64,000 nucleotides of DNA from Rhyzopertha dominica (taxonomy: Eukaryota; Arthropoda; Insecta; Coleoptera; Bostrichidae): the NCBI GenBank assembly GCA_025024175.1, contig QCXZ01000064.1, forward strand, positions 59,603,325 to 59,667,324, read 5' to 3'. Positions 1-64,000 of this stretch are shown here, piece by piece. Position 1 is the stretch's first letter. Each line of letters opens with the position of its first letter. The position numbers and the translations under genes were made by a program. Under the pieces are notes generated by a model. The model ran no database searches and had not been told where the DNA came from. It worked only from the letters and a program-made list of their open reading frames with translations.

Positions 1-454
1 ATAGCAATACTTGCTTCTCCACCCCGTATATCCAGGAGCGCATTTCATCCCATAATGTGCCACACTCAATTTGACGCGCTTTTCATTTACAGTATAGACG
101 TGCCTGCAGCCGGCGACGTTTTCCACATTTCCCTTTTGTCAGGCTGTCCGCCCACACTTCCATACACGTTGTGTTTGCCCTCGTTAATTTTGACAAGCAT
201 CAAAAACCACATTCAACCCTGAAAGTATTACCAGCTACTGGCATTTTGTTGAAATACGAAAACAGAAACAGGTCCTAAGACCTGAGTATTTTTTAGTTTG
301 TACTAGTGTGGATCTTCATTTTGATATCGGCAGTAATATCACAAGAGAGTGAGAATAAATTGAAAATAATTTGACAGAAATTCAACAATGCGTTGCCCAG
401 GAAACAGACACGAGAGACGGTAGGGCTCGAGTGCCTGTTGCAAATTTATCGAAC
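1..454. other. No gene seen; flank of Tc1 element
   Basis: AT-rich sequence without a recognisable coding region, RNA gene or repeat. Short open frames here match no family I know. Confidence 0.5.
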
Positions 455-715
455 AATCGAGTGGATTTTTTTTAAACAAACTTAAAATTTTAACGTTTTG
501 TGATGTTTTATTATTATAATATCTTAAACGCAAACATGACAACTTGTTTTAAGTATTTTCTAACAACAAATTACCCTTTATTTGAAGAAAAAAATTGTTT
601 TTAAGCAAAAATTCACAAAGTGCATAGTTGGCTATGAACTCCAGGTAACAATGCTTTGTTTTTATTGTTTTGAGAAATCTGACAGGTGTAAATCACATTT
701 GAAATTGGTGTTTTT

Positions 716-1958
716 ATGGTTGTTAATCCCGAAACCGCGGCTGCTATTGTTGCATTGCTTCAAGATGGAAGAACTGAGCGATATGTTGCCCAACAGTATC
801 ACATAACCAATAGCACTGTGCACTCTATTTTTATAGGTTTCTTGGAAACTGGAGCTTACACCAGACGACCTGGAACTGGTCCCCAACGAAGAACTACCGC
901 TCATGATGATCGATTTATCGTCTTACAAAGTCTTCGAGATCGTCGTGCTACGGTTGTAGAGTTCAGAAATCGACTTCGTCACGCCCGGAATACCAATGTA
1001 AGCGAGCGGACGTTTAGGCGAAGACTTGGAGAAGCCAGTCGTAGACCTGAAACAGGTCCAGAGCTTCCTAGAAGTCGTCATGTTGCGCGACTTCAGTATA
1101 CCAAAAATCAGGAGCAATGGGGTGAAAATGAATGTGGACGCGTTTTGTTTACCGATGAGTCCAGATTTAGCCTGCGGTCTCCAGATGGTCGTGAGAGAGT
1201 ATGGCGAAGACAACAAGAGCGTTTTTTCAGAATGTACCTTCAGTCCCAGGATAGGTTACCAAGGGGGCTCAGTTATGGTGTGTGCAGGAATTTCTCTGGA
1301 GGCACACACAGAATTGTACATCCTTCCGAGAGGTTCCTTAACTGCTGCCAGGTACAATGATGAAATTCTCCAAGATCTTGTTGTCCCGTATGTTGATTTT
1401 ATTGGACCTGACTTTCTTCTGATGCATGATAATGCCAGACCCCACACCGCGAGAGTCACACAACAGTACTTAAACGTATACGAGGGTGAATGCTTTCAGC
1501 GTCCATAATATAATAAGATAATATTTTGTCGGATAGATCGCTGTCTCTTGAAAAACACTGACAAAAAATTAATAGTCTGAAGGTTCAATTACACCTGTAA
1601 TCTTTGTCAAAGACGAAGAACCTCAAAATTTGCCTGACACAAGCTCAAACAAATTTTTAAATTTTTTCAAGAGACAGCGATCTATCCGACAAAATATTAT
1701 CTTATTTTAGTACTTAAACGTATTAAACATTCCTGTTATGGAGTGCCCAGCGATAAGTCCAGATGTGAACCCAAATGAACATGTTTGGGACATGCTTCGA
1801 CGAAGGCTGCGACGTCGTGTTCCTGCTCCTTTAACTTTAAAGCTCTTTTAGAGGAATGGGAACGTATTCCTCAAGAGAACATTCGCCATTTGATTTTAGG
1901 CATGCCAAGGAGAATACGTGGATTAATTCGAGAACGTCGGGGCAACACCCGTTATTAA
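716..1958 (+). pseudogene. Tc1-like transposase, broken by frameshifts and an insertion
   Basis: Cut-and-paste transposase of the Tc1/mariner superfamily. The N-terminal part (716 onward) contains the paired helix-turn-helix DNA-binding region. The catalytic DDE residues are spread over different frames: the first D in LFTDESRF (near 1145-1170, frame of 716), the second D in MHDNARPH (near 1422-1445, another frame), and the E in NPNEHVWDML (near 1770-1800) after the inserted element. The frame changes once near 1200-1225 and the gene is split by the insertion at 1480-1708. The coding end is GNTRY then stop at 1956-1958. The copy cannot make an active enzyme. Identity is certain at family level; the exact subfamily is not determined. 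Confidence 0.85.
1480..1708. mobile_element. 229-bp inverted-repeat element with 15-bp target duplication
   Basis: Inserted in the Tc1 transposase. The 15 bases AGTACTTAAACGTAT occur at 1465-1479 and again at 1709-1723, a target-site duplication; removing the insert plus one copy restores the transposase reading. A segment of about 43 bp at roughly 1512-1554 is repeated as its reverse complement at about 1663-1706, leaving a 32-bp extra piece on the left only. No coding capacity. A 15-bp duplication is long for a DNA transposon and more like target-primed retroposition. No hammerhead core is present. Confidence 0.7.
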
Positions 1959-2194
1959 AAATGTCTCTTTACAGTTTTTGATAGCAAATTGTTTCAGTTT
2001 TGATTAATTTAACGTCCTCATGTATTAATTTCTAACAAAACAATTTTTCTTTTGAAGTAATCGTTCAGTTTTTGTTAAATAATACTTACAACATGTTATT
2101 ATGTCTCCGTTTAAGATATTACAGTAGGTAATAAAACATCACAATTCATTTGTTTTAAAAAATTCAGCTGCTCCGTTTTTCTTGCCGGTGAGTG

Positions 2195-3665
2195 TATATT
2201 TTCATTGATCTTTTTATTGATTTCATCGAATGNAGACGAATTAAATCTTGTTACACACATTTTTAGTAAAGTTTGATGACAGACAATATCTGATGCCATA
2301 CAAAGCCTACCTTAAATTATGCATGAAATCTGATTTAACTTATGAACTATGTTAAAAAATTCGACCCTCTATTATTTTTACTGTCTCCCATGGTTACCAA
2401 AATACGCTGGAAAACACAAGAGTTCTGGATACCCTGAACATCTTACTGTGCAAAAGACTTGTTTCTTTCAGTATGAATTGAAGCATGTAGTGAAAAGCAG
2501 AATTTTTCAATTGGAAAATCTCATCAGTAGCCCGAATAGCCCTATATTTGGGTGTGTGTTGTGCTTTGACGCCTCTCGTTGCAAAAAAAGACGAAGTTTT
2601 CGTTCCCTCGACCGATTAATTACAAAATATTGTCAAATATGACCCTCGCCTTTAATCACACGCTCCTAATCAATCAAAGTTGGCAAGTGGCAGTCGCTGG
2701 TGGTGTCAGAAATCCCGTCAGTAATTGATTAATCCGTTTTAAATAACCCGCGTCTCTTAGAAAAAGCGTCTTTCCTCGGAGGACGCGTTTATCGGACTTT
2801 TATTAAAAGTTCTCGAGTTTAATCGTTGGACATCTGCGAGTCATTACGTGGATTGTGTACATCCCGGTTGATGGATGCTCGTGTTTGCATCCAGCGTGTA
2901 TTTTGTAATGCGTGCGTTTACCTGTGCTGATTGAGATGGATCGGGGCGAATGGGAGATTTCTTTCTGGAAAATCGCAACGGAAAACACAAACGATAGCGC
3001 TACGGGGCTGAAATAACAAACGGGGCATCGGTTTGCCTTATGCAAATTAGAAAAGTTTACATACAGAATGAAACTAGCGGCGCACACTCATAAAAATCAC
3101 TCGCTACGCATTAATACTATTTATTAGACACCAATCAGTTTTATCTTTGCTGTAGAGGCAGGTAACATTTTATTTCGAAATAACAAGTCGTCTATCCTGA
3201 TTAATTTCACTTGCAAATGTAGAATTCGTTGCAATAAAATTGTAAACTGCGTAAAATTAAAATATGGAGTTACTACATGTTATTTAAAAAAATGTACTTA
3301 CTAGTGGTGACTTAATTGGTTATGAAAGACTTGTTTTCTTTGCTGGAAATATTCATCGTTTTTTCACATTTTAATGTGTTAAATTAAAACGTACCTTTTA
3401 CTGCGCTAGGGTTAGGTATACGGTTCCTTATTGCACTGAAATAAGTCATTTTGAGTAAACTTATTTTAATTTAAAAGTAAATATTAAAGGTACAAAGCGT
3501 TACAGTTCAGATTATGTTTTCGATATTCATAAAGTACCAAGTACATATGAGATTTATTATGTAGGGACGGAAGAAGAAAAATGTCGGTCATAAAAACAGC
3601 AAAAAGGGCACAATTTTTTAAATATTTGAATACCTTGTCTTAAAAAATCTTCGAATATCAATATA
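2195..3665. other. Intergenic; GC-richer island at 2640-3100
   Basis: No convincing gene. Between about 2640 and 3100 the sequence is less AT-rich, non-repetitive and contains an octamer-like ATGCAAAT at 3041-3048. Open frames on both strands here lack recognisable domains. The look is that of a constrained non-coding element, but this is inference only. Confidence 0.35.
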
Positions 3666-3946
3666 CAGGGTCGATACAAAGTATGGAATCAGCAGGATAT
3701 TTCAGGTTCTTGCATTTTCTGGAATTTTTTCAGCTTCGTGTCAGCTCTGGGCGCAAGTTGCATTTTTTAATGGGAAAGGCTTATCATTGAAACTTTTTCC
3801 TGATTTCAAAAATATATCACACAATTTATTGCTTCTGGATTGAGAAAGATGTGACAAGAAACTTGGGTCTTGCAAAAACCTGCGGGATAAAAATCATATT
3901 CGTTATCGCTAAGTAAGAACAAAAACTCCAGCTAAAAATGCATGTC

Positions 3947-4051
3947 TATGCTGTGCTGTCTACACCTCAACCAACTGCAGATAGTACTATTTCGCTGTCA
4001 TTACAGCTCATCAGTGCAGTTTATGTCTAGTGTAGACAACACGACATAGAA
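3947..4051 (-). ncRNA. Hammerhead ribozyme, type I (minus strand)
   Basis: On the minus strand the core CTGATGA (4014-4008) is followed by a 5-bp stem II with a 4-base loop, then GAAA (3993-3990), a short self-complementary stem III, and the cleavage triplet ATC, with predicted cutting between 3980 and 3979. Stem I pairs AACTGCA with TGCAGTT next to the core, then has an internal loop and a long outer stem. All conserved hammerhead core bases are present. Open stem I makes it type I. Confidence 0.88.
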
Positions 4052-4261
4052 CTAGTTTTGCATTACACTGACATGATGACAAAGCCACCTAGCTGCCTTA
4101 ACGGGAACTACTTCCTAAAGGAAGTGACCTGTAGTAGTAAGTAGTTCCCGTTAAGGCAGCTAGGTGGCTTTGTCATCATATCAGTGTAATGCTGACAGAT
4201 GGCATTGCCATCCTAAATTTGTACTTTCATCATACCATTGCTTTCGTATATAGCAAAACCA

Positions 4262-4366
4262 GTTCTATGCCGTGTTGTCTACACTAGACCTAAACTGCAC
4301 TGATGAGCTGTAATGACAGCGAAATAGTACTATCTGCAGTTGGTTGAGGTGTAGACAGCACAGCAT
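4262..4366 (+). ncRNA. Hammerhead ribozyme, type I (plus strand)
   Basis: Core CTGATGA at 4300-4306; stem II GCTGT/ACAGC (4307-4311 with 4316-4320) closed by loop AATG; GAAA at 4321-4324; stem III ATAG/CTAT around a 2-base loop; triplet ATC ending at 4334, the predicted cleavage point. Stem I pairs 4293-4299 with 4335-4341; after an internal loop an outer stem pairs GTCTACAC (4277-4284) with GTGTAGAC (4349-4356) and continues with a few mismatches. The internal loop in stem I is where tertiary contacts with loop II occur in natural hammerheads. Confidence 0.9.
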
Positions 4367-4606
4367 AGACATGCATTTTAATGTATGTTGGTTCTTGCCC
4401 GTCAGCAAAAAGTGCCGTGGGGACCTGCTGTCAAATTGAAGTATGCAGTTGCATGCCAATTTGTCAGGCTACAGGTCACTTCCTTTAGGAAGTAGTTCCC
4501 GTTAAGGCAGCTAGGTGGCTTTGTCATCATGTCAGTGTAATGCTGACAGATGGCATTGCCATCCTAAATTCGTACTTTAAAAACTCCAACTGTCTCCATT
4601 TTCCTC

Positions 4607-5010
4607 GTGACTGGTGACAATTTTTCATTCACTTTGTTAGTTGCAATCGCAATGCCTCAGTTAACTGAACATGATCGCATCGAAATTTTGATGATGATTG
4701 GTTATGGAGGTAGAAGGCGAAGTTATTCGGAAGTAGTTGCACTCTACAATGCAATTCATGAAAATTATGGGCCAGTTTTGACGAAACCGGCGGTGTTAAA
4801 TCGTCAAAAGTTGCTGAGTGAGGAAAGTAGCTTGAATGTCCTTTTAGGTTTCGTAGAACAGCGTGCTCTGACTCACCATATTAGCAGAAGATCTGTTCAG
4901 AAAATTCTGAAAAAAGAGTAGTTTCATCCATACAAAATTCACTTACTACAAGAACTGAGCGAAGATGGTTTCGATCGTAGCCATAAAGAAAATTGTTTTC
5001 ATTCTTTTTG
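4607..5010 (+). pseudogene. Mariner-family transposase remnant (N-terminal DNA-binding part)
   Basis: The frame starting within 4607-4921 reads MPQLTEHDRIEILMMIGYGG, which resembles the N-terminal helix-turn-helix region (DUF4817-like) of a widespread arthropod mariner family. Near 4885-4920 it continues with SVQKILKKE, then a stop, then the family-typical FHPYKIHLLQEL downstream to about 4965. A large internal deletion appears before the catalytic region, and no DDE motifs remain. It lies between the element's inverted ends, downstream of the hammerhead insertion. Non-functional. Confidence 0.75.
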
Positions 5011-5281
5011 TCCTTTGTCAGGCTCAATTATTGTATTTCTTTTCTTAATTCAGAAGCAATAAATTGTACAAGTGTGATACATTTTTGAAATCGTTTTCAA
5101 TGCCTTTTGACCCCCTTCCCATTAAAAAAAATGCAACTTGCGCTCATATCTTGGAAAAAGAGCTGATACGGAGAGAGAGAAAATGCATTTTAATTATTCA
5201 TAAGCCCATGCACAATTTCAGAAAAATCGGTCGAACAGAACCTGAAATATCCTGCTGGTTCCACACCTTGTAGCAACCCTG

Positions 5282-7256
5282 TATATGATGCTCTTTATTG
5301 GATGACTACTCATGTAATGCTGGGGAGCACTGTAATTGAAAACATCATTCGTCAACGAACGCCTATTTATTTTAACTTTCATCATAAGAAGCAAAATTTA
5401 TACTTCAGATGTGATGTAGCACTGAGCTCTGGAAACATATTTCGCTGCAGTTGCATTTCCAGAATTGTTCTTGTATTCGTTGCTCGTGCTAAAGAATCGA
5501 CCTGGGAAATCAAATGTCACCATGATTGAGTCACACATTCTATACGTCTGTCAACCGTGTAATTCGTTTTGTAACTCCTTTTTCTGGGTTGCTCCGCAGT
5601 ACGATCAGAACTGATATACAGTACATCCTTCTTTCATAACCGGAAAAGTATTTCATAACTCGAGATCAAAATGATCATTAGTAACATAAATTGATGGAGT
5701 TTTCTCGAGAAAAATTATTTGAGTACGAGTTGTCTTTTAGAAAACAGACTAAATTTTCTGGTTTTCAGTTTGGAACATTACTTTTTACATATGATGCAGT
5801 GCAAAACTGAATATTTTCGTTTCAGATTACGATAAAAGTACAAACGCTTGCATTCCCCACATTATGTAATGATTGGATAAGCCGTAATATTTACTATAAA
5901 TATGAATAATCTTTTGCGTGATAATTCGCTTTATCATGTTAATGCATGTTAAAAGTGATATTTAGTTAAAACTTGTCTAGCAAGCCAAGGAATCTTGAGT
6001 GATTGAAGTTGTATCTTACAAAGTGATTTGCGCTAAAGACTTATTATAACAAAAAAAATTTAGTATTTATTCTCTGAAGTTCGCGATCCAAACCTTACTA
6101 TTTTAAGTCAATCATTTATGTTACTTATATCACATTCTGCTGATATTTATTGCTACAAGTTTATTTTACTTTGTATATAAGTATAATTAAGTCTTTTGCA
6201 CTCCAGGCTCAATGTGACCTCATCATCGGGCCAAAGGCTACAAAATGAAAGGCGAAAATCTACGTACGATTGTCATCTGCACACCATTCTTAACAGATTA
6301 CTAATTAGTCATTTCATCAGGTTGTTTTGCTCAATATTAATATCGGTTATTAATATCGAAATTGGGTCTTGCATCTAAAAGATGGTTTGCAACCAGTGAA
6401 TAATTTTTTGCCAATTGTAAAGACTTTACTTACTTTTATTATTGGTTTAAAATTTCCACCTACACAGTTACAGTATTTGCGTAGTAATTTCTACACCCAA
6501 CATTTATACATCATAGCACTACATATTTATTATTAAAAAATGCCTTTTCTAAATTATAAAATTTTCTTTATTTACTTTTTTTCGATATTTTGTCGCTAAT
6601 GTTACTTGCATGAGAAATTGAATAATATTCTTTTTGCATTTGCTATAGCTTTTTTGTTGAAATCAAAGTAAATCAAAGCATGTTATTTTCAAATAGGAAC
6701 TGCTTTATTTTTAGCTTATGATTATTTCTTGAGTAAACGTGCCGCTTTTGAATTTGTAATAAATTTTCGCCAACTTTTTCTGTTGTTATCTTTTGCGGTT
6801 ATATAATACACATCACAAAAAACGTATTATCGTTTTCGCTCGTTTTATTCCTTTTAATTACACATTGTTCGTGACTCCCCTTACCGTAGTGTAACTGATA
6901 TGAGACGAAGACAAAACAATAATCTCTTATTCTACCACGTGATTTCAATTCCGAGACTAGTAATTGCATTTCTCGAATTGTAATCCTGCGTAGCCTTAGG
7001 TCTCTCTGTTAGACACCCAGGATTATTGTTTACTCCGCGTATTGTGCTCAACCACGTACAATTCTTTCATATTGCCTCTCCTCCGGGGCATTGCAATTCC
7101 GCCAACATGAAGCTTCGGGCAGCTACACCTACATTCGGCAAGTTTAGAGCTTTAGGCAGGCAATGACGTAGTATACGTATTGATTACATTGTTACTAACA
7201 CTTCTTGAATAATCAAGGACAGAATTGAGGAAAAATATGCCAGCCAAGTACAACTA
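5282..7256. other. Intergenic, no gene recognised
   Basis: AT-rich sequence with only short open frames and no family resemblance. A short GC-richer patch lies at about 7075-7180. No RNA gene or repeat structure seen. Confidence 0.5.
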
Positions 7257-8588
7257 CGAGGCATGTTTTTTAAGTAAGTACCGTTTTGCGATTCCGCCGC
7301 CGCAGCGCTACGGTCGGCGTTCCGCGCATGCGCGCTGGTTACCTACATCTCTTGTCTACGCACTGACGCCATTACAGTTTGATTCTTCATTGTATACGTT
7401 GTTTACTGAGTGTTTAAGATGCCTCCGACAATCGTGAGTCCCGCCGATTGTGAAGTACGGGCTGTTATACGATTTCTTAGTGCTAAAGGCGTAAAACCGA
7501 TCGATATTCATCGTGAGATCTGTGAAGTTTACGGACAAAACATTATGAGTGATGGAATGGTAAGGAAATGTGTGAGAGCATTTAAAGATGGCCGCACAAA
7601 TGTGCATGATGAAGAACGGAGTGGGCGTCCTTCGGTCGTTAATGAAGATTTGGTGCAGAAAGTGAACGAAAAGGTGAGAGAAAACAGACGCTTTACAATT
7701 TCATCATTGTGCGACTGCTTTCCTCAATATTCTCGTAGTGTTTTGTATCGCATTGTGACCGAGAACTTAAATTACCGGAAATTGTGTTCACGTTGGGTTC
7801 CGAAAATGTTGACGGATTTGCACAAAACCCAACGTTTAGGCAGTGCATTGACTTTCCTTGAGCGGTACCACAATGAAGGTGAAGATTTTTTAGACCAAAT
7901 TGTTACTGGTGACGAAACATGGGTGGCCTACGTCACACCAGAATCGAAACAACAATTCATAGAATGGCGACATTCATCATCACCCAAAAAAGTGAAGTTT
8001 AAGCAAACAATTTCTGCCCGGAAAATCAGGTGCACAGTTTTTTTGGGACAGAAAAGGAGTATTGTTAGTGGAGTTTCTGCCTCGTAATGAGACAATCAAT
8101 GCAGCGTCTTATTGTAAGACATTGAACAATCTGCGTCGTGCAATCCAGAACAAAAGACGTGGCAAGTTGAGTAAGGGTATCGTTTTGCTGCATGACAATG
8201 CCCGTCCACATGTGGCTAATCGGACCAAAGATCTCATCAAATCTTTTAAATGGGAAACTCTAGATCATCCTCCATACAGCCCTGATCTGGCGCCCAGCGA
8301 CTACCATTTGTTCCTGCACTTGAAGAAACACCTGGGTGGTCAGCGTCTTCAAGACGATAACGAAGCCGAAACATTTGTGATACAGTGGTTAACAAGTCAG
8401 GCGGCAGAATTTTATGAGGAGGGTATTCAAAAACTGGTGCCACGTTATGACAAGTGCCTCAATATTCACGGAAATTATGTAGAAAAGTAAATTAGTGTAC
8501 AGGCTTTCATGCAAGATAAAATTATTGCGATATCTTTGCACGTCTTTTTTTAATTTCAAAACGGTACTTACTTAAAAAACATGCCTCG
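7257..8588 (+). mobile_element. Mariner transposon, nearly intact, perfect 32-bp TIRs
   Basis: The 32 bases at 7257-7288 are the exact reverse complement of 8557-8588, and both ends are flanked by the TA target duplication (7255-7256 and 8589-8590). The element is 1332 bp, a normal full length for mariner, and contains one transposase gene. Perfect ends and a nearly open gene suggest a young insertion. Confidence 0.95.
7419..8490 (+). pseudogene. Mariner transposase with a single frameshift
   Basis: Transposase that cuts and joins mariner ends at TA sites. The N-terminal half contains the two helix-turn-helix motifs (for example DGMVRKCVRAFKDG). The catalytic triad is DD34D: D in VTGDETWV, D in LLHDNARPH, D in YSPDLAPSDYHLF. 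The first part runs from about 7419 to near 8045 and the remainder continues in the next frame to the stop at 8488-8490. The break coincides with a run of seven T at about 8037-8043, where six would keep the frame open. Apart from this indel I see no other lesion. It could be a true mutation or an assembly error. Confidence 0.9.
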
Positions 8589-8590
8589 TA

Positions 8591-9119
8591 TTTGTGAAAT
8601 GAAGCGTATGAAGCCCAGAGCCAAGAATTATTCTGCAGTGCAGCAGCCTAATGAATGCACTGCGTATTAAATCACACAGCTAGACGCAAATGCTGTAAGC
8701 AAATTAATAAATCTAATTCGTCTGAGATGTTTACTCGTACTAATTCAATTAGCTTTTAAATAAGGAGCCCTTTGAAATCAGATGTAAGGAGAGCTGTTCT
8801 TAACTTGTTTGTGTAATCTGTTAATTCCGAAGTTTGATTTAAATCAGGCAAATACACACATGCTCGAACTAATCTACTTACTCCTGTATCTGAGCAGATA
8901 CCCTCCTTTGATCTGTTTGTTTGCTAGACCTGCAACAAAAAATGTTCATTTATTCAATATTCTTTCCACTGATCTGATGATTAAAGATCTTCTGTCCGCT
9001 ACCATGCTGTACGAGCAATATCAAAGTACTTTCTGTAAACATAAGTCACTCAATTACTGTTACACGTGATTGAAAAGCACATAAAAGCAACTCGCCACAT
9101 TTTAAAATACAATTTTTAA
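8591..9119. other. Intergenic, no gene recognised
   Basis: AT-rich with one 86-codon open frame (8809-9069) that has no recognisable domain. Confidence 0.4.
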
Positions 9120-9884
9120 ATTGCAATAGATTGATCCAATTTGACGATTTTAATAAAGGTATTTTTATGAAATTAAAATCAGTACTGACACACTTAATAA
9201 ACACTTGTTTACTGGAGAACATCGTTCCCAGCGCATGGAAAATTGCAAAAGTTTTGCCGGTGTCAAAAAAACGATGGTGGCATCTTTTGATGAACTGCGT
9301 CCAATTTCGCTTTTGCCGGTAATGTCGAAAGTCTTGGAAAAGATTTTGGTGCGACAAATAAAGGTCACCTGGATAAATACGATATCTTACCTCTCAGACA
9401 ATCAGGATTTCGAGAAAGATATAGTTGTCTTACTGCACATCTTGATTTGATTGATGATATCATTCGTGAAGTTGATGTTGGAAATATCAGTGCACTTATT
9501 CTGTTATACTGTGACGGATTTCGCTGGATCTGAAGAGGGAGTTATTACGTCTGGGGTGCCTCAAGGATCTGTGCTTGGACCTATTTTATTCTGTATATAC
9601 ACATGTAACTTGTTGTCTTGTGTGCGGTACGGTATGTATATGCTGATGACACCCAGGTCCGTTTTTCGTTTCCCTCTAGTAATATACATTTCGCAAATAG
9701 AATGATTAATGAAGATTTAAAGCAATTGCAACAAACTTCTTTGCTACATCAACTTAGTTTGAACGATTTAAAGCGCTGTGTACTGATATTCGGTAAACAC
9801 AATAAAGAACTAGCAGACATGGGCGAATCGAAGGACCTGGGTTGCCATCCCTGGACCCTTACAATTTCCCATTTAGCTGGTTAA
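9120..9884 (+). pseudogene. Jockey-like LINE reverse transcriptase fragment
   Basis: Remains of the reverse transcriptase domain of a non-LTR retrotransposon, spread over several frames. In order: WKIAKVLPV then LRPISLLPVMSKVLEKIL (about 9290-9345), a degraded middle, GVITSGVPQGSVLGPILF (about 9538-9590), and the active-site box YADDTQ (about 9636). Both frameshifts and stops interrupt it. The 5' endonuclease half and the 3' tail are missing. Similar pieces at 11.1, 15.9 and 16.7 kb may be parts of related elements. Confidence 0.8.
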
Positions 9885-11139
9885 TTATGTGTGTACACCT
9901 AAAAATTGTCTTATTTACAAAATTATAAATACTTTAAAATTAATAGACAAGTGTATTTCACAATTTTCAGCGAGAACTCATATTTGATCCTTGCAAACGA
10001 CCTTCTCTAATAAGTCGTTGTGAAATGGTTTCCAAGCTTAATCGAAGCCATGTGCGTTTTGAAGCTGTAACTGCAACATTCTTGTTGTTACGAATCGTTG
10101 TCTTAGGGCGGATATAGCTTTAAAAGACTATCTTGGTCAGGATGAGTCATAACACGATTTCTACTTAGTTAAGCTCTTCTACCTTTTTCTATAAATATTG
10201 TTCAACTAACTACTGGTTTATGGAATCACATCGGAAATTTTCATATATTCGGTGATAACTCTAACTACCAAATTTCTAAATTTACATTACATTTTAACAA
10301 TTAATACAAAAAAAAAACTAAAAATCCATCCGAACTCACATTTATGAAAGTCAATTTATTTAATATAAGTTTTAGGAATCCAGTAAAAGCATTATCAGCA
10401 CGAATTAAAACCAGGTGTGTTGTTAAAAATGCAATTAAATATATTTCAGTTTATTTAATTTTTTTGAGAGCAATGCACTGGCGATCTAAGAAGGTTGGCT
10501 TGACGCATAATCCTGAGGCATTTGTCATTCTGAGTTTTAATATTGTTAGTTATCCATCGAGTCTTTTTCCCTGGGGAGTAAAGATTACTACAATTGTATC
10601 TTTAGCACCTATACCTATGAACTCCCAGTTTAAATTTCTAAAACTTTTGGTGTGAGAAGTTGAAACTGTACTAAAAGCGCATTTGATATGTGTTAATTCT
10701 GAATCAGAAATCGTGCTCCTACTAGTAGAACCTTTAAGGTGAAATTTATGTTTCTTTGGTACTTCGTATGATATCATTATACATTATGTGGATCACGGAT
10801 ATTTATTCTCCGAAATGAAATGTATCAACTCATTTTTTGTTAAACGCGAGAGCGATGCAACTGAATGCGCCTCACCTAACTGAATTCATTAATAACGGAA
10901 GTAGTAATAAAGGGATTTTGTATGATCAGTGTACATAGAAAGAATATAAATAATTTGGGTCTTTATTTCACAAAAGATGTTTTAACTCACCTTGCAAAAA
11001 ATCCACGAAGATTATTCATGGAAGAAATACTTTATTAATTACTTAAGTACCTATATCTTATAAACATTTATTATTTCTGTTTATGTTGAATTATATCCTA
11101 AAAGTTTGGGTGTTGATATAAGCACGGAACTACGTTTTA
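9885..11139. other. Intergenic, no gene recognised
   Basis: AT-rich. Open frames of 75-103 codons at 10344-10777 overlap on opposite strands and show no known domain. Confidence 0.4.
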
Positions 11140-11707
11140 GTAATTTCGTTACTAAAAAATTGAATATTGCGTACGTTAGCTTGAAACAGCTGGCTCCTTA
11201 TCGCCATATCGTACCCACTAACTTGAAAATAAAGCTAACGGATGCAACGGTCTTATGTCAATGAACTATTGCGATCTCTTGTATGGCCCCTGCTTAACCC
11301 GGGCAGATGTAAATCGCATTGAGCGTTTGCAAAAGTCTTGTTTGAGATTTATTTACGGAAATCGAAAATTTTCTCGGATTTCACACAAGTTGATTTCTGC
11401 ATGATGGCTGAAAATGGCCCATAGACTTGAGTTACACGCGGCGTGCTTATACTTTTCAATTATGTTTTTCAAATGTCCACCCTACCTGTGCAACAAAATC
11501 ACTTTTCGTACTGATGTGCATTCTTTGAACACTAGTTTTCGTGGACTCTTGTCCCCCCCCCCCTTCCCCTCCCTGGACACTACACTTCTTTATTCATTCG
11601 ATCTGTTACTTAAAACATCCACAAAATGTTTAATAGTATTCCAATTCAGATGTGTAAATGTTTGGCATGACTCGTCAATTAATATTACCACTACCACACA
11701 ATCTTAA
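11140..11707 (+). pseudogene. LINE 3' coding fragment
   Basis: Translated in shifting frames this resembles the region after the reverse transcriptase domain in jockey/CR1-type LINEs: a DADVNRIERLQKSCLRF-like stretch near 11300-11345, then WLKMAHRLELHAACLYF and CPPYLCNKITFRTDVH (11414-11520). Stops and frameshifts show it is dead. It ends near a run of ten C at 11556-11565. Confidence 0.65.
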
Positions 11708-12783
11708 TAACCAATAGGATCTTCTAAAAAAATCAAGGTAGAACTCAGACATTTTGTGTTGCATTTTACATTGAAAGTGAAAAGAAACCAGCAAGTTGAT
11801 CGCCTGTGCTTTGGAAGAAATCACACGACGATTAATACCGACTCTGTCCAAGTGAGTTTTCCGCGAAATAGTTTTAGAGTGGTCAGGGATTTGGGATCTA
11901 ATTACCGGTGGATTGATGGATTTTTTTGTGCCAAAGGAAAAGTTTTCGCGTGGAAGTTTCGGGGTGGCCGTAATCCGTTTACTATGCCGTTTAACTTAGT
12001 GGTTTGAGAAGCGTTAAGTTCCAAATTTGTGAGCTAATAATTCAGGACCGTAGCCAGAAGAATAACTTAAGATAATGTTACTGAAATACTTACTTGGCTT
12101 GTACTGTACCTACATATAAGAGTGCATTTCAGGGAAATATTTCTACATAATCATATTAAGATATTAAGATTCACTTTTTTATTATTTAAGGGCTCTCTAT
12201 GAATGCCTAAAATTTGTTTCATTTGCTTTAGTAACTTCAGAAAATAACAAACAGAAAAAATATAGATGACAAATATGATACATCTGGGCTTTTATGTCAA
12301 ACCCTTTACATAATATTTATCTAGTTGATGTAAAATTTAAATGGATATAATTATTGTTATTACAACTTTATCAAAATTCTCGTCGGTTTGTACCTTTTTC
12401 GGTTTTGTCTTTTATTGCACTGAAATAAATAATTCTAGATTGTGAGTTAAAATACTATATTTTTTCTAAACGAATATGTAAATGTGATAAATGTAATGTA
12501 AATGAAACATTTTTTTAAAGGTGTTCAAGATATCCTTTCAATCTCCATCGATTTCGTATGTGTTATTCAACATAGCTCTAACTTGTTTTGAGAAATCGGT
12601 TGAATACTACATATTCTCCAATAATCATTCAACAAACACTGATCGATCAACGTAGCATTGTTTCTAACTAGGACATTAATAATGTTTTATTTAAAAAAGG
12701 TAAATCTTATGAGGGTCATGTCATATTTCCTGCACATATCAAGCTGGCACTGAACTGGCGATGGTGATGTTTATTCAATAACA
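11708..12783. other. Intergenic; GC-richer patch at 11820-12000
   Basis: No gene recognised. The open frame at 11756-12007 falls in a non-repetitive, GC-richer patch and may be chance. Confidence 0.35.
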
Positions 12784-13520
12784 TTAATGTAATAAATGCT
12801 CAAAATGTCGCCCTCCGCTGTTTTCACAAGCTTGAATTCGTGGCCAAAACGATCTTTTAACATGCATTAACATTTCTGGAGTGATGGATTTACATGCATC
12901 ACGTATTTTATTTATTAAATGTTCTACACTTTCGATTGGTGTTTGGTATACTTGCTCTTTTACCATTCCCCACAGAAAAAATCCAAAGGAGTAAGGTCCG
13001 GGCTTCTCGGTCAAGGATTAATTGAACCCCTTCCTATCCATCGGTTAGGCAAAACCAAATCAAGATGGTTTCGCACTATTCTATCATAAATGCGCAGGTG
13101 CCCTATCTTGTTGGAACCATAGATCTTGTCTTACTTGTAAGTTTACATTTTGGAGAAGTACCTTTAAGGCCTGAACCAATTGCAAGTGATACGGATGAAA
13201 TTGATTGCCTTTAATTATTCGGTGTACTGAAGACAGACTAATACCGGCTGCTCTTGAGACTACCCTTTGACTAACATGAGGATTTTCGTCAATCATTTCC
13301 AAAACTCTAATTTCATTGTCAGGGCCTGTTGGTGTTCTTTCTCTTGACTTTTCCAGTGGTCGCCAGTTTGTCCTTAAAGTTTATTCAAGTCTCTTGAAAA
13401 TTGTATCAGCAGGAGCTCTTCAATTTGGAAAACGTATAAACGAGCAGCAGCGGAAGCATTTTTCTTGCATTCACCATAAATCAAAATCATATCTGTTTTT
13501 TCATCATTTGAATAGGTGAA
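12784..13520 (-). pseudogene. Mariner-like (DUF4817-type) transposase relic
   Basis: Read on the minus strand: an N-terminal region like TYSNDEKTDMILIYGEC (from 13520), then HVSQRVVSRAAGISLSSVHR and FHPYHLQLVQAL (about 13280-13165), then directly LWFQQDRAPAH (second catalytic D, about 13115) and RSPDLTP with FLWGMVKEQVYQTP (about 13005-12940). The part holding the first catalytic D has been deleted, and frameshifts occur near 13350 and 13000. Same broad family as the remnants at 4607 and 31250. Its terminal repeats were not identified. Confidence 0.8.
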
Positions 13521-15869
13521 TTTTGACTTTTAATATATACAGTGACAGGAACCATAGCGCATAGCCGTCATGGATTCCCAATTTATTTTTAAAATATTAC
13601 CATTATGTAAAATAACCACATTGGCCATGAGAATGTAATTTGGGTTGCATTTTTAATTTCGTCAGGGTTATTATTATTCGTGAAACATCCTGTATAGAAT
13701 GTAATAAAGATTACATTGAAAAATTAAATTCTTATTAGTATTGCATTAATAATTTTGACAAACAATATTCTTAGGGTTTTTGACTCCCTTGTGTATGCCC
13801 TTGTATACAGCATAAGTCAGTTTATTAGTGCATTATTTACCATTTTACTGTGATATCTATTTGAATGAATGATTAAAAAGTTGCTATGAGTACGGCCCTG
13901 TAAATGGTGTTTATTTTATAAACCTGCAGAGCGACAGATTACCGATTTTTTCATGCATAACGTATACCTATAATGCTCTAATAAATATTCCATAAAGAAA
14001 CGTCTCGGCTGTCGTTTCGCTCGAGTATTTGCATTGCCGGCAAACACAATTATTTTTTCGATAGAACCCTTTCAAGCGTCGCCCTTTAACCCCTCCTCTC
14101 AATTTTCGCACACCTTAAGCCCCAATTTAAATTCATATTAGAATTCTGCCCCGCTTCGCTGTTGACAGCACGACGCAAACGTAATGGATACAAAAGAAGG
14201 AGGTCCGTTAGGAGCGGTTGACAAATAATATTGAANGCCTCTTTTGGTAAATTTGATTCCGGACTGTGGTAGGTCAAGAATCCAATAAAGGTATCGGTAG
14301 TGCACGAGTCCAATTGCGAAGTTTCCTAAAGTTTCAGTTGTTTTGCTCTCCGTCGCTGCTATTTGGAGCAAGTTCAGCGCGTCTTTTATGTTGATTTCTT
14401 GTTGTCTGGAAGAATTTGAAGGCAATGAAAATATACTGTCCGATAAAATGAACCGTGCCTTTCATATGAAGATTTCTCTTGGAATATTTTAATCAAGAAT
14501 GTCGTAGCAAAACTACAGAGTCGTCAAATTGAGTATTAATAATTTTATCTTGCAAATGTAAACATCCAAAATAATGCAGAGGTTTAAGCTAACCTTTAGA
14601 ACTTCGTGAATTTTTGTGAATCCCCTCAGAATTTGAGGGATATAATACAACAATTACAAGTAGACTCATTCTGCCCATTTAGTTATAGTTCAACACAACA
14701 CTTTCCTTATTTTTAAAAGGGCTGTATAATTTAGTTAGAAAAATCTCTGGGCTATATTTGGAGGCTTAGTATTGATAATTTTTGTACCTATTTGCGAGCA
14801 GCAAAGCTGTTTTTGGAGTGAGGTTAAATTGATCGTAATAAAATGTTATTGGCGAATTTGGTAACTTATAGAATGAAGTATTTAGGTGAAAAAACGACTG
14901 GTATCAAAGGTATCTCGTTAATGAGATTTTCGCCTATTTTGTTAAATAAAATAATAACTTAAAAAATCGATAACATGAAGGGCCGTGCAACAATAATATA
15001 TGTGATTAATTTAGTACAGACATTGTCTCAGTTTTGAGGAGATTTATCAGTATACTGTATTACTTGACAAGTTTGCAGGTTAATAAGTGAGTTGCCAGTC
15101 TCCACATTTGGTTCGTTTTTGTGTACAAAATAGATGATTACGTCCAGTAGAATTAGTCCTGAAAAACTCTTATTACGTATTCTATGTATAACATTTTCAC
15201 GTTTAGTGGCTAAGATACCCTATTTCTTCTTTTTACACTAAGATTTTATAGAAAACGTCTGTTTTTATATAAATTAGGATCTATATCACACTTACTTTAA
15301 ATTTTTTTGGAATGGAAAGAATAAATACAAGAGGTAAAAACATTTTTAAAGCTGATGACCGGTGTGTCTTAACAAGTCCTACATTTAGTCATGTTTTCCT
15401 TTTGTGTTTTCGTTTTCTGAGCGACGCATATAGAACTTCTTTACTTCGCACTTTCCTTTAACTGGTACATTTTACTTCAAGGAATTATGTGGGTTTTGAA
15501 ATAGCTCAAACTAACACGAGAAAAGTCTTTTTGTTTACACACCCATGTAAAAATAAATAACAAAACATAAAAAGCTGTAAATTGATTATTAACGAGATTT
15601 TCAAATTAGCATTATAATGTACGTTACCTGAATTTTTAACTCTATAATATATGATAAACATTTAGCTTCAAACGAGTCCATAACTGAAATCTCGAACTTT
15701 CTTAGTCTCTTCATCATATCTTGCGCATAATTCATATGGATCCTGTTCGATGTTTTGTCCCATTTTTCTCAAAATTGGTGATGTTCTTGGCTTTATCTCT
15801 TTTTTTTCTGGGTTGGCACTTTACATGAGACCAGTATTTTTCAATAGGGCTTAAAAAGCATTTACATTA
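13521..15869. other. Intergenic; GC-richer island at 13990-14430
   Basis: Mostly AT-rich without genes. At about 13990-14430 the composition is more balanced and an open minus-strand frame of 95 codons (14138-14425) exists, but it has no recognisable domain and contains an N. Confidence 0.35.
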
Positions 15870-16262
15870 TTCAATCGAGTTGATCAAGTTACATGAATAG
15901 TACCGTTCTGATATTTCTTATGCTTCGCTAGTAAGTGCATTTGCAACTCTCAATATTCTGAAATGGTGTGAAAGGCGTAAATTAAATGACGCAATTTTCC
16001 TATTTAAAATCATAAATAATTTGTGTGATTGTATTAATGTGCTGGGTGCAGTTTCTTTTGTGGTTCCGGCTTATAGTAGTCGTTCGCAAAATACATTCTA
16101 CATTCAGCAGCGAAGAACGAACCTAGCAGTGAATTCTCCCGTCAGAAGAATGTGTGTTTTTGTAAATAAACTCGATTTTTTGGGCATCTTTTATGTTTCA
16201 CTTGCGATTTTCAAGAATTCTGTTAAAGGGTATTTAGCTTTTAAATCAATTATTTAGTTAAA
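15870..16262 (+). pseudogene. LINE 3'-end fragment
   Basis: The frame 16021-16257 resembles the C-terminal tail of jockey-type LINE ORF2 proteins (VVPAYSSRSQNTFYIQQRRT, then a stretch like SLAIFKNSVKGYLAFK before the stop). It is followed by AT-rich sequence. No intact gene. Confidence 0.5.
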
Positions 16263-16454
16263 TATTTTTGCATTTCAATTAATTATGTTCTTGGTGATTT
16301 GTGAAAATATATAATGTGGGTGAGTTATATGTAATTTTGATTTTTTTTGAATTGGTATCTGTAATTTGGCAAGAATGCATGTTAGTGACATAAATAAATA
16401 AAATAAAATATGCATGACAATCCAAAAAAATTGCAACCCCAAAAAAAATTGAAA

Positions 16455-16645
16455 ATACGTACGGTTCTGCCGGTTGGTGTCTTCCAGCGAAGGGTGTCCG
16501 CGCGACATGCACAACGTGAACATCTCGGGCAACCGGCCAGGGCTGTACTGACGGCGCGATCACACCCAGCGTCCCGACGCCGGCGGTGTCATGCGTCGAT
16601 TGCAGGACCCGACACAACGTGCACGTTCCCGATCCCCAAATAATG
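16455..16645. other. GC-rich island of unknown origin
   Basis: About 190 bases that are clearly GC-rich against AT-rich surroundings, open on both strands (plus 16410-16643, minus 16279-16617). I recognise no protein family in any frame. It could be an exon of an unrecognised gene, a captured fragment or foreign DNA. Confidence 0.35.
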
Positions 16646-16667
16646 GACGTTCGACGACTGTTTTCGT

Positions 16668-17350
16668 TTGTGCCTCAACAATGGGAGTATCTGGGCCGTA
16701 AATGGGTTACCCAGAAGAGAGAGAGGGAATATTCAGCGAAACAATGGGGTGCAGTTTTCTTTGAGAGACGAAAAATATAACGTAAATGAGCGCTACTATT
16801 TTGCCCAGGGTCTAGGAATATGCACAGAGAGAACAAGTTTTCAGAAAAATCAAAGTACTGCCACGGTATTGTTGAAAGTCCTGGACGATATGATAAGAGA
16901 GCGTGATAAGGGCAACTGCACGACTCTCGTTTTACTTGATTTTTCTAAAGCGTTTGGCACAATCGATCATGAGCTAATGTGTGCCAAATTGTCTTACTTG
17001 GACTTAATGTAATCGCATGTAGATTTTTTGTGTCCCTTTAAAAAAACTATTCCAAATAGTTCGAGTTAATGACCTTCTTTCTGATAAATTGCCTGTTACT
17101 AGTGGTGGGCCCCGAGGGTGTACTGGGACCCCTTCTATATTTAATCTATACTTCCGATATATTTTGCCGTGTTAAATTTTCAAATATTCTAGGATATGCT
17201 GATGACACTCAACTGTACCTGCCCTTTAAGATGTGCGACACAATTACCGTTTGCGAGCAGCTTAATTGCGATCTCGACTCCATCTCTAAATACAGCGTAG
17301 ACCACAATCTTAAACTAGATGCTGATACATGTAAGGTCATTGCGACCTGA
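16668..17350 (+). pseudogene. Jockey/CR1-like LINE reverse transcriptase fragment
   Basis: The first part (16668-17012) has the fingers/palm signature of LINE reverse transcriptase: QKNQSTATVLLKVLDDM and LVLLDFSKAFGTIDHELM (motif A). After a frameshift the rest (17069-17350) has GVLGPLLYLIYTSDI (motif B area) and the active-site box YADDTQLYLPF. Both ends of the element are missing and a stretch between motifs A and B is damaged. Retroelement remnant, no function expected. Confidence 0.82.
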
Positions 17351-17627
17351 ATACAACAATCTGATGCGACAGAAGGTTAGATTTTAATAGTTTGCTAATG
17401 TGCTCTCTAAATATTAAATCGATGTCGATGAAACACCCAGACATTTTGCTGATTCTCAAAATTGCAAAAATACTTCCCTAATGCCTACAGATAAGCTTAA
17501 TCACTGACGTTTAGATTTATGACAGAGACAAAGAATGGTATATTTATTTGGATTAATTAATAAATTATCTTATAAAGATTTAGGTTTTCCCATCTTTAAA
17601 AGACAGAATAAATCCTTAAATAAANAA

Positions 17628-17730
17628 TCTGCCCTGGTCAGTGCACTCTCACCCTGCGACTAGTTTCTCCCTGTTGGGGTTCATCAGGTAGGGGTAGAGA
17701 GTAAACTGACCATGGCAGACCGTCGCCTAT
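17628..17730 (-). ncRNA. Hammerhead ribozyme, type I, degenerate core
   Basis: Minus strand: CTGATGA at 17687-17681, GAAA at 17667-17664, 2-bp stem III with loop TA, triplet GTC, predicted cut 17658/17657. It keeps a long imperfect stem I (about 30 positions) flanking the core. The normally invariant G-C pair that opens stem II is an A.A mismatch here, and stem I has an A.C mismatch next to the core, so activity is doubtful. Confidence 0.8.
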
Positions 17731-17927
17731 AACCGCGGCGGGCGGACTGGTTGAAAGGAGAATAGGAGGGCTGATGCCCTCAGTGCCATCTATGCGGAAC
17801 TCTGCGAGCTAGGCGGTCTATAACTCTGATAGACACCTACCTAGTGCAGGTTCCTAGCGATGACTCCGGGGAGGCTCCCCGTATAGCATTGATTAAATAA
17901 ATAATCTGCCCTGGTCAGTTCACTCTC

Positions 17928-17972
17928 ACCCTGCGACTAGTTTCGCCCTGTTGGGGCTCATCAGGCAGGAAC
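17928..17972 (-). ncRNA. Hammerhead ribozyme, type I, intact core
   Basis: Minus strand: stem I strand CCTGC (17969-17965), CTGATGA (17964-17958), stem II GCCC/GGGC with a CAACA loop (17957-17945), GAAA (17944-17941), minimal 2-bp stem III with loop TA, triplet GTC, predicted cut between 17935 and 17934, then GCAGG completing stem I. All conserved core bases are present. Stem I is only 5 Watson-Crick pairs because the inversion breakpoint falls in it. Confidence 0.88.
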
Positions 17973-18077
17973 CTGCACTAGGTAGGTGTCTATCAGAGTT
18001 ATAGACCGCCTAGCTCGCAGAGTTCCGCATAGATGGCACTGAGGGCAGCAGCCCTCCTATTCTCCAGAATAAATCCT

Positions 18078-20512
18078 GTATCTTCTAGAGGTATTTACAG
18101 CATTAGCACAGAATAGATCCTTTAAAATCAGGCTTAATAAAATCAGGTTTTTTCACCCCCTGAAGAATTCCCGTCTTTAATAGATTTTTGTTTCAGAATG
18201 TTGCTCTTTCTCATTTAATAGTGTTGTCTATAAACAGTAGTTTGGTGTATCTATGATGGGCAAGGCTTTCCTTATGATATTGCGAATTTGAGTAATATTT
18301 ACAAGTATATTTTGGCACGGAATACCAATAGATAAAATTCCTAGTTTAAATAGTTGGCATATTATACTTTGACCCCGTATGTTACGGTTTAAAACTAAAT
18401 ATATGTGATTTATAATGTGCGAAAACAGATTTTTTTGCCATGTTTACGTTGATATTGCCTGTAAACTCTCGCTGTATTACTAGATCCCGAAGAAGGAATA
18501 AATTAATTCTGAAAGCTTGGATTTCTACAAAAAAATCATCTATTATACCCGAAAATAAATTATAAAATTTCAATGAAGACATTTGCATTTCAAGTAACTT
18601 CACGGACTGCAAGTATCTTCGTCAGTTAATTTGTCTGATTAAGTCTGCACTTACTTCCTTTAAACCTTGATTAACAACAACTATCTTAACCCCCAAAGGT
18701 TTGATACGCTATAAAGAATGAGTTTTTCCCGATAACCATTATGTGGACTTGATACTTGGTACATGTCTTCAGTCTCGCAAAAACTTAATATAAATTAAAG
18801 TTAACTAATCAAAATCGTTCATTTTAAATCATGATATGAAACAGCTACTTACTCAAACTTTAGTTCTTTGAAGATTTGACACAGAGTCTCAAAGCACACT
18901 GGAGGTTACTTTATAAGCAGCAGGCGTACACTTTTTAAGAACTATGTATTGAGTTGCTTTACTTATCTTGCCCTCTAACAGCTGTGTTCATTTTTCGTAT
19001 AGGTACATCACCAACCTTGCCTTCTGATAGCTGTATTCATTGTCCATCTAGGTATATCTCCAAGTTTGTCCTCTAATAGCTGTATTCATAGTTTATCTAG
19101 GTATATAATCAGGCTTGCCCTCTAATGACTGTATTCTTGTTCATATAGGTACATCACCAAGCTTGCTCTCTAATAACAATGAAGGGTAGTTCTCATTTAG
19201 TGATAAAAGTTAAGACATTAACTATAACTTTATTATTATTTACAATATGTTGCCGTAAATGTAAAAAATGGCAACACTATGACACCATAGTCAACGATAG
19301 TTTACATAAAAATATTAATTTTACGTTTCGTCTATATCTATTACACACAAAATTATTATCTTTTGAGACCTAATATTAAATAAGCATGCACTTCGATTAT
19401 AGATAGGTATATGAAATTAAACTTATCTTTTCTTTATAGGAACGCCAATGGAAGCGGCTACGTCTATAATCTTCTAATGGTAAGTAAATAGCCACTTTTT
19501 TCGAAGCGTTAAAATTTGAAAGCCCGTAGAAGCTTCAGCTGCAGCTGCTTCGTTGCTAATTAAGACGGTTTCACCAAGGTAATCGTTCTGAAAGCTGACA
19601 CAATGCGCACGGCAGCAGACTCAATCGAACGCGGTGTATAACGCAGCGATTCCTCCAAATGAAAAGTTCGATTTGGCCTGATTGAAACTGGCCATTACGT
19701 TGGAAAATTGGAATCCGGCAGGCTAAGCTGATTAAGGGCAACGAAAGCGTGTTGTGTTTAAATTCAAAGCGGCCGTGATACCGTGACGAACACCGAGGGA
19801 TTTCGGGCCAATTACATATCCGAAAGTAATTCACTTAGACGGAGACATCTATATTGCACGGTGGCTTGCGTCCGGCCGTTCGTCTTCAGCTCATTTATAA
19901 AGCGTCCAATTACGTTCGAGCTGAAGAATGTCGTTTTACTGGCGACGTCGGGTATATCCAAGCGGACGCCTGGTGGACGCCCAAGTCCTCAAAGAAATAC
20001 GCGAACATATTTGCCTCGATTAAGGAAAAGAGCATTCTTTAAGGTAATACCTTAGACTATGGTGCAGATTGAATTTGAGAGATGTCGCCACTGTTCGTAG
20101 AGCTCGTCTTACTGAAGTTTTTCACCGGATATGAAGTCAATTAATTTTCCCGTTGGCAAAAAAGTACCTCCTATTTTTAATGTAGCTGAGGGCATGAAAT
20201 ATGTAACGTAAACATTATTACGTATTTTTATTACATTCCCTATGTATATAATGTATATACGAGCCCAGTCCCATTTCATTTGGCCCAGCTGCATTTTTTT
20301 TTTAATTTTTTGTATTTAATGGACAGAAGTTGCAATGCTATTATGAAACAGATATTTAATTATTTTTCACTACAACTTTTGAAACATTTTCCACTTAATC
20401 AATTATTCATTTGTCTAATTCAAACATTTTATTTCTACTGAACTACCAAGTTGAAGCAAATCATAAGAAAACCTGAGTTACAAACAACCGACTTAATCTA
20501 TTTCTTCAAAGG
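18078..20512. other. Intergenic; minisatellite and GC-richer island
   Basis: No gene recognised. It holds the 49-bp minisatellite at 18967-19165. At about 19540-20050 there is a GC-richer, non-repetitive island whose open frames overlap on both strands without known domains. Confidence 0.4.
18967..19165. repeat. Minisatellite, 49-bp unit, about four copies
   Basis: The word CTTGCCCTCTAATAGCTG, with small changes, begins at 18967, 19016, 19065 and 19114, and a partial unit begins at 19162. Each unit also contains CTAGGTATAT-like text. Copies are diverged by several substitutions each. Confidence 0.8.
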
Positions 20513-21600
20513 CTACCATTGAGTAACATCACCTTTATTTTTTATGACAGCGGTTATCCTTCTTGGCATTGCATTAACTAAATTTTGTGATGTGAACTTA
20601 TCTAATATAAATTGAAGTTTATGCCTTAATTTCATAGTGCGCCAAAGAGTTTCTATAGCATTTCTCAGGACTACTGGATACCCATTTTAAAAGTGGAATA
20701 CTGTTGTCAGTGAACCACTGTAAAGATGTTTTGGATACAATAAAATCATTTCCTAACGTCAATGACTCGTCCCTAATGGGTAGCGAAGATTCACTTAAGA
20801 TATTAAGATATTTTTCGGTGTTCACAATGTCCTCAATGAAATGTAGTTTTCCTACTCCTCTTGCAGACATTGATCCGCACACCATAATAGCTGCCGCAAA
20901 TTTAACTTTTCTATTCAGACAATCTGGATGATAAAATTCAATTTTGCCGAAAAACTCGGCTGCGACACAAACTTCAAATCTAGACTCGTTTCATTGTTCG
21001 GGAATCCAAGTTCTTTTGCTCACTTCAACCGATTTTTCTTTTGTTACGTTGTTAACAGTGGCTTTTCCTTGGCCTAGTCAATAAAAACACATTTTTGTTG
21101 AAAACATTTCAAAAGTTAGAAACAAAAGATTTTACCTTGTAAGTTCCAAAACCCAATCTTTGTGCTTCCTGGTGACAGGTGGATCTTGTAACATATCTTC
21201 CTACACCATCACGCCAAAGTGTGCTTAGTTGAATGTAGTTTGCCCTCCTGTTCTGTTTAATTATTCGTTTCAACGCCCTCCGACCAGTATCAGTAAGTGC
21301 ACTTTTTTCACATACTTCTGTTTAGGCTCGACATTATTGCTTGATTTTAATAACTGCACTACTTTGCGAACAATGTATCTTGACAAACCCAATAACTGTC
21401 CAATTTCTGCACTGGATCTGACACATTTATATAAACGAATAATAATTGAACGAATGTTCGGATTAATAACTTTTTTCCAGTCACTTTTTAATTCTTCAAT
21501 ACAAAATTCTATAATTGAAACTACCCAAAACGCTTTTGACGTCTGCTGTCAAGTAAACAATATCTCTTAGTTACGCGATATTGCACAGCCACCTCAAATG
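20513..21600 (-). pseudogene. Tc1-like transposase relic
   Basis: Read on the minus strand from about 21440: a helix-turn-helix region with SSAEIGQLLGLSRYIVRKVVQ, then a region like RRALKRIIKQNR and RSTCHQEAQRLGFG in another frame. The central part is MVCGSMSARGVGKLHFIEDI (20885 downward), then WFTDNSIPLLKWVSSSP (second half of the catalytic core). The C-terminal ending is MPRRITAVIKNKGDVTQW with the stop near 20513. Frames change several times and the catalytic core is incomplete. Typical Tc1 organisation, dead copy. Terminal repeats not resolved. Confidence 0.8.
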
Positions 21601-21885
21601 TTACATTGACCTGTATGCAAACTTCTGCAAACAAATATAGACAGAAACCAGGATTCGGCCTAAATAGTTAGTATGTTTTTACTATACAATTTTAATTATT
21701 GAGAACAGTTCAATTGTGCGTAAAAATTAATATACCATAATTTAGAGTAACTATTTATAATACAAAAAAAACTCCAAGAAGCGATTTTATTTAAAATTTT
21801 AAACGAGAACAAAGGAGAGAGAGAGAGAAAAAGAGGGAATAGTGACTCAGTTGACGTATAGGAGCTAGATGTTGTGTGCAATATA
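21601..21885. other. Intergenic, no gene
   Basis: Short AT-rich stretch including a purine-rich run near 21806-21840; ends with the 8-bp target duplication GCAATATA at 21878-21885. Confidence 0.4.
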
Positions 21886-22077
21886 CATGGGCTTAGCTAG
21901 GGGGGGGGCTTAGGGAGGCTAAACCCCCCAAAACTTATTTAAATAAAATATTTCTCAAGGTTTAAATATATTAATTTATTTATATGTATTCACTTTAAAT
22001 TTTAATGAAATACGTTAAAACTGCCTCCACTGAGAAGTTCAACTTCAATATTTAATGTTTTATTACCTATCGTAAAT

Positions 22078-22438
22078 AATTTTACGATCAAACGAACTTA
22101 CCTGTGAAGTTCGATCGGAATTATATTAGGCATCTCGCTCGAAGAGATCACTGTAATTTCACTAGTAGTACCGCTAATTGTCGCTAGGTGGATCACAAGG
22201 TTTAAAGAGAACAAAATTCCTGGTTCCGTGCTGGGCAACCCGGAGCCACTTCCGCACCACGTTATTCGCTTAAAACACTTTTCAACATCACAAGGGATAA
22301 ACACAGGGCAGGGAGGGAGTGATCTCTTCGAGCGAGATGCCTAATATAATTCCGATCGAACTTCACAGGTAAGTTCGTTTGATCGTAAAATTATATTACG
22401 GCATCTCGCTCTCAAGATCACTGTAATTTCACTAGTAG
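22078..22438. repeat. DIRS 3' inverted repeat and internal complementary region
   Basis: 22119-22271 is an inverted copy of 25886-26037. The segment 22319-22438 first mirrors 22078-22150 and then matches the complement of the right outer end near 25989-26037, joined across an ATT shared by both termini. This gives the palindromic appearance of 22078-22390. Confidence 0.88.
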
Positions 22439-22621
22439 CAGTTTAAAGAACCTATGTTGCAAAAGTCTAAGAGCACAGCGGAGAGAAAAGAGGAGAACAA
22501 ATTACTCTAACTGATTTTAACTAAACATTAATCAGATATATTTGTCCAATGGTAAATCAAAAAACATATGTAAGCAACTTAAACCAATAATAATAAAAAT
22601 AATCAAGTATACATAATTCTT

Positions 22622-23527
22622 TTAAGAGCCATTTAGCATAAACGCAGTAAAATTTGGGCTTGTTACAGGTCGATTATAGAATTGTGCGAAGGTAGTAGAT
22701 CTTTCGGACCATCCAGCTGCCTTCCGGATGGAATCTATATCTAGTCCTCTGCGCCGAGCTGCTGATGTAGATGCATGCCTGGTTGAGTGTGCTGAATAAG
22801 TTGTTGTGTCTATGCCTGCTGCTTCCAAAGTTCTTTTGATCCATCTTGATAGACTTTGTTTGGAAGCCCTACAAAAAGGTCTACGAGTGCTTAAAAATAA
22901 ATAATCTTCCTTCTCTCTAATTGATTCAGTGATTTTTAGATAGTCACATAAGCAAGTTGCTACACATAAAGCAGGATTATCCGTAAAAAAGGGTAATTCT
23001 AGACAAGGTTGAGGCCTGCCTGGGGCTGAAGTCTTAATAAGATCTGATATTAAAATAGTTACGCCCTCTGATGATCTGATAATCCCAGATAATTTAATTA
23101 AAGACAAAGTCTGCATGCGTTGAGCTGTAGTTAATGCTAATAATGTAATTAACTTTTTTGACAATTCCTGCAAAGGTAAATCTTGATTTGGAACTTTAGT
23201 TGCCAACAAATCTAGAACCCTCTGAGGGTCCCAAGTGAAAGAGTACCTGCATGAAGCTGGGCGTAATCTTGCAATACCCCTAAGGAACCTCTTAACCTCA
23301 GAATTATGGCTGATGTCAACCCTTAGAATAAGAGATAAGGCTGAACGGTGGGAATTAAAAGTTCCATACTTGCATGCAAAATTATCAAAAATATATTGCA
23401 AAAATAATATCACCTCCGACACTGATGCTGCAAAAGGATCTGTTTGCTGTTGAGCACAAAATTTCCACCATAGTTTGTAGGTTGTTTCATACTGCTTTAT
23501 AGTTGCAGCTGATAAGGAACTCATCAT
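22622..23527 (-). CDS. DIRS tyrosine recombinase
   Basis: Integrase of DIRS elements, which inserts a circular DNA intermediate by site-specific recombination rather than by a DDE reaction. The 301-residue frame is open. Visible phage-integrase-type catalytic residues are R in TTAQRMQTLSL, the H-x-x-R box in AHSTRHASTSAA, a W in AAGWSERSTTFA, and the nucleophilic Y in FAQFYNRP near the C-terminus. An N-terminal SAM-like core-binding region starts with ATIKQYETTYKLWWKFC. It lies just downstream of the RT gene in element sense, a 32-base gap apart; in DIRS elements the two commonly overlap, so the true start may be further upstream. It ends 180 bases before the internal complementary region. 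Confidence 0.92.
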   Translation of the reverse strand: MMSSLSAATIKQYETTYKLWWKFCAQQQTDPFAASVSEVILFLQYIFDNFACKYGTFNSHRSALSLILRVDISHNSEVKRFLRGIARLRPASCRYSFTWDPQRVLDLLATKVPNQDLPLQELSKKLITLLALTTAQRMQTLSLIKLSGIIRSSEGVTILISDLIKTSAPGRPQPCLELPFFTDNPALCVATCLCDYLKITESIREKEDYLFLSTRRPFCRASKQSLSRWIKRTLEAAGIDTTTYSAHSTRHASTSAARRRGLDIDSIRKAAGWSERSTTFAQFYNRPVTSPNFTAFMLNGS

Positions 23528-23559
23528 AGTTGAAATGGCATTTTCTGGAACTCCTTTTC

Positions 23560-25542
23560 CTAAGAACGCCTGCCTGATAATAGTCCGGCAACCAAGGTAA
23601 GGGATGATGAGAGTGGATGAGTCCTTCTGAAAGGAGACGAAAGCATGAATTCATCTGGACCCAGAAAGACTGGCTCTTCCTTTAATAATTTATTAAACAG
23701 AGGGTACCATGGCTGCGAAGGCCAAAATGGTACAACCATGATACCTTCCGCTCCCTCTGATACAATCTTATTCAGGGTTCTAAGTATGAGGGCAAAAGGA
23801 GGAAAAGCATAAAAGAAAATGTCTTTCCAAGGATACGTAAATGCATCAGTACCTACAGAATCAGGATCTAAATGCCACGAATAAAATTCAGAACACTTGG
23901 TGTTAATTCTTGATGCAAAAAGGTCTATAGAAGGAGTGCCAAACTTATTAATAATTATGTCAAAGAAATAAGATCCCAATTCCCATTCTGTTTCAATAGA
24001 AATCTTCCTCGATTCGAGGTCAGCCTGAATATTATCTTCAGATTTTATGTAAGCTGTAAGTAACCATATATCTCTACGTTCACACCACTGCCAAATTCTT
24101 TTTGCCAAATTTGATAATTCTGGGTATTGTATACTACCCATCTTCCTAATGTAGGCCAGAGCTGTTGAATTATCTACTCGAACCAGAATTCTGCAAGAAT
24201 TAAGTTTAGAGGCAAAACACTTTAGACCAAGGAAGACTGCAAGTAATTCCAAATAATTTATGTGTTTTTTGGCATCATCCAAATCCCACCAGCCATGGGT
24301 AGACAGGTTACCAGTAGATGCACCCCAACCTGTAGTACTAGCATCCGTAAAAATCTCCATATCGAAAAAATCCTGATTCAAGTTGTGACTGGAAGACAGA
24401 ATGTTCTTCTCCCACCACACCAAATCTTCAATTAAATAAAAAGGAAGTTTCATAGATTTATTAAAATTTTGTTGTGATAATTTTAATGCCAAAAACTTTT
24501 CTCTTTCTAGGCTTCTAGTGTACAGTAAGCCATATCTGACAGCTGGACAAGCAGCAATTAAAATTCCAATAAACTGAGCTAATTCTCTGATAGTACAACT
24601 TTTACCTAGAAGATTTTTAAAATGTAAAACCCTAGAAAGGATCTTATGACGTTTTGAATCTGGCAAGCTTAAGGACATGTCCATGGAATCAAAGATAAAC
24701 CCCAAAAATTTACATTGTCTAGAAGGGACTAATCTACTTTTTGTATAATTAATAATAAATCCCAAGGATTCTAGGAGTGAAACTGTATAACTGACATGTT
24801 TCGAACATTCATCATAAGAGTCTCCAATAANAANAAAGTCGTCTAAATAGACAACAACTGTAATACCTAATCTACGTAGATGAGATACTACAGGCTTCAT
24901 CACTTTAGTAAAGATAAAGGGTGCTAACGAAAACCCAAAGGGAAGGCAAGTGAATTCATATAGTGAATTGTTGAAAGAAAATCTAAAAAATTTTCTGTCC
25001 TTATTCAGAATAGGTATCATATAATATGCGTCCTTTAAATCTATAGATGCCATATAGGAGGAATGATGCAATAATCTGCTTACAGTTCTATAGTCCTCTA
25101 GTTTAAAGTGACTTGGATTTACATAGGCATTAAGGTTCTTAAGATTTAAAATGAATCTCTTTTTTCCATCAGGTTTAGTGACCAAAAAATAAGGCGACAG
25201 AAACTGACCTGAGCAGCTGGTACATTTGTTAATGACCCCCTGTTCCAGTAAGGAACAAATACTAATGCTCGTGTCCTGAATTTCTTTTTCAGACAAACGC
25301 CTAGAACGAAAGTTCTGAGTCTTAGGTAACGGATGTTGAAAAGGAATTTTAAAACCCTGAATCCATTGTAAAACCAGAGGATTAGAAGGTAAATTTAACC
25401 ATTGATCATAAAAGCCTCTTAGTCTGCCTGCATAACAGGTACTTACAGCTACTTGCGACCCCTCCTTGGATAACTGTCTCTCTCCCTCCTGACTTTGAAC
25501 GACCTTCTGGAGGATGGCCCGTCGGTTCTCGCTTCCCTCCAT
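23560..25542 (-). CDS. DIRS reverse transcriptase / RNase H
   Basis: A 660-residue open frame. It has reverse transcriptase with RFILNLKNLNAYV, motif A SIDLKDAYYMIPI, motif B FGFSLAPFIFTKV and active site VVVYLDDF. RNase H follows with catalytic acids in EIFTDASTTGWGAS, NYLELLAVFLG and VRVDNSTALAYI. The C-terminal part has the DIRS-typical DLFASRINTKCSEFYSW and VVPFWPSQPWYPL. Two unresolved bases (24832, 24835) fall just after the YLDD box but cause no frame break. The frame begins after a degraded gag C-terminus, so the first 40 or so residues may really belong to gag. Catalytic residues all look intact. Confidence 0.92.
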   Translation of the reverse strand: MEGSENRRAILQKVVQSQEGERQLSKEGSQVAVSTCYAGRLRGFYDQWLNLPSNPLVLQWIQGFKIPFQHPLPKTQNFRSRRLSEKEIQDTSISICSLLEQGVINKCTSCSGQFLSPYFLVTKPDGKKRFILNLKNLNAYVNPSHFKLEDYRTVSRLLHHSSYMASIDLKDAYYMIPILNKDRKFFRFSFNNSLYEFTCLPFGFSLAPFIFTKVMKPVVSHLRRLGITVVVYLDDFXXIGDSYDECSKHVSYTVSLLESLGFIINYTKSRLVPSRQCKFLGFIFDSMDMSLSLPDSKRHKILSRVLHFKNLLGKSCTIRELAQFIGILIAACPAVRYGLLYTRSLEREKFLALKLSQQNFNKSMKLPFYLIEDLVWWEKNILSSSHNLNQDFFDMEIFTDASTTGWGASTGNLSTHGWWDLDDAKKHINYLELLAVFLGLKCFASKLNSCRILVRVDNSTALAYIRKMGSIQYPELSNLAKRIWQWCERRDIWLLTAYIKSEDNIQADLESRKISIETEWELGSYFFDIIINKFGTPSIDLFASRINTKCSEFYSWHLDPDSVGTDAFTYPWKDIFFYAFPPFALILRTLNKIVSEGAEGIMVVPFWPSQPWYPLFNKLLKEEPVFLGPDEFMLSSPFRRTHPLSSSLTLVAGLLSGRRS

Positions 25543-25818
25543 CTGCGAGAAGGGCCCCTCCGGTTTAAAGTCCTATCCACCGCAGAATGCACTCTACCAG
25601 TGTTGTTGCGTGGTTTAAAAGNGGTTGCTGAGCCCTGGGTCTTCAGTTCCTTACTAGTTTTCTCAACAGCCCTTGCTGCTTTAATGCGGTCTGATAAATC
25701 ATTTCCAAAAAGATTCTAAAGCTTTTAACCGCTTTGAAAGTTCCCTTCTGGACAGAAGATGATCCGGAGACGGAGATCGGGATCTTTTATCTCGTCTATG
25801 TTTTCCCATGGCTAGAGC
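25543..25818 (-). pseudogene. DIRS gag remnant, internally deleted
   Basis: On the minus strand a start near 25810 reads MGKHRRDKRSRSPSPDHLL, the basic, serine/arginine-rich beginning common in DIRS gag proteins. After about 36 codons it shifts to a different frame reading NDLSDRIKAARAVEKTSKEL and NNTGRVHSAVDRTL, which resembles a gag C-terminus. The large middle of gag is absent, and an N sits at 25622. Confidence 0.65.
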
Positions 25819-26108
25819 AAACGAAGATGTTAGATGAAAAATAAACTTACCGCTGTGCAAACCTGTTAATACCACCAAGCACAAAAAGCGAATGACGTGG
25901 TGCGGAAGTGGCTCCGGGTTGCCCAGCACGGAACCAGGAATTTTGTTCTCTTTAAACCTTGTGATCCACCTAGCGACAATTAGCGGTACTACTAGTGAAA
26001 TTACAGTGATCTTGAGAGCGAGATGCCGTAATATAATTATTATTATCTCTACTCGAGGGACTTAAGTCCCTCCTAAAATATTATGTTAGCTACGCCTATG
26101 GCAATATA

Positions 26109-27453
26109 TAGTGGATACAATGTTCTCGGGCATTTATTTTTGTTCATTTTAGTTTCATTTTGTATAAAAAAACTCCCATCTTCTATATTTCCCACAAACA
26201 TCAATACCTTAGTTAGCTGAAAACGGATAATTTGTTTGGTTTGGGAGGGGCTTGACCGAACTGAGCGGAAGATTTATCACTGTAAACCCTAAAATACTGA
26301 AAAAAGCATAAAAATTTTTATTATGCTTATTAAACTCATACAGCGGATAGCCTTTTGCATATTCACAATTAATTTCTCATTATTATTATGTATAGAGGGT
26401 CAGAATATGTGAGAAATACGATAAGCATAAATAATACACATAAAATAAAGACGATTGTTTAAATAAACTTATATGCTAGCAGGCACAGGTCTTTAAAGTA
26501 CCCAAATGTAGTTGACCATTTTTGGTAATTGTTAATGGATACTTAGAAACGAAAAATTGAAAATTTCATGAAATTCAAGCAAGAAGAAGATGCATTTTTA
26601 GCGTACCTCAACTGTTAAAACCTCTGGAGTGTCTATTTTTAAGTATTTTCTTCGATTTAAAAATTGTGTCTGATAGGAAATTTAATTCGTAAACTTTTTT
26701 GGCTCTTGTAAAATTTCGTTTAAACGCATAGTTTTGATAAAAAAAATAAAAAGTTAAACTTTATTATTTTACTAAACACACTGCCTACTCATACTAGCAG
26801 GTTGTTTACAAAATGAGACAAATAAAATTATGACATTTTGTTAACTAACCTTAAGATCACATACTCATTACAACTCAATACGTAAAGAAAATATGTGGCC
26901 TTCTTTTTGTGATTTCATTATCAAAATGAATAAACCGAGCTTTTGTACAAGATTTTGCAAGTATTTAAACATCCTGTAATTATGTAATATGTTCATAACA
27001 TATATTTAAAATGATTTCATAAACTAACTGTTGTATAGCACTTATTAATAAAACAGGGTGCTTGCTTAAACTAGAAAGCTGCTTAAAGAACTGATTCAAT
27101 AATAATAATTACTATGTTTTACTTATACAACATTCGAAACCCGTTGTAAAACATTTCAACAGTCTGTTCGATGTATAAAGCACGGGCGATGGCAATCAAA
27201 CTACGTATTTCCTGGAGTGGATGAAAAGTACACAGAATTAAATCGTTTCGACAATCGATTAGTGCGGCCAGTACGAGCAGATATCAGCAAAACTGAATCG
27301 TTCTTCAGAGTGTATGTCATTTCCAGAGAATGAATTGGATATTCGTTAATAGTGTAATGATTTGGTGTATTTATGGTTCACTAACACTCAAAATAAGCTT
27401 AGAGAGAATTTTATTAAATACTGTGTTAATTTTCGCAATTCTATCGTGCAAAA
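26109..27453. other. Intergenic, no gene recognised
   Basis: AT-rich sequence downstream of UGT-A and the hAT/DIRS block. Contains nothing I can assign. Confidence 0.5.
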
Positions 27454-30400
27454 TCAAACACTTTTCTTGATTTTGTGTTCCGGCACTATGCTATAACGTT
27501 TCTCCTTCTTTCTTCTAAACATTTTCAGTACAATGCGGAATGTTTTACATAATATTAATATTGTAACGACGGCTATGGCGCTCATGAATACCACAATGTC
27601 TAACAGGAAATGTTGGTAAAGCGCTAGTTCCATTCCTGCATTCTTTAGGTGCGCTGCTCCTTTGAACTCGACAACGTGCTCTATCCAAAACATTGCGTGG
27701 CTTAGAGGCGGCACTGCCTGGTTTTTAAGAAGCCTGGATCGCATTCTTGCATTATACGAGTAGCTAAAACAGAATTAGAGTTTTTTAATATTTGTTTGGC
27801 CTGTTTTATAGTATCACACTGACAGTTCTGTACTGGTTGATTCACAAATAGATGAGATTAAAAGTGTAATCCAAAATAACAAAATTATCCCGATATCCTT
27901 ATCAAAACTTCAAATCTTTCGCTTGAGGAAAAGTAGTTTTTACTGTTTGTGATTGCAAGATACCTAAATTTTACGTAGATGCCACATCTCACCAGTCTCC
28001 CACTCAAAACAGTAGTGTTATTTGTTAAAGCCCAACGAATTCCAGATGAAGGTTCTTTCCAACAAGAAATGGTTATAGCAATAATAATATTTGGTCAATT
28101 TTTAATAAAAGTGCTCGTCCAAGTCCAAGTCAATGCCCAATCACCACAAGTAATTAAAGTTGAGTTTGCCTCATGTAGAAAGCACGATGTTTTAGTTGTT
28201 CATAGAACGAGGGCCGGCGAGCCCGGCACAGACGGTACAAATATACCGGGGCCCGGGCTAAACCAGGGGCCCGGCGAAGCCCTAATTCATAGTCATAGTC
28301 GTGAATAAAAAAAATTGCTATGAATTTGATAAATAGCATCATGAAGTGTGAAGATTATTATATAGGGTGTCAATGACATTCAAGTCAAGTCAAGTAAACA
28401 AGTGGTCTCACAGACATTTTGTCTATCTTTAACAAAGAGCTAGCCTATTATAAAAATTCTTCTGAGTATTAAAATATATACGGTACCTGCTAGAAACAAG
28501 GAAACCTATTTAAAAAAAAAAATTAAAATAAATCTTTTTCGAAGAATTTTATTGAATTTGCATTCCTTCAACAATGGATTTTTTTAGTAATGACATCTTT
28601 CTCTTTGTTTGTTAAAAGGTTTTGCTGGTACATTCTTTATGAAAGAATAATCGAATCATTGAACTGATTGGTGAATATTTGTAAATCAATGAAAACCGGT
28701 AAATGGAGGATTTCTCACGAGTTATCTAATAAAGATTTGGTTTTAGCTTTAGTTTCTTTCTTATTTTTTTGCTTCATTTTGTGCTACTAGCCTACATATC
28801 AATCTCTATCCTGTGGTGTTCATGTTTTCGTATTTTTTTCAGGCTTCTTTCTTTGTTTTGATTTCCTCTTTAATTTCTTCTGTCCCCCAGTTTGTTCTTT
28901 TAAATTTTGTATTAACCATTTTTTTCTCCGCATACCCCTTTTGCTGTTTTTTTTTTTATTATTTATTTTACTGTATTCCAGTTTATTGTTGTTCCTTTTT
29001 GTTCTTCTCTTTCTAATTATCTATTTTAGCAGGTTTTGTGCCCTTCCTTGAACGTATTATCTTTCAGCTTGTTTATGTCTATTTTTCTGTTATTACCTAC
29101 CTTTCCCAGTTTAATCTTTGCCACTAATAATTTGTGCTATGTTCTTAATTTAACACTTCTGAAGACTCCCACCTCTTCTATTTGTTGTCTTATTTCCTTA
29201 TTGTGCCATGATGTAATCTACGATGCTCATGGCGTCTCTTCCCTCTGATACAAAGGTCCATTTGAGGATACTTTTATGAGCGTACCATGTATATCCATAT
29301 TGGACGGCTATTAGGCTATTGATACAAAATATTCTGTCTCCAGCCTCATTCACCAATCAGTTAGGGTAATGTAATATGACATAAGGTAAATGTAGGAAAT
29401 GTATTTATTGGGAATCCCTAGTCCAAGCCAATCAGGTCCGAGCCCTGTGGTTTTTTACATTTACATATAGCTATTTTGTTGCTTTAATTTACGAATTTGC
29501 CATACTTAAAAAGGCCTGAAAAGGATTTGTTCATTTACATATAGTTGTTTTATTGTTTTTAATTACGAAAATTAAGAAAAAGGTGTAGCAGTCATAGATG
29601 CTTTGTTGTTCCAAATAAATACTGTACTATATTTTCAGTAAATGTTTCTTAGTTAATTTTATTTCCTATTCCTCTTATCAAAAAAACTAATTTCGCCCTC
29701 AAATGTGCTATAGGTGTAATGACTTCATTTTGGTGGATTTCGGTCGGGTTATTGCATAGCAAATGAGGCGCTTAAAGGCAAAGGGGTGTAGGTGAAATTC
29801 ATGCGATTTTGAGTCAAGTTAAGATTTGGTGAGCTTCACGTCGCTTAAAGTCTTTTATGACTATACCTATTCTATTCGAAATTTCTTTTGAGTCAAGAAT
29901 CTGATACATAAGTTGGCCTGGCAAATAGAGGAAAAACATACAAATCGATTCGTGTAGTTATCTCTGAAATTGAAAGAAATCCCTTTGCCTTTAAGCGCCT
30001 CAATTGTATTACGAGTATTTCACAGTTATTAGTTGTTAGTGTACCGATATTTTACTAGATCCGCTATGACTTCTGACCGCACAGGCTGGACCAAGTGTCA
30101 GAACACTAACAATCATAGGCTAGACCTAATACGAAAATGTAATGCAAAAAATTGAGGCCAAAAATGACGTCGCAATGTGCGTAGGCCTAACACCAATATT
30201 AAACTTTCAGTTTACTTCTCCTTTTGGCCCTAGGGCCCGCCTTGCGACTAGTACCGGGGCCCGGTAATGCTCTCGCCGGCCCTGCATAGAACATAATAAT
30301 TTAGACAAAATTCTATGTTCTACTACAGATAAAGTACATTTAGAAAGCGCAGGTAAACACAAAATTACTTGTTCTTGCGGTACGTGTTACACAGAAGAAA

Positions 30401-33400
30401 AGTAAGGACACGTTTGAAAGAACACGTATGTGGTGTTAGGTCACAATAGATAGATAAATTTTCCGTAGCTGGATACTCATACTGAACTAAATATATGATT
30501 GATAAAATAAAAAATTTACATAGAGAAAAATATTATTACAAACCTACAAAATTTCTAGAAATGCAAATAACGTTAATAGGCATTATGAGTTAGGTGATAT
30601 TTGGAAGGCTTTTTTGTAGTCTTCTTTTATCAAGTAATTCGTGTATATTCAGTAGGGAGGATGAAGCTTTTAATGAAATTACCTGCTGTTACTCAAAATT
30701 TCACCGACGGCAATTACTAGTTTGTTTCCGGTCAACCCTGTCATACTAATTTCACTACCAACCCCATTGGCTACCAGTACAGCTGCCAATGAATTCTGTT
30801 CCCCAAACCATGGCACACATATCACTGGAACTCCGTGATGTGTGGCTTCTATAGCACTAAAGATATCGCAGTGGCTTACGAGAAGCTTTACCTTTGGGTG
30901 TGCTACAAAAGATTTACTAAAATTTGTGCATTGAAGCGCGCAGTGCTCACCTAAAATATCGTTCCGTGGTAGCAGTTGGCCAGTTTTGATGTTTGGAAAC
31001 GTGGAATCTTCTTCGGCGTCCCACTTAGCAATTACGCGTAACGGTAGTTGCGACAGTGATTGGAACAGGTCATCCAATTGCGATTGTGACAGCAAATGTG
31101 GTTCTAAATTGAAGTAAATTGCACCCTGCGTTGCATCATCTAGAAATGCTTTCAGTTCCTAGATGAAAAAGATATAGAGAGTGATTAGATTTAGAGGAAA
31201 AATTAAAAGCTTCTAAAAATAGGTAAACTTTTGGTTTCAGGGGGTAATAGAAGATAAACACATTTTTAATTGGATTATGTTTTCTGATGAAACGACTTTT
31301 GCCTCAATGGTAATGCGAATAGACATAATTGTAGATATTGGTCGGATACAAATCCACATTGGATGGAACAGGTCCACACACAACACCTTCAGAAAGTGAA
31401 TGTTTGGTGTGGTATTATTGGGCCTTCTTTGATCGATTGAAATTTGAATGCGGTCAGGTATTTACAGCTCCTGCGCGAACACATTATACCAGAACTTATT
31501 CGTCTGTTCAGTAATTATGAAAATTCTGCGCGCCATTCTGAACAGATATGTTTTCAGCAAGATGGTGCACCGCCCCATTTTGCAGTCAACGTTCATGGAT
31601 ATTTAAACGCAATATTTCTAGACAGATGGATTGGTAGGCGCGGAGCGATGGGATTACCAGCACGTTCCCCTGATCTGACGCCGCTTGATTTTTTCATGTG
31701 GGGGTATCTGAAAAATCGTATTTATGCTGTTCGGCCACATAATGCAGAAGATTTAAAATAATTTTGAGCATGTAAATCTAAAAGATACAGCATTTTTCAC
31801 GGAATCATGTTTTTCTTTATTACTTTTTGGGTATCCGATTTGCAGTAAATTGATCAAACTAGAACAATTAGAAAGCCGAATGTTGGACGAAGAAAATCTT
31901 TTTTTATTATCACGATGGCGCCCCACTGCATTACACAGTTAATGTACTGTAACGGACGGTACAGACCAACGACCCGGGTTTCGTGTATTTTCAAAACCTG
32001 AGATATTCTCATGGAAACTGAGGAACAGCAGTACCCGCGTATGTGCGATTTTATTATACACCTTTTGTAATAAAAGTAAGGAAATGGAAACGAACGTGCC
32101 GATGAGTTGATTGCCATAGTGTTCTCACCGATGGTGTAATTTTGCGACGTGAGAACCAACCGCGAGTATTGCTGTTCCGGCAAAATTTGCGATGGGTTCC
32201 AGATTCCCTCAAAAGATCTCAAAATCAGTTCCCTAGTAACCGTCGTCGCGTAAACTTTAAATCGAACATTTCAGTTGTAAGTTTTATTAAGTTTTTGTCG
32301 CGTACTAAAGTATCAAAGTGGGCTAAGTTTTTCGTTTAGGACGATACGGATTTACCCTTTCTTGGATAATTCACATCGAGGGACTTGCTTTTGGGTATCG
32401 TTAAACTTTTCATTTCGGTAATTATTGTTTGTATTTGTTTTCCAAATTTCAAGTAAATTTAGCTTGGTTTGGTCAGTTCCAGTAACGTAATTAACAACGA
32501 TTTAAAAGAAATACTGGATAATTGCTATATGTTCCTACGACAGTTTTCACATTTGTTCTTTATATGTATCAATCGTAATTCTTTAGTCATCTTGTTTGTC
32601 TGATAATTTTCTTTCATCGAGTTTATCAATAAATTTAAGTAAAGTCAGAAATCGGTGTTTAATTTATTAAAAGAGCTAAGTAAACTTCGTGCTTCGAAGG
32701 TATCTCTCGTCCCGAAGAGAAGATCAACGTGGGGAGTTAGCCCCTACTTAAATTTCTACACTCCGGTGTAGTGGTGGCAGCGAACGCTATCCAAAGACAG
32801 AGTTCAGAGGGTAACAGTACGAATCGGTTAAATCATAGATTTTCTAAGTGTGGAACAACTGAAGCTCCGCCACGACCACCAAATTTTTAATGGTTTACAA
32901 AACACAACCTTTTCTATTTCATTTGTCTGCACGCGATGTTAACCCTTACCTGTGGTAGTTCTTTGGGTCTTTGAACGTGGAATCCTCCAATCGGTATAAC
33001 GTTAGGCACTACAGGCCTGGGGCTCTCAAAGCTGAAATGACCATTCGACATCACTAGAGCAATCTGCTTCCTTAACTCGTTCACGCTCGGTGGATTTTTC
33101 AGAACCTTCTTCAAAATCTCATCCTGTACTGCCTGATTCTTCCAGTTTATTTGATATTCGTAATACAACCCATTTATGGTATTCCTCAGTCGTTGGAAAA
33201 AGCCCATACGGTCGGTGAGAGGCAGACCAATAATCGGAACATAGGCAAACGGTGCTGGGTTGCCAACTGAGTTTAAAAAATTCGTACCGTAAGGGGCCAG
33301 CAACACCACGGGAGCTGCGAAGACGTAACCAAATACTAGATTTGCGTCGTTCATAAACCAGTCGAGGATTATTACGTCAAACGTGCTCTTGAACCTTAAT

Positions 33401-36227
33401 AGATTTAGGGTTTCCGGGTGGGTGAGTGCTCGTTCTGTGAAGTACTCTGCGAGGTTCATCAAGGGATGTAGGTCGGTTATTGCGTTTCGGTCATTCGGCA
33501 GTAAGGATTCAAGCTCTGGAAGGGAGAATTATTAGCTTACCAAAGTTTGTCGAAAGCAAATAGGAAATATTATATTTGCTTTTTGTACATACAGGCACTT
33601 TCTTCTTCTAATAACATTTTCTGATTCAGTTTTTAGTATTTTCACATATAATAATAATGATAATAATAATAATAATAATGTTTATTAATGCCTGACAGAC
33701 ATATTTGTCTATATAGAGCACAAAAATACAAATATATAAAATCAGAAAAAAATAATACAATCATATTATACATGCCTGAGTGTACACCAGTAAATCTTAT
33801 AAACTAAGCAAACAATTCTAGTAACTTTCGTTTCATTGAAGTTGTCATAAAAAAATATTAAAATTACTGTTGGTCATAACACAATTACATAACTTAAATG
33901 CCATTATCATGGCGCAGTTGCAATGATGTTGAGTGGACGGTTCACGGTAATAAAAGGGAACAGGCGATCTGCTATTAACTCTGGGGACATTTATGCTTAT
34001 CTCATTCAGAAGAGTACTACTAACTACTTTACCGCAAATAATTTTTGTCTGTTCTCAAGAGAGACTTCATTAACAACATTTAATAGCGCGCTCTGATCAC
34101 AATGTCTTGTAGGGTAAAGATCAAACATTTTAAAGTAGAGATACTTGGAAAACTTTCTTAAAATATTTTCCAACAGATCAATATATTGCTGCTGGTAAGG
34201 ATTCCAAATTACACTGCAGTATTCGAGCTTAGATCTAAATAAGACATAAAACAATAACTTTATAGCAAAAATGTTATTGAATTCAGAAGTATTACGCATA
34301 ATAAACCCCAGAGTCTAAAGTGCAGCAGCCGCAACATTTTCAATGTGCTGAACAAAAGACAACTTACAGTCAACGATAACACTAAGTCGCTAATTTCATC
34401 ACATTTGGAAAGTACCATTCCCTGAGATGTTGTAGAAAAAGTTAATGCATATATTTTTTCTGCCGAAGGTCACTATTTTGCACTTATTAATATGTTTAAT
34501 TCAAGTTTGTTCGTGAAACACCATCTATTTAAATTGTCAATATCCTGCTGAAGAAGCAAGCAGTCCGAATAAGTCAGTATTTTTAAGTCATCGGCATACA
34601 TGTAAACATTACACTTAAGCGCTTTTACTACATCGTTGAAAAATATTACGAATAATTGTGGGCCCAGGATCGAACCCTGAACCACTCCACTAGTCGCATG
34701 AAAAGTGTTAGATCTAAAACCACCATGTTCAACAAATTCCGCTAATCCATCAAAAGAGACTTAACAACAGAGACAAGCCCATCGCAAAAACCAAAATTTT
34801 GCAGTTTATTCAATAGAAAGCAGTGATTAACACGATCAAAAGCCTTTTTGAAATCAGTATACGCAACGTCAACCCTGTAAACGTTCATCAAGAGATTTAG
34901 ATATAAGATGTGTAAACTCGTAAAGATTAGAAGTCGTTGATTTTCCCTTAACAAATCCGTGCTGTTCCAGTGCTATATAGGGCTCAATATGTGAATAAAT
35001 AACTTGAGACAAGACCAACTCAAATAACTTAGCAAAATTGGCCATAAGAGCAATAGGTCTATAATTGCAAACATCCGCTTTATCACCATTTTTAAAAACT
35101 GGAGATATTCGTGACGTTTTCTATACATCGGGAAAAGTTGTTATTTCACAATTAGATTGAAAATGTGACATAAAGGCAACACTAAACACTTGATACAATC
35201 AACCCCAAGAAGGCTGGAACATTATCAGGACCGGAAACAAAATTACATTTAATGTTTTTAGCAGCTCTCAAAATGTCATTCTCATTTATATTAAACATGT
35301 GTAAAGTAAGATAATTGTCACTATTTGTAGATGATGGACTTCGTTGGCATCATCTTCATAGCTATGCTCATACGGGCAGCACGCACTATCACAAAAATCG
35401 CAGACTCTGTTGCCACAGATTCCATCAGAAACATGGTTAAAGTCATTACTGAACACACTAGCAAAGAAATTACCAAATGCATTCACAATATCTGCTGATA
35501 TAGGAACATTTCTGTATGTTAGATTCCCTGGAATACCGCCCGTTCTTTTTTGGCATTAACAAACGACCAAATTTGTGTGGTGACTGCTTTATAGAGTTTT
35601 CGCTGCGCCTGATAAAACTGACATGCTTTCCGAATTTCCTGACGCACATCTCGCCTTAATGATTTAGCTTATCAAAGTGAAATTGCAACTTCGATTTCTT
35701 GTAAAGATTCGACTGTTTATTTTTTGTATTATAAATATAATAAATATACTTGTTTTTTTCATAGGATTTAATAGTTACTTGCAGTGCTGTTTCGATATAA
35801 AATTTATATACTTGCAGTGTGTTAGAAAAGGCTGGAATAAATTTAGTGTTTTCATAAGTGCGAATGGTGCCATAAAATATGTGGATACGATTTATTTTTT
35901 CTGGTTCACATTTTCAGGAATATAAAAACGATACATAATGGCGCTAGCAATTTGTACTAATATATAAGTATGTATGTCAATTTTTGCTTACTTACTTTGC
36001 TTTTCTTGTGCAAGTCCACTCAGATATATCACTTTATAGTTAACTGTAGATATTTCTTCAAAGGCCGACAACATTGTCACGTTATGCCCTTTGATTGCTA
36101 GCTCCTTCAGAAGAGTTTGTCCCAGTACATGATGATCCTTCTTTGGGTAGTGAAAAACACCCAAAATATTCGCTGCATAACAAACTGAAGTATGTATGAG
36201 TATCGATAGTGCAACTGTCCTAAACAT
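27454..36227 (-). CDS. UDP-glycosyltransferase (UGT-A), five exons
   Basis: ER enzyme that transfers sugar from a UDP-sugar to small lipophilic acceptors. Proposed exons (minus strand): 36227-35996, 33515-32950, 31158-30951, 30902-30683, 27763-27454. They sum to 1536 bases, 511 residues, with GT/AG borders and matching phases. Signal peptide at the N-terminus (ending near CYA|ANILG), C-terminal membrane helix FLLDIVVFMSAIAVVTILIL and a dilysine ER-retrieval tail (KKSV). The donor-site region is diverged: AIYFNLEPH replaces the usual FSLGSN, VSHCD replaces THGG, and FGEQN replaces FGDQ. It has one intron (31159-32949) that UGT-B, -C and -D lack. The 48-base intron 30903-30950 is a multiple of three and free of stops. 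Introns hold a hAT element, a LINE and a mariner fragment. Confidence 0.85.
28209..30284. mobile_element. hAT element in UGT-A intron
   Basis: Flanked by the 8-bp duplication CATAGAAC (28201-28208 and 30285-30292). The ends are inverted: GAGGGCCGGCGAG at 28209 against CAGGGCCGGCGAG read from 30284; CAGGGCCGG is typical of hAT ends. A further GGGGCCCGG motif follows both ends. No transposase is recognisable in the interior, which includes a T-rich stretch (28740-29240) and a nested MITE. Non-autonomous or decayed copy of 2076 bp. Confidence 0.85.
29764..30001. mobile_element. MITE with 21-bp inverted ends, nested in the hAT element
   Basis: GAGGCGCTTAAAGGCAAAGG at 29764 is mirrored by CCTTTGCCTTTAAGCGCCTC ending at 30001. 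The interior of about 195 bp has no coding capacity. Possible AAT flanks on each side would give a 3-bp target duplication, but this is uncertain. Confidence 0.65.
31246..31760 (+). pseudogene. Mariner-like transposase fragment in UGT-A intron
   Basis: Starts in mid-protein with WIMFSDETTFA (first catalytic D, about 31275-31305), then frames shift. It continues as YLQLLREHIIPELIRLF, CFQQDGAPPHFA (second D) and RSPDLTPLDFFMWGYLKNRI (third catalytic position) and runs out at 31760. The N-terminal DNA-binding region is absent. It lies in antisense orientation to the host gene, inside the intron found only in UGT-A. Same broad family as the relics at 4607 and 12784. Confidence 0.78.
32320..32790 (+). 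other. Possible solo LTR with primer-site-like sequence
   Basis: The segment ending around 32770 is followed by GTGGTGGCAGCGAAC (32770-32784), which resembles the junction of an LTR and a primer-binding site in insect LTR retrotransposons. No second LTR or pol gene is seen. Weak call. Confidence 0.25.
33650..35660 (-). pseudogene. Jockey/CR1-like LINE in UGT-A intron 1
   Basis: Minus-strand remains of a non-LTR retrotransposon in the same direction as the host gene. In element order: FVNAKKERAVFQG and NAFGNFFASVFSND (about 35550-35440), VAYTDFKKAFDRVNH (motif A, about 34870-34820), GSILGPQLFVIFFNDV, YMYADDLKIL (active site, about 34605-34575), LEYCSVIWNPY (34230 region). The 3' end is an (ATT)n/(TAA)n tail at about 33654-33679. 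Several frameshifts and stops interrupt the reading, so it is inactive. Loss of its 5' end fits the usual truncation of LINEs. Confidence 0.85.
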
Positions 36228-37778
36228 ATCGAAAGACTAGTTTCAGGGCAGTGTAATCGGTTTCTCTCTGTTGGTGTTATCGTGTGTTATCTTTATTATT
36301 TGATAAATAAAATGAGGAACTGATGCTGGCTTAAAAAAAGTGGATGTGCATCTTATGAGTTTGCTTGTTTGTAATATTTTTATACAATTAGTATTAAAAG
36401 ACAAAGTAGTCGTCGTTTTGTGGTCTTGATGCACCGCATTTATTACAAAAGAATGCATATATGTACAATTAAATGCTACTAAAATATAAATTTGTACCTT
36501 ATCTACAGAATTGTAAATCTTTTATGCAACTACATATCTTAGTCTTTAAAAACTGATTATACTTGAATGATTTATAACGCAGAGAAACGAGTATTCAAGT
36601 TGATTTATGAGGTAGTTTCTTACGAAATTTACCTGCAAATTGATATTAATTAGAGATATAAGCATTCTGACATCTCGTGGTGGTATGTATTACTTTTTGT
36701 TGGGAAGCAATCAATACTTCAGCTGAGCTATTGGTTGGTAGATGGCTAGTTAGTTCGGTGGTAAAAACAATTGTATTTTGATATCTTGTGCTACAAATTC
36801 TTATACATTTCAGGGTTGTTACAATGTTTCCTTTTTAAAGAAATTTTATAATCCCACATACTAAATAAGTGATTCTGCAATATAAATTTAAGGGTTATCT
36901 TCCCTAATATACAAAATACAATATAACTGGAGTATTTTAGAGTATTATATTCATCATCAACAATCGGTGTTAAAACGCTTAGCCTTAGCCTTAATAGGCC
37001 TATTAATTACATTTTAGTTACATTTTTGCATATTCGTTCAATGTGGTTTTAATTGTCTGTTATTTTGAACTTACTAAACTAAACTGTGGTGCATTTTCAG
37101 AAATTCGTATTGCCTGTTCTTGTCAATTCGGTTTTTAAAAGATTGACAACAAAAATGAACGTGCATTATTGTTAAGTATAATTCGCTCTGTCCATTTGCT
37201 GTAATAAGCAATGAGAAGTAAATAAAATTTATATTCAAGATGTAATATAGCCTATGCCAGGGTGAAGGTGGAACGTAATAAGATTGTAGAAGTTCTTCTT
37301 TTTTCATAATGGCTTGTTCTAAACATATTTTACAACTCTGGATTACATCTTTATTTTTTTTCTCATTTCTATCCATAGTACAGGGTTTTTATTATTTCCT
37401 GCCTTAATTTTTAGTGCAACCTTGCTCTTGTATTTTTATTGTCACTTTTGCTTCACCATTATCCGAGTCATTTCAGAATGGCTTAAAGTCTGTTGTAATA
37501 ATAAATTCACAACCATACACATAAATACAAACTTTGACAGATATAATTTCAAATAAATCTAATGTACCTTAAAGTTAATATACCTGTTATTATTACTATA
37601 ACAGTTTACTGATTTACTGCAAGAACGTAGACACTCAAACACGTATCAAAGCGTGATTATCAACAACTTGAACTTAAAAGATACTAAGTAGTATCTGATC
37701 CAAATTACTTGAATAGACCACCAGACAGTTGCTATCCCATAGAGCATACCTATTTGTTTAAAAGCAACCGATAAAGTG
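36228..37778. promoter_or_regulatory. Head-to-head spacer between UGT-A and UGT-B
   Basis: UGT-A starts at 36227 on the minus strand and UGT-B at 37779 on the plus strand, so this 1.55-kb AT-rich spacer should hold both promoters. No clear TATA/initiator pair can be singled out by eye. No coding region recognised. Confidence 0.4.
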
Positions 37779-40700
37779 ATGAATTTGTTGTCGTGTGTAG
37801 CCGTTCTTTTAATAGCTGGGTGCGCTGTTGAAGCGGCTAATATTCTTGCAGTATTTCCCTTACCCAGTCCAAGTCATGTCGTACTTGGAAGTGCCCTGCT
37901 CAAAGCCTTGGCCAGAAGGGGACACCACGTGACAATGCTAAGTGCATACCCTTTGAAGGAACCCGTGGAAAATTATACAGATATATTCTTGGATGGATTG
38001 TTAGAGTATAAAGAGAGTAAGTAGCAAGCACTCTGAACTCCGCTCAAGGCAGGTCCAAATCGAGAAGATCAGATCCGCAATTTTAATTGACTGTTGTTTG
38101 TTAGTATTCTTGACCGTTATATTAAAATTGACGTTCTGGCAACGGTTAAATGTGTTTGATAAGATTACTTATCTATGCACTTCAAACTTATCTAACTATA
38201 ATCCCAGTTGATGGTTAGTTAAGGTCTGCTATCTTCTTCAAAGTATCTCTTCACGCATTGCATCCATAACCTCCTTGGCGCTCTCGTATACCACTTTTAA
38301 AGACAACAAGAAGTAATGCTATAGGGTCTGGTTAACTCTTAACTCTCTTCTGTGTCTTTTGTCACTTTCACAGCTCTTTTGCCACAACTTTTGTTGCATT
38401 TGCTGCAGTAGCTTTTATGATCTTCAGAGTTTATTGATTTATCTATTTCCAAAAGAATTTTATAAATAAGCTGTTCTTCTTTAGTTTCAAGTACCATTGT
38501 TCTCATTAGTTACATCGTTTTTTAGTTACCTTCATAGCTTTAGAACTTTTCTAATACTATAACTTTTCAAAATGATGCCTCCACATTTGAAGAACATCAT
38601 CTTAGTTTCACATTATTGTCCTTACAAAAAATGTATTTCTTGTGCATTTTTTTTGTTTCTTCATCCTTAACATACGTTCATACATAGTTCCTGTTACTTC
38701 TTATATAGTACGTGTTCTTAGCTTATCTTATTAGCAATGGCCTGACAAAAATTTTCTGGTACTTATACTGCAAGTTGTACTAGTACATGACCTATTTGGT
38801 TTTACCTTGTGGTTATGTATGCTATGATTCTGTATTTTTTACTTGCTGCAAGACTTTTTTCCATTACTCTCTTTGTGCTTGATAACTTAGGTACAGTCAA
38901 GCTCCCATACATGGAGCATTTTTTTCATTTAATAGATCATAATTGTTAAGAAAGTTTCTGTTAAACATCAATATTTGTATCAAAGGTTGTATGAATACAT
39001 TCTTTTATTTATTGAATGAAAATCTAATCGTAAATATAATTGTAATTTTTAATGTCATTCTCTCAAGTTAGGCATACGTTTCTTAAATTGCGACACTCCT
39101 TTATGTCACTTTATCGTCACAGAAAAATAATTATAAAGACATTCCGGGACAAAAATAAAGAACAAATACAGCAAAAATAACCATTTTATTTCAAATGAAC
39201 AAACAAAATCTACAAAATATGTTTATTATGAAAGTAAAACAAACCTTTTAATAAACAAATAAAACAAACATTCTGTATTTAAATAACAATAACCGTTGAA
39301 CTTTGAACAATTCTTTTCTTCTCAACAAGAATACTACTCTTCTACTTCACTTGGTTGCCCTTCTTTTTTCGTTGAATCGTTTTCTGTAACTATATCTCTT
39401 ATTTTTATTTATCTTATGCTTTTTGCTTCACTGCACAAAATACTTAAACAATATTTGAAATGACAAATGATTTCACCTGCCTTCACTAGGAAAAAAGATA
39501 ATCTACAAATAGAAGATTTTATTTCCTTCTTAGGGTCAGCAAAATACCTGATGAATTTCAATGCCAGCCATTGGAATCTGATGTACACCTTCGATATACT
39601 AATGGAAGGAGCAGAGGTACAGATGCAAAGCAAGGCACTAGATCAGTTACTAAAATCCAACGTCACCTTCGATCTCTGTATAAATCTGGCTTTTGGGTCC
39701 GACGTATTCCTTGGACTGGCTCATCACTATAAAGCACCCGTGGTATTCTTCAGTCCTGTCGGTCCTACTGAACTAACCAACGCCATGATGGGCGCTCCCA
39801 TGGAATACTCATACGTACCTGGCCTGTTTTTCGGTTACCCAGACGAGATGAATTTTCTCCAAAGAGTTGCAAATGTTTTGGGTGGAAATTTGCTTCAGCT
39901 TGTGCTGCAGTTCGTCTTTATACCTGCACATGATACGGTGATGCACAAGCGCTTTCCCGATGCCCCTCCGCTGAAGGAACTGCTGAAAAATGTCGACCTC
40001 ATACTGTTCAATTCGCACCAGAGCATAGAGAGCCCNAGGCCCTATCTTCCAAACATGATTCAGGTTGGTGGTCTGCAGATGGAAGACGAAGAGTTGCCCC
40101 CAGATTTGAGGAAATTTTTGGATGAAGCCGATGATGGTGCCGTGTTTTTCAGTCTGGGCTCGAACTTAAAAAGTTCCGAATTGCCTGAAGATAAACTGAA
40201 CGGGATACTAAATGTGTTTAGAAGGTTTCCGGGTAGACGATTTCTTTGGAAGTTTGAAGCTGATGGTATTGAACTTCCTGAAAACGTGAAGATTGGGAAG
40301 TGGTTGCCCCAACGCGCAGTTTTGGGTACGGTATCAGAATAAAATTGAGTTCTTCAGCATTTTTGATTCATTTTAGCACATCCAAAGGTAGATCTTTTCA
40401 TCACGCATGCTGGATTACTTAGTCTAACGGAAGCTGTGTACTACGGAGTACCTATGATCGCCATGCCTGGATTCGGAGATCAAAATGCAAACACGGTGAA
40501 AGTGGTAACCAGGGAATACGGTTTGAAACTTACCATCGACGATCTAAACGAAGAGAACTTTTACTCTGCCATTCATGAAGTCGTTAATAATCCAAAGTAA
40601 AGCCATGATGACCTTCACGATACATTATTTAATGACTCCCATTTCAGGTACAAGGACAACATAGCTAAATCATCAGATTTAATGAGAAATTCACTAGTTA

Positions 40701-40936
40701 AACCTATGGATACTGCGATATACTGGGTAGAGCATGTTCTAAAGTACAAAGGTGCACCACATCTGAGAAATGCTGGTTTGAAGCTGAGATGGTATCAATA
40801 CTATCTTCTGGACGTGATTGCTTTTTTGCTTGCAGTACTGGTTATACTAGCACTTATCAATTTTTATACATTCCGTTTAATCATTAGGTTTTTGAAGAGG
40901 AAACTTATAGGACAGCAGAAAGTAAAAATGAATTAG
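37779..40936 (+). CDS. UDP-glycosyltransferase (UGT-B), four exons, intact
   Basis: Proposed exons 37779-38016, 39534-40325, 40377-40596 and 40648-40936 (238+792+220+289 bases, 512 residues). Phases agree and introns begin GT and end AG. Cleavable signal peptide (MNLLSCVAVLLIAGC..VEA), then ANILAVFPLPSPSH with the conserved acceptor-side histidine. N-terminal acceptor domain in exon 2. Donor-binding C-terminal half with FFSLGSNLKSSELP, WLPQRAVL, HPKVDLFITHAGLLSLTEAV and FGDQN. C-terminal membrane helix YLLDVIAFLLAVLVILALI and a KxKxx-type ER tail (KVKMN). One unresolved base at 40036 in exon 2. The first-intron interior (38017-39533) is AT-rich without a clear repeat. All expected features of an active enzyme are present; substrate unknown. 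Confidence 0.92.
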
Positions 40937-41974
40937 TATTTTTTCGTGTTATGATAAACGACATAGTTAAGTGTTGCTCTGTTTTAATCGTCTAAAAATG
41001 GTTATTATAAACCCTAAATTGCTTGTTTCAGAGTTTTATTTTCGAAGTTTTGAAAATAACCCTTATTTTATCAACACTAGGTATAATCTTGAAGCCTATA
41101 TAGAAAAAATCCATATGAAACGATAGTTAGTTTAAGTTATACTACTGGAAGATTGACTTGAATGACTTCCAAATTGCAATATAAAGTAATTTAATGGGAA
41201 GCTAGAATTATAGGTATATAAGTGTTTTAGAAATGTCCATTACATTGTATACGTAAGTGGAACATTAAAACAGAAAATTATTAACAGTTGTCTCAAAAAA
41301 TCTCAACAACATATTGGAAAATATCTGTGCTGTGGTACTATAAAATTCGTAATGATTTTTTTTGGAAATGCGATTTTTTAATATAAATGTCGGTATTCTA
41401 CTTAGTTTTAATCTAGCTTCTTTATTTGGCGATGTATTCGTATCTAAAACGATTGATATTGTCAAATCTACTTATTTCTTATCGAATGGTATTTTTTTAT
41501 GAAAAATAATTAAGGTTGCGTAATGGGTACATATCAAAGTTTGTTTATGTAAAACTGTGATGGGATAGCGATTAACAGTATTTAATTTAAATCAAAATAT
41601 TGGTATAGATATGAGTACATAGACGATAGATCGTCAAGGCATTTGATCTGAATTTGATAAAAGTGTTCGCCAAAATCAAGTAAATTCTCACTGTTTGCTT
41701 TATATACAAGGATTTTTTTTAAATATTTAATTCCAACGATTTATTTATTAAAAATGTACCAAACGTTACATTTTGCTTTATATACAATTCGCTGTCAAAA
41801 TTTGATGAGCATTCAATGCAAGTACACTCGTTGGTTGTAAATAAGATTCCTAGTACCTACCGTTGGACAGACGACCTTTTGATAAATAAAACAGCTTGTG
41901 AATTGAAATGTCCTTGCCATTCAGAAGCTACTGTTGGACTACGAACATTCGATTTACCTGTTGAATTGTTAATA
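40937..41974. other. Intergenic, no gene
   Basis: AT-rich spacer between UGT-B and a UGT relic. Nothing recognisable. Confidence 0.45.
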
Positions 41975-42490
41975 ACATTGCGTCTAGTTACTATGTTGAA
42001 TGCCTATCCCTCAAAATAACCTTTAAACAATTACAGATATTTAGCGTGAGAAAGTTAAAGTATACTAGTTTTAAATTGCATCTACATTTAACATATTTTT
42101 TAAACATTATAATTGCACAAAATGTCTACATTCTTAAAAATAAGATGATACTGCATATTTGATTGGATAAATCTACAAGTATGAGTAATCGATCAAGATG
42201 GTTCTTTATCTTTGACCAAATCGTAATCTGTTTGAGTCATTTATAGTTTCTGCAAGTAGGCTCCTATAAGAGTTATACTTTAATTCATATCATTGGAACG
42301 TAGTAGTTTATGATGTGATAACGAAAGCTGTAAAAGTTCATATGTAACTAGAATTCTTCAATAATTGGATTCAGCTCTTGACTTTAGGTGCTTTGAAAGT
42401 ACCTGGGTGTTTGTTACCTCCTTAACATAATTCAAATCGGCGGTTTACAAAAGGAAGACCAAGATTTGAATGAGTTTTTGGTTTTCTGAC
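41975..42490 (+). pseudogene. UGT relic, two short fragments
   Basis: Near 41985-42050 the reading VTMLNAYPSK, stop, then PLNNYRY matches the end of exon 1 in the neighbours (VTMLSAYPLKEPVENYTD). Near 42415-42485 the reading NIIQIGGLQKEDQDLNEFL matches exon 2 (NMIQVGGLQMEDEEL). The rest is gone. This is an older copy of the cluster, mostly deleted, lying directly before UGT-C. Confidence 0.65.
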
Positions 42491-42633
42491 AGGTTTTTTA
42501 ATTGCCTGAAGCTGATGTGAGGGGTGAATGGTGAACCACAATGACAAACTCTTCACCTTGTATTCAGACTAAAAGTTTACGATTGCGCGATTAGGATGCT
42601 GTGATTCATTTGATGATTTGCTAGATAGTGTTG

Positions 42634-42657
42634 TGTAATATCTTATCCTGCTCACTA
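42634..42657 (+). promoter_or_regulatory. Conserved upstream block with GATA site, UGT-C
   Basis: Twenty-four bases ending 72 bases before the start codon that match the block upstream of UGT-D (46761-46784) with one difference. It contains CTTATCC, a GATA-factor site on the other strand. Conservation with constant spacing in otherwise diverged upstream sequence suggests a promoter element. Inference from two paralogues. Confidence 0.5.
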
Positions 42658-42729
42658 CATTAGAGCGATGTCAATAGCTTTAGTTGCAATATACGGTTGG
42701 AGGCAGCTGTTCTATAATTTAATCCCGCG

Positions 42730-44564
42730 ATGAACCTACAATCGCTTTTGATTATTCTCTGTGTGGCCAAGTGTGGTGTCGAAGCGGCCAACATACTTGG
42801 AGTGTTTCCCACCCCAAGTCCCAGTCATAGTGTGTTGGCAAAAGCCTTGCTTAAAGAGTTGGCAAGGAGAGGACATCNAGTTACTATGTTGAGCCCATAT
42901 CCCTTAAAGGAATCCATGGAAAATTACACGGATATATACATGGATGGAATACTGGAGTACAAAGAAAGTTAGTCACATATAATGTTTGGTTTGATTGCTG
43001 GTACATAATAGTGAGTGTAAATCAGTATAATACCACTTGATACTTATCTTGTTTGGAGCTAAAAATACTTTGATATCTACTATTGATTTGAGTCATACAA
43101 CACAATAATCAGCTGTTCTGGATTGGTATATAGTTTCTAAATACTCTTCCATTCTCAGGATCCGCAAAGAAAATAATGAACTTCAACTCGAGCCTGTGGA
43201 ATGTGTTCAACTTAATGAGCTTAAAGACTGAAGGAGCTCGGGTACAGATACAAAGCCAGGCATTGGATAATTTGATGAAATCAAACGCAACCTTCGATCT
43301 ATGCTTAATAATGGCATTTGGATCTGAAGTGCTTTTGGGTCTAGCCCATCATTACAATATACCGGTGATTGCTCTAAGTACACTGGGATCGAGTGACGCA
43401 CTTAATTGGATGATGGGCGCTCCTCTGGAATTTTCTTACGTTCCGAACTTGCTGCTTGGATATGCTGATGAAATGACTTTTTTCCAAAGAGTTTTGAATA
43501 CTCTATCTGGAATACTTTTCCTGGTTATGCAAAATTACGTATTTAACCCTGCATACGACGCTGTGATGCACCAGCGTTTTCCTGAAGCTCCCCCGCTGAA
43601 ACAATTACTGAACAACATTGATCTCATGTTCTTCAATTCTCACTACAGCATCGAAAGTCCGAGGCCTTATCTTCCAAACATGATCCAGGTTGCTGGTCTA
43701 CAAATGGAGTATGAAGAATTGTCTCAAGATCTCAAGAAGTTCTTGGATGGAGCCAAAGATGGTGCCGTGTTTTTCAGTCTGGGCTCGAACTTGAAGAGTT
43801 CCGAGTTGCCCGAAGATAAACTAAATGAAATATTGAGAGTTTTTAGCAGGTTTCCTGGTTATAGGTTCTTGTGGAAATTTGAAGTTGATGGTATTGAACT
43901 ACCTGGGAACGTAATGATCGGGAAGTGGTTACCACAATGTCCTGTTTTGGGTAAGACGTTTACCAAAATTTTGGGCAAATTGTTAATTTTAATTTATTTC
44001 AGCCCATCCGAAACTGGTTCTATTTATCACACATGCTGGATTGCTCAGTTTAACAGAAGCTGTATATCATGCAGTGCCCATGCTTGCAATACCAGGATTT
44101 GGTGACCAAAAAGCTAACGCAGCAAAGATAGCTTCAAAAGAGTATGGCTTAAGACTAGCCTTAGACGATTTAAACGAAGAAACTTTTTACGCTGCTATAT
44201 CCGAAATTATCAATAATCCAAAGTAAATTGATTTACATTCTCTTTATTTCAATTGCTGCACTAAATGATTTGCAGGTACAAAGATAATGTCGCTAGATCA
44301 TCAGATTTGATGAGAAATCCATTGGTTAAGCCCATGGATACAGCTGTATATTGGGTTGAACACGTCTTGAAATACAAGGGAGCAAAGCATTTGAGGAATG
44401 CTGGTACGAGGCTGAGTTGGTACCAATACTTTTTGGTGGATGTCCTTGCCTTCATAGTAGCAGTTGCGGCCACACTGATTCTGATAACTTTGTATATGTT
44501 CCGTGGAATTTTTAGGTTTTTCAAGAAGAAGCTAGGAAGACAGCAGAAAGTAAAAAAGCATTAA
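42730..44564 (+). CDS. UDP-glycosyltransferase (UGT-C), four exons, intact
   Basis: Proposed exons 42730-42967, 43159-43950, 44003-44222, 44276-44564, with the same lengths as UGT-B and -D; 512 residues. Signal peptide MNLQSLLIILCVAKCGVEA, then ANILGVFPTPSPSH. Exon 2 has FDLCLIMAFGSEVLLGLAHH and FFSLGSNLKSSELPEDKL; exon 3 has HPKLVLFITHAGLLSLTEAV and FGDQKANAAKI. C-terminal helix FLVDVLAFIVAVAATLILI and tail KVKKH (KxKxx). One unresolved base at 42878 in exon 1. The first donor (GTTAGT) is weaker than in B and D. No stop or frameshift. Part of exon 2 (about 43731-43891) is almost identical to UGT-D. Predicted ER membrane detoxification-type enzyme; acceptor not predictable. Confidence 0.92.
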
Positions 44565-45249
44565 TTTTCTTGTAGCTAGTGCCTATACATGTAATATTTA
44601 TACCAGCTCGCCATTATACTGTAAAAGAAAATCTTTGTTAAGGCACCAAGTGCTGGTAGTGGTAACCCCTTAGGTTTTTAATTCCTGCACGTGCTCGGTC
44701 CACCTATCCACCTCTCCCTTCTCAAAATTAAGGCATGTTGAATTATGAATAATAACAAACGCGAATGCTCCATTGTTATGTCTGCACATCCACAACACTG
44801 ATAAGTCCCTAACTAAAGAATTGTGAAGTTTTTAGAATAAAATGAATCCGCTAATACAAGTTAATTTTTAATTGCAACAGATTTGTTGTGGTTTGTTGTG
44901 GTGTAGTTCCAGAAGTATATCGGTAGCAGCGTCAAGTGTGAGTGATTATAGTTACTTTTATTATACTTGCAAGCAACAATCTATGACACTCATTATACGA
45001 ACAGCCGATTACCGCTCACAGTGGTTTACAAGTATTACCTGAAGCTGTCGTAAATAACAGACGGGTTCGGCACGTTCCACTGTTTTGCAGCTGAGTGGAC
45101 CGCATCCAAAAATTGTGTACACATAAATCAATGAGCATTATTTGGTATTATTATTTGAACTACAAATATTTCTCTTCTAATAGCTTTTAATGTATGACTA
45201 AATCGTATTCTTTCCTAAATTTATTGAGTAGTATCTATTTTTATAACCA
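44565..45249. other. Intergenic, no gene
   Basis: 3' flank of UGT-C with an AATAAA-type signal near 44838. Nothing else recognised. Confidence 0.45.
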
Positions 45250-45792
45250 TGAATACTTTCTAATTTTTGATCACGGTGTGCAATCGTCCATTGTTCAAAA
45301 CCAAACAGCGTCATAGTAATGGACAACGCTAGTTACCATTCGGAGCAAAAGGATAAAATTCCAAATACAACAACTAATAAGGCAACCGTTGAAGAGTTTT
45401 TAAGAAAAGAAGATTTATATTTCGAAGAGAACTACACAAAATTTAAAACTAACATTCTCGCTTCTGAATGCGGACACACCATTTTACGATTACCCCCATG
45501 TCATTGCATTTTCAACCCCATTGAAATGATATGGGGGCAGTTGAAACAAAGAATTCGACGAGGGAACACCGGTGGAAAATTTAGCAATGAAATGCTGCTA
45601 AAAATTAGACACGAAGCTGAAATAACAAGTGTCGATGCATGGAGAAATTCAGTGCGGCAAGTACTGGACATTGAAAATCGGTACAGAGCGAATCATGTAC
45701 AAGAATTAATAAAAGAAGTTAATCGTGATTTTAGCAGTGAATGTGATAGATTAGTTTGTGACTCTTGTAATGTGCTTATTAACAAGCTGTAA
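45250..45792 (+). pseudogene. DDE transposase C-terminal fragment
   Basis: An open frame of 157 codons starting VMDNASYHS near 45318 with ILRLPPCHCIFNPIEMIWGQLK further on. These are the second D and the E of a DDE_3-type transposase found in many insect genomes as a repeat. The first catalytic D and everything upstream are missing: sequence before 45300 gives only short broken frames. The C-terminus ends in a cysteine pair (CDSCNVL). Terminal repeats not found, so boundaries are unknown. It sits between UGT-C and UGT-D. Confidence 0.7.
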
Positions 45793-46760
45793 TGAACATA
45801 ATCGATACCGTGTATAAATTTTTTATTTATATTATATTTGTATAAATTCGTTATGACATGCAAAGGCTTTTATTTTATACAACGGAAAATTAAAACTCAA
45901 TAAGGTATCACATAAAAATAGATCGCGGGTCGCCCAGTTAGCATCAGGTCTGCATTAAATAAAATTTGTTATAAAAGCTTCTATGTTTTATTGATTGCTA
46001 AATTAAATAACAAATTTCAAGAATTTATAGTGGAAAAGTTAAAATTTTAGCCAACAAGATTTTTTTGGATACGGCCCATTTAAGAACTTTGAAACGTGCC
46101 ATTAATCCCAATTGTTTAGGACGGCAGACCATAAGGTTGTAAAAACCCTCATTTACAATATAAGAGTTTACGACGGCCGACCATCAAGCTGTAAAACCCA
46201 GTGCATAAGTCAGTCTCATAGATTGCTGCTTGATACTTTAAGACCATTGAAAGTTGGCTTTACTTCAGTGGTTTCAAGTGTTTTAATATAATTAGAACCA
46301 TAAGGTTTATTATTCCTACAAACCCTTGATATTTATGAAGTTTAAAAAAACAGCTGCTCCGACTTTTAATACGATTTAAAAAAAAACATAGTTTCTTTCT
46401 ATAAGAAAATGGATTTAACGTATCACCAGATAATTAAAACTGTTCTAAAAAACTGATAGTAACAGTGTCAGATTTTGTATACATTTTTTCAGATTAGCCA
46501 TAAGTAAATTTCATGAGTAATTAGATATTTAACAAAATACAAAGATACGGTTAATTTGTTAATTTTTAGTGACCAGTTTATTTGCATAAACTCATATTTA
46601 ATTAGGTACCCAGAATCTTCTAAGCAAACATTTTCTTTAGACACTATAAAATTCCAAAAAGAAAAGTAATTAATTTCGTAGACATAAATTGTTTATTCTG
46701 AAACAATGAATACGAATACTAGTAATACTGTGTAAGTTAATTGATCCTTGTGAGATATGG
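45793..46760. other. Intergenic; short direct repeat
   Basis: AT-rich. A 35-base segment at about 46117-46151 is repeated with changes at 46167-46201 (ACGGC.GACCAT then TGTAAAA.CCC). No gene recognised. Confidence 0.4.
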
Positions 46761-46784
46761 TGTAATATCTTATCTTGCTCACTA
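46761..46784 (+). promoter_or_regulatory. Conserved upstream block with GATA site, UGT-D
   Basis: Counterpart of the block before UGT-C, ending 73 bases before the start codon. It contains CTTATCT, the complement of AGATAAG, a strong GATA-factor consensus. Confidence 0.5.
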
Positions 46785-46857
46785 TAATAGCGCGTCGCCA
46801 GTCCACAATTACATTAATTGACTTACAGTCGGGCATTGGCTATCGTTCTGTTTCGCG

Positions 46858-49349
46858 ATGAATCTACCACGAGTTTTGATTACCCTCTTTGTAGTTGCGT
46901 ATAGCGTGGAAGCGGCTAACATACTCGGAGTGTTTCCCATGCCAAGTCCCAGTCATAGTGTCCTTGGAAATGCGTTGTTCAAAGCTTTGGCAAAAAAGGG
47001 ACACCAAGTGACCATGGTTAGTCCATATCCCTTAAAGGAACCCGTGGAAAATTATACGGACATATACCTGGATGGAATGCTTGAGTACAAAGAAAGTAAG
47101 TACTGTTTAGGCAAGGTTTAGTATTGTTTGGTGCACATACTTTCTTATTTATTAGGTATTATAAAGCCAGTGACTTGTATGATAGTACCACTTGAATCTT
47201 ATCTTATTTGGAATCAGTGGCAGTTCATTTTAATTCGAATCATTCAATGCAGTAATCAACAGCAGAGAAACTTAAGTTTTCTTTACGCAAACTGCACAAA
47301 TTAGGATAACACGAACTCTGTTGTTCTTGTTGTTGAAAATACATTTTAATTAGTTTTTACTTGGCCCTGTATTGGTTGAAATATTTTATAAAAAATCCTA
47401 ATCATATGGATTTGCACTATTTATCACTCATTTACAGTTTTCTTTAATTCACGACAGTTATCATTACATTTCATTTATAATCTTCGCTGACAAAACACAG
47501 TTTTTATCTTATTTTGAAAAACAAGTATAAGTCAATATTCCAAAATTATTTTTTGTGCTGCAGTGCTCATGATACTAATTCAGCTAAATGCAGTCTATCT
47601 TTCAAGTTAGTCCAAAATTAAGAGAAAATTGCAATTTTTAACCATTCTGGTCTTATATACAGCCTCTGAAGTAATAATAGCAACATGATTTACGTTGGAA
47701 AACAATTTTTTATGGTTAGGAATAGAATAGAATAAGGAATAGTATACCCCTGATTAGATTATAATTAATATTAGATAACCTCAGTGTTTCATACTTTTAT
47801 GACAATTAAAAAAATATATTTTTAAAAATTCTTATTGGCCAAAATTTGTACAGTTTTAAATGAAATCTATAATTGTCGTTTTCGTCTTGATAATGTCACA
47901 GAATCAGCCTCATTTTATCATTATAAGCAGCCCATCTGTTATTGTTAAAACAGTACAAAATAGAATGAAATGTTATATATAATCTTGCAACACTCAGGAA
48001 ATATGCAATTCTCTAGCGCGAATGTATATCTTTATGCAAGTTATTATTCATCAAGGTCTCTAGAAAATACCGGAACCTAGTGTCTGTTCATTTCAATAAG
48101 GGTCCTTTTGGCACTACTACCATTTCTAAATTTGTTACACGTGAAGTGATCCACATTCCTTTCTAAATGTCATCAGTCGAGAAAATTTGTGTATGCAGAC
48201 GACATGGCATTGTCTTTGCAAAGTAAAGACTTTTCTGTACTTGAACAAAACCTTTCAAGTGACATCGAGACTATGAATTCCTATTTTAAAACCTGGCGCT
48301 TGTGCCCTAATCCATTGAAGACAGAAGTAACTTGCTTTCATCTCAACAACCACCAAAAGAGGAAACAGCTTCGAGTTATGTCAAATAACATAATTCTTAA
48401 ACATAACTTCTCGCCAAAATACCTTGGAGTGACCCTAGATACGTCTCTAACGTACAAGAAACATCTAGAAAACGTCAGTAAAAAATTACAGACTAGAAAT
48501 AACATCCTGCATAAGCTTGCTGGTACAAGTTGGGGTGCAAATGCAAATGTTCTCCGTACTTCTGCAACTGCTTTCCTTTATAGCACTGCTGAGTGCTGCT
48601 GTCCTGTCTGGAAAGATAGTCATGGCACAGGAAAAATTGACTCTCAGCGAAATACTGCAATGCGACTAATCATTGGAACAATTAAGTCAACTCCATTACC
48701 TTGCCTTCCGATTCTTTCAAACATTGCTCCTCCGGAGATTCGCAGACAGTTTGCTACATACAAAGCTTGGCAAAAATATCAATCAGCTCCTAATAAGTTT
48801 CTGATTTCCCGAGATCTGCAAGAGCTACCTAAAACTCGGCTAACTTCTAGAAAACCTCTGTGGACAGAAGATTTCCTTCGTGCTCCTTATACCATTGAAG
48901 ATGGATGGTGTTCTGATTGGCAACTTAAGAAACATGATATATTCAATCAGCAGCTTATAGACTATCCTACGGAAGAGGTAGCAGGGACTGACCTCCCAAG
49001 AAGGTGTTGGGCCACTCTGAATTGCTTTCGCACTGGTCATGGAAAATGCAACTTTTTCCTTAATAAATGGGATTCATCTATCAACCCTTCTTGTGAATGT
49101 GGAAATCCCCTCCAAACAATTGGACATATGGTCAACAGATGCCCCCGTACAGCATGGCCTGGTGGTTTTGCGTCTATCCATCGTGTTGATGAAGGTGTTA
49201 AAGACTGGCTTAAGACAATAGAGGTCTGACTGGAGTTTTCTGCGGTTTTCTTCAATACTTTGTCCAGAATAAATACAAACATGTATGTATCTATTATGGA
49301 TAAAGCGCAAATGCGGGATCTCTTATCGTTGAATGAAAATATTTTTTAA

Positions 49350-49410
<61 letters not shown>

Positions 49411-51207
49411 ATAAAAGTTGACCGTCGTCGCATGAAATTAACAGTACTGTGGAATGTATTAATGATTTTCATAAGAATATTATATATACATAGCAATTAA
49501 TCACAGTACTGGAACTTTCGTCGCGAAGAACAAAGTCAAAGATTACCACTTGAAAATGGCAAGTGCGACCTTGCCGAAACGTCTGAAGAACGGTCCTCCT
49601 GAGGATCAAGCTACTACACGGAATACAACCCGAAAAAGTTTCACACCATATATATACCTTTAAAGAAGTAGTCGTATGTCTACCAAACTAGTAAAAGTAT
49701 TTTGATAGCCATTCATGCGACGGAATTTAATAAAACCTCATTGCATTTAATTTCTTCGGCGAACAACCAGATGAACTGGCTCTAAATATTCTATTTTTTA
49801 GGATCTGTGAAGCAAATGATGAACTTCAACACAAGCTTCTGGAGTGCCTTTAACTTTATGAGCGTAATCACTGAAGGCGCTGAAGTACAGGCCCAAAGTC
49901 AAGCATTGGATCAATTGATAAAGTCCAACGCAACTTTTGACCTATGCATCGTAATGGCGTTTGGAACAGAAGTATTTTTGGGTCTAGCTCATCATCACAA
50001 GATACCGGTGATACTCTTTAGTACACTGGGACCGACTGAGGCACACAGTTGGATGATGGGTGCCCCCTTGGAATTATCTTACGTTCCTAACATGCTTCTC
50101 TCATATCCAGATGAAATGACTTTCTTTCAAAGAGTTTTGAATACTTTATCTGCAGTACTGTTTCTAATTATGCAAAATTACTTCCTCAACCCTGCATATG
50201 ATGCTGTGATGCACAAGCGTTTTCCTGAAGCTCCCCCACTGAAAGAATTGCTGGACAACGTCGATCTCATGTTGTTCAATTCTCACTACAGTATAGAAGG
50301 TCCGAGACCTTATCTTCCAAACATGATCCAAGTTGGTGGTCTACAAATGGAAGATGAAGAACTACCTAAAGATCTCAAGAAGTTCTTGGACGGAGCCAAA
50401 GATGGTGCCGTGTTTTTCAGTCTGGGCTCGAACTTGAAGAGTTCCGAGTTGCCTGAAGATAAACTAAATGAAATATTGAGAGTTTTTAGCAGGTTTCCTG
50501 GGTATAGGTTTTTGTGGAAATTTGAGGTTGATGGGACTCAACTACCTGAGAACGTGAAGATTGGGAAATGGTTACCGCAACGTGCTGTTCTGAGTAAGAC
50601 ATTTGCTAAGTTTATGAATAAGCTACTATTTTCGATTTGTTACAGGTCATCCGAAAGTTGAAGTTTTTATTACCCATGCTGGATTACTCAGTACGACTGA
50701 AGCTGTTTACCATGGAGTGCCTATGATTGCAATACCAGGATTTGGAGATCAGAAAGCTAACGCAGCAAAGATAGTATCAAAGGAGTATGGATTAAGATTA
50801 GAGATGGACAACTGGAATGAAGAAACTCTTTACGCTGCTATATTCGAGATCATTAATAACCCAAAGTAAATGGCTTTCCATTCTCTTCATTTCAATTACT
50901 TTACCAAACGATTTGCAGGTACAAAGAAAATATCGCTAGAGCATCAGATTTGATGAGAAATCCACTAGTTAAGCCCATGGATACAGCTGTGTATTGGGTC
51001 GAGCATGTTTTGAAATACAAGGGAGCAAAACATCTAAGGAATGCTGGTATGAAGCTGAGTTGGTACCAATACCTTTTGCTGGATGTCTTTGCCTTCTTAA
51101 TAGCAGTTGCGGTTATATTGGCAGTGATCGCTTTCTATACGTTCCGTGCCATTTTTAGGTATTTGAAGAGGAAGCTAGGAAGACAGCAGAAAGTTAAGAA
51201 GAATTAG
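46858..51207 (+). CDS. UDP-glycosyltransferase (UGT-D), four exons, intact
   Basis: Proposed exons 46858-47095, 49802-50593, 50646-50865, 50919-51207 (238+792+220+289; 512 residues), all borders GT/AG. Signal peptide MNLPRVLITLFVVAYSVEA, then ANILGVFPMPSPSH. Exon 2 has FDLCIVMAFGTEVFLGLAHH and FFSLGSNLKSSELPEDKL; exon 3 has HPKVEVFITHAGLLSTTEAV and FGDQKANAAKIVSKEYG. C-terminal helix YLLLDVFAFLIAVAVILAVIAF and tail KVKKN (KxKxx). Its first intron has grown to 2.7 kb through a LINE fragment and a TA microsatellite. Closest relative in the window is UGT-C. Looks functional; acceptor and sugar donor unknown. Confidence 0.92.
48140..49440 (+). pseudogene. LINE ORF2 C-terminal fragment in UGT-D intron
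   Basis: A 346-codon open frame (48189-49229) starts at the reverse transcriptase active site (MYADDMALSLQSKDF), continues through NPLKTEVTCFHLNN, SPKYLGVTLDTSLTYKKHL and a thumb region, and ends with a CECG..QTIGHMVNRCP zinc-finger-like tail. Everything 5' of the YADD box is missing, so it is a truncated insertion, but the remaining frame is fully open. The 3' part shares sequence with a second copy at 62770-63990 on the other strand up to AACAGTACTGT (about 49440). It sits in sense orientation within the UGT-D intron. Confidence 0.8.
49355..49407. repeat. (TA)n microsatellite
   Basis: About 26 uninterrupted TA dinucleotides inside the 3' region of the LINE copy; the sister copy at 62.8 kb lacks the expansion. 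Confidence 0.9.
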
Positions 51208-52521
51208 TTTTTTTTGTAGTCATCTCTGTTGGTGATTATATATACTATTTATTTGCATTTGTGATTCAGTGGTTTTCAAGCGTGTTGATAATTTTGTAAC
51301 GAACAAAAAACTGTGATATTCTTCTACCATTCTAAAATAAAATCTATCAAGGTACACTTACGAACTAAAGAATTATAAAGATGCTCATAAATAAAGTATA
51401 TTTGTTTTTCTTTAACCTAAAATCGTTTATATTAATATATTATCTGAGATTAAGCTTGATATTTACAGAGTGTTCTGATTTTAGTGTGGACTGAAAATGT
51501 TTTAAAGATGCGTAGTTGTTTTTATTACATTAATAACAGAGCTCTGCTTGAACTAAACATTACAACTGTTTGGTATGACAAGCAGTTTTAAAAATACGAC
51601 ATTACTTTTCATTACTTATTAATAACTAGAATTATAATCGCATTAGAACGTGATTTCTTTGCAACCTTGGTATTCAAAGGAATTAAGTTTTTACATAATA
51701 AAAAGGTTGTCATCGTAGAAGCATAAAAGCATTTAAATAATTATTGTCGCAGAAAGCGGATTTGCCGTTAGCTAATAGTTTCATTCATGTATTGCTAATA
51801 ATGTAACAGTAACACTCATTTTCTTTGCTGCGAGTAGTTCTCATACTCGCATTGTTCATAGAAAAAACATAAATGTTGTAATAATTGTGTTCATATACTT
51901 ACCTACCAATTTAAAAATGCTATAGGTACAATTTTTAGATAGGGCTATATTGGGCTGTAATTTTCAGCAACGTATTTCATGAATCGTCGTTGTAATTTTA
52001 ACATTTAAGTTTAATTTCATTTTTTAAGTATACTTTTCGCTTGTTTATATGACGAATGCGCCAAAATATTGAATAAATGTTGGTATCCCTATGCTGAAAG
52101 TTGGGATACTGTAATTCGTTCTTGCTGAAGTGACCTGTAAACCTGTAAGTTGCGCTTGAAACATGGACAGTTAGATGGCTCTGTATGAGCGAATTATGTG
52201 AGAATCCTTGAGATTATTTTGGAATTAATTGCGTTTATTGTTGCTGTTGTTTGTTGTTATATAATTAGACCGCCAGGATTTAATATTTCGGATGTAATTC
52301 AAATTTTAAAAAGGGTTCTGTGATAACGTAATAAAGAATATGTGACGAGATTTTCTACCAAACTGAATAAATTTATATGAATCAAATGTTTAATGTAAAT
52401 TTGAGTGACTTAGCATGTTTATACGATACAAGATATAGATATATTATCCAGATTGCTATGATAACGTGGTACACATTCCTTATCGTGTCACTTCGCCATG
52501 TGTCTATAATAATAGTTTAAA
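51208..52521. other. Intergenic, no gene
   Basis: AT-rich spacer between UGT-D and UGT-E, with an AATAAA-type signal near 51346. Nothing else recognised. Confidence 0.45.
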
Positions 52522-54342
52522 ATGAAGTTACTTGTAGTATTAATCGTATTAGTATATTACAGAAAAGCGGCCAATATTCTTGGTGTATGCACTGCTCAAA
52601 GCTTTAGCCAGAAAGGGACACAATGTCACTATGATGAGTGCCTATCCTCTGAAAGAGGAAAATTATACCGATATATTTTTTGATGAAGTAATAGAGTGTA
52701 AAGAGCGTTAGTATTCAGAATAGGTGAGAGTACTTAATTGTTTTATTAGGCTATTCCAAAGCTTTCCATACAATTGTTGTGTTGGGTCGTGATTACTCAC
52801 AATGCACATCAAAATATGATGTTTTGTACCTCTCTACAATTCATTCTATAAAAGGTGCTTTGAACATAGGTCCAAGTGATTCTGCGTGATGTTTAAAAAT
52901 TATTCCTACACCTGTATGTGCAATCATTTAAGCTTGGTTACTAATTGAATTGTAGCATAATTATTTTTCACATTTTCAGCCTTTTTGCTACTTCTTATCT
53001 CTATTCCGCATCTCACATTGTACTTAATTCTGGATTTCTGTAACTACACCCACAGGAAGTTTCTTATTCTTATTCATTCTCATAGCCAAGTCTTGGACCA
53101 GTTGCTGAAGACCTCTGCGTAATAAACACTTACGCATCTGATGTGTTTTTAGCATTGGCCCACCACTACAATTCTTTAGTGGTCAGTTTCAGCCCCCTGG
53201 GACCGAATGAAGTGACCAATATCATTGTGGGAGCCCCAGGAGAATTCTCTTATGTTCCCAACTTGCTGCTTGGATTTCCAGACGAAATGACATTTTTCTA
53301 AAGAGTGGACAATACAATGGTTGGAATACTAATTCAGCTAGTTAAAAATTTCTTGACTGATCCGATGCAGGATGTCGTAGTTCACAAGTGTTTTCCTAGC
53401 GCTCCTCCTCTGAACGAATTGATTAACAACATAGATATTTGATTCGCACTACAGCATAGAAAGTCCGAGACCTTATCTTTTAAACATGATCCAAGAAGGT
53501 GGCCAACAAACAGAGGAGGAAGAACTTCCTCAAGATCTTTAGAAGTTCTTGGATGGAGCCGAAGGCGGCGCCGTGTTTTTCAGTTTGAAAAGCTCTGACT
53601 TGTCTCGAGACAAACTAGAGGAGATACTGAGTGTTTTTAGCAAGTTTCCTGATGGGCGATTTCTTTGGAAGTTTGAAGTTGATGGCCTCGAACTACCAAA
53701 GAACGTGAAAATTGGAAAATAGTTACCACAGCGTGGGGTATTAGGCAGGATGCTAGCGAAATTTAACGGCAGGTTGATATTTCGGCCATCCAAATGTTGA
53801 TCTGTTCATCACCCATGGTGGATTGCTTAGCTTAACAGAAGTTGTATATTACGCACTACCCTTGATCGTTATACCTGCGTTTGGAGACCAAAAAGCTGAC
53901 ACTGCAAAGACAGTCACAAGCCAATACGGTTTGATATAAATGATTTGAACGAAGACAGCCTTTTCGCTGCTATTTCTGAAGTCACAAATAATCCCAAGTA
54001 AAATCTTTTGTACCCCATTTGCAGTAATTAGATGAATCGGGTTTCAGGTATAAGGAAAATAATTCCAAATCTTCAAATTTGATGAGAAATCCTCTGGTTA
54101 AACCAATGGATACTGCCATATACTGGATTGAACATGTTTTAAAGTACAAAGGTGTGCCACATCTTTAGAATGCTGGTTTGAAGCTGAGCTGGTACCAGTA
54201 TCACTTAGTAGATGTCATTGCTTTTTTGATCGTGGTTGCCCTCGCTCTAGGATTGATCAATTTCTATGTATTCCGAGGCATCTTTAGGTTCTCGAAGAGA
54301 AAGCTGGGAAGGGGAAGGCAACAAAAGCTCAAAGGAAACTAA
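52522..54342 (+). pseudogene. UGT-E, full-length UGT pseudogene
   Basis: All four exons are recognisable: about 52522-52706, 53085-53750, 53785-53997 and 54048-54342. Exon 1 lost the segment that normally reads FPxPSPSHxxLG. The start of exon 2 is missing. In-frame stops occur in exon 2 (at TTTTTCTAAAGAG, CTTTAGAAG and AAATAGTTACC) and exon 4 (CATCTTTAGAATG), and a frameshift lies in exon 3. The donor after exon 2 is GC and the following acceptor AG is destroyed. It still shows FITHGGLLSLTE and FGDQKAD. Interestingly it keeps THGG where the intact neighbours have THAG. Confidence 0.92.
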
Positions 54343-54403
54343 TGTTCTTCAACGAGATTAGGTTTTCACGGAATTGTTTGTAAATAAACTATAAGAACAA
54401 ATT

Positions 54404-54717
54404 AANATGCATGTGTATACTGTGCTGTCTACACCTCAACCAACTGCAGATAGATCTATTTCGCTGTCATTACAGCTCATCAGTGCAGTTTAGGTCTAGT
54501 GTAGACAGCACGGCATAGAACTGGTTTTGCTTATATACCAAAGCAATGGTATGATATAAGTAAGAATTTAGGATGACAATGCCATCTGTCAGCGTTACAC
54601 TGACATGATGACAAAGCCACCTAGCTGCCTTAACGGGTACTACTTCCTAAAGTAGGTGGCTTTGTCATCATGTCAGTGTAACGCTGACAGATGGCATTGC
54701 CATCCTGAATTCTTACT
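54404..54717. mobile_element. Hammerhead-ribozyme foldback retroelement, copy 2
   Basis: A 314-bp insertion just after UGT-E, flanked by the 14-bp direct repeat TATAAGAACAAATT (54390-54403 and 54718-54731). It is closely related to 3934-4578 and has the same two outer ends (ATGCATGT at the left, GCCATCCTGAATTCTTACT at the right). The long left part (54404-54648) is the inverted copy with the ribozyme; the short right part (54649-54717) repeats a piece of it in the opposite direction. No coding capacity. Confidence 0.82.
54414..54518 (-). ncRNA. Hammerhead ribozyme, type I (minus strand)
   Basis: Minus strand: CTGATGA at 54483-54477, stem II with the same 5 pairs and AATG loop as in the 4-kb copies, GAAA at 54462-54459, stem III ATAG/CTAT with loop AT (TA in the other copies), triplet ATC, predicted cut between 54449 and 54448. 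Stem I pairs AACTGCA/TGCAGTT plus a long outer stem. Core intact. Confidence 0.88.
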
Positions 54718-54731
54718 TATAAGAACAAATT

Positions 54732-57214
54732 GATAGTGCAGTTGTGATAGTTATATGATATGGTACATTTACAATTAATTAATGGCACAAACAACCTTGG
54801 TAGCTTATATTTTATTGCATATTTTACGGCTAAGAAAGCTTACATTCTTATATTTCCATTGTATGCACAAAATTTCCAACTATTGGTGTTATAACGCCAC
54901 ACTTCACGTTTGCTTTGGGAAGACGTCATAAAATATTCGACCTGCTAAAGAAATCGCATCCAGCGGATTATTATGGTGGAGGTTCCTTTGAGACTATCTA
55001 GGGCACGCTAAAATGTCTTAAAAAGGAAACGTATTAACGTATTGGCAGCCGAATGAAGATGTAGCGGCCATAAGATCAAGCCCGCCCGTTTGAAGTTTCG
55101 CGGAGCGGTTCTTTTGGTGCAGAATTTAGGGCTTTGGAAACGGGGAATTAAAGCCACGGATTTCCAATATGACGCTACATAAGAAGCTGATTTATAAAAG
55201 CTGCTATATTCAATAATGTTCAGAAAATGTGGTTTTACGTTAGCATTGTTCGTAGCTGATATACACATTATTATCTTCGTTAGAGAATTGACAATGAATA
55301 TTCGAAAGCGTATCTAAACGATCTAAGAATAAAAAATTGTGGAGCGGGGGCCTAAATAATTTTGGTAAAGGTATAGTACTCGCTTCATATATTTGTATGC
55401 CTTTTTTAAATGTGTGCGATATTCGCTTGATTAAATAACATAAACTCATTAACAAAATATCTTGATTTCTCTCCTAGCAGCGGCAACACTATACACAACA
55501 GTGTGAAAACACATAGCAACAATTTTGGTGTTATATATATATTTTGTACTACAAATATTTCATAGCTTTCTCTTTTGTTCCAGGTATTGGAAGGAAATTA
55601 GTACCAACATCTTCAATCATATTTGGTAAGCTCGTTTTTTATTCAGTATACTGTTCCAGGCCATACAACAATACTAAACAGGAAAACAGTAGGGACTTAA
55701 TACTACTACAGCTATTACAGATTTAATTATATGTGTTGAAGGCCTTTGAGCCAAATGTCAGTAAATATTTGACGGTTTTCGAAGCCGTTATTAACATAAC
55801 TTAATTAAATTTAGACAGCTGGCCTGATAGAGAGAGTCCCTTTTTTCTATTAATGGCTAATTTTTCACTTATTTTTCAGTTATTTCACCAAGCTAGCAGC
55901 TCTCGTATTTTCCTTAACAAGCTTAAAAATTTCAACTCCGCAATGGCACCACCGCAGTTAATTTAATAGGCAACAGATACCACCAACAGGGCTCCGCTTT
56001 TGTGTAGCGGCAAATTAAATTTTAAAGTAAATCTGGAACACACTGTTAATGGTTGCCTTTTGGCAATCTGTTAGTTTTTATTCTCAATTTTAACACTCGA
56101 AGCGACAATATAGCTATTCCGCTATATTCATATTCATATAAATATCCAGTTTTTAAATTTATTTTAAGGAAACCTCCTTCAGTTCAAAAAACTACAGATT
56201 CATATAAAGGTTACTTGCAGTTTTTGAGATGAGAGCTAGAAAATCTTTAATGAACATTTCACGAGTGACAGCGTTTCATTTACTTGACATTGTTTTGGAG
56301 GACCTCAGTTTTGTAGTCTTTTTTGGCTTTTCAGTTGGCACTCCTAGCTGATGAATTTAAAAAGGACGAAACCAGAGATGTAGGTTCAGAATGACAACCC
56401 TCTAAGGTAATGAGGAACTAAAAAGAAGGATTTTTTCAAATTTTTCGAAAACCTTCTTAAAGGGGGCAATATTTTTTTTTGACGCTTCAGACATTGCTTC
56501 CTCTCACTTGCCATGCCAGTGTAGCCACGTGCGCTCAAGCACGATACACTTATATATTCTTATCGATTCACGGTGTATTACAAAAGTTTGGCCATGTGAG
56601 ATATGAAATATTTCTGCACGTGTTACCCCGTGATTCATGCCCGTTACATGATATCTAAATCGTAAGGTGGCTGCAGCNGGATATCTGGGTCAAATGATAT
56701 TTGATTCCGTGGATACTGCGGTCGGAGTCTGTAAATTGCTCCTTCGTGTTCGTGGATCAGTTTNTTTTCATATTTTTTACAAGCGGTATGGACCTAATTT
56801 TTCTGAATGTCATTGTATGATTTAATTTGCATATAGTAAAAAACTTAAGTAATTTTTGAATTGTCAAAGTAAGTTCCGCAACATAGGTCTACTATTCGTA
56901 TTTTAGCATCAGTCATTGATTCCTGAATTTTCATACGAATTTGGTCTCGTATTTAGGATCCTTTATTAATTAAAAACTAATTTTATATTAAAAACTGTTT
57001 TGAATTTAAAAACAAAATTTCTAATATTAATGTTCCAAATAACCAGTAATTTCCCTTTATACAAACATACCAGTAGCATTAATAGATACTATTATCGTAA
57101 AAAAAACAGGAATTAGAACAATACACAAATATCCCAAAAACAGAGTTGATTAAGCATTAAACATCAGATTGTGTAAAAATTATTTCCAACTTGAAAACAA
57201 TTTTTAAAAACAGA
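54732..57214. other. Intergenic; GC-richer island at 55010-55340
   Basis: No gene recognised. About 55010-55200 is GC-richer and non-repetitive. Unresolved bases at 56679 and 56764. Confidence 0.4.
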
Positions 57215-57940
57215 TATTTGCAGTAGCAATGGGATCCCACATCTTTAGTAGCATAGCCCAACTGATAATGGAAGATTTAGAAACAGCAGTAACGAACAAA
57301 GTAAATTACATAAAACTATATATAAGATGTGTGGATGATCTGTTCTTAATAATATCAGAGGACAGAACGAATTTTAAATATATTTACTAGGTATTACCCA
57401 AAAGAAGAGAAGAACAACGTAATTAACTATCTTGACCTTACGCTGATTAAAAAGAATAACAAAATTATCACCAAATGGTACTCGAAACCAACGTCATCAG
57501 GAAGATTCCTAAATTACCACTCTAATCACCCATACAAACAAAAACTAGCTATCTTGGACTATACAATATAGCGAGTAACCTACAAAAATTAGAAATGAAA
57601 TTTTACATGCTAAAAATAAACGATTAACCCAATAATCTAATATACAACTTCATAAAACAACAACTGTACAATAGCATGCAATATGAAAAACCGGAAAAAA
57701 CCACAAACCACAAATACTTGGCCCTACCATACATTCCACCCCTTACACAAAAAATAAAAACATACTAAAACCATATAATATCTTAACTACGTATAAACCA
57801 ATAAACACAATTAAACAGTTCTACACACCCTTTAAAACAAGAAGACCGCACGATACAAGGACATATTCAGTATACAATGTGTGAAATCATGTCAGATTGC
57901 AAGGCATTTGCGGAGAGAACAAAAGTTTGTTAACGATGGC
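57215..57940 (+). pseudogene. Penelope-like element reverse transcriptase relic
   Basis: The reading VAMGSHIFSSIAQLIMEDLE (from about 57228), YIKLYIRCVDDLFLII (active-site box with DD, about 57330), then after a frameshift INYLDLTLIKKNNKI and KWYSKPTSSGRFLNYHSNHP follows the order typical of Penelope-like reverse transcriptases. Downstream the frame is decayed through about 57830. A weak GIY-YIG-endonuclease-like trace (SVYNV, then GICGEN) lies at about 57870-57930. The N-terminal part is missing. Dead copy, but evidence that such elements have been present in this genome. Confidence 0.78.
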
Positions 57941-57954
57941 GTCAGGTCGAATTT

Positions 57955-58135
57955 AGAGATCATTATTATTTTTATCGTACTTTGATTAAAGTCAAGAAAA
58001 TATGCGTGTTGATGCATTATCGAGATTGTCTGTGAACGACACAGTTACTGAAAATGTTGATTTGGATTATTTGCGTTTTGTAGAAAAATCAGAAGTTATT
58101 GACATCAGTAAGATTTGTTCAGAGACACGTAAAGA
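57955..58135 (+). pseudogene. Gypsy-like pol, left part
   Basis: From about 57990 the reading SQENMRVDALSRLSVND is the end of RNase H in gypsy-type pol proteins; it continues to KICSETRKD at 58135, where the 3-kb foldback element interrupts it. The reading resumes after 61156 with VVLGYVKYVFGDEL. A stop upstream of the RVDALSRL motif shows decay. Confidence 0.78.
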
Positions 58136-58206
58136 TACGATGGCTCTGAAGGGCCAAGCAAAAATAAAAATAAAACACGATTTATATTTTATACATGGAA
58201 GTGAAA

Positions 58207-58498
58207 AGCTGTTAACTGGCAATTGTCAGATAGTAACTGGCAATTGTCAGATAATAACTGGCAATTGTCAGATAATAACTGGCAATTGCCAGATAGTAAC
58301 TGGCAATTGTCAGATAGTAACTGGCAATTGTCAGATAATAACTGGCAATGCCAGATAGTAACTGGCAATTGTCAGATAGTAACTGGCAATTGCCAGATGA
58401 TAACTGGCAATGCCAGATAGTAATTGGCAATTGCCAGATACTAACTGGCAATTGTCAGATAGTAACTGACAATTGCCAGATGTTATCTGGCAATTGTA
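58207..58498. repeat. 21-bp palindromic tandem array (left arm)
   Basis: About 14 copies of a 21-bp unit such as AACTGGCAATTGCCAGATAGT, with some 20-bp variants (GGCAATGCC). Each full unit contains the 14-bp palindrome CTGGCAATTGCCAG or a one-step variant. Long peptide repeats in all frames are a by-product, not proteins. Confidence 0.92.
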
Positions 58499-58783
58499 TA
58501 CGCTAGTTATTTGACCGGCCGGCGCGGTAGGCGTATGCAAAATGTCAGAACAATCGCAATATCCAAAAAAATAGTTAATTGTATAATCTAAGGGCTTATC
58601 TTAAGGGATTACTTTAAATAAACCTTCCTGCATACCCACATACATACCGCAACTTAGCTAACATTCAAAATTTAAATGAATTAAAATGTAGTATAAAATA
58701 AAAATACATATTTTATTGATCTTTTAGATATAAAAATGTAGAAAATCATACAAAGAGAAACATAAAATCTAAAGATTACATAC

Positions 58784-60326
58784 CTAAATATTGCTGGTAC
58801 ATTTGAAATGGTCTTAAGCATTTGATAAATAGGTACCACGGTATGTTTAAAATCAGGACCAGTTGAAGTAAATAATACAATTATATAATATACCAAAAAA
58901 ATGTTAAATTTAACAAATATTAGGATACATAATAAGTTACAAATGAATAATTATTGATATGCGGTTGATGATCGATAAATATCAAAGTCCCGCTCGCTTG
59001 CACAGCGGTTTATTTGTCTTTAACAGCAATTATTTTTATTATAATAGTATTATTCTGTATTGCGGTTATTAATTATTATTACTTTCGTTATACCTGTTGT
59101 ATTTCCAAAGTCATTATGTTAATAACAAATTTAAATATATTTCATGATGCCAATTTCATTAATAATTAAAGTATTTATTACATTTCATATCTCAAATACA
59201 CACACGTGCAGCTATCATAGAACTCAACGGTAATCAGCTGTTGTGTATTGTATAGCACAAGTCCGCAAGTACAGGGTGAGCAAATAAGAGAGGTGGCGGG
59301 TCATATCTCATAAACCAGTAGCCCTAGAGCTTTGAGGTAAAAAATTTCTTAAGTAAAGTGGCCAAGAGAAATTGCTGGAAAATATTTTCGAGTTTCTAAA
59401 GTGACCGCTAGAGGGCGCTGTGGTACCTCCAAATTACAAAATTAATGTTTGTGTCATTTTTAGCCTAATAAATGTCTGCGGTATTAAACATTTTAAGATT
59501 ATTTGGACTAAAATCTAACATTTTTGTTTAGAACATTTTTTGTTAAATGTCAAATAAAGGAGTGGGGGGCGGGTGAATATTAATGCAGAAAATTATATTT
59601 CAGGTACGCAAAACGAAAATGCAATTTTCAAAATAAAGTCTTCACATTCATACATGGTATAAGTGAAAAGTGGAGATTAAGGTGCTGGCACACCAAATAA
59701 TAATATACAAAATTTTCAAGGTAAGCATCTTCAAAATTTAGACACTAACAAAAAAAACCTTAATTTTGATAATACTGAGCTTGAATATTAAAATTCCACC
59801 GATTTATAAAAAGAGGGACTGACCTTGTGGCAGTAATCGTACCGCCATTTGTCTACCATCTAAAAGGAAAATGAAGAGACATGAGGTTGTACACCTTTTA
59901 ACAAACTAAAAAAAACAGGACAGAACAGATATAATCCTGAAGTGGATTGGTAAATTACGAGAAGATATTTACAAAAATAAAATTCTCAACAAATGTGACA
60001 TAAAGGATATGTTATATGGATGTTATAATTACAGAAATAAATGTATAGGTATGTAATGTAATCTAATAAAAACAAATAAATAGGTACCTATGTTTTGTCT
60101 AAAAAATGGAACATGGGTATATTCACAGTGCAATATAGGAGTGTCTGACATAGCCACAATCAGGTGTGTGATCGATGTTTAAATTTGTTTCATTTAGATT
60201 GCGTTAATAATAAAAACGATTCCGTCCATTTTTATATGCCCCAATTGCAATAGGTATTCGGTATTAGTGCTGTATTCTATATTTCATGTCTTTGTTTTCT
60301 TGGATATACATCCTAGAAATAAGATA
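58784..60326. other. Loop of the foldback element
   Basis: AT-rich and without recognisable coding sequence. ACAGGGTGAGCAAATAAG at about 59271 looks like the start of another mariner-type or MITE end, but no partner end was found. Confidence 0.4.
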
Positions 60327-60610
60327 GTATGTAATCTTTAGATTTTATGTTTCTTTTTGTATGATTTTCTACATTTTTATATCTAAAAGATTAATAAAAT
60401 ATGTATTTTTATTTTTTACTACATTTTAATTCATTTAAATTTTAAATGTTAGCTAAGTTGCGGTATGTATGTGGGTATGCAGGAAGGTTTATTTAATGTA
60501 ATTCCTTAAGATAAGCCCTTAAATTATACAATTAACTATTTTTTGGATATTGCGATTGTTCTGACATTTTGCATACGCCTACCGCGCCCGGCCGGTCAAA
60601 TAACAAATAA

Positions 60611-61075
60611 GTTAACATCTGGCAATTGTCAGTTAACATCTGGCAATTGTCAGTTACTATCTGACAATTGCCAGTTAGTATCTGGCAATTGCCAGTTACT
60701 ATCTGGCATTGCCAGTTATTATCTGGCAATTGCCAGTTACTATCTGACAATTGTCAGTTACTATCTGGCATTGCCAGTTATTATCTGACAATTGCCAGTT
60801 ACTATCTGACAATTGCCAGTTACTATCTGGCAATTGCCAGTTATTATCTGACAATTGCCAGTTACTATCTGACAATTGCCAGTTATTATCTGACAATTGC
60901 CAGTTACTATCTGACAATTGTCAGTTACTATCTGGCATTGCCAGTTATTATCTGACAATTGCCAGTTACTATCTGACAATTGCCAGTTACTATCTGGCAA
61001 TTGCCAGTTATTATCTGACAATTGCCAGTTATTATCTGACAATTGCCAGTTACTATCTGACAATTGCCAGTTAAC
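60611..61075. repeat. 21-bp palindromic tandem array (right arm)
   Basis: About 22 units of the same repeat in inverted orientation to the left array, with the same 20/21-bp variation. Longer than the left array by about eight units. Confidence 0.92.
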
Positions 61076-61156
61076 AGCTTTTCACTTCCATGTATAAAAT
61101 ATAAATCGTGTTTTATTTTTATTTTTGCTTGGCCCTTCAGAGCCATCGTATAAAGA

Positions 61157-62200
61157 TGTAGTTTTAGGTTATGTTAAATACGTTTTTGGTGACGAGTTAA
61201 TGAAAGTTCAAGACCATTTGTAGTCAGAAAGGATGAGTTATCTGTTGATAAAAGAATTATTATGTAGGGATACAGAGCTGTGATACCAATTAGATTTAAA
61301 AAAAATTTTTTGAAGGAGTTGCATTTAAATCATGATAAATGAAAACAATGGCTAGGTTGTACTTTTGGTAGATTTCTGTCGACCAAGATATCGAGAAATG
61401 GGTAAAAGGTTATGACACATTTGTGTGAAACAAAGACCCGATCCTGCAAAAGCTGTTAGTGGTTCGTGGAAACAAAATACTAATGTGTATGAAAGGGTAC
61501 ATTGTGATTATTTAAGTACCCTTTCTGGCAAAAATTTCTTAGTGGTAATAGATGCTTCTTCAAAATGGCCTGAAGCATTTATATTAGGAAAAGCAAATTC
61601 GAAAAAAATGTCAGGGAAACTTAAGGAATGTTTTACAAGATTGAGATTGCCAGATTTGGTGGTAACTGATAATGGAACTCAATTTACTTCCACAGAATTT
61701 ACTGAATTTCTATCTAATAATGGTATAACATTTCTTACATCACCTATGTGCCATCCGTCGAGCAATGGTCAAGCTGAAAATTTAAAAAACTTAAAAAGTT
61801 TGATAAAATCAATCATGGATGACTAATAAAGGTGTGGGTTTTATTCAACTATCGAAACAACGTACGCTCCTCTACTGGTATCACTCCGTCAAGTTTGAAT
61901 TTGCTGAGATATCTCAATAAAGATTACTATTGTCAATTTAGGCAGGGAAATCGATTTCTAACATTCTAAAAGGGGGGAGGAAGGATATTACAAGGATTCT
62001 AAGATTCCAAATAAAAAGGCTTGGGTAAAAGCAGTGATAGATGAAAAATTAGGTGATTTTATATATTTATGTAAACCTGTAAATAAGAATCATATTTGGA
62101 AGGAAACATCGATCAAATTAATAAATGTAAGTGCTACTAGTTTGCTGCAAATTCCAGTTATAATAATCTCAATAATTGAATTTAATAAATAGGGGGTAGT
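61157..62200 (+). pseudogene. Gypsy-like pol, right part with integrase
   Basis: After the foldback insertion pol resumes. A zinc-binding region is decayed (stops and frameshifts 61230-61420). The integrase core (61425-61826) is open, with its D, D and E residues in HCDYLS, VTDNGTQF and NGQAENLK. Further pieces such as YYKDSKIPNKKAWVKAV (about 61975-62030) resemble the C-terminal part. Near 62190 AATAGGGGGTAG looks like a polypurine tract, so the 3' LTR may start just after. Not functional as it stands. Confidence 0.78.
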
Positions 62201-62765
62201 TGTAATATATTCTAGTTAACTAGTGAAAAACAAATATCTATTATTTTTGTATCGGTCACATAAGATTTGTATTGTATGAATCAAGTTTGGATAGTATATT
62301 ACAATGATGAATTCCAAACTCCTGCTGACGTTATTGGAAAGACAATCTCTGCTGCTAAAGTTAATACTAGACAATGAAATCTCTTTGGTCATTTATGGCT
62401 TACCGACTCAAAAACTGAGTATAATCTGAGCCCATCTATAAATCTACGGTCGGGATTCCACCTGATTTAACTAAAGGTGCCGCCCCCCATGCAATTATGC
62501 GTTCATAAGGGGAATTACAGAGTGCACAGGTTCAATTCGAAGCTGTCCGTTCTTAAACGGGTCCAGTTCAATCGGAAGCAATCAACTCCGAGTATCCAAT
62601 TGGCAACCGCCGCAGATTGGCCGCAAATTGCAGGCCGTCTAGAGTTCCCTGGCACTTGAACATGTTGCCTGGATAACTCCTTGTTTCGGATTTTGGGGAG
62701 AGCGCAAACTGGATCAATTGACTGTGTCACAAAGAGACTGCGACTATTTATAGTTAAGTTCCCAT
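62200..62765. other. Possible LTR start, then GC-richer island
   Basis: Sequence after the polypurine-like tract may be the gypsy 3' LTR (not confirmed, no second copy). 62470-62720 is GC-richer with overlapping open frames on both strands and no known domain. Confidence 0.3.
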
Positions 62766-62769
62766 ATTG

Positions 62770-64000
62770 GGGACAGTACTGTTAATTTCAGTCGACTTTT
62801 ATAAAAGCGTTGAAAGAAAAAATACATTTTCATTCAACGATAAGAGATCACGCATCCGCGCTTTATCCATAATAGATACATACATGTATGTGTTTATTCT
62901 GGATAGAGTATTGAAGAAAACCGCGCAGGAAACTCCAATCAGACTCTATTGTCTTAAGCCAGTCTTTAACACCTTCATCAACACGATGGATAGACGCAGA
63001 ACCACCAGGCCATGCTGTACGGGGGCATCTGTTGACCATATGTCCAATTGTTTGGAGGGGATCCCCACATTCACAAGAAGGGTTGATAGATGAATCCCAT
63101 TTATCCAGAAAAAAATTGCATTTCCCATGGCCAGTGCGAAGGCGATTCAGAGTGACCCAAGACCTTCTTGGGAGGTCAGTTCCTGCTACCTCTTCCGTAG
63201 GATCGTCTGTAAGCTGCTGATTGAATATATCATGTTTCTTAAGTTGCCAAACAGAACACCATCCATCTTTAATGGTATAAGGAGCACGAAGGAAATCTTC
63301 TGAGAGGTTTTCAAGAAGTTAGCCGAGTTGTGGGTAGCTCTTGCAGATCTCGGGAAATTAGAAACTCATTAGGAGCTGATTGATATTTTTGCCAAGCTTT
63401 ATATGTAGCGAACTGTCTGCGAATCTCCGGAGGAGCAATATTTGAAAGAATCGGAAGCCAAGGTAATGGAGTTGACTTAATTGTTCCAGTGAAACAGGAC
63501 AGCAGTACTCAGCAGTGCTATAAAGCAAGGAAGTTGCAGAAGTACGGAGTACATTTGCATTTGCACCCCAACTTGTACCAGCAAGCTTATGCAGAATGTT
63601 ATTTCTAGTCTGTAATTTTTTACTGACGTTTTCTAGATGTTTCTTGTACGTTAGAGACGTATCTAGGGTCACTCCAAAGTATTTTGGCGAGAAGTTATGT
63701 TTAAGAATTATGTTATTTGACATAACTGGAAGCTGTTTCCTCTTTTGGTGGTTGTTGAGATGAAAGCAAGTTACTTCTGTCTTCAATGGATTAGGGCACA
63801 AGCGCTAGGTTTTAAAATAGCAATTCATAATCTCGATGTCACTTGAAAGGTTCTGTTCAAGTACAGAAAAGTCTTTACTTTGCAAAGCCAATGCCATGTC
63901 GTCTGCATACACAAATTTTCTCGATTGAGTTACTGGAAGGTCACTTATGTATCCAACGGATGGGAAGTATTGTATCGCGAAAAAAAAATTCAAAAATTTT
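62770..64000 (-). pseudogene. LINE ORF2 C-terminal copy, broken
   Basis: Minus-strand relative of 48140-49440. It starts outside or at the window edge, reads SVGYISDLPVTQSRKF then VYADDMALALQSKDF (63905 region), is interrupted by a stop near 63803, continues NPLKTEVTCFHLNN through YLDTSLTYKKHL-like text, and loses frame near 63495 where about 70 bases present in the other copy are missing. The zinc-finger-like tail and 3' region follow to about 62770. High similarity to the 48-kb copy suggests both are fairly young. Confidence 0.8.

Follow-up and report, generated by a model that had tools for sequence, protein, structure and literature searches.

Retroelements that carry hammerhead ribozymes without coding capacity are the closest described relatives of the insertions studied here. 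Metazoan non-LTR retrozymes, as presented in the available portions of PMC7229834 and PMC7761336, have a type I hammerhead, a tandemly repeated unit of ~170-400 nt, low GC, no coding sequence, target-site duplications longer than 4 bp and many dispersed copies. Plant LTR retrozymes are similar in using hammerhead-made RNA circles as transposition intermediates, but differ in their type III hammerhead, in the possession of LTR, PBS and PPT, and in their 4-bp duplications (PMC7761336, available portion). According to the same text, retrozyme repeats carry no conserved motif that could betray their helper, and Penelope-like elements (PLEs)/Terminons are named as likely helpers on the grounds of shared hammerheads and co-occurrence.

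PLEs are also close to the insertions described below: a hammerhead is located close to their start, copying can begin at internal sites, and in vitro the enzyme cuts and extends both strands (PMC3846280 and PMC11167929, in the parts available). Those of Adineta vaga consist of inverted pLTRs placed head-to-head, with 8-10 bp duplications and an optional tail on one pLTR, and self-priming on antisense RNA was proposed for them (PMC3846280, in part). For PAc of Anolis, the available text of PMC11167929 reports that both strands are cut and extended with a preference for ATT, that there are two internal start sites, that in vitro the start site showed no difference between top and bottom strands, and that insertion in vitro does not require ribozyme cutting. 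It places the cut 26 bp past the start codon and the main start at ORF 111-118, with a 30-40 bp tail between starts; from these figures we reckon the main start at +82 to +89 from the cut, whereas a value of ~+42 to +59 for the second would require it to be upstream, a position that the text leaves unstated.

Here, we describe a new retrozyme family of this known kind in Rhyzopertha dominica, with a type I core, tandem 351-nt units and duplications longer than 4 bp; local GC in the window is 0.35-0.38 (2-kb bins), and the call of no coding rests on unit size. PLEs encode a reverse transcriptase (RT) and an endonuclease and carry minimal hammerheads, whereas the retrozyme is 351 nt long and non-coding, with starts 154 nt apart (PLE features from the same partial sources). 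Since such a unit is too short for an RT plus a GIY-YIG endonuclease, the retrozyme is not a PLE and only its integration pattern is PLE-like. Metazoan non-LTR retrozymes are described, in the text available, as tandem repeats, whereas most insertions examined here are head-to-head with two fixed ends. The words 'inverted' and 'head-to-head' are absent from the main text of PMC7229834 as available, and a literature search confined to main texts, partly available, returned neither a description of retrozymes inserted head-to-head nor a rule pairing one end of each kind; we did not find this insertion architecture described.

Two insertions in the window

One insertion occupies positions 3934-4578 of the window (the whole 64,000-nt stretch of DNA analysed), with a 351-nt unit, a type I hammerhead core on either strand and the 13-bp duplication AAAAACTCCA[G/A]CT around it (Table 1). 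Unit positions are counted from window 4335, the first base past the predicted hammerhead cut. Specifically, the minus arm runs from its outer end, site B, to unit 270, skips units 210-269, a stretch of 60 nt surrounding site A, and continues from 209 to 135; it begins from the same site B sequence, GCATTTTAAT, that is carried within the plus arm. Direct repetition at 351 nt was found between 4135-4227 and 4486-4578 (97% identity), and the arms match in inverted orientation at 3935-4068/4246-4379 (96%) and 4060-4134/4469-4543 (100%). The complete cores on both strands, the 351-nt period and the 13-bp direct repeats reported in the initial annotation were therefore all recovered, the repeats with one mismatch. 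The family is represented in the window once more, by an independent insertion at 54404-54717 that is flanked by a separate 14-nt duplication.

Table 1 Features of the two retrozyme insertions, in window coordinates
Insertion	Feature	Position	Strand	Remark
1	Left target-site duplication copy AAAAACTCCAGCT	3921..3933	.	12/13 identical to right copy
1	Minus arm	3934..4134	-	Outer end = site B (unit 45)
1	Type I hammerhead core	3980..4014	-	Predicted cut adjoining 3980
1	Plus arm, 1.26 turns of the 351-nt unit	4135..4578	+	Outer end = site A (unit 244, ..GTACTTT)
1	Internal site A copy (unit 235-244)	4218..4227	+	Not serving as an end in insertion 1
1	Type I hammerhead core	4300..4334	+	Predicted cut after 4334
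1	Site B sequence GCATTTTAAT within plus arm (unit 39-48)	4373..4382	+	Predicted in hairpin loop
1	Right target-site duplication copy AAAAACTCCAACT	4579..4591	.	12/13 identical to left copy
2	Left duplication copy TATAAGAACAAATT	54390..54403	.	
2	B arm with hammerhead core 54449-54483 (-)	54404..54652	-	
2	A arm, ~65 nt, end ..TTCTTACT(T)	54653..54717	+	
2	Right duplication copy TATAAGAACAAATT	54718..54731	.	

The core pattern CTGATGA-stem II-GAAA-stem III-ATC matched three times in the window against 0.19 expected, three matches being reached in one of 100 shuffles, and a chance origin of the hammerheads was rejected on this count; the third match is the core of insertion 2. A covariance search matched both cores of insertion 1 to Rfam Hammerhead_HH9 at 28.0 and 26.3 bits, short of the gathering score of 52, and the Rfam search of the window at that score gave zero matches. 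The 134-nt ribozyme arms are predicted to fold far below dinucleotide shuffles (z of -6.3 and -5.0), and the predicted fold of the 351-nt circle reaches -126.1, compared with -84.1 (sd 5.4) for mononucleotide shuffles. The commonest core sequence is shared by 109 of 153 complete genomic cores. Judged from sequence, the family is a bearer of type I hammerheads with a predicted self-cleaving ribozyme.

Several other features surround the insertions. Imperfect inverted repeats at 3743-3847 and 5041-5151 enclose insertion 1 together with ORF 4652-4918, an 89-codon frame for which a Pfam search gave zero matches, and insertion 1 may sit within an older TIR-like element. Window positions 1-8157, including insertion 1, are copied on contig C43 at 99.6-99.8%; this copy is a recent segmental duplication or an assembly duplicate, and the C43 match (L002), being a copy of at least that stretch, was rejected as a separate locus. 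On the minus strand, 22625-25572 contains an RVT_1 frame and, after it, a frame for a tyrosine recombinase (Phage_integrase), a retroelement that we take to be DIRS-like. Remains of transposases occur at 7410-8490 (broken mariner, Mos1-type HTH), 692-1508 (Tc3-type) and 45271-45789 (DDE_3). UDP-glucosyltransferase-like frames are clustered on both strands of 30679-50661; Pfam UDPGT was confirmed at 43134-44102 only, homologues were found for 49786-50658, and the named matches of these exons are mostly insects.

Outer ends across the family

Searching the assembly (479 Mb, 138 contigs) with the element returned at least 357 matches in the 40 places scored of 2756 candidates. Copies with the 351-nt unit are thus abundant, which supports the earlier reading of a small non-coding hammerhead retroelement copied from a circular or multimeric RNA. 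Among the matches listed for this foldback query were 38 distinct insertions beyond the window's own (28 two-armed, 10 one-armed), leaving out the duplicates L001, L002, L013, L014, L017, L020, L022, L026, L027 and L028. Because a foldback query favours two-armed loci, a second sample was taken using nothing but the hammerhead region as query; 40 of 57 candidates were scored, giving 41 matches, and all 33 new places were retrieved. This query passes over very common words, and the sample is therefore not random. Together with the two in the window, 73 insertions were examined. Pieces shorter than 100 nt were omitted (L010 1-39 and L037 362-431, both A-ended single arms), and L031 and L070, each split by another insert, were joined by eye; these later inserts are 1.25 kb long in L031 (1407-2659) and ~400 bp with inverted ends in L070 (329-729).

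We show that 53 of the 73 insertions are head-to-head and two-armed and that 20 are one-armed (5 A, 15 B). Fifty of the two-armed insertions were called by script; L031, with an interrupted B end, and L061 and L075, whose short A arms (14 and 10 nt) were added by eye, make up the rest. Every one of the 53 has one A and one B outer end in the order minus arm, plus arm, and neither A/A nor B/B occurred among them, the absence of A/A resting on the foldback query and on a B-selected sample that is blind to short-armed A/A. In the 33 loci from the hammerhead-only query, 23 are two-armed and all A/B, 10 have a B arm only and none is B/B; by even partner choice, the probability of 23 out of 23 would be about 1 in 8 million (arithmetic). 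The opposed pair had been considered unusual and attributed to inversion during insertion. Neither view was supported: the head-to-head form with an identical pair of outer ends characterises the majority of insertions, a rare one-off inversion is rejected on that ground, and two cDNAs, one per target strand, explain the arms better.

Site B lies near unit 47 (..GCATTTT) and site A near unit 244 (..TACTTT), 154 nt apart with the ribozyme in between, while inner ends vary. Ends called by BLAST fall at 228-274 for A and 44-65 for B, the latter mostly +45 to +52 from the predicted hammerhead cut; the far A values of 259, 261 and 274 are over-extensions, and 236 reflects a mismatch of the window's unit. 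Arms range from 10 nt to about 7 turns, the longest measuring 6.7. One exception is L038, in which an inverted piece of 15 nt, reading unit 16 to 2, lies just left of 2132, on the inner side of its B arm; the outer end of the piece, unit 16, is neither A nor B, and the locus has no duplication. Because the piece ends at neither site, L038 was tallied as one-armed B; if the piece is taken as an arm, the A/B rule stands at 53/54.

These ends bear on how a head-to-head insertion could arise. A LINE enzyme acting by twin priming, with priming at the 3' end and a second strand that pairs internally on the same RNA by chance, would likewise be expected to leave an inverted part and target duplications, and L1 twin priming does give an inverted 5' part and such duplications. 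However, twin priming concerns a minority of LINE copies and scattered sites, whereas here most insertions are two-armed with two fixed sites. Each of the two ends is internal to the unit, and no poly(A) tail was seen at the ends inspected. LINEs and PLEs are both listed as possible helpers in the literature as available, and we consider a LINE route unlikely.

Considerably less probable is a self-primed snap-back, in which a single strand primes reverse transcription and the resulting cDNA, its end folded back at the palindrome ACTTCCTTTAGGAAGT, serves as its own template to give an inverted repeat. The arms are indeed head-to-head, the palindrome lies near the junction in both window insertions, the 15-nt piece of L038 could be one case, and self-priming on an antisense template was inferred for PLEs (PMC3846280, available portion). 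However, snap-back predicts equal outer ends, whereas the two-armed insertions have A and B; moreover, the inner ends of the two arms are more than 10 unit positions apart in 49 of 51 insertions, and arm lengths are often very unequal. Given the unequal outer and inner ends, snap-back was rejected as the main mechanism.

At the join, BLAST pieces overlap by 2-7 nt in 33 of 51 insertions by raw count, uncorrected for chance; such overlaps would be compatible with two cDNAs that converge and are linked through short homology. We noticed a recurrent inner arm end at unit 266-270, ~21-24 nt 3' of A, where insertion 1 jumps from 270 to 209. Arms stopping at 266-268 are the B arms of L065, L067, L068, L069, L071, L075 and L077 and the A arm of L079; such stops near 266-270 could result from a structural stop or from an enzyme seated at A.

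Target sites and likeness of the arms

Target-site duplications were tested in 71 insertions, as two of the 73 lie too close to the locus edge. An exact duplication of 10-17 bp surrounds 46 of them, with a mode of 13 (13 nt in 21, 14 nt in 9), compared with exact duplications of at least 10 nt in 3/347 permuted-flank controls. A wider search that allows over-extended ends gave 52/71 after removal of a false match in L038 that lay inside the element (raw count 53/71), against 8/352 in permuted flanks; 19 to 25 of the 71 insertions are without an exact duplication of at least 10 nt. In L031, a 13-nt duplication encloses the interrupted copy. Just beyond the duplication, both sides tend to read NTT: counted outward, T occupies 80% of flanks at +2 and 78% at +3, as opposed to 28-40% at +4 to +10 (n = 92 flanks). 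TT at +2+3 was found in 30/46 on each side and on both sides in 17/46, while at positions 6-7 it was found in 3/46 and 6/46. As this enrichment lies outside both copies of the duplication, both nicks share one preference.

The arms of single insertions were compared with each other and with those of other insertions. In 18 insertions with enough overlap, mean divergence was 2.24% within arms and 1.95% between arms (r = 0.93), and between-arm divergence follows within-arm divergence over 0 to 7%, as expected for arms that were identical at birth and then mutated independently. Young insertions (L005, L007, L008, L012, L023, L031 and L032) differ by 0-0.41% within and between their arms and by 1.9-2.6% from others; L031 differs at 2/8061 positions within arms and 7/7613 between arms, and by 2.6-2.9% from other insertions. 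When arms were swapped among 30 insertions, the observed similarity was attained in none of 5000 permutations. An insertion's own opposite arm was strictly the nearest in 4/30 and nearer than average in 25/30; it was farther than average in L004, L010, L015, L024 and L047, the likeliest reasons being age, with many mutations acquired since insertion, or a short overlap.

That the foldbacks stem from two independent insertions, or from a tandem array that was later inverted or converted, is the least probable reading of all: gene conversion between arms could likewise keep them similar, but in most tested loci the two arms share one surrounding duplication, the minus arm always precedes the plus arm and the outer ends are one A and one B, and between-arm divergence tracks within-arm divergence over its whole range. 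Overall, the comparison of the copies indicates that both arms derive from one RNA sequence. Units that stay near-perfect through as many as 6.7 turns suggest that the template was a circle; possible alternatives are a pair of identical circles or RNA transcribed from a homogeneous array.

A Penelope-like element and a probable route of integration

A PLE was found in the flank of L034 by its RT-motif pattern, spanning C86:23706068-23707352 (L084 plus the start of L034). It is a single insertion, broken and truncated on its 5' side. One stop-to-stop piece (..RGSPLSPLIANIY..RYVDDTF..) matches RVT_1 at E 0.0056, short of the curated cut-off. A second piece reads ..GVYSIPCSCLKVYIGQTGR.., which we take to be GIY-YIG-like; Pfam and PDB searches of this piece returned zero domain matches, and protein searches named no PLE among their matches. 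Downstream lies a minimal hammerhead, CTGAGGA..GAAACGTC, which was undetected by Rfam on the PLE piece. A second pLTR piece, inverted and 95 nt long (97% alike), is present at the truncated 5' side; the inverted-repeat search within L084 alone found none, the second arm being outside L084. Relative to the hammerhead cut, the plus arm ends at +47 and the minus arm, 34 nt longer, at +81, and the flanks read TTTATGTTT(T)AGTA, differing by one T. Apart from the retrozyme insertion itself, comparison of the PLE with the 351-nt unit gave only matches of 15-24 nt, which carry no weight.

Head-to-head and with one arm longer at its start, this PLE thus has the same form as the retrozyme insertions. 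Head-to-head arms, one duplication around both and two alternative start sites are found in most of the retrozyme insertions examined, and the head-to-head, two-start signature is also present in the sole PLE found. As for a start ~47 nt past the hammerhead cut, the values are mostly +45 to +52 for retrozyme site B, +47/+81 for the PLE, from one copy only, and, as reckoned above, +82 to +89 for the main start of PAc.

We therefore favour, with a probability of roughly three in four, an animal non-LTR retrozyme family whose integration proceeds by target-primed reverse transcription on both strands, most likely with a PLE enzyme. The two-strand priming is well supported by the sequence data, and the mobilising enzyme is likely a PLE RT plus GIY-YIG endonuclease. 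Array transcripts would cut themselves at the hammerhead and then ligate into circles, as is known for relatives. The endonuclease, probably dimeric, would nick both target strands ~13 nt apart, preferring AAN[13]NTT and leaving two 3' ends, a step supported by the target motif and the duplication. One 3' end would then copy the circle from A (unit ~244) and the other from B (unit ~47), as the end positions and sequence identity support. Joining of the cDNA 3' ends, to which the junctions point, would produce a head-to-head insertion with a single target duplication, and a one-armed insertion presumably represents a second strand left uncopied. Points against this route include the PLE tail, which measures 34 nt whereas A and B are 154 nt apart, and the behaviour of PAc, which shows no difference between top and bottom starts in vitro and is not known to follow a strict pairing of one A with one B.

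It is plausible that each insertion used a single shared circle. More tentatively, and at somewhat less than even odds, one circular RNA would serve both target strands through a dimeric PLE-type enzyme with one start site per protomer and two RTs circling, leaving each finished insertion with an A arm and a B arm. If true, head-to-head insertions are what retrozymes and PLEs would normally produce, through a two-strand integration that is both obligate and asymmetric.

Taken together, ends at fixed sites, targets flanked by NTT and a head-to-head arrangement constitute a signature pointing to PLE-type machinery as the helper of this family. A family of many copies built on a small circle offers statistical power beyond that of low-copy PLEs on the question of PLE integration, and its data argue for two-strand priming as opposed to snap-back. 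It also provides two named start sites that are testable in an existing in vitro assay.
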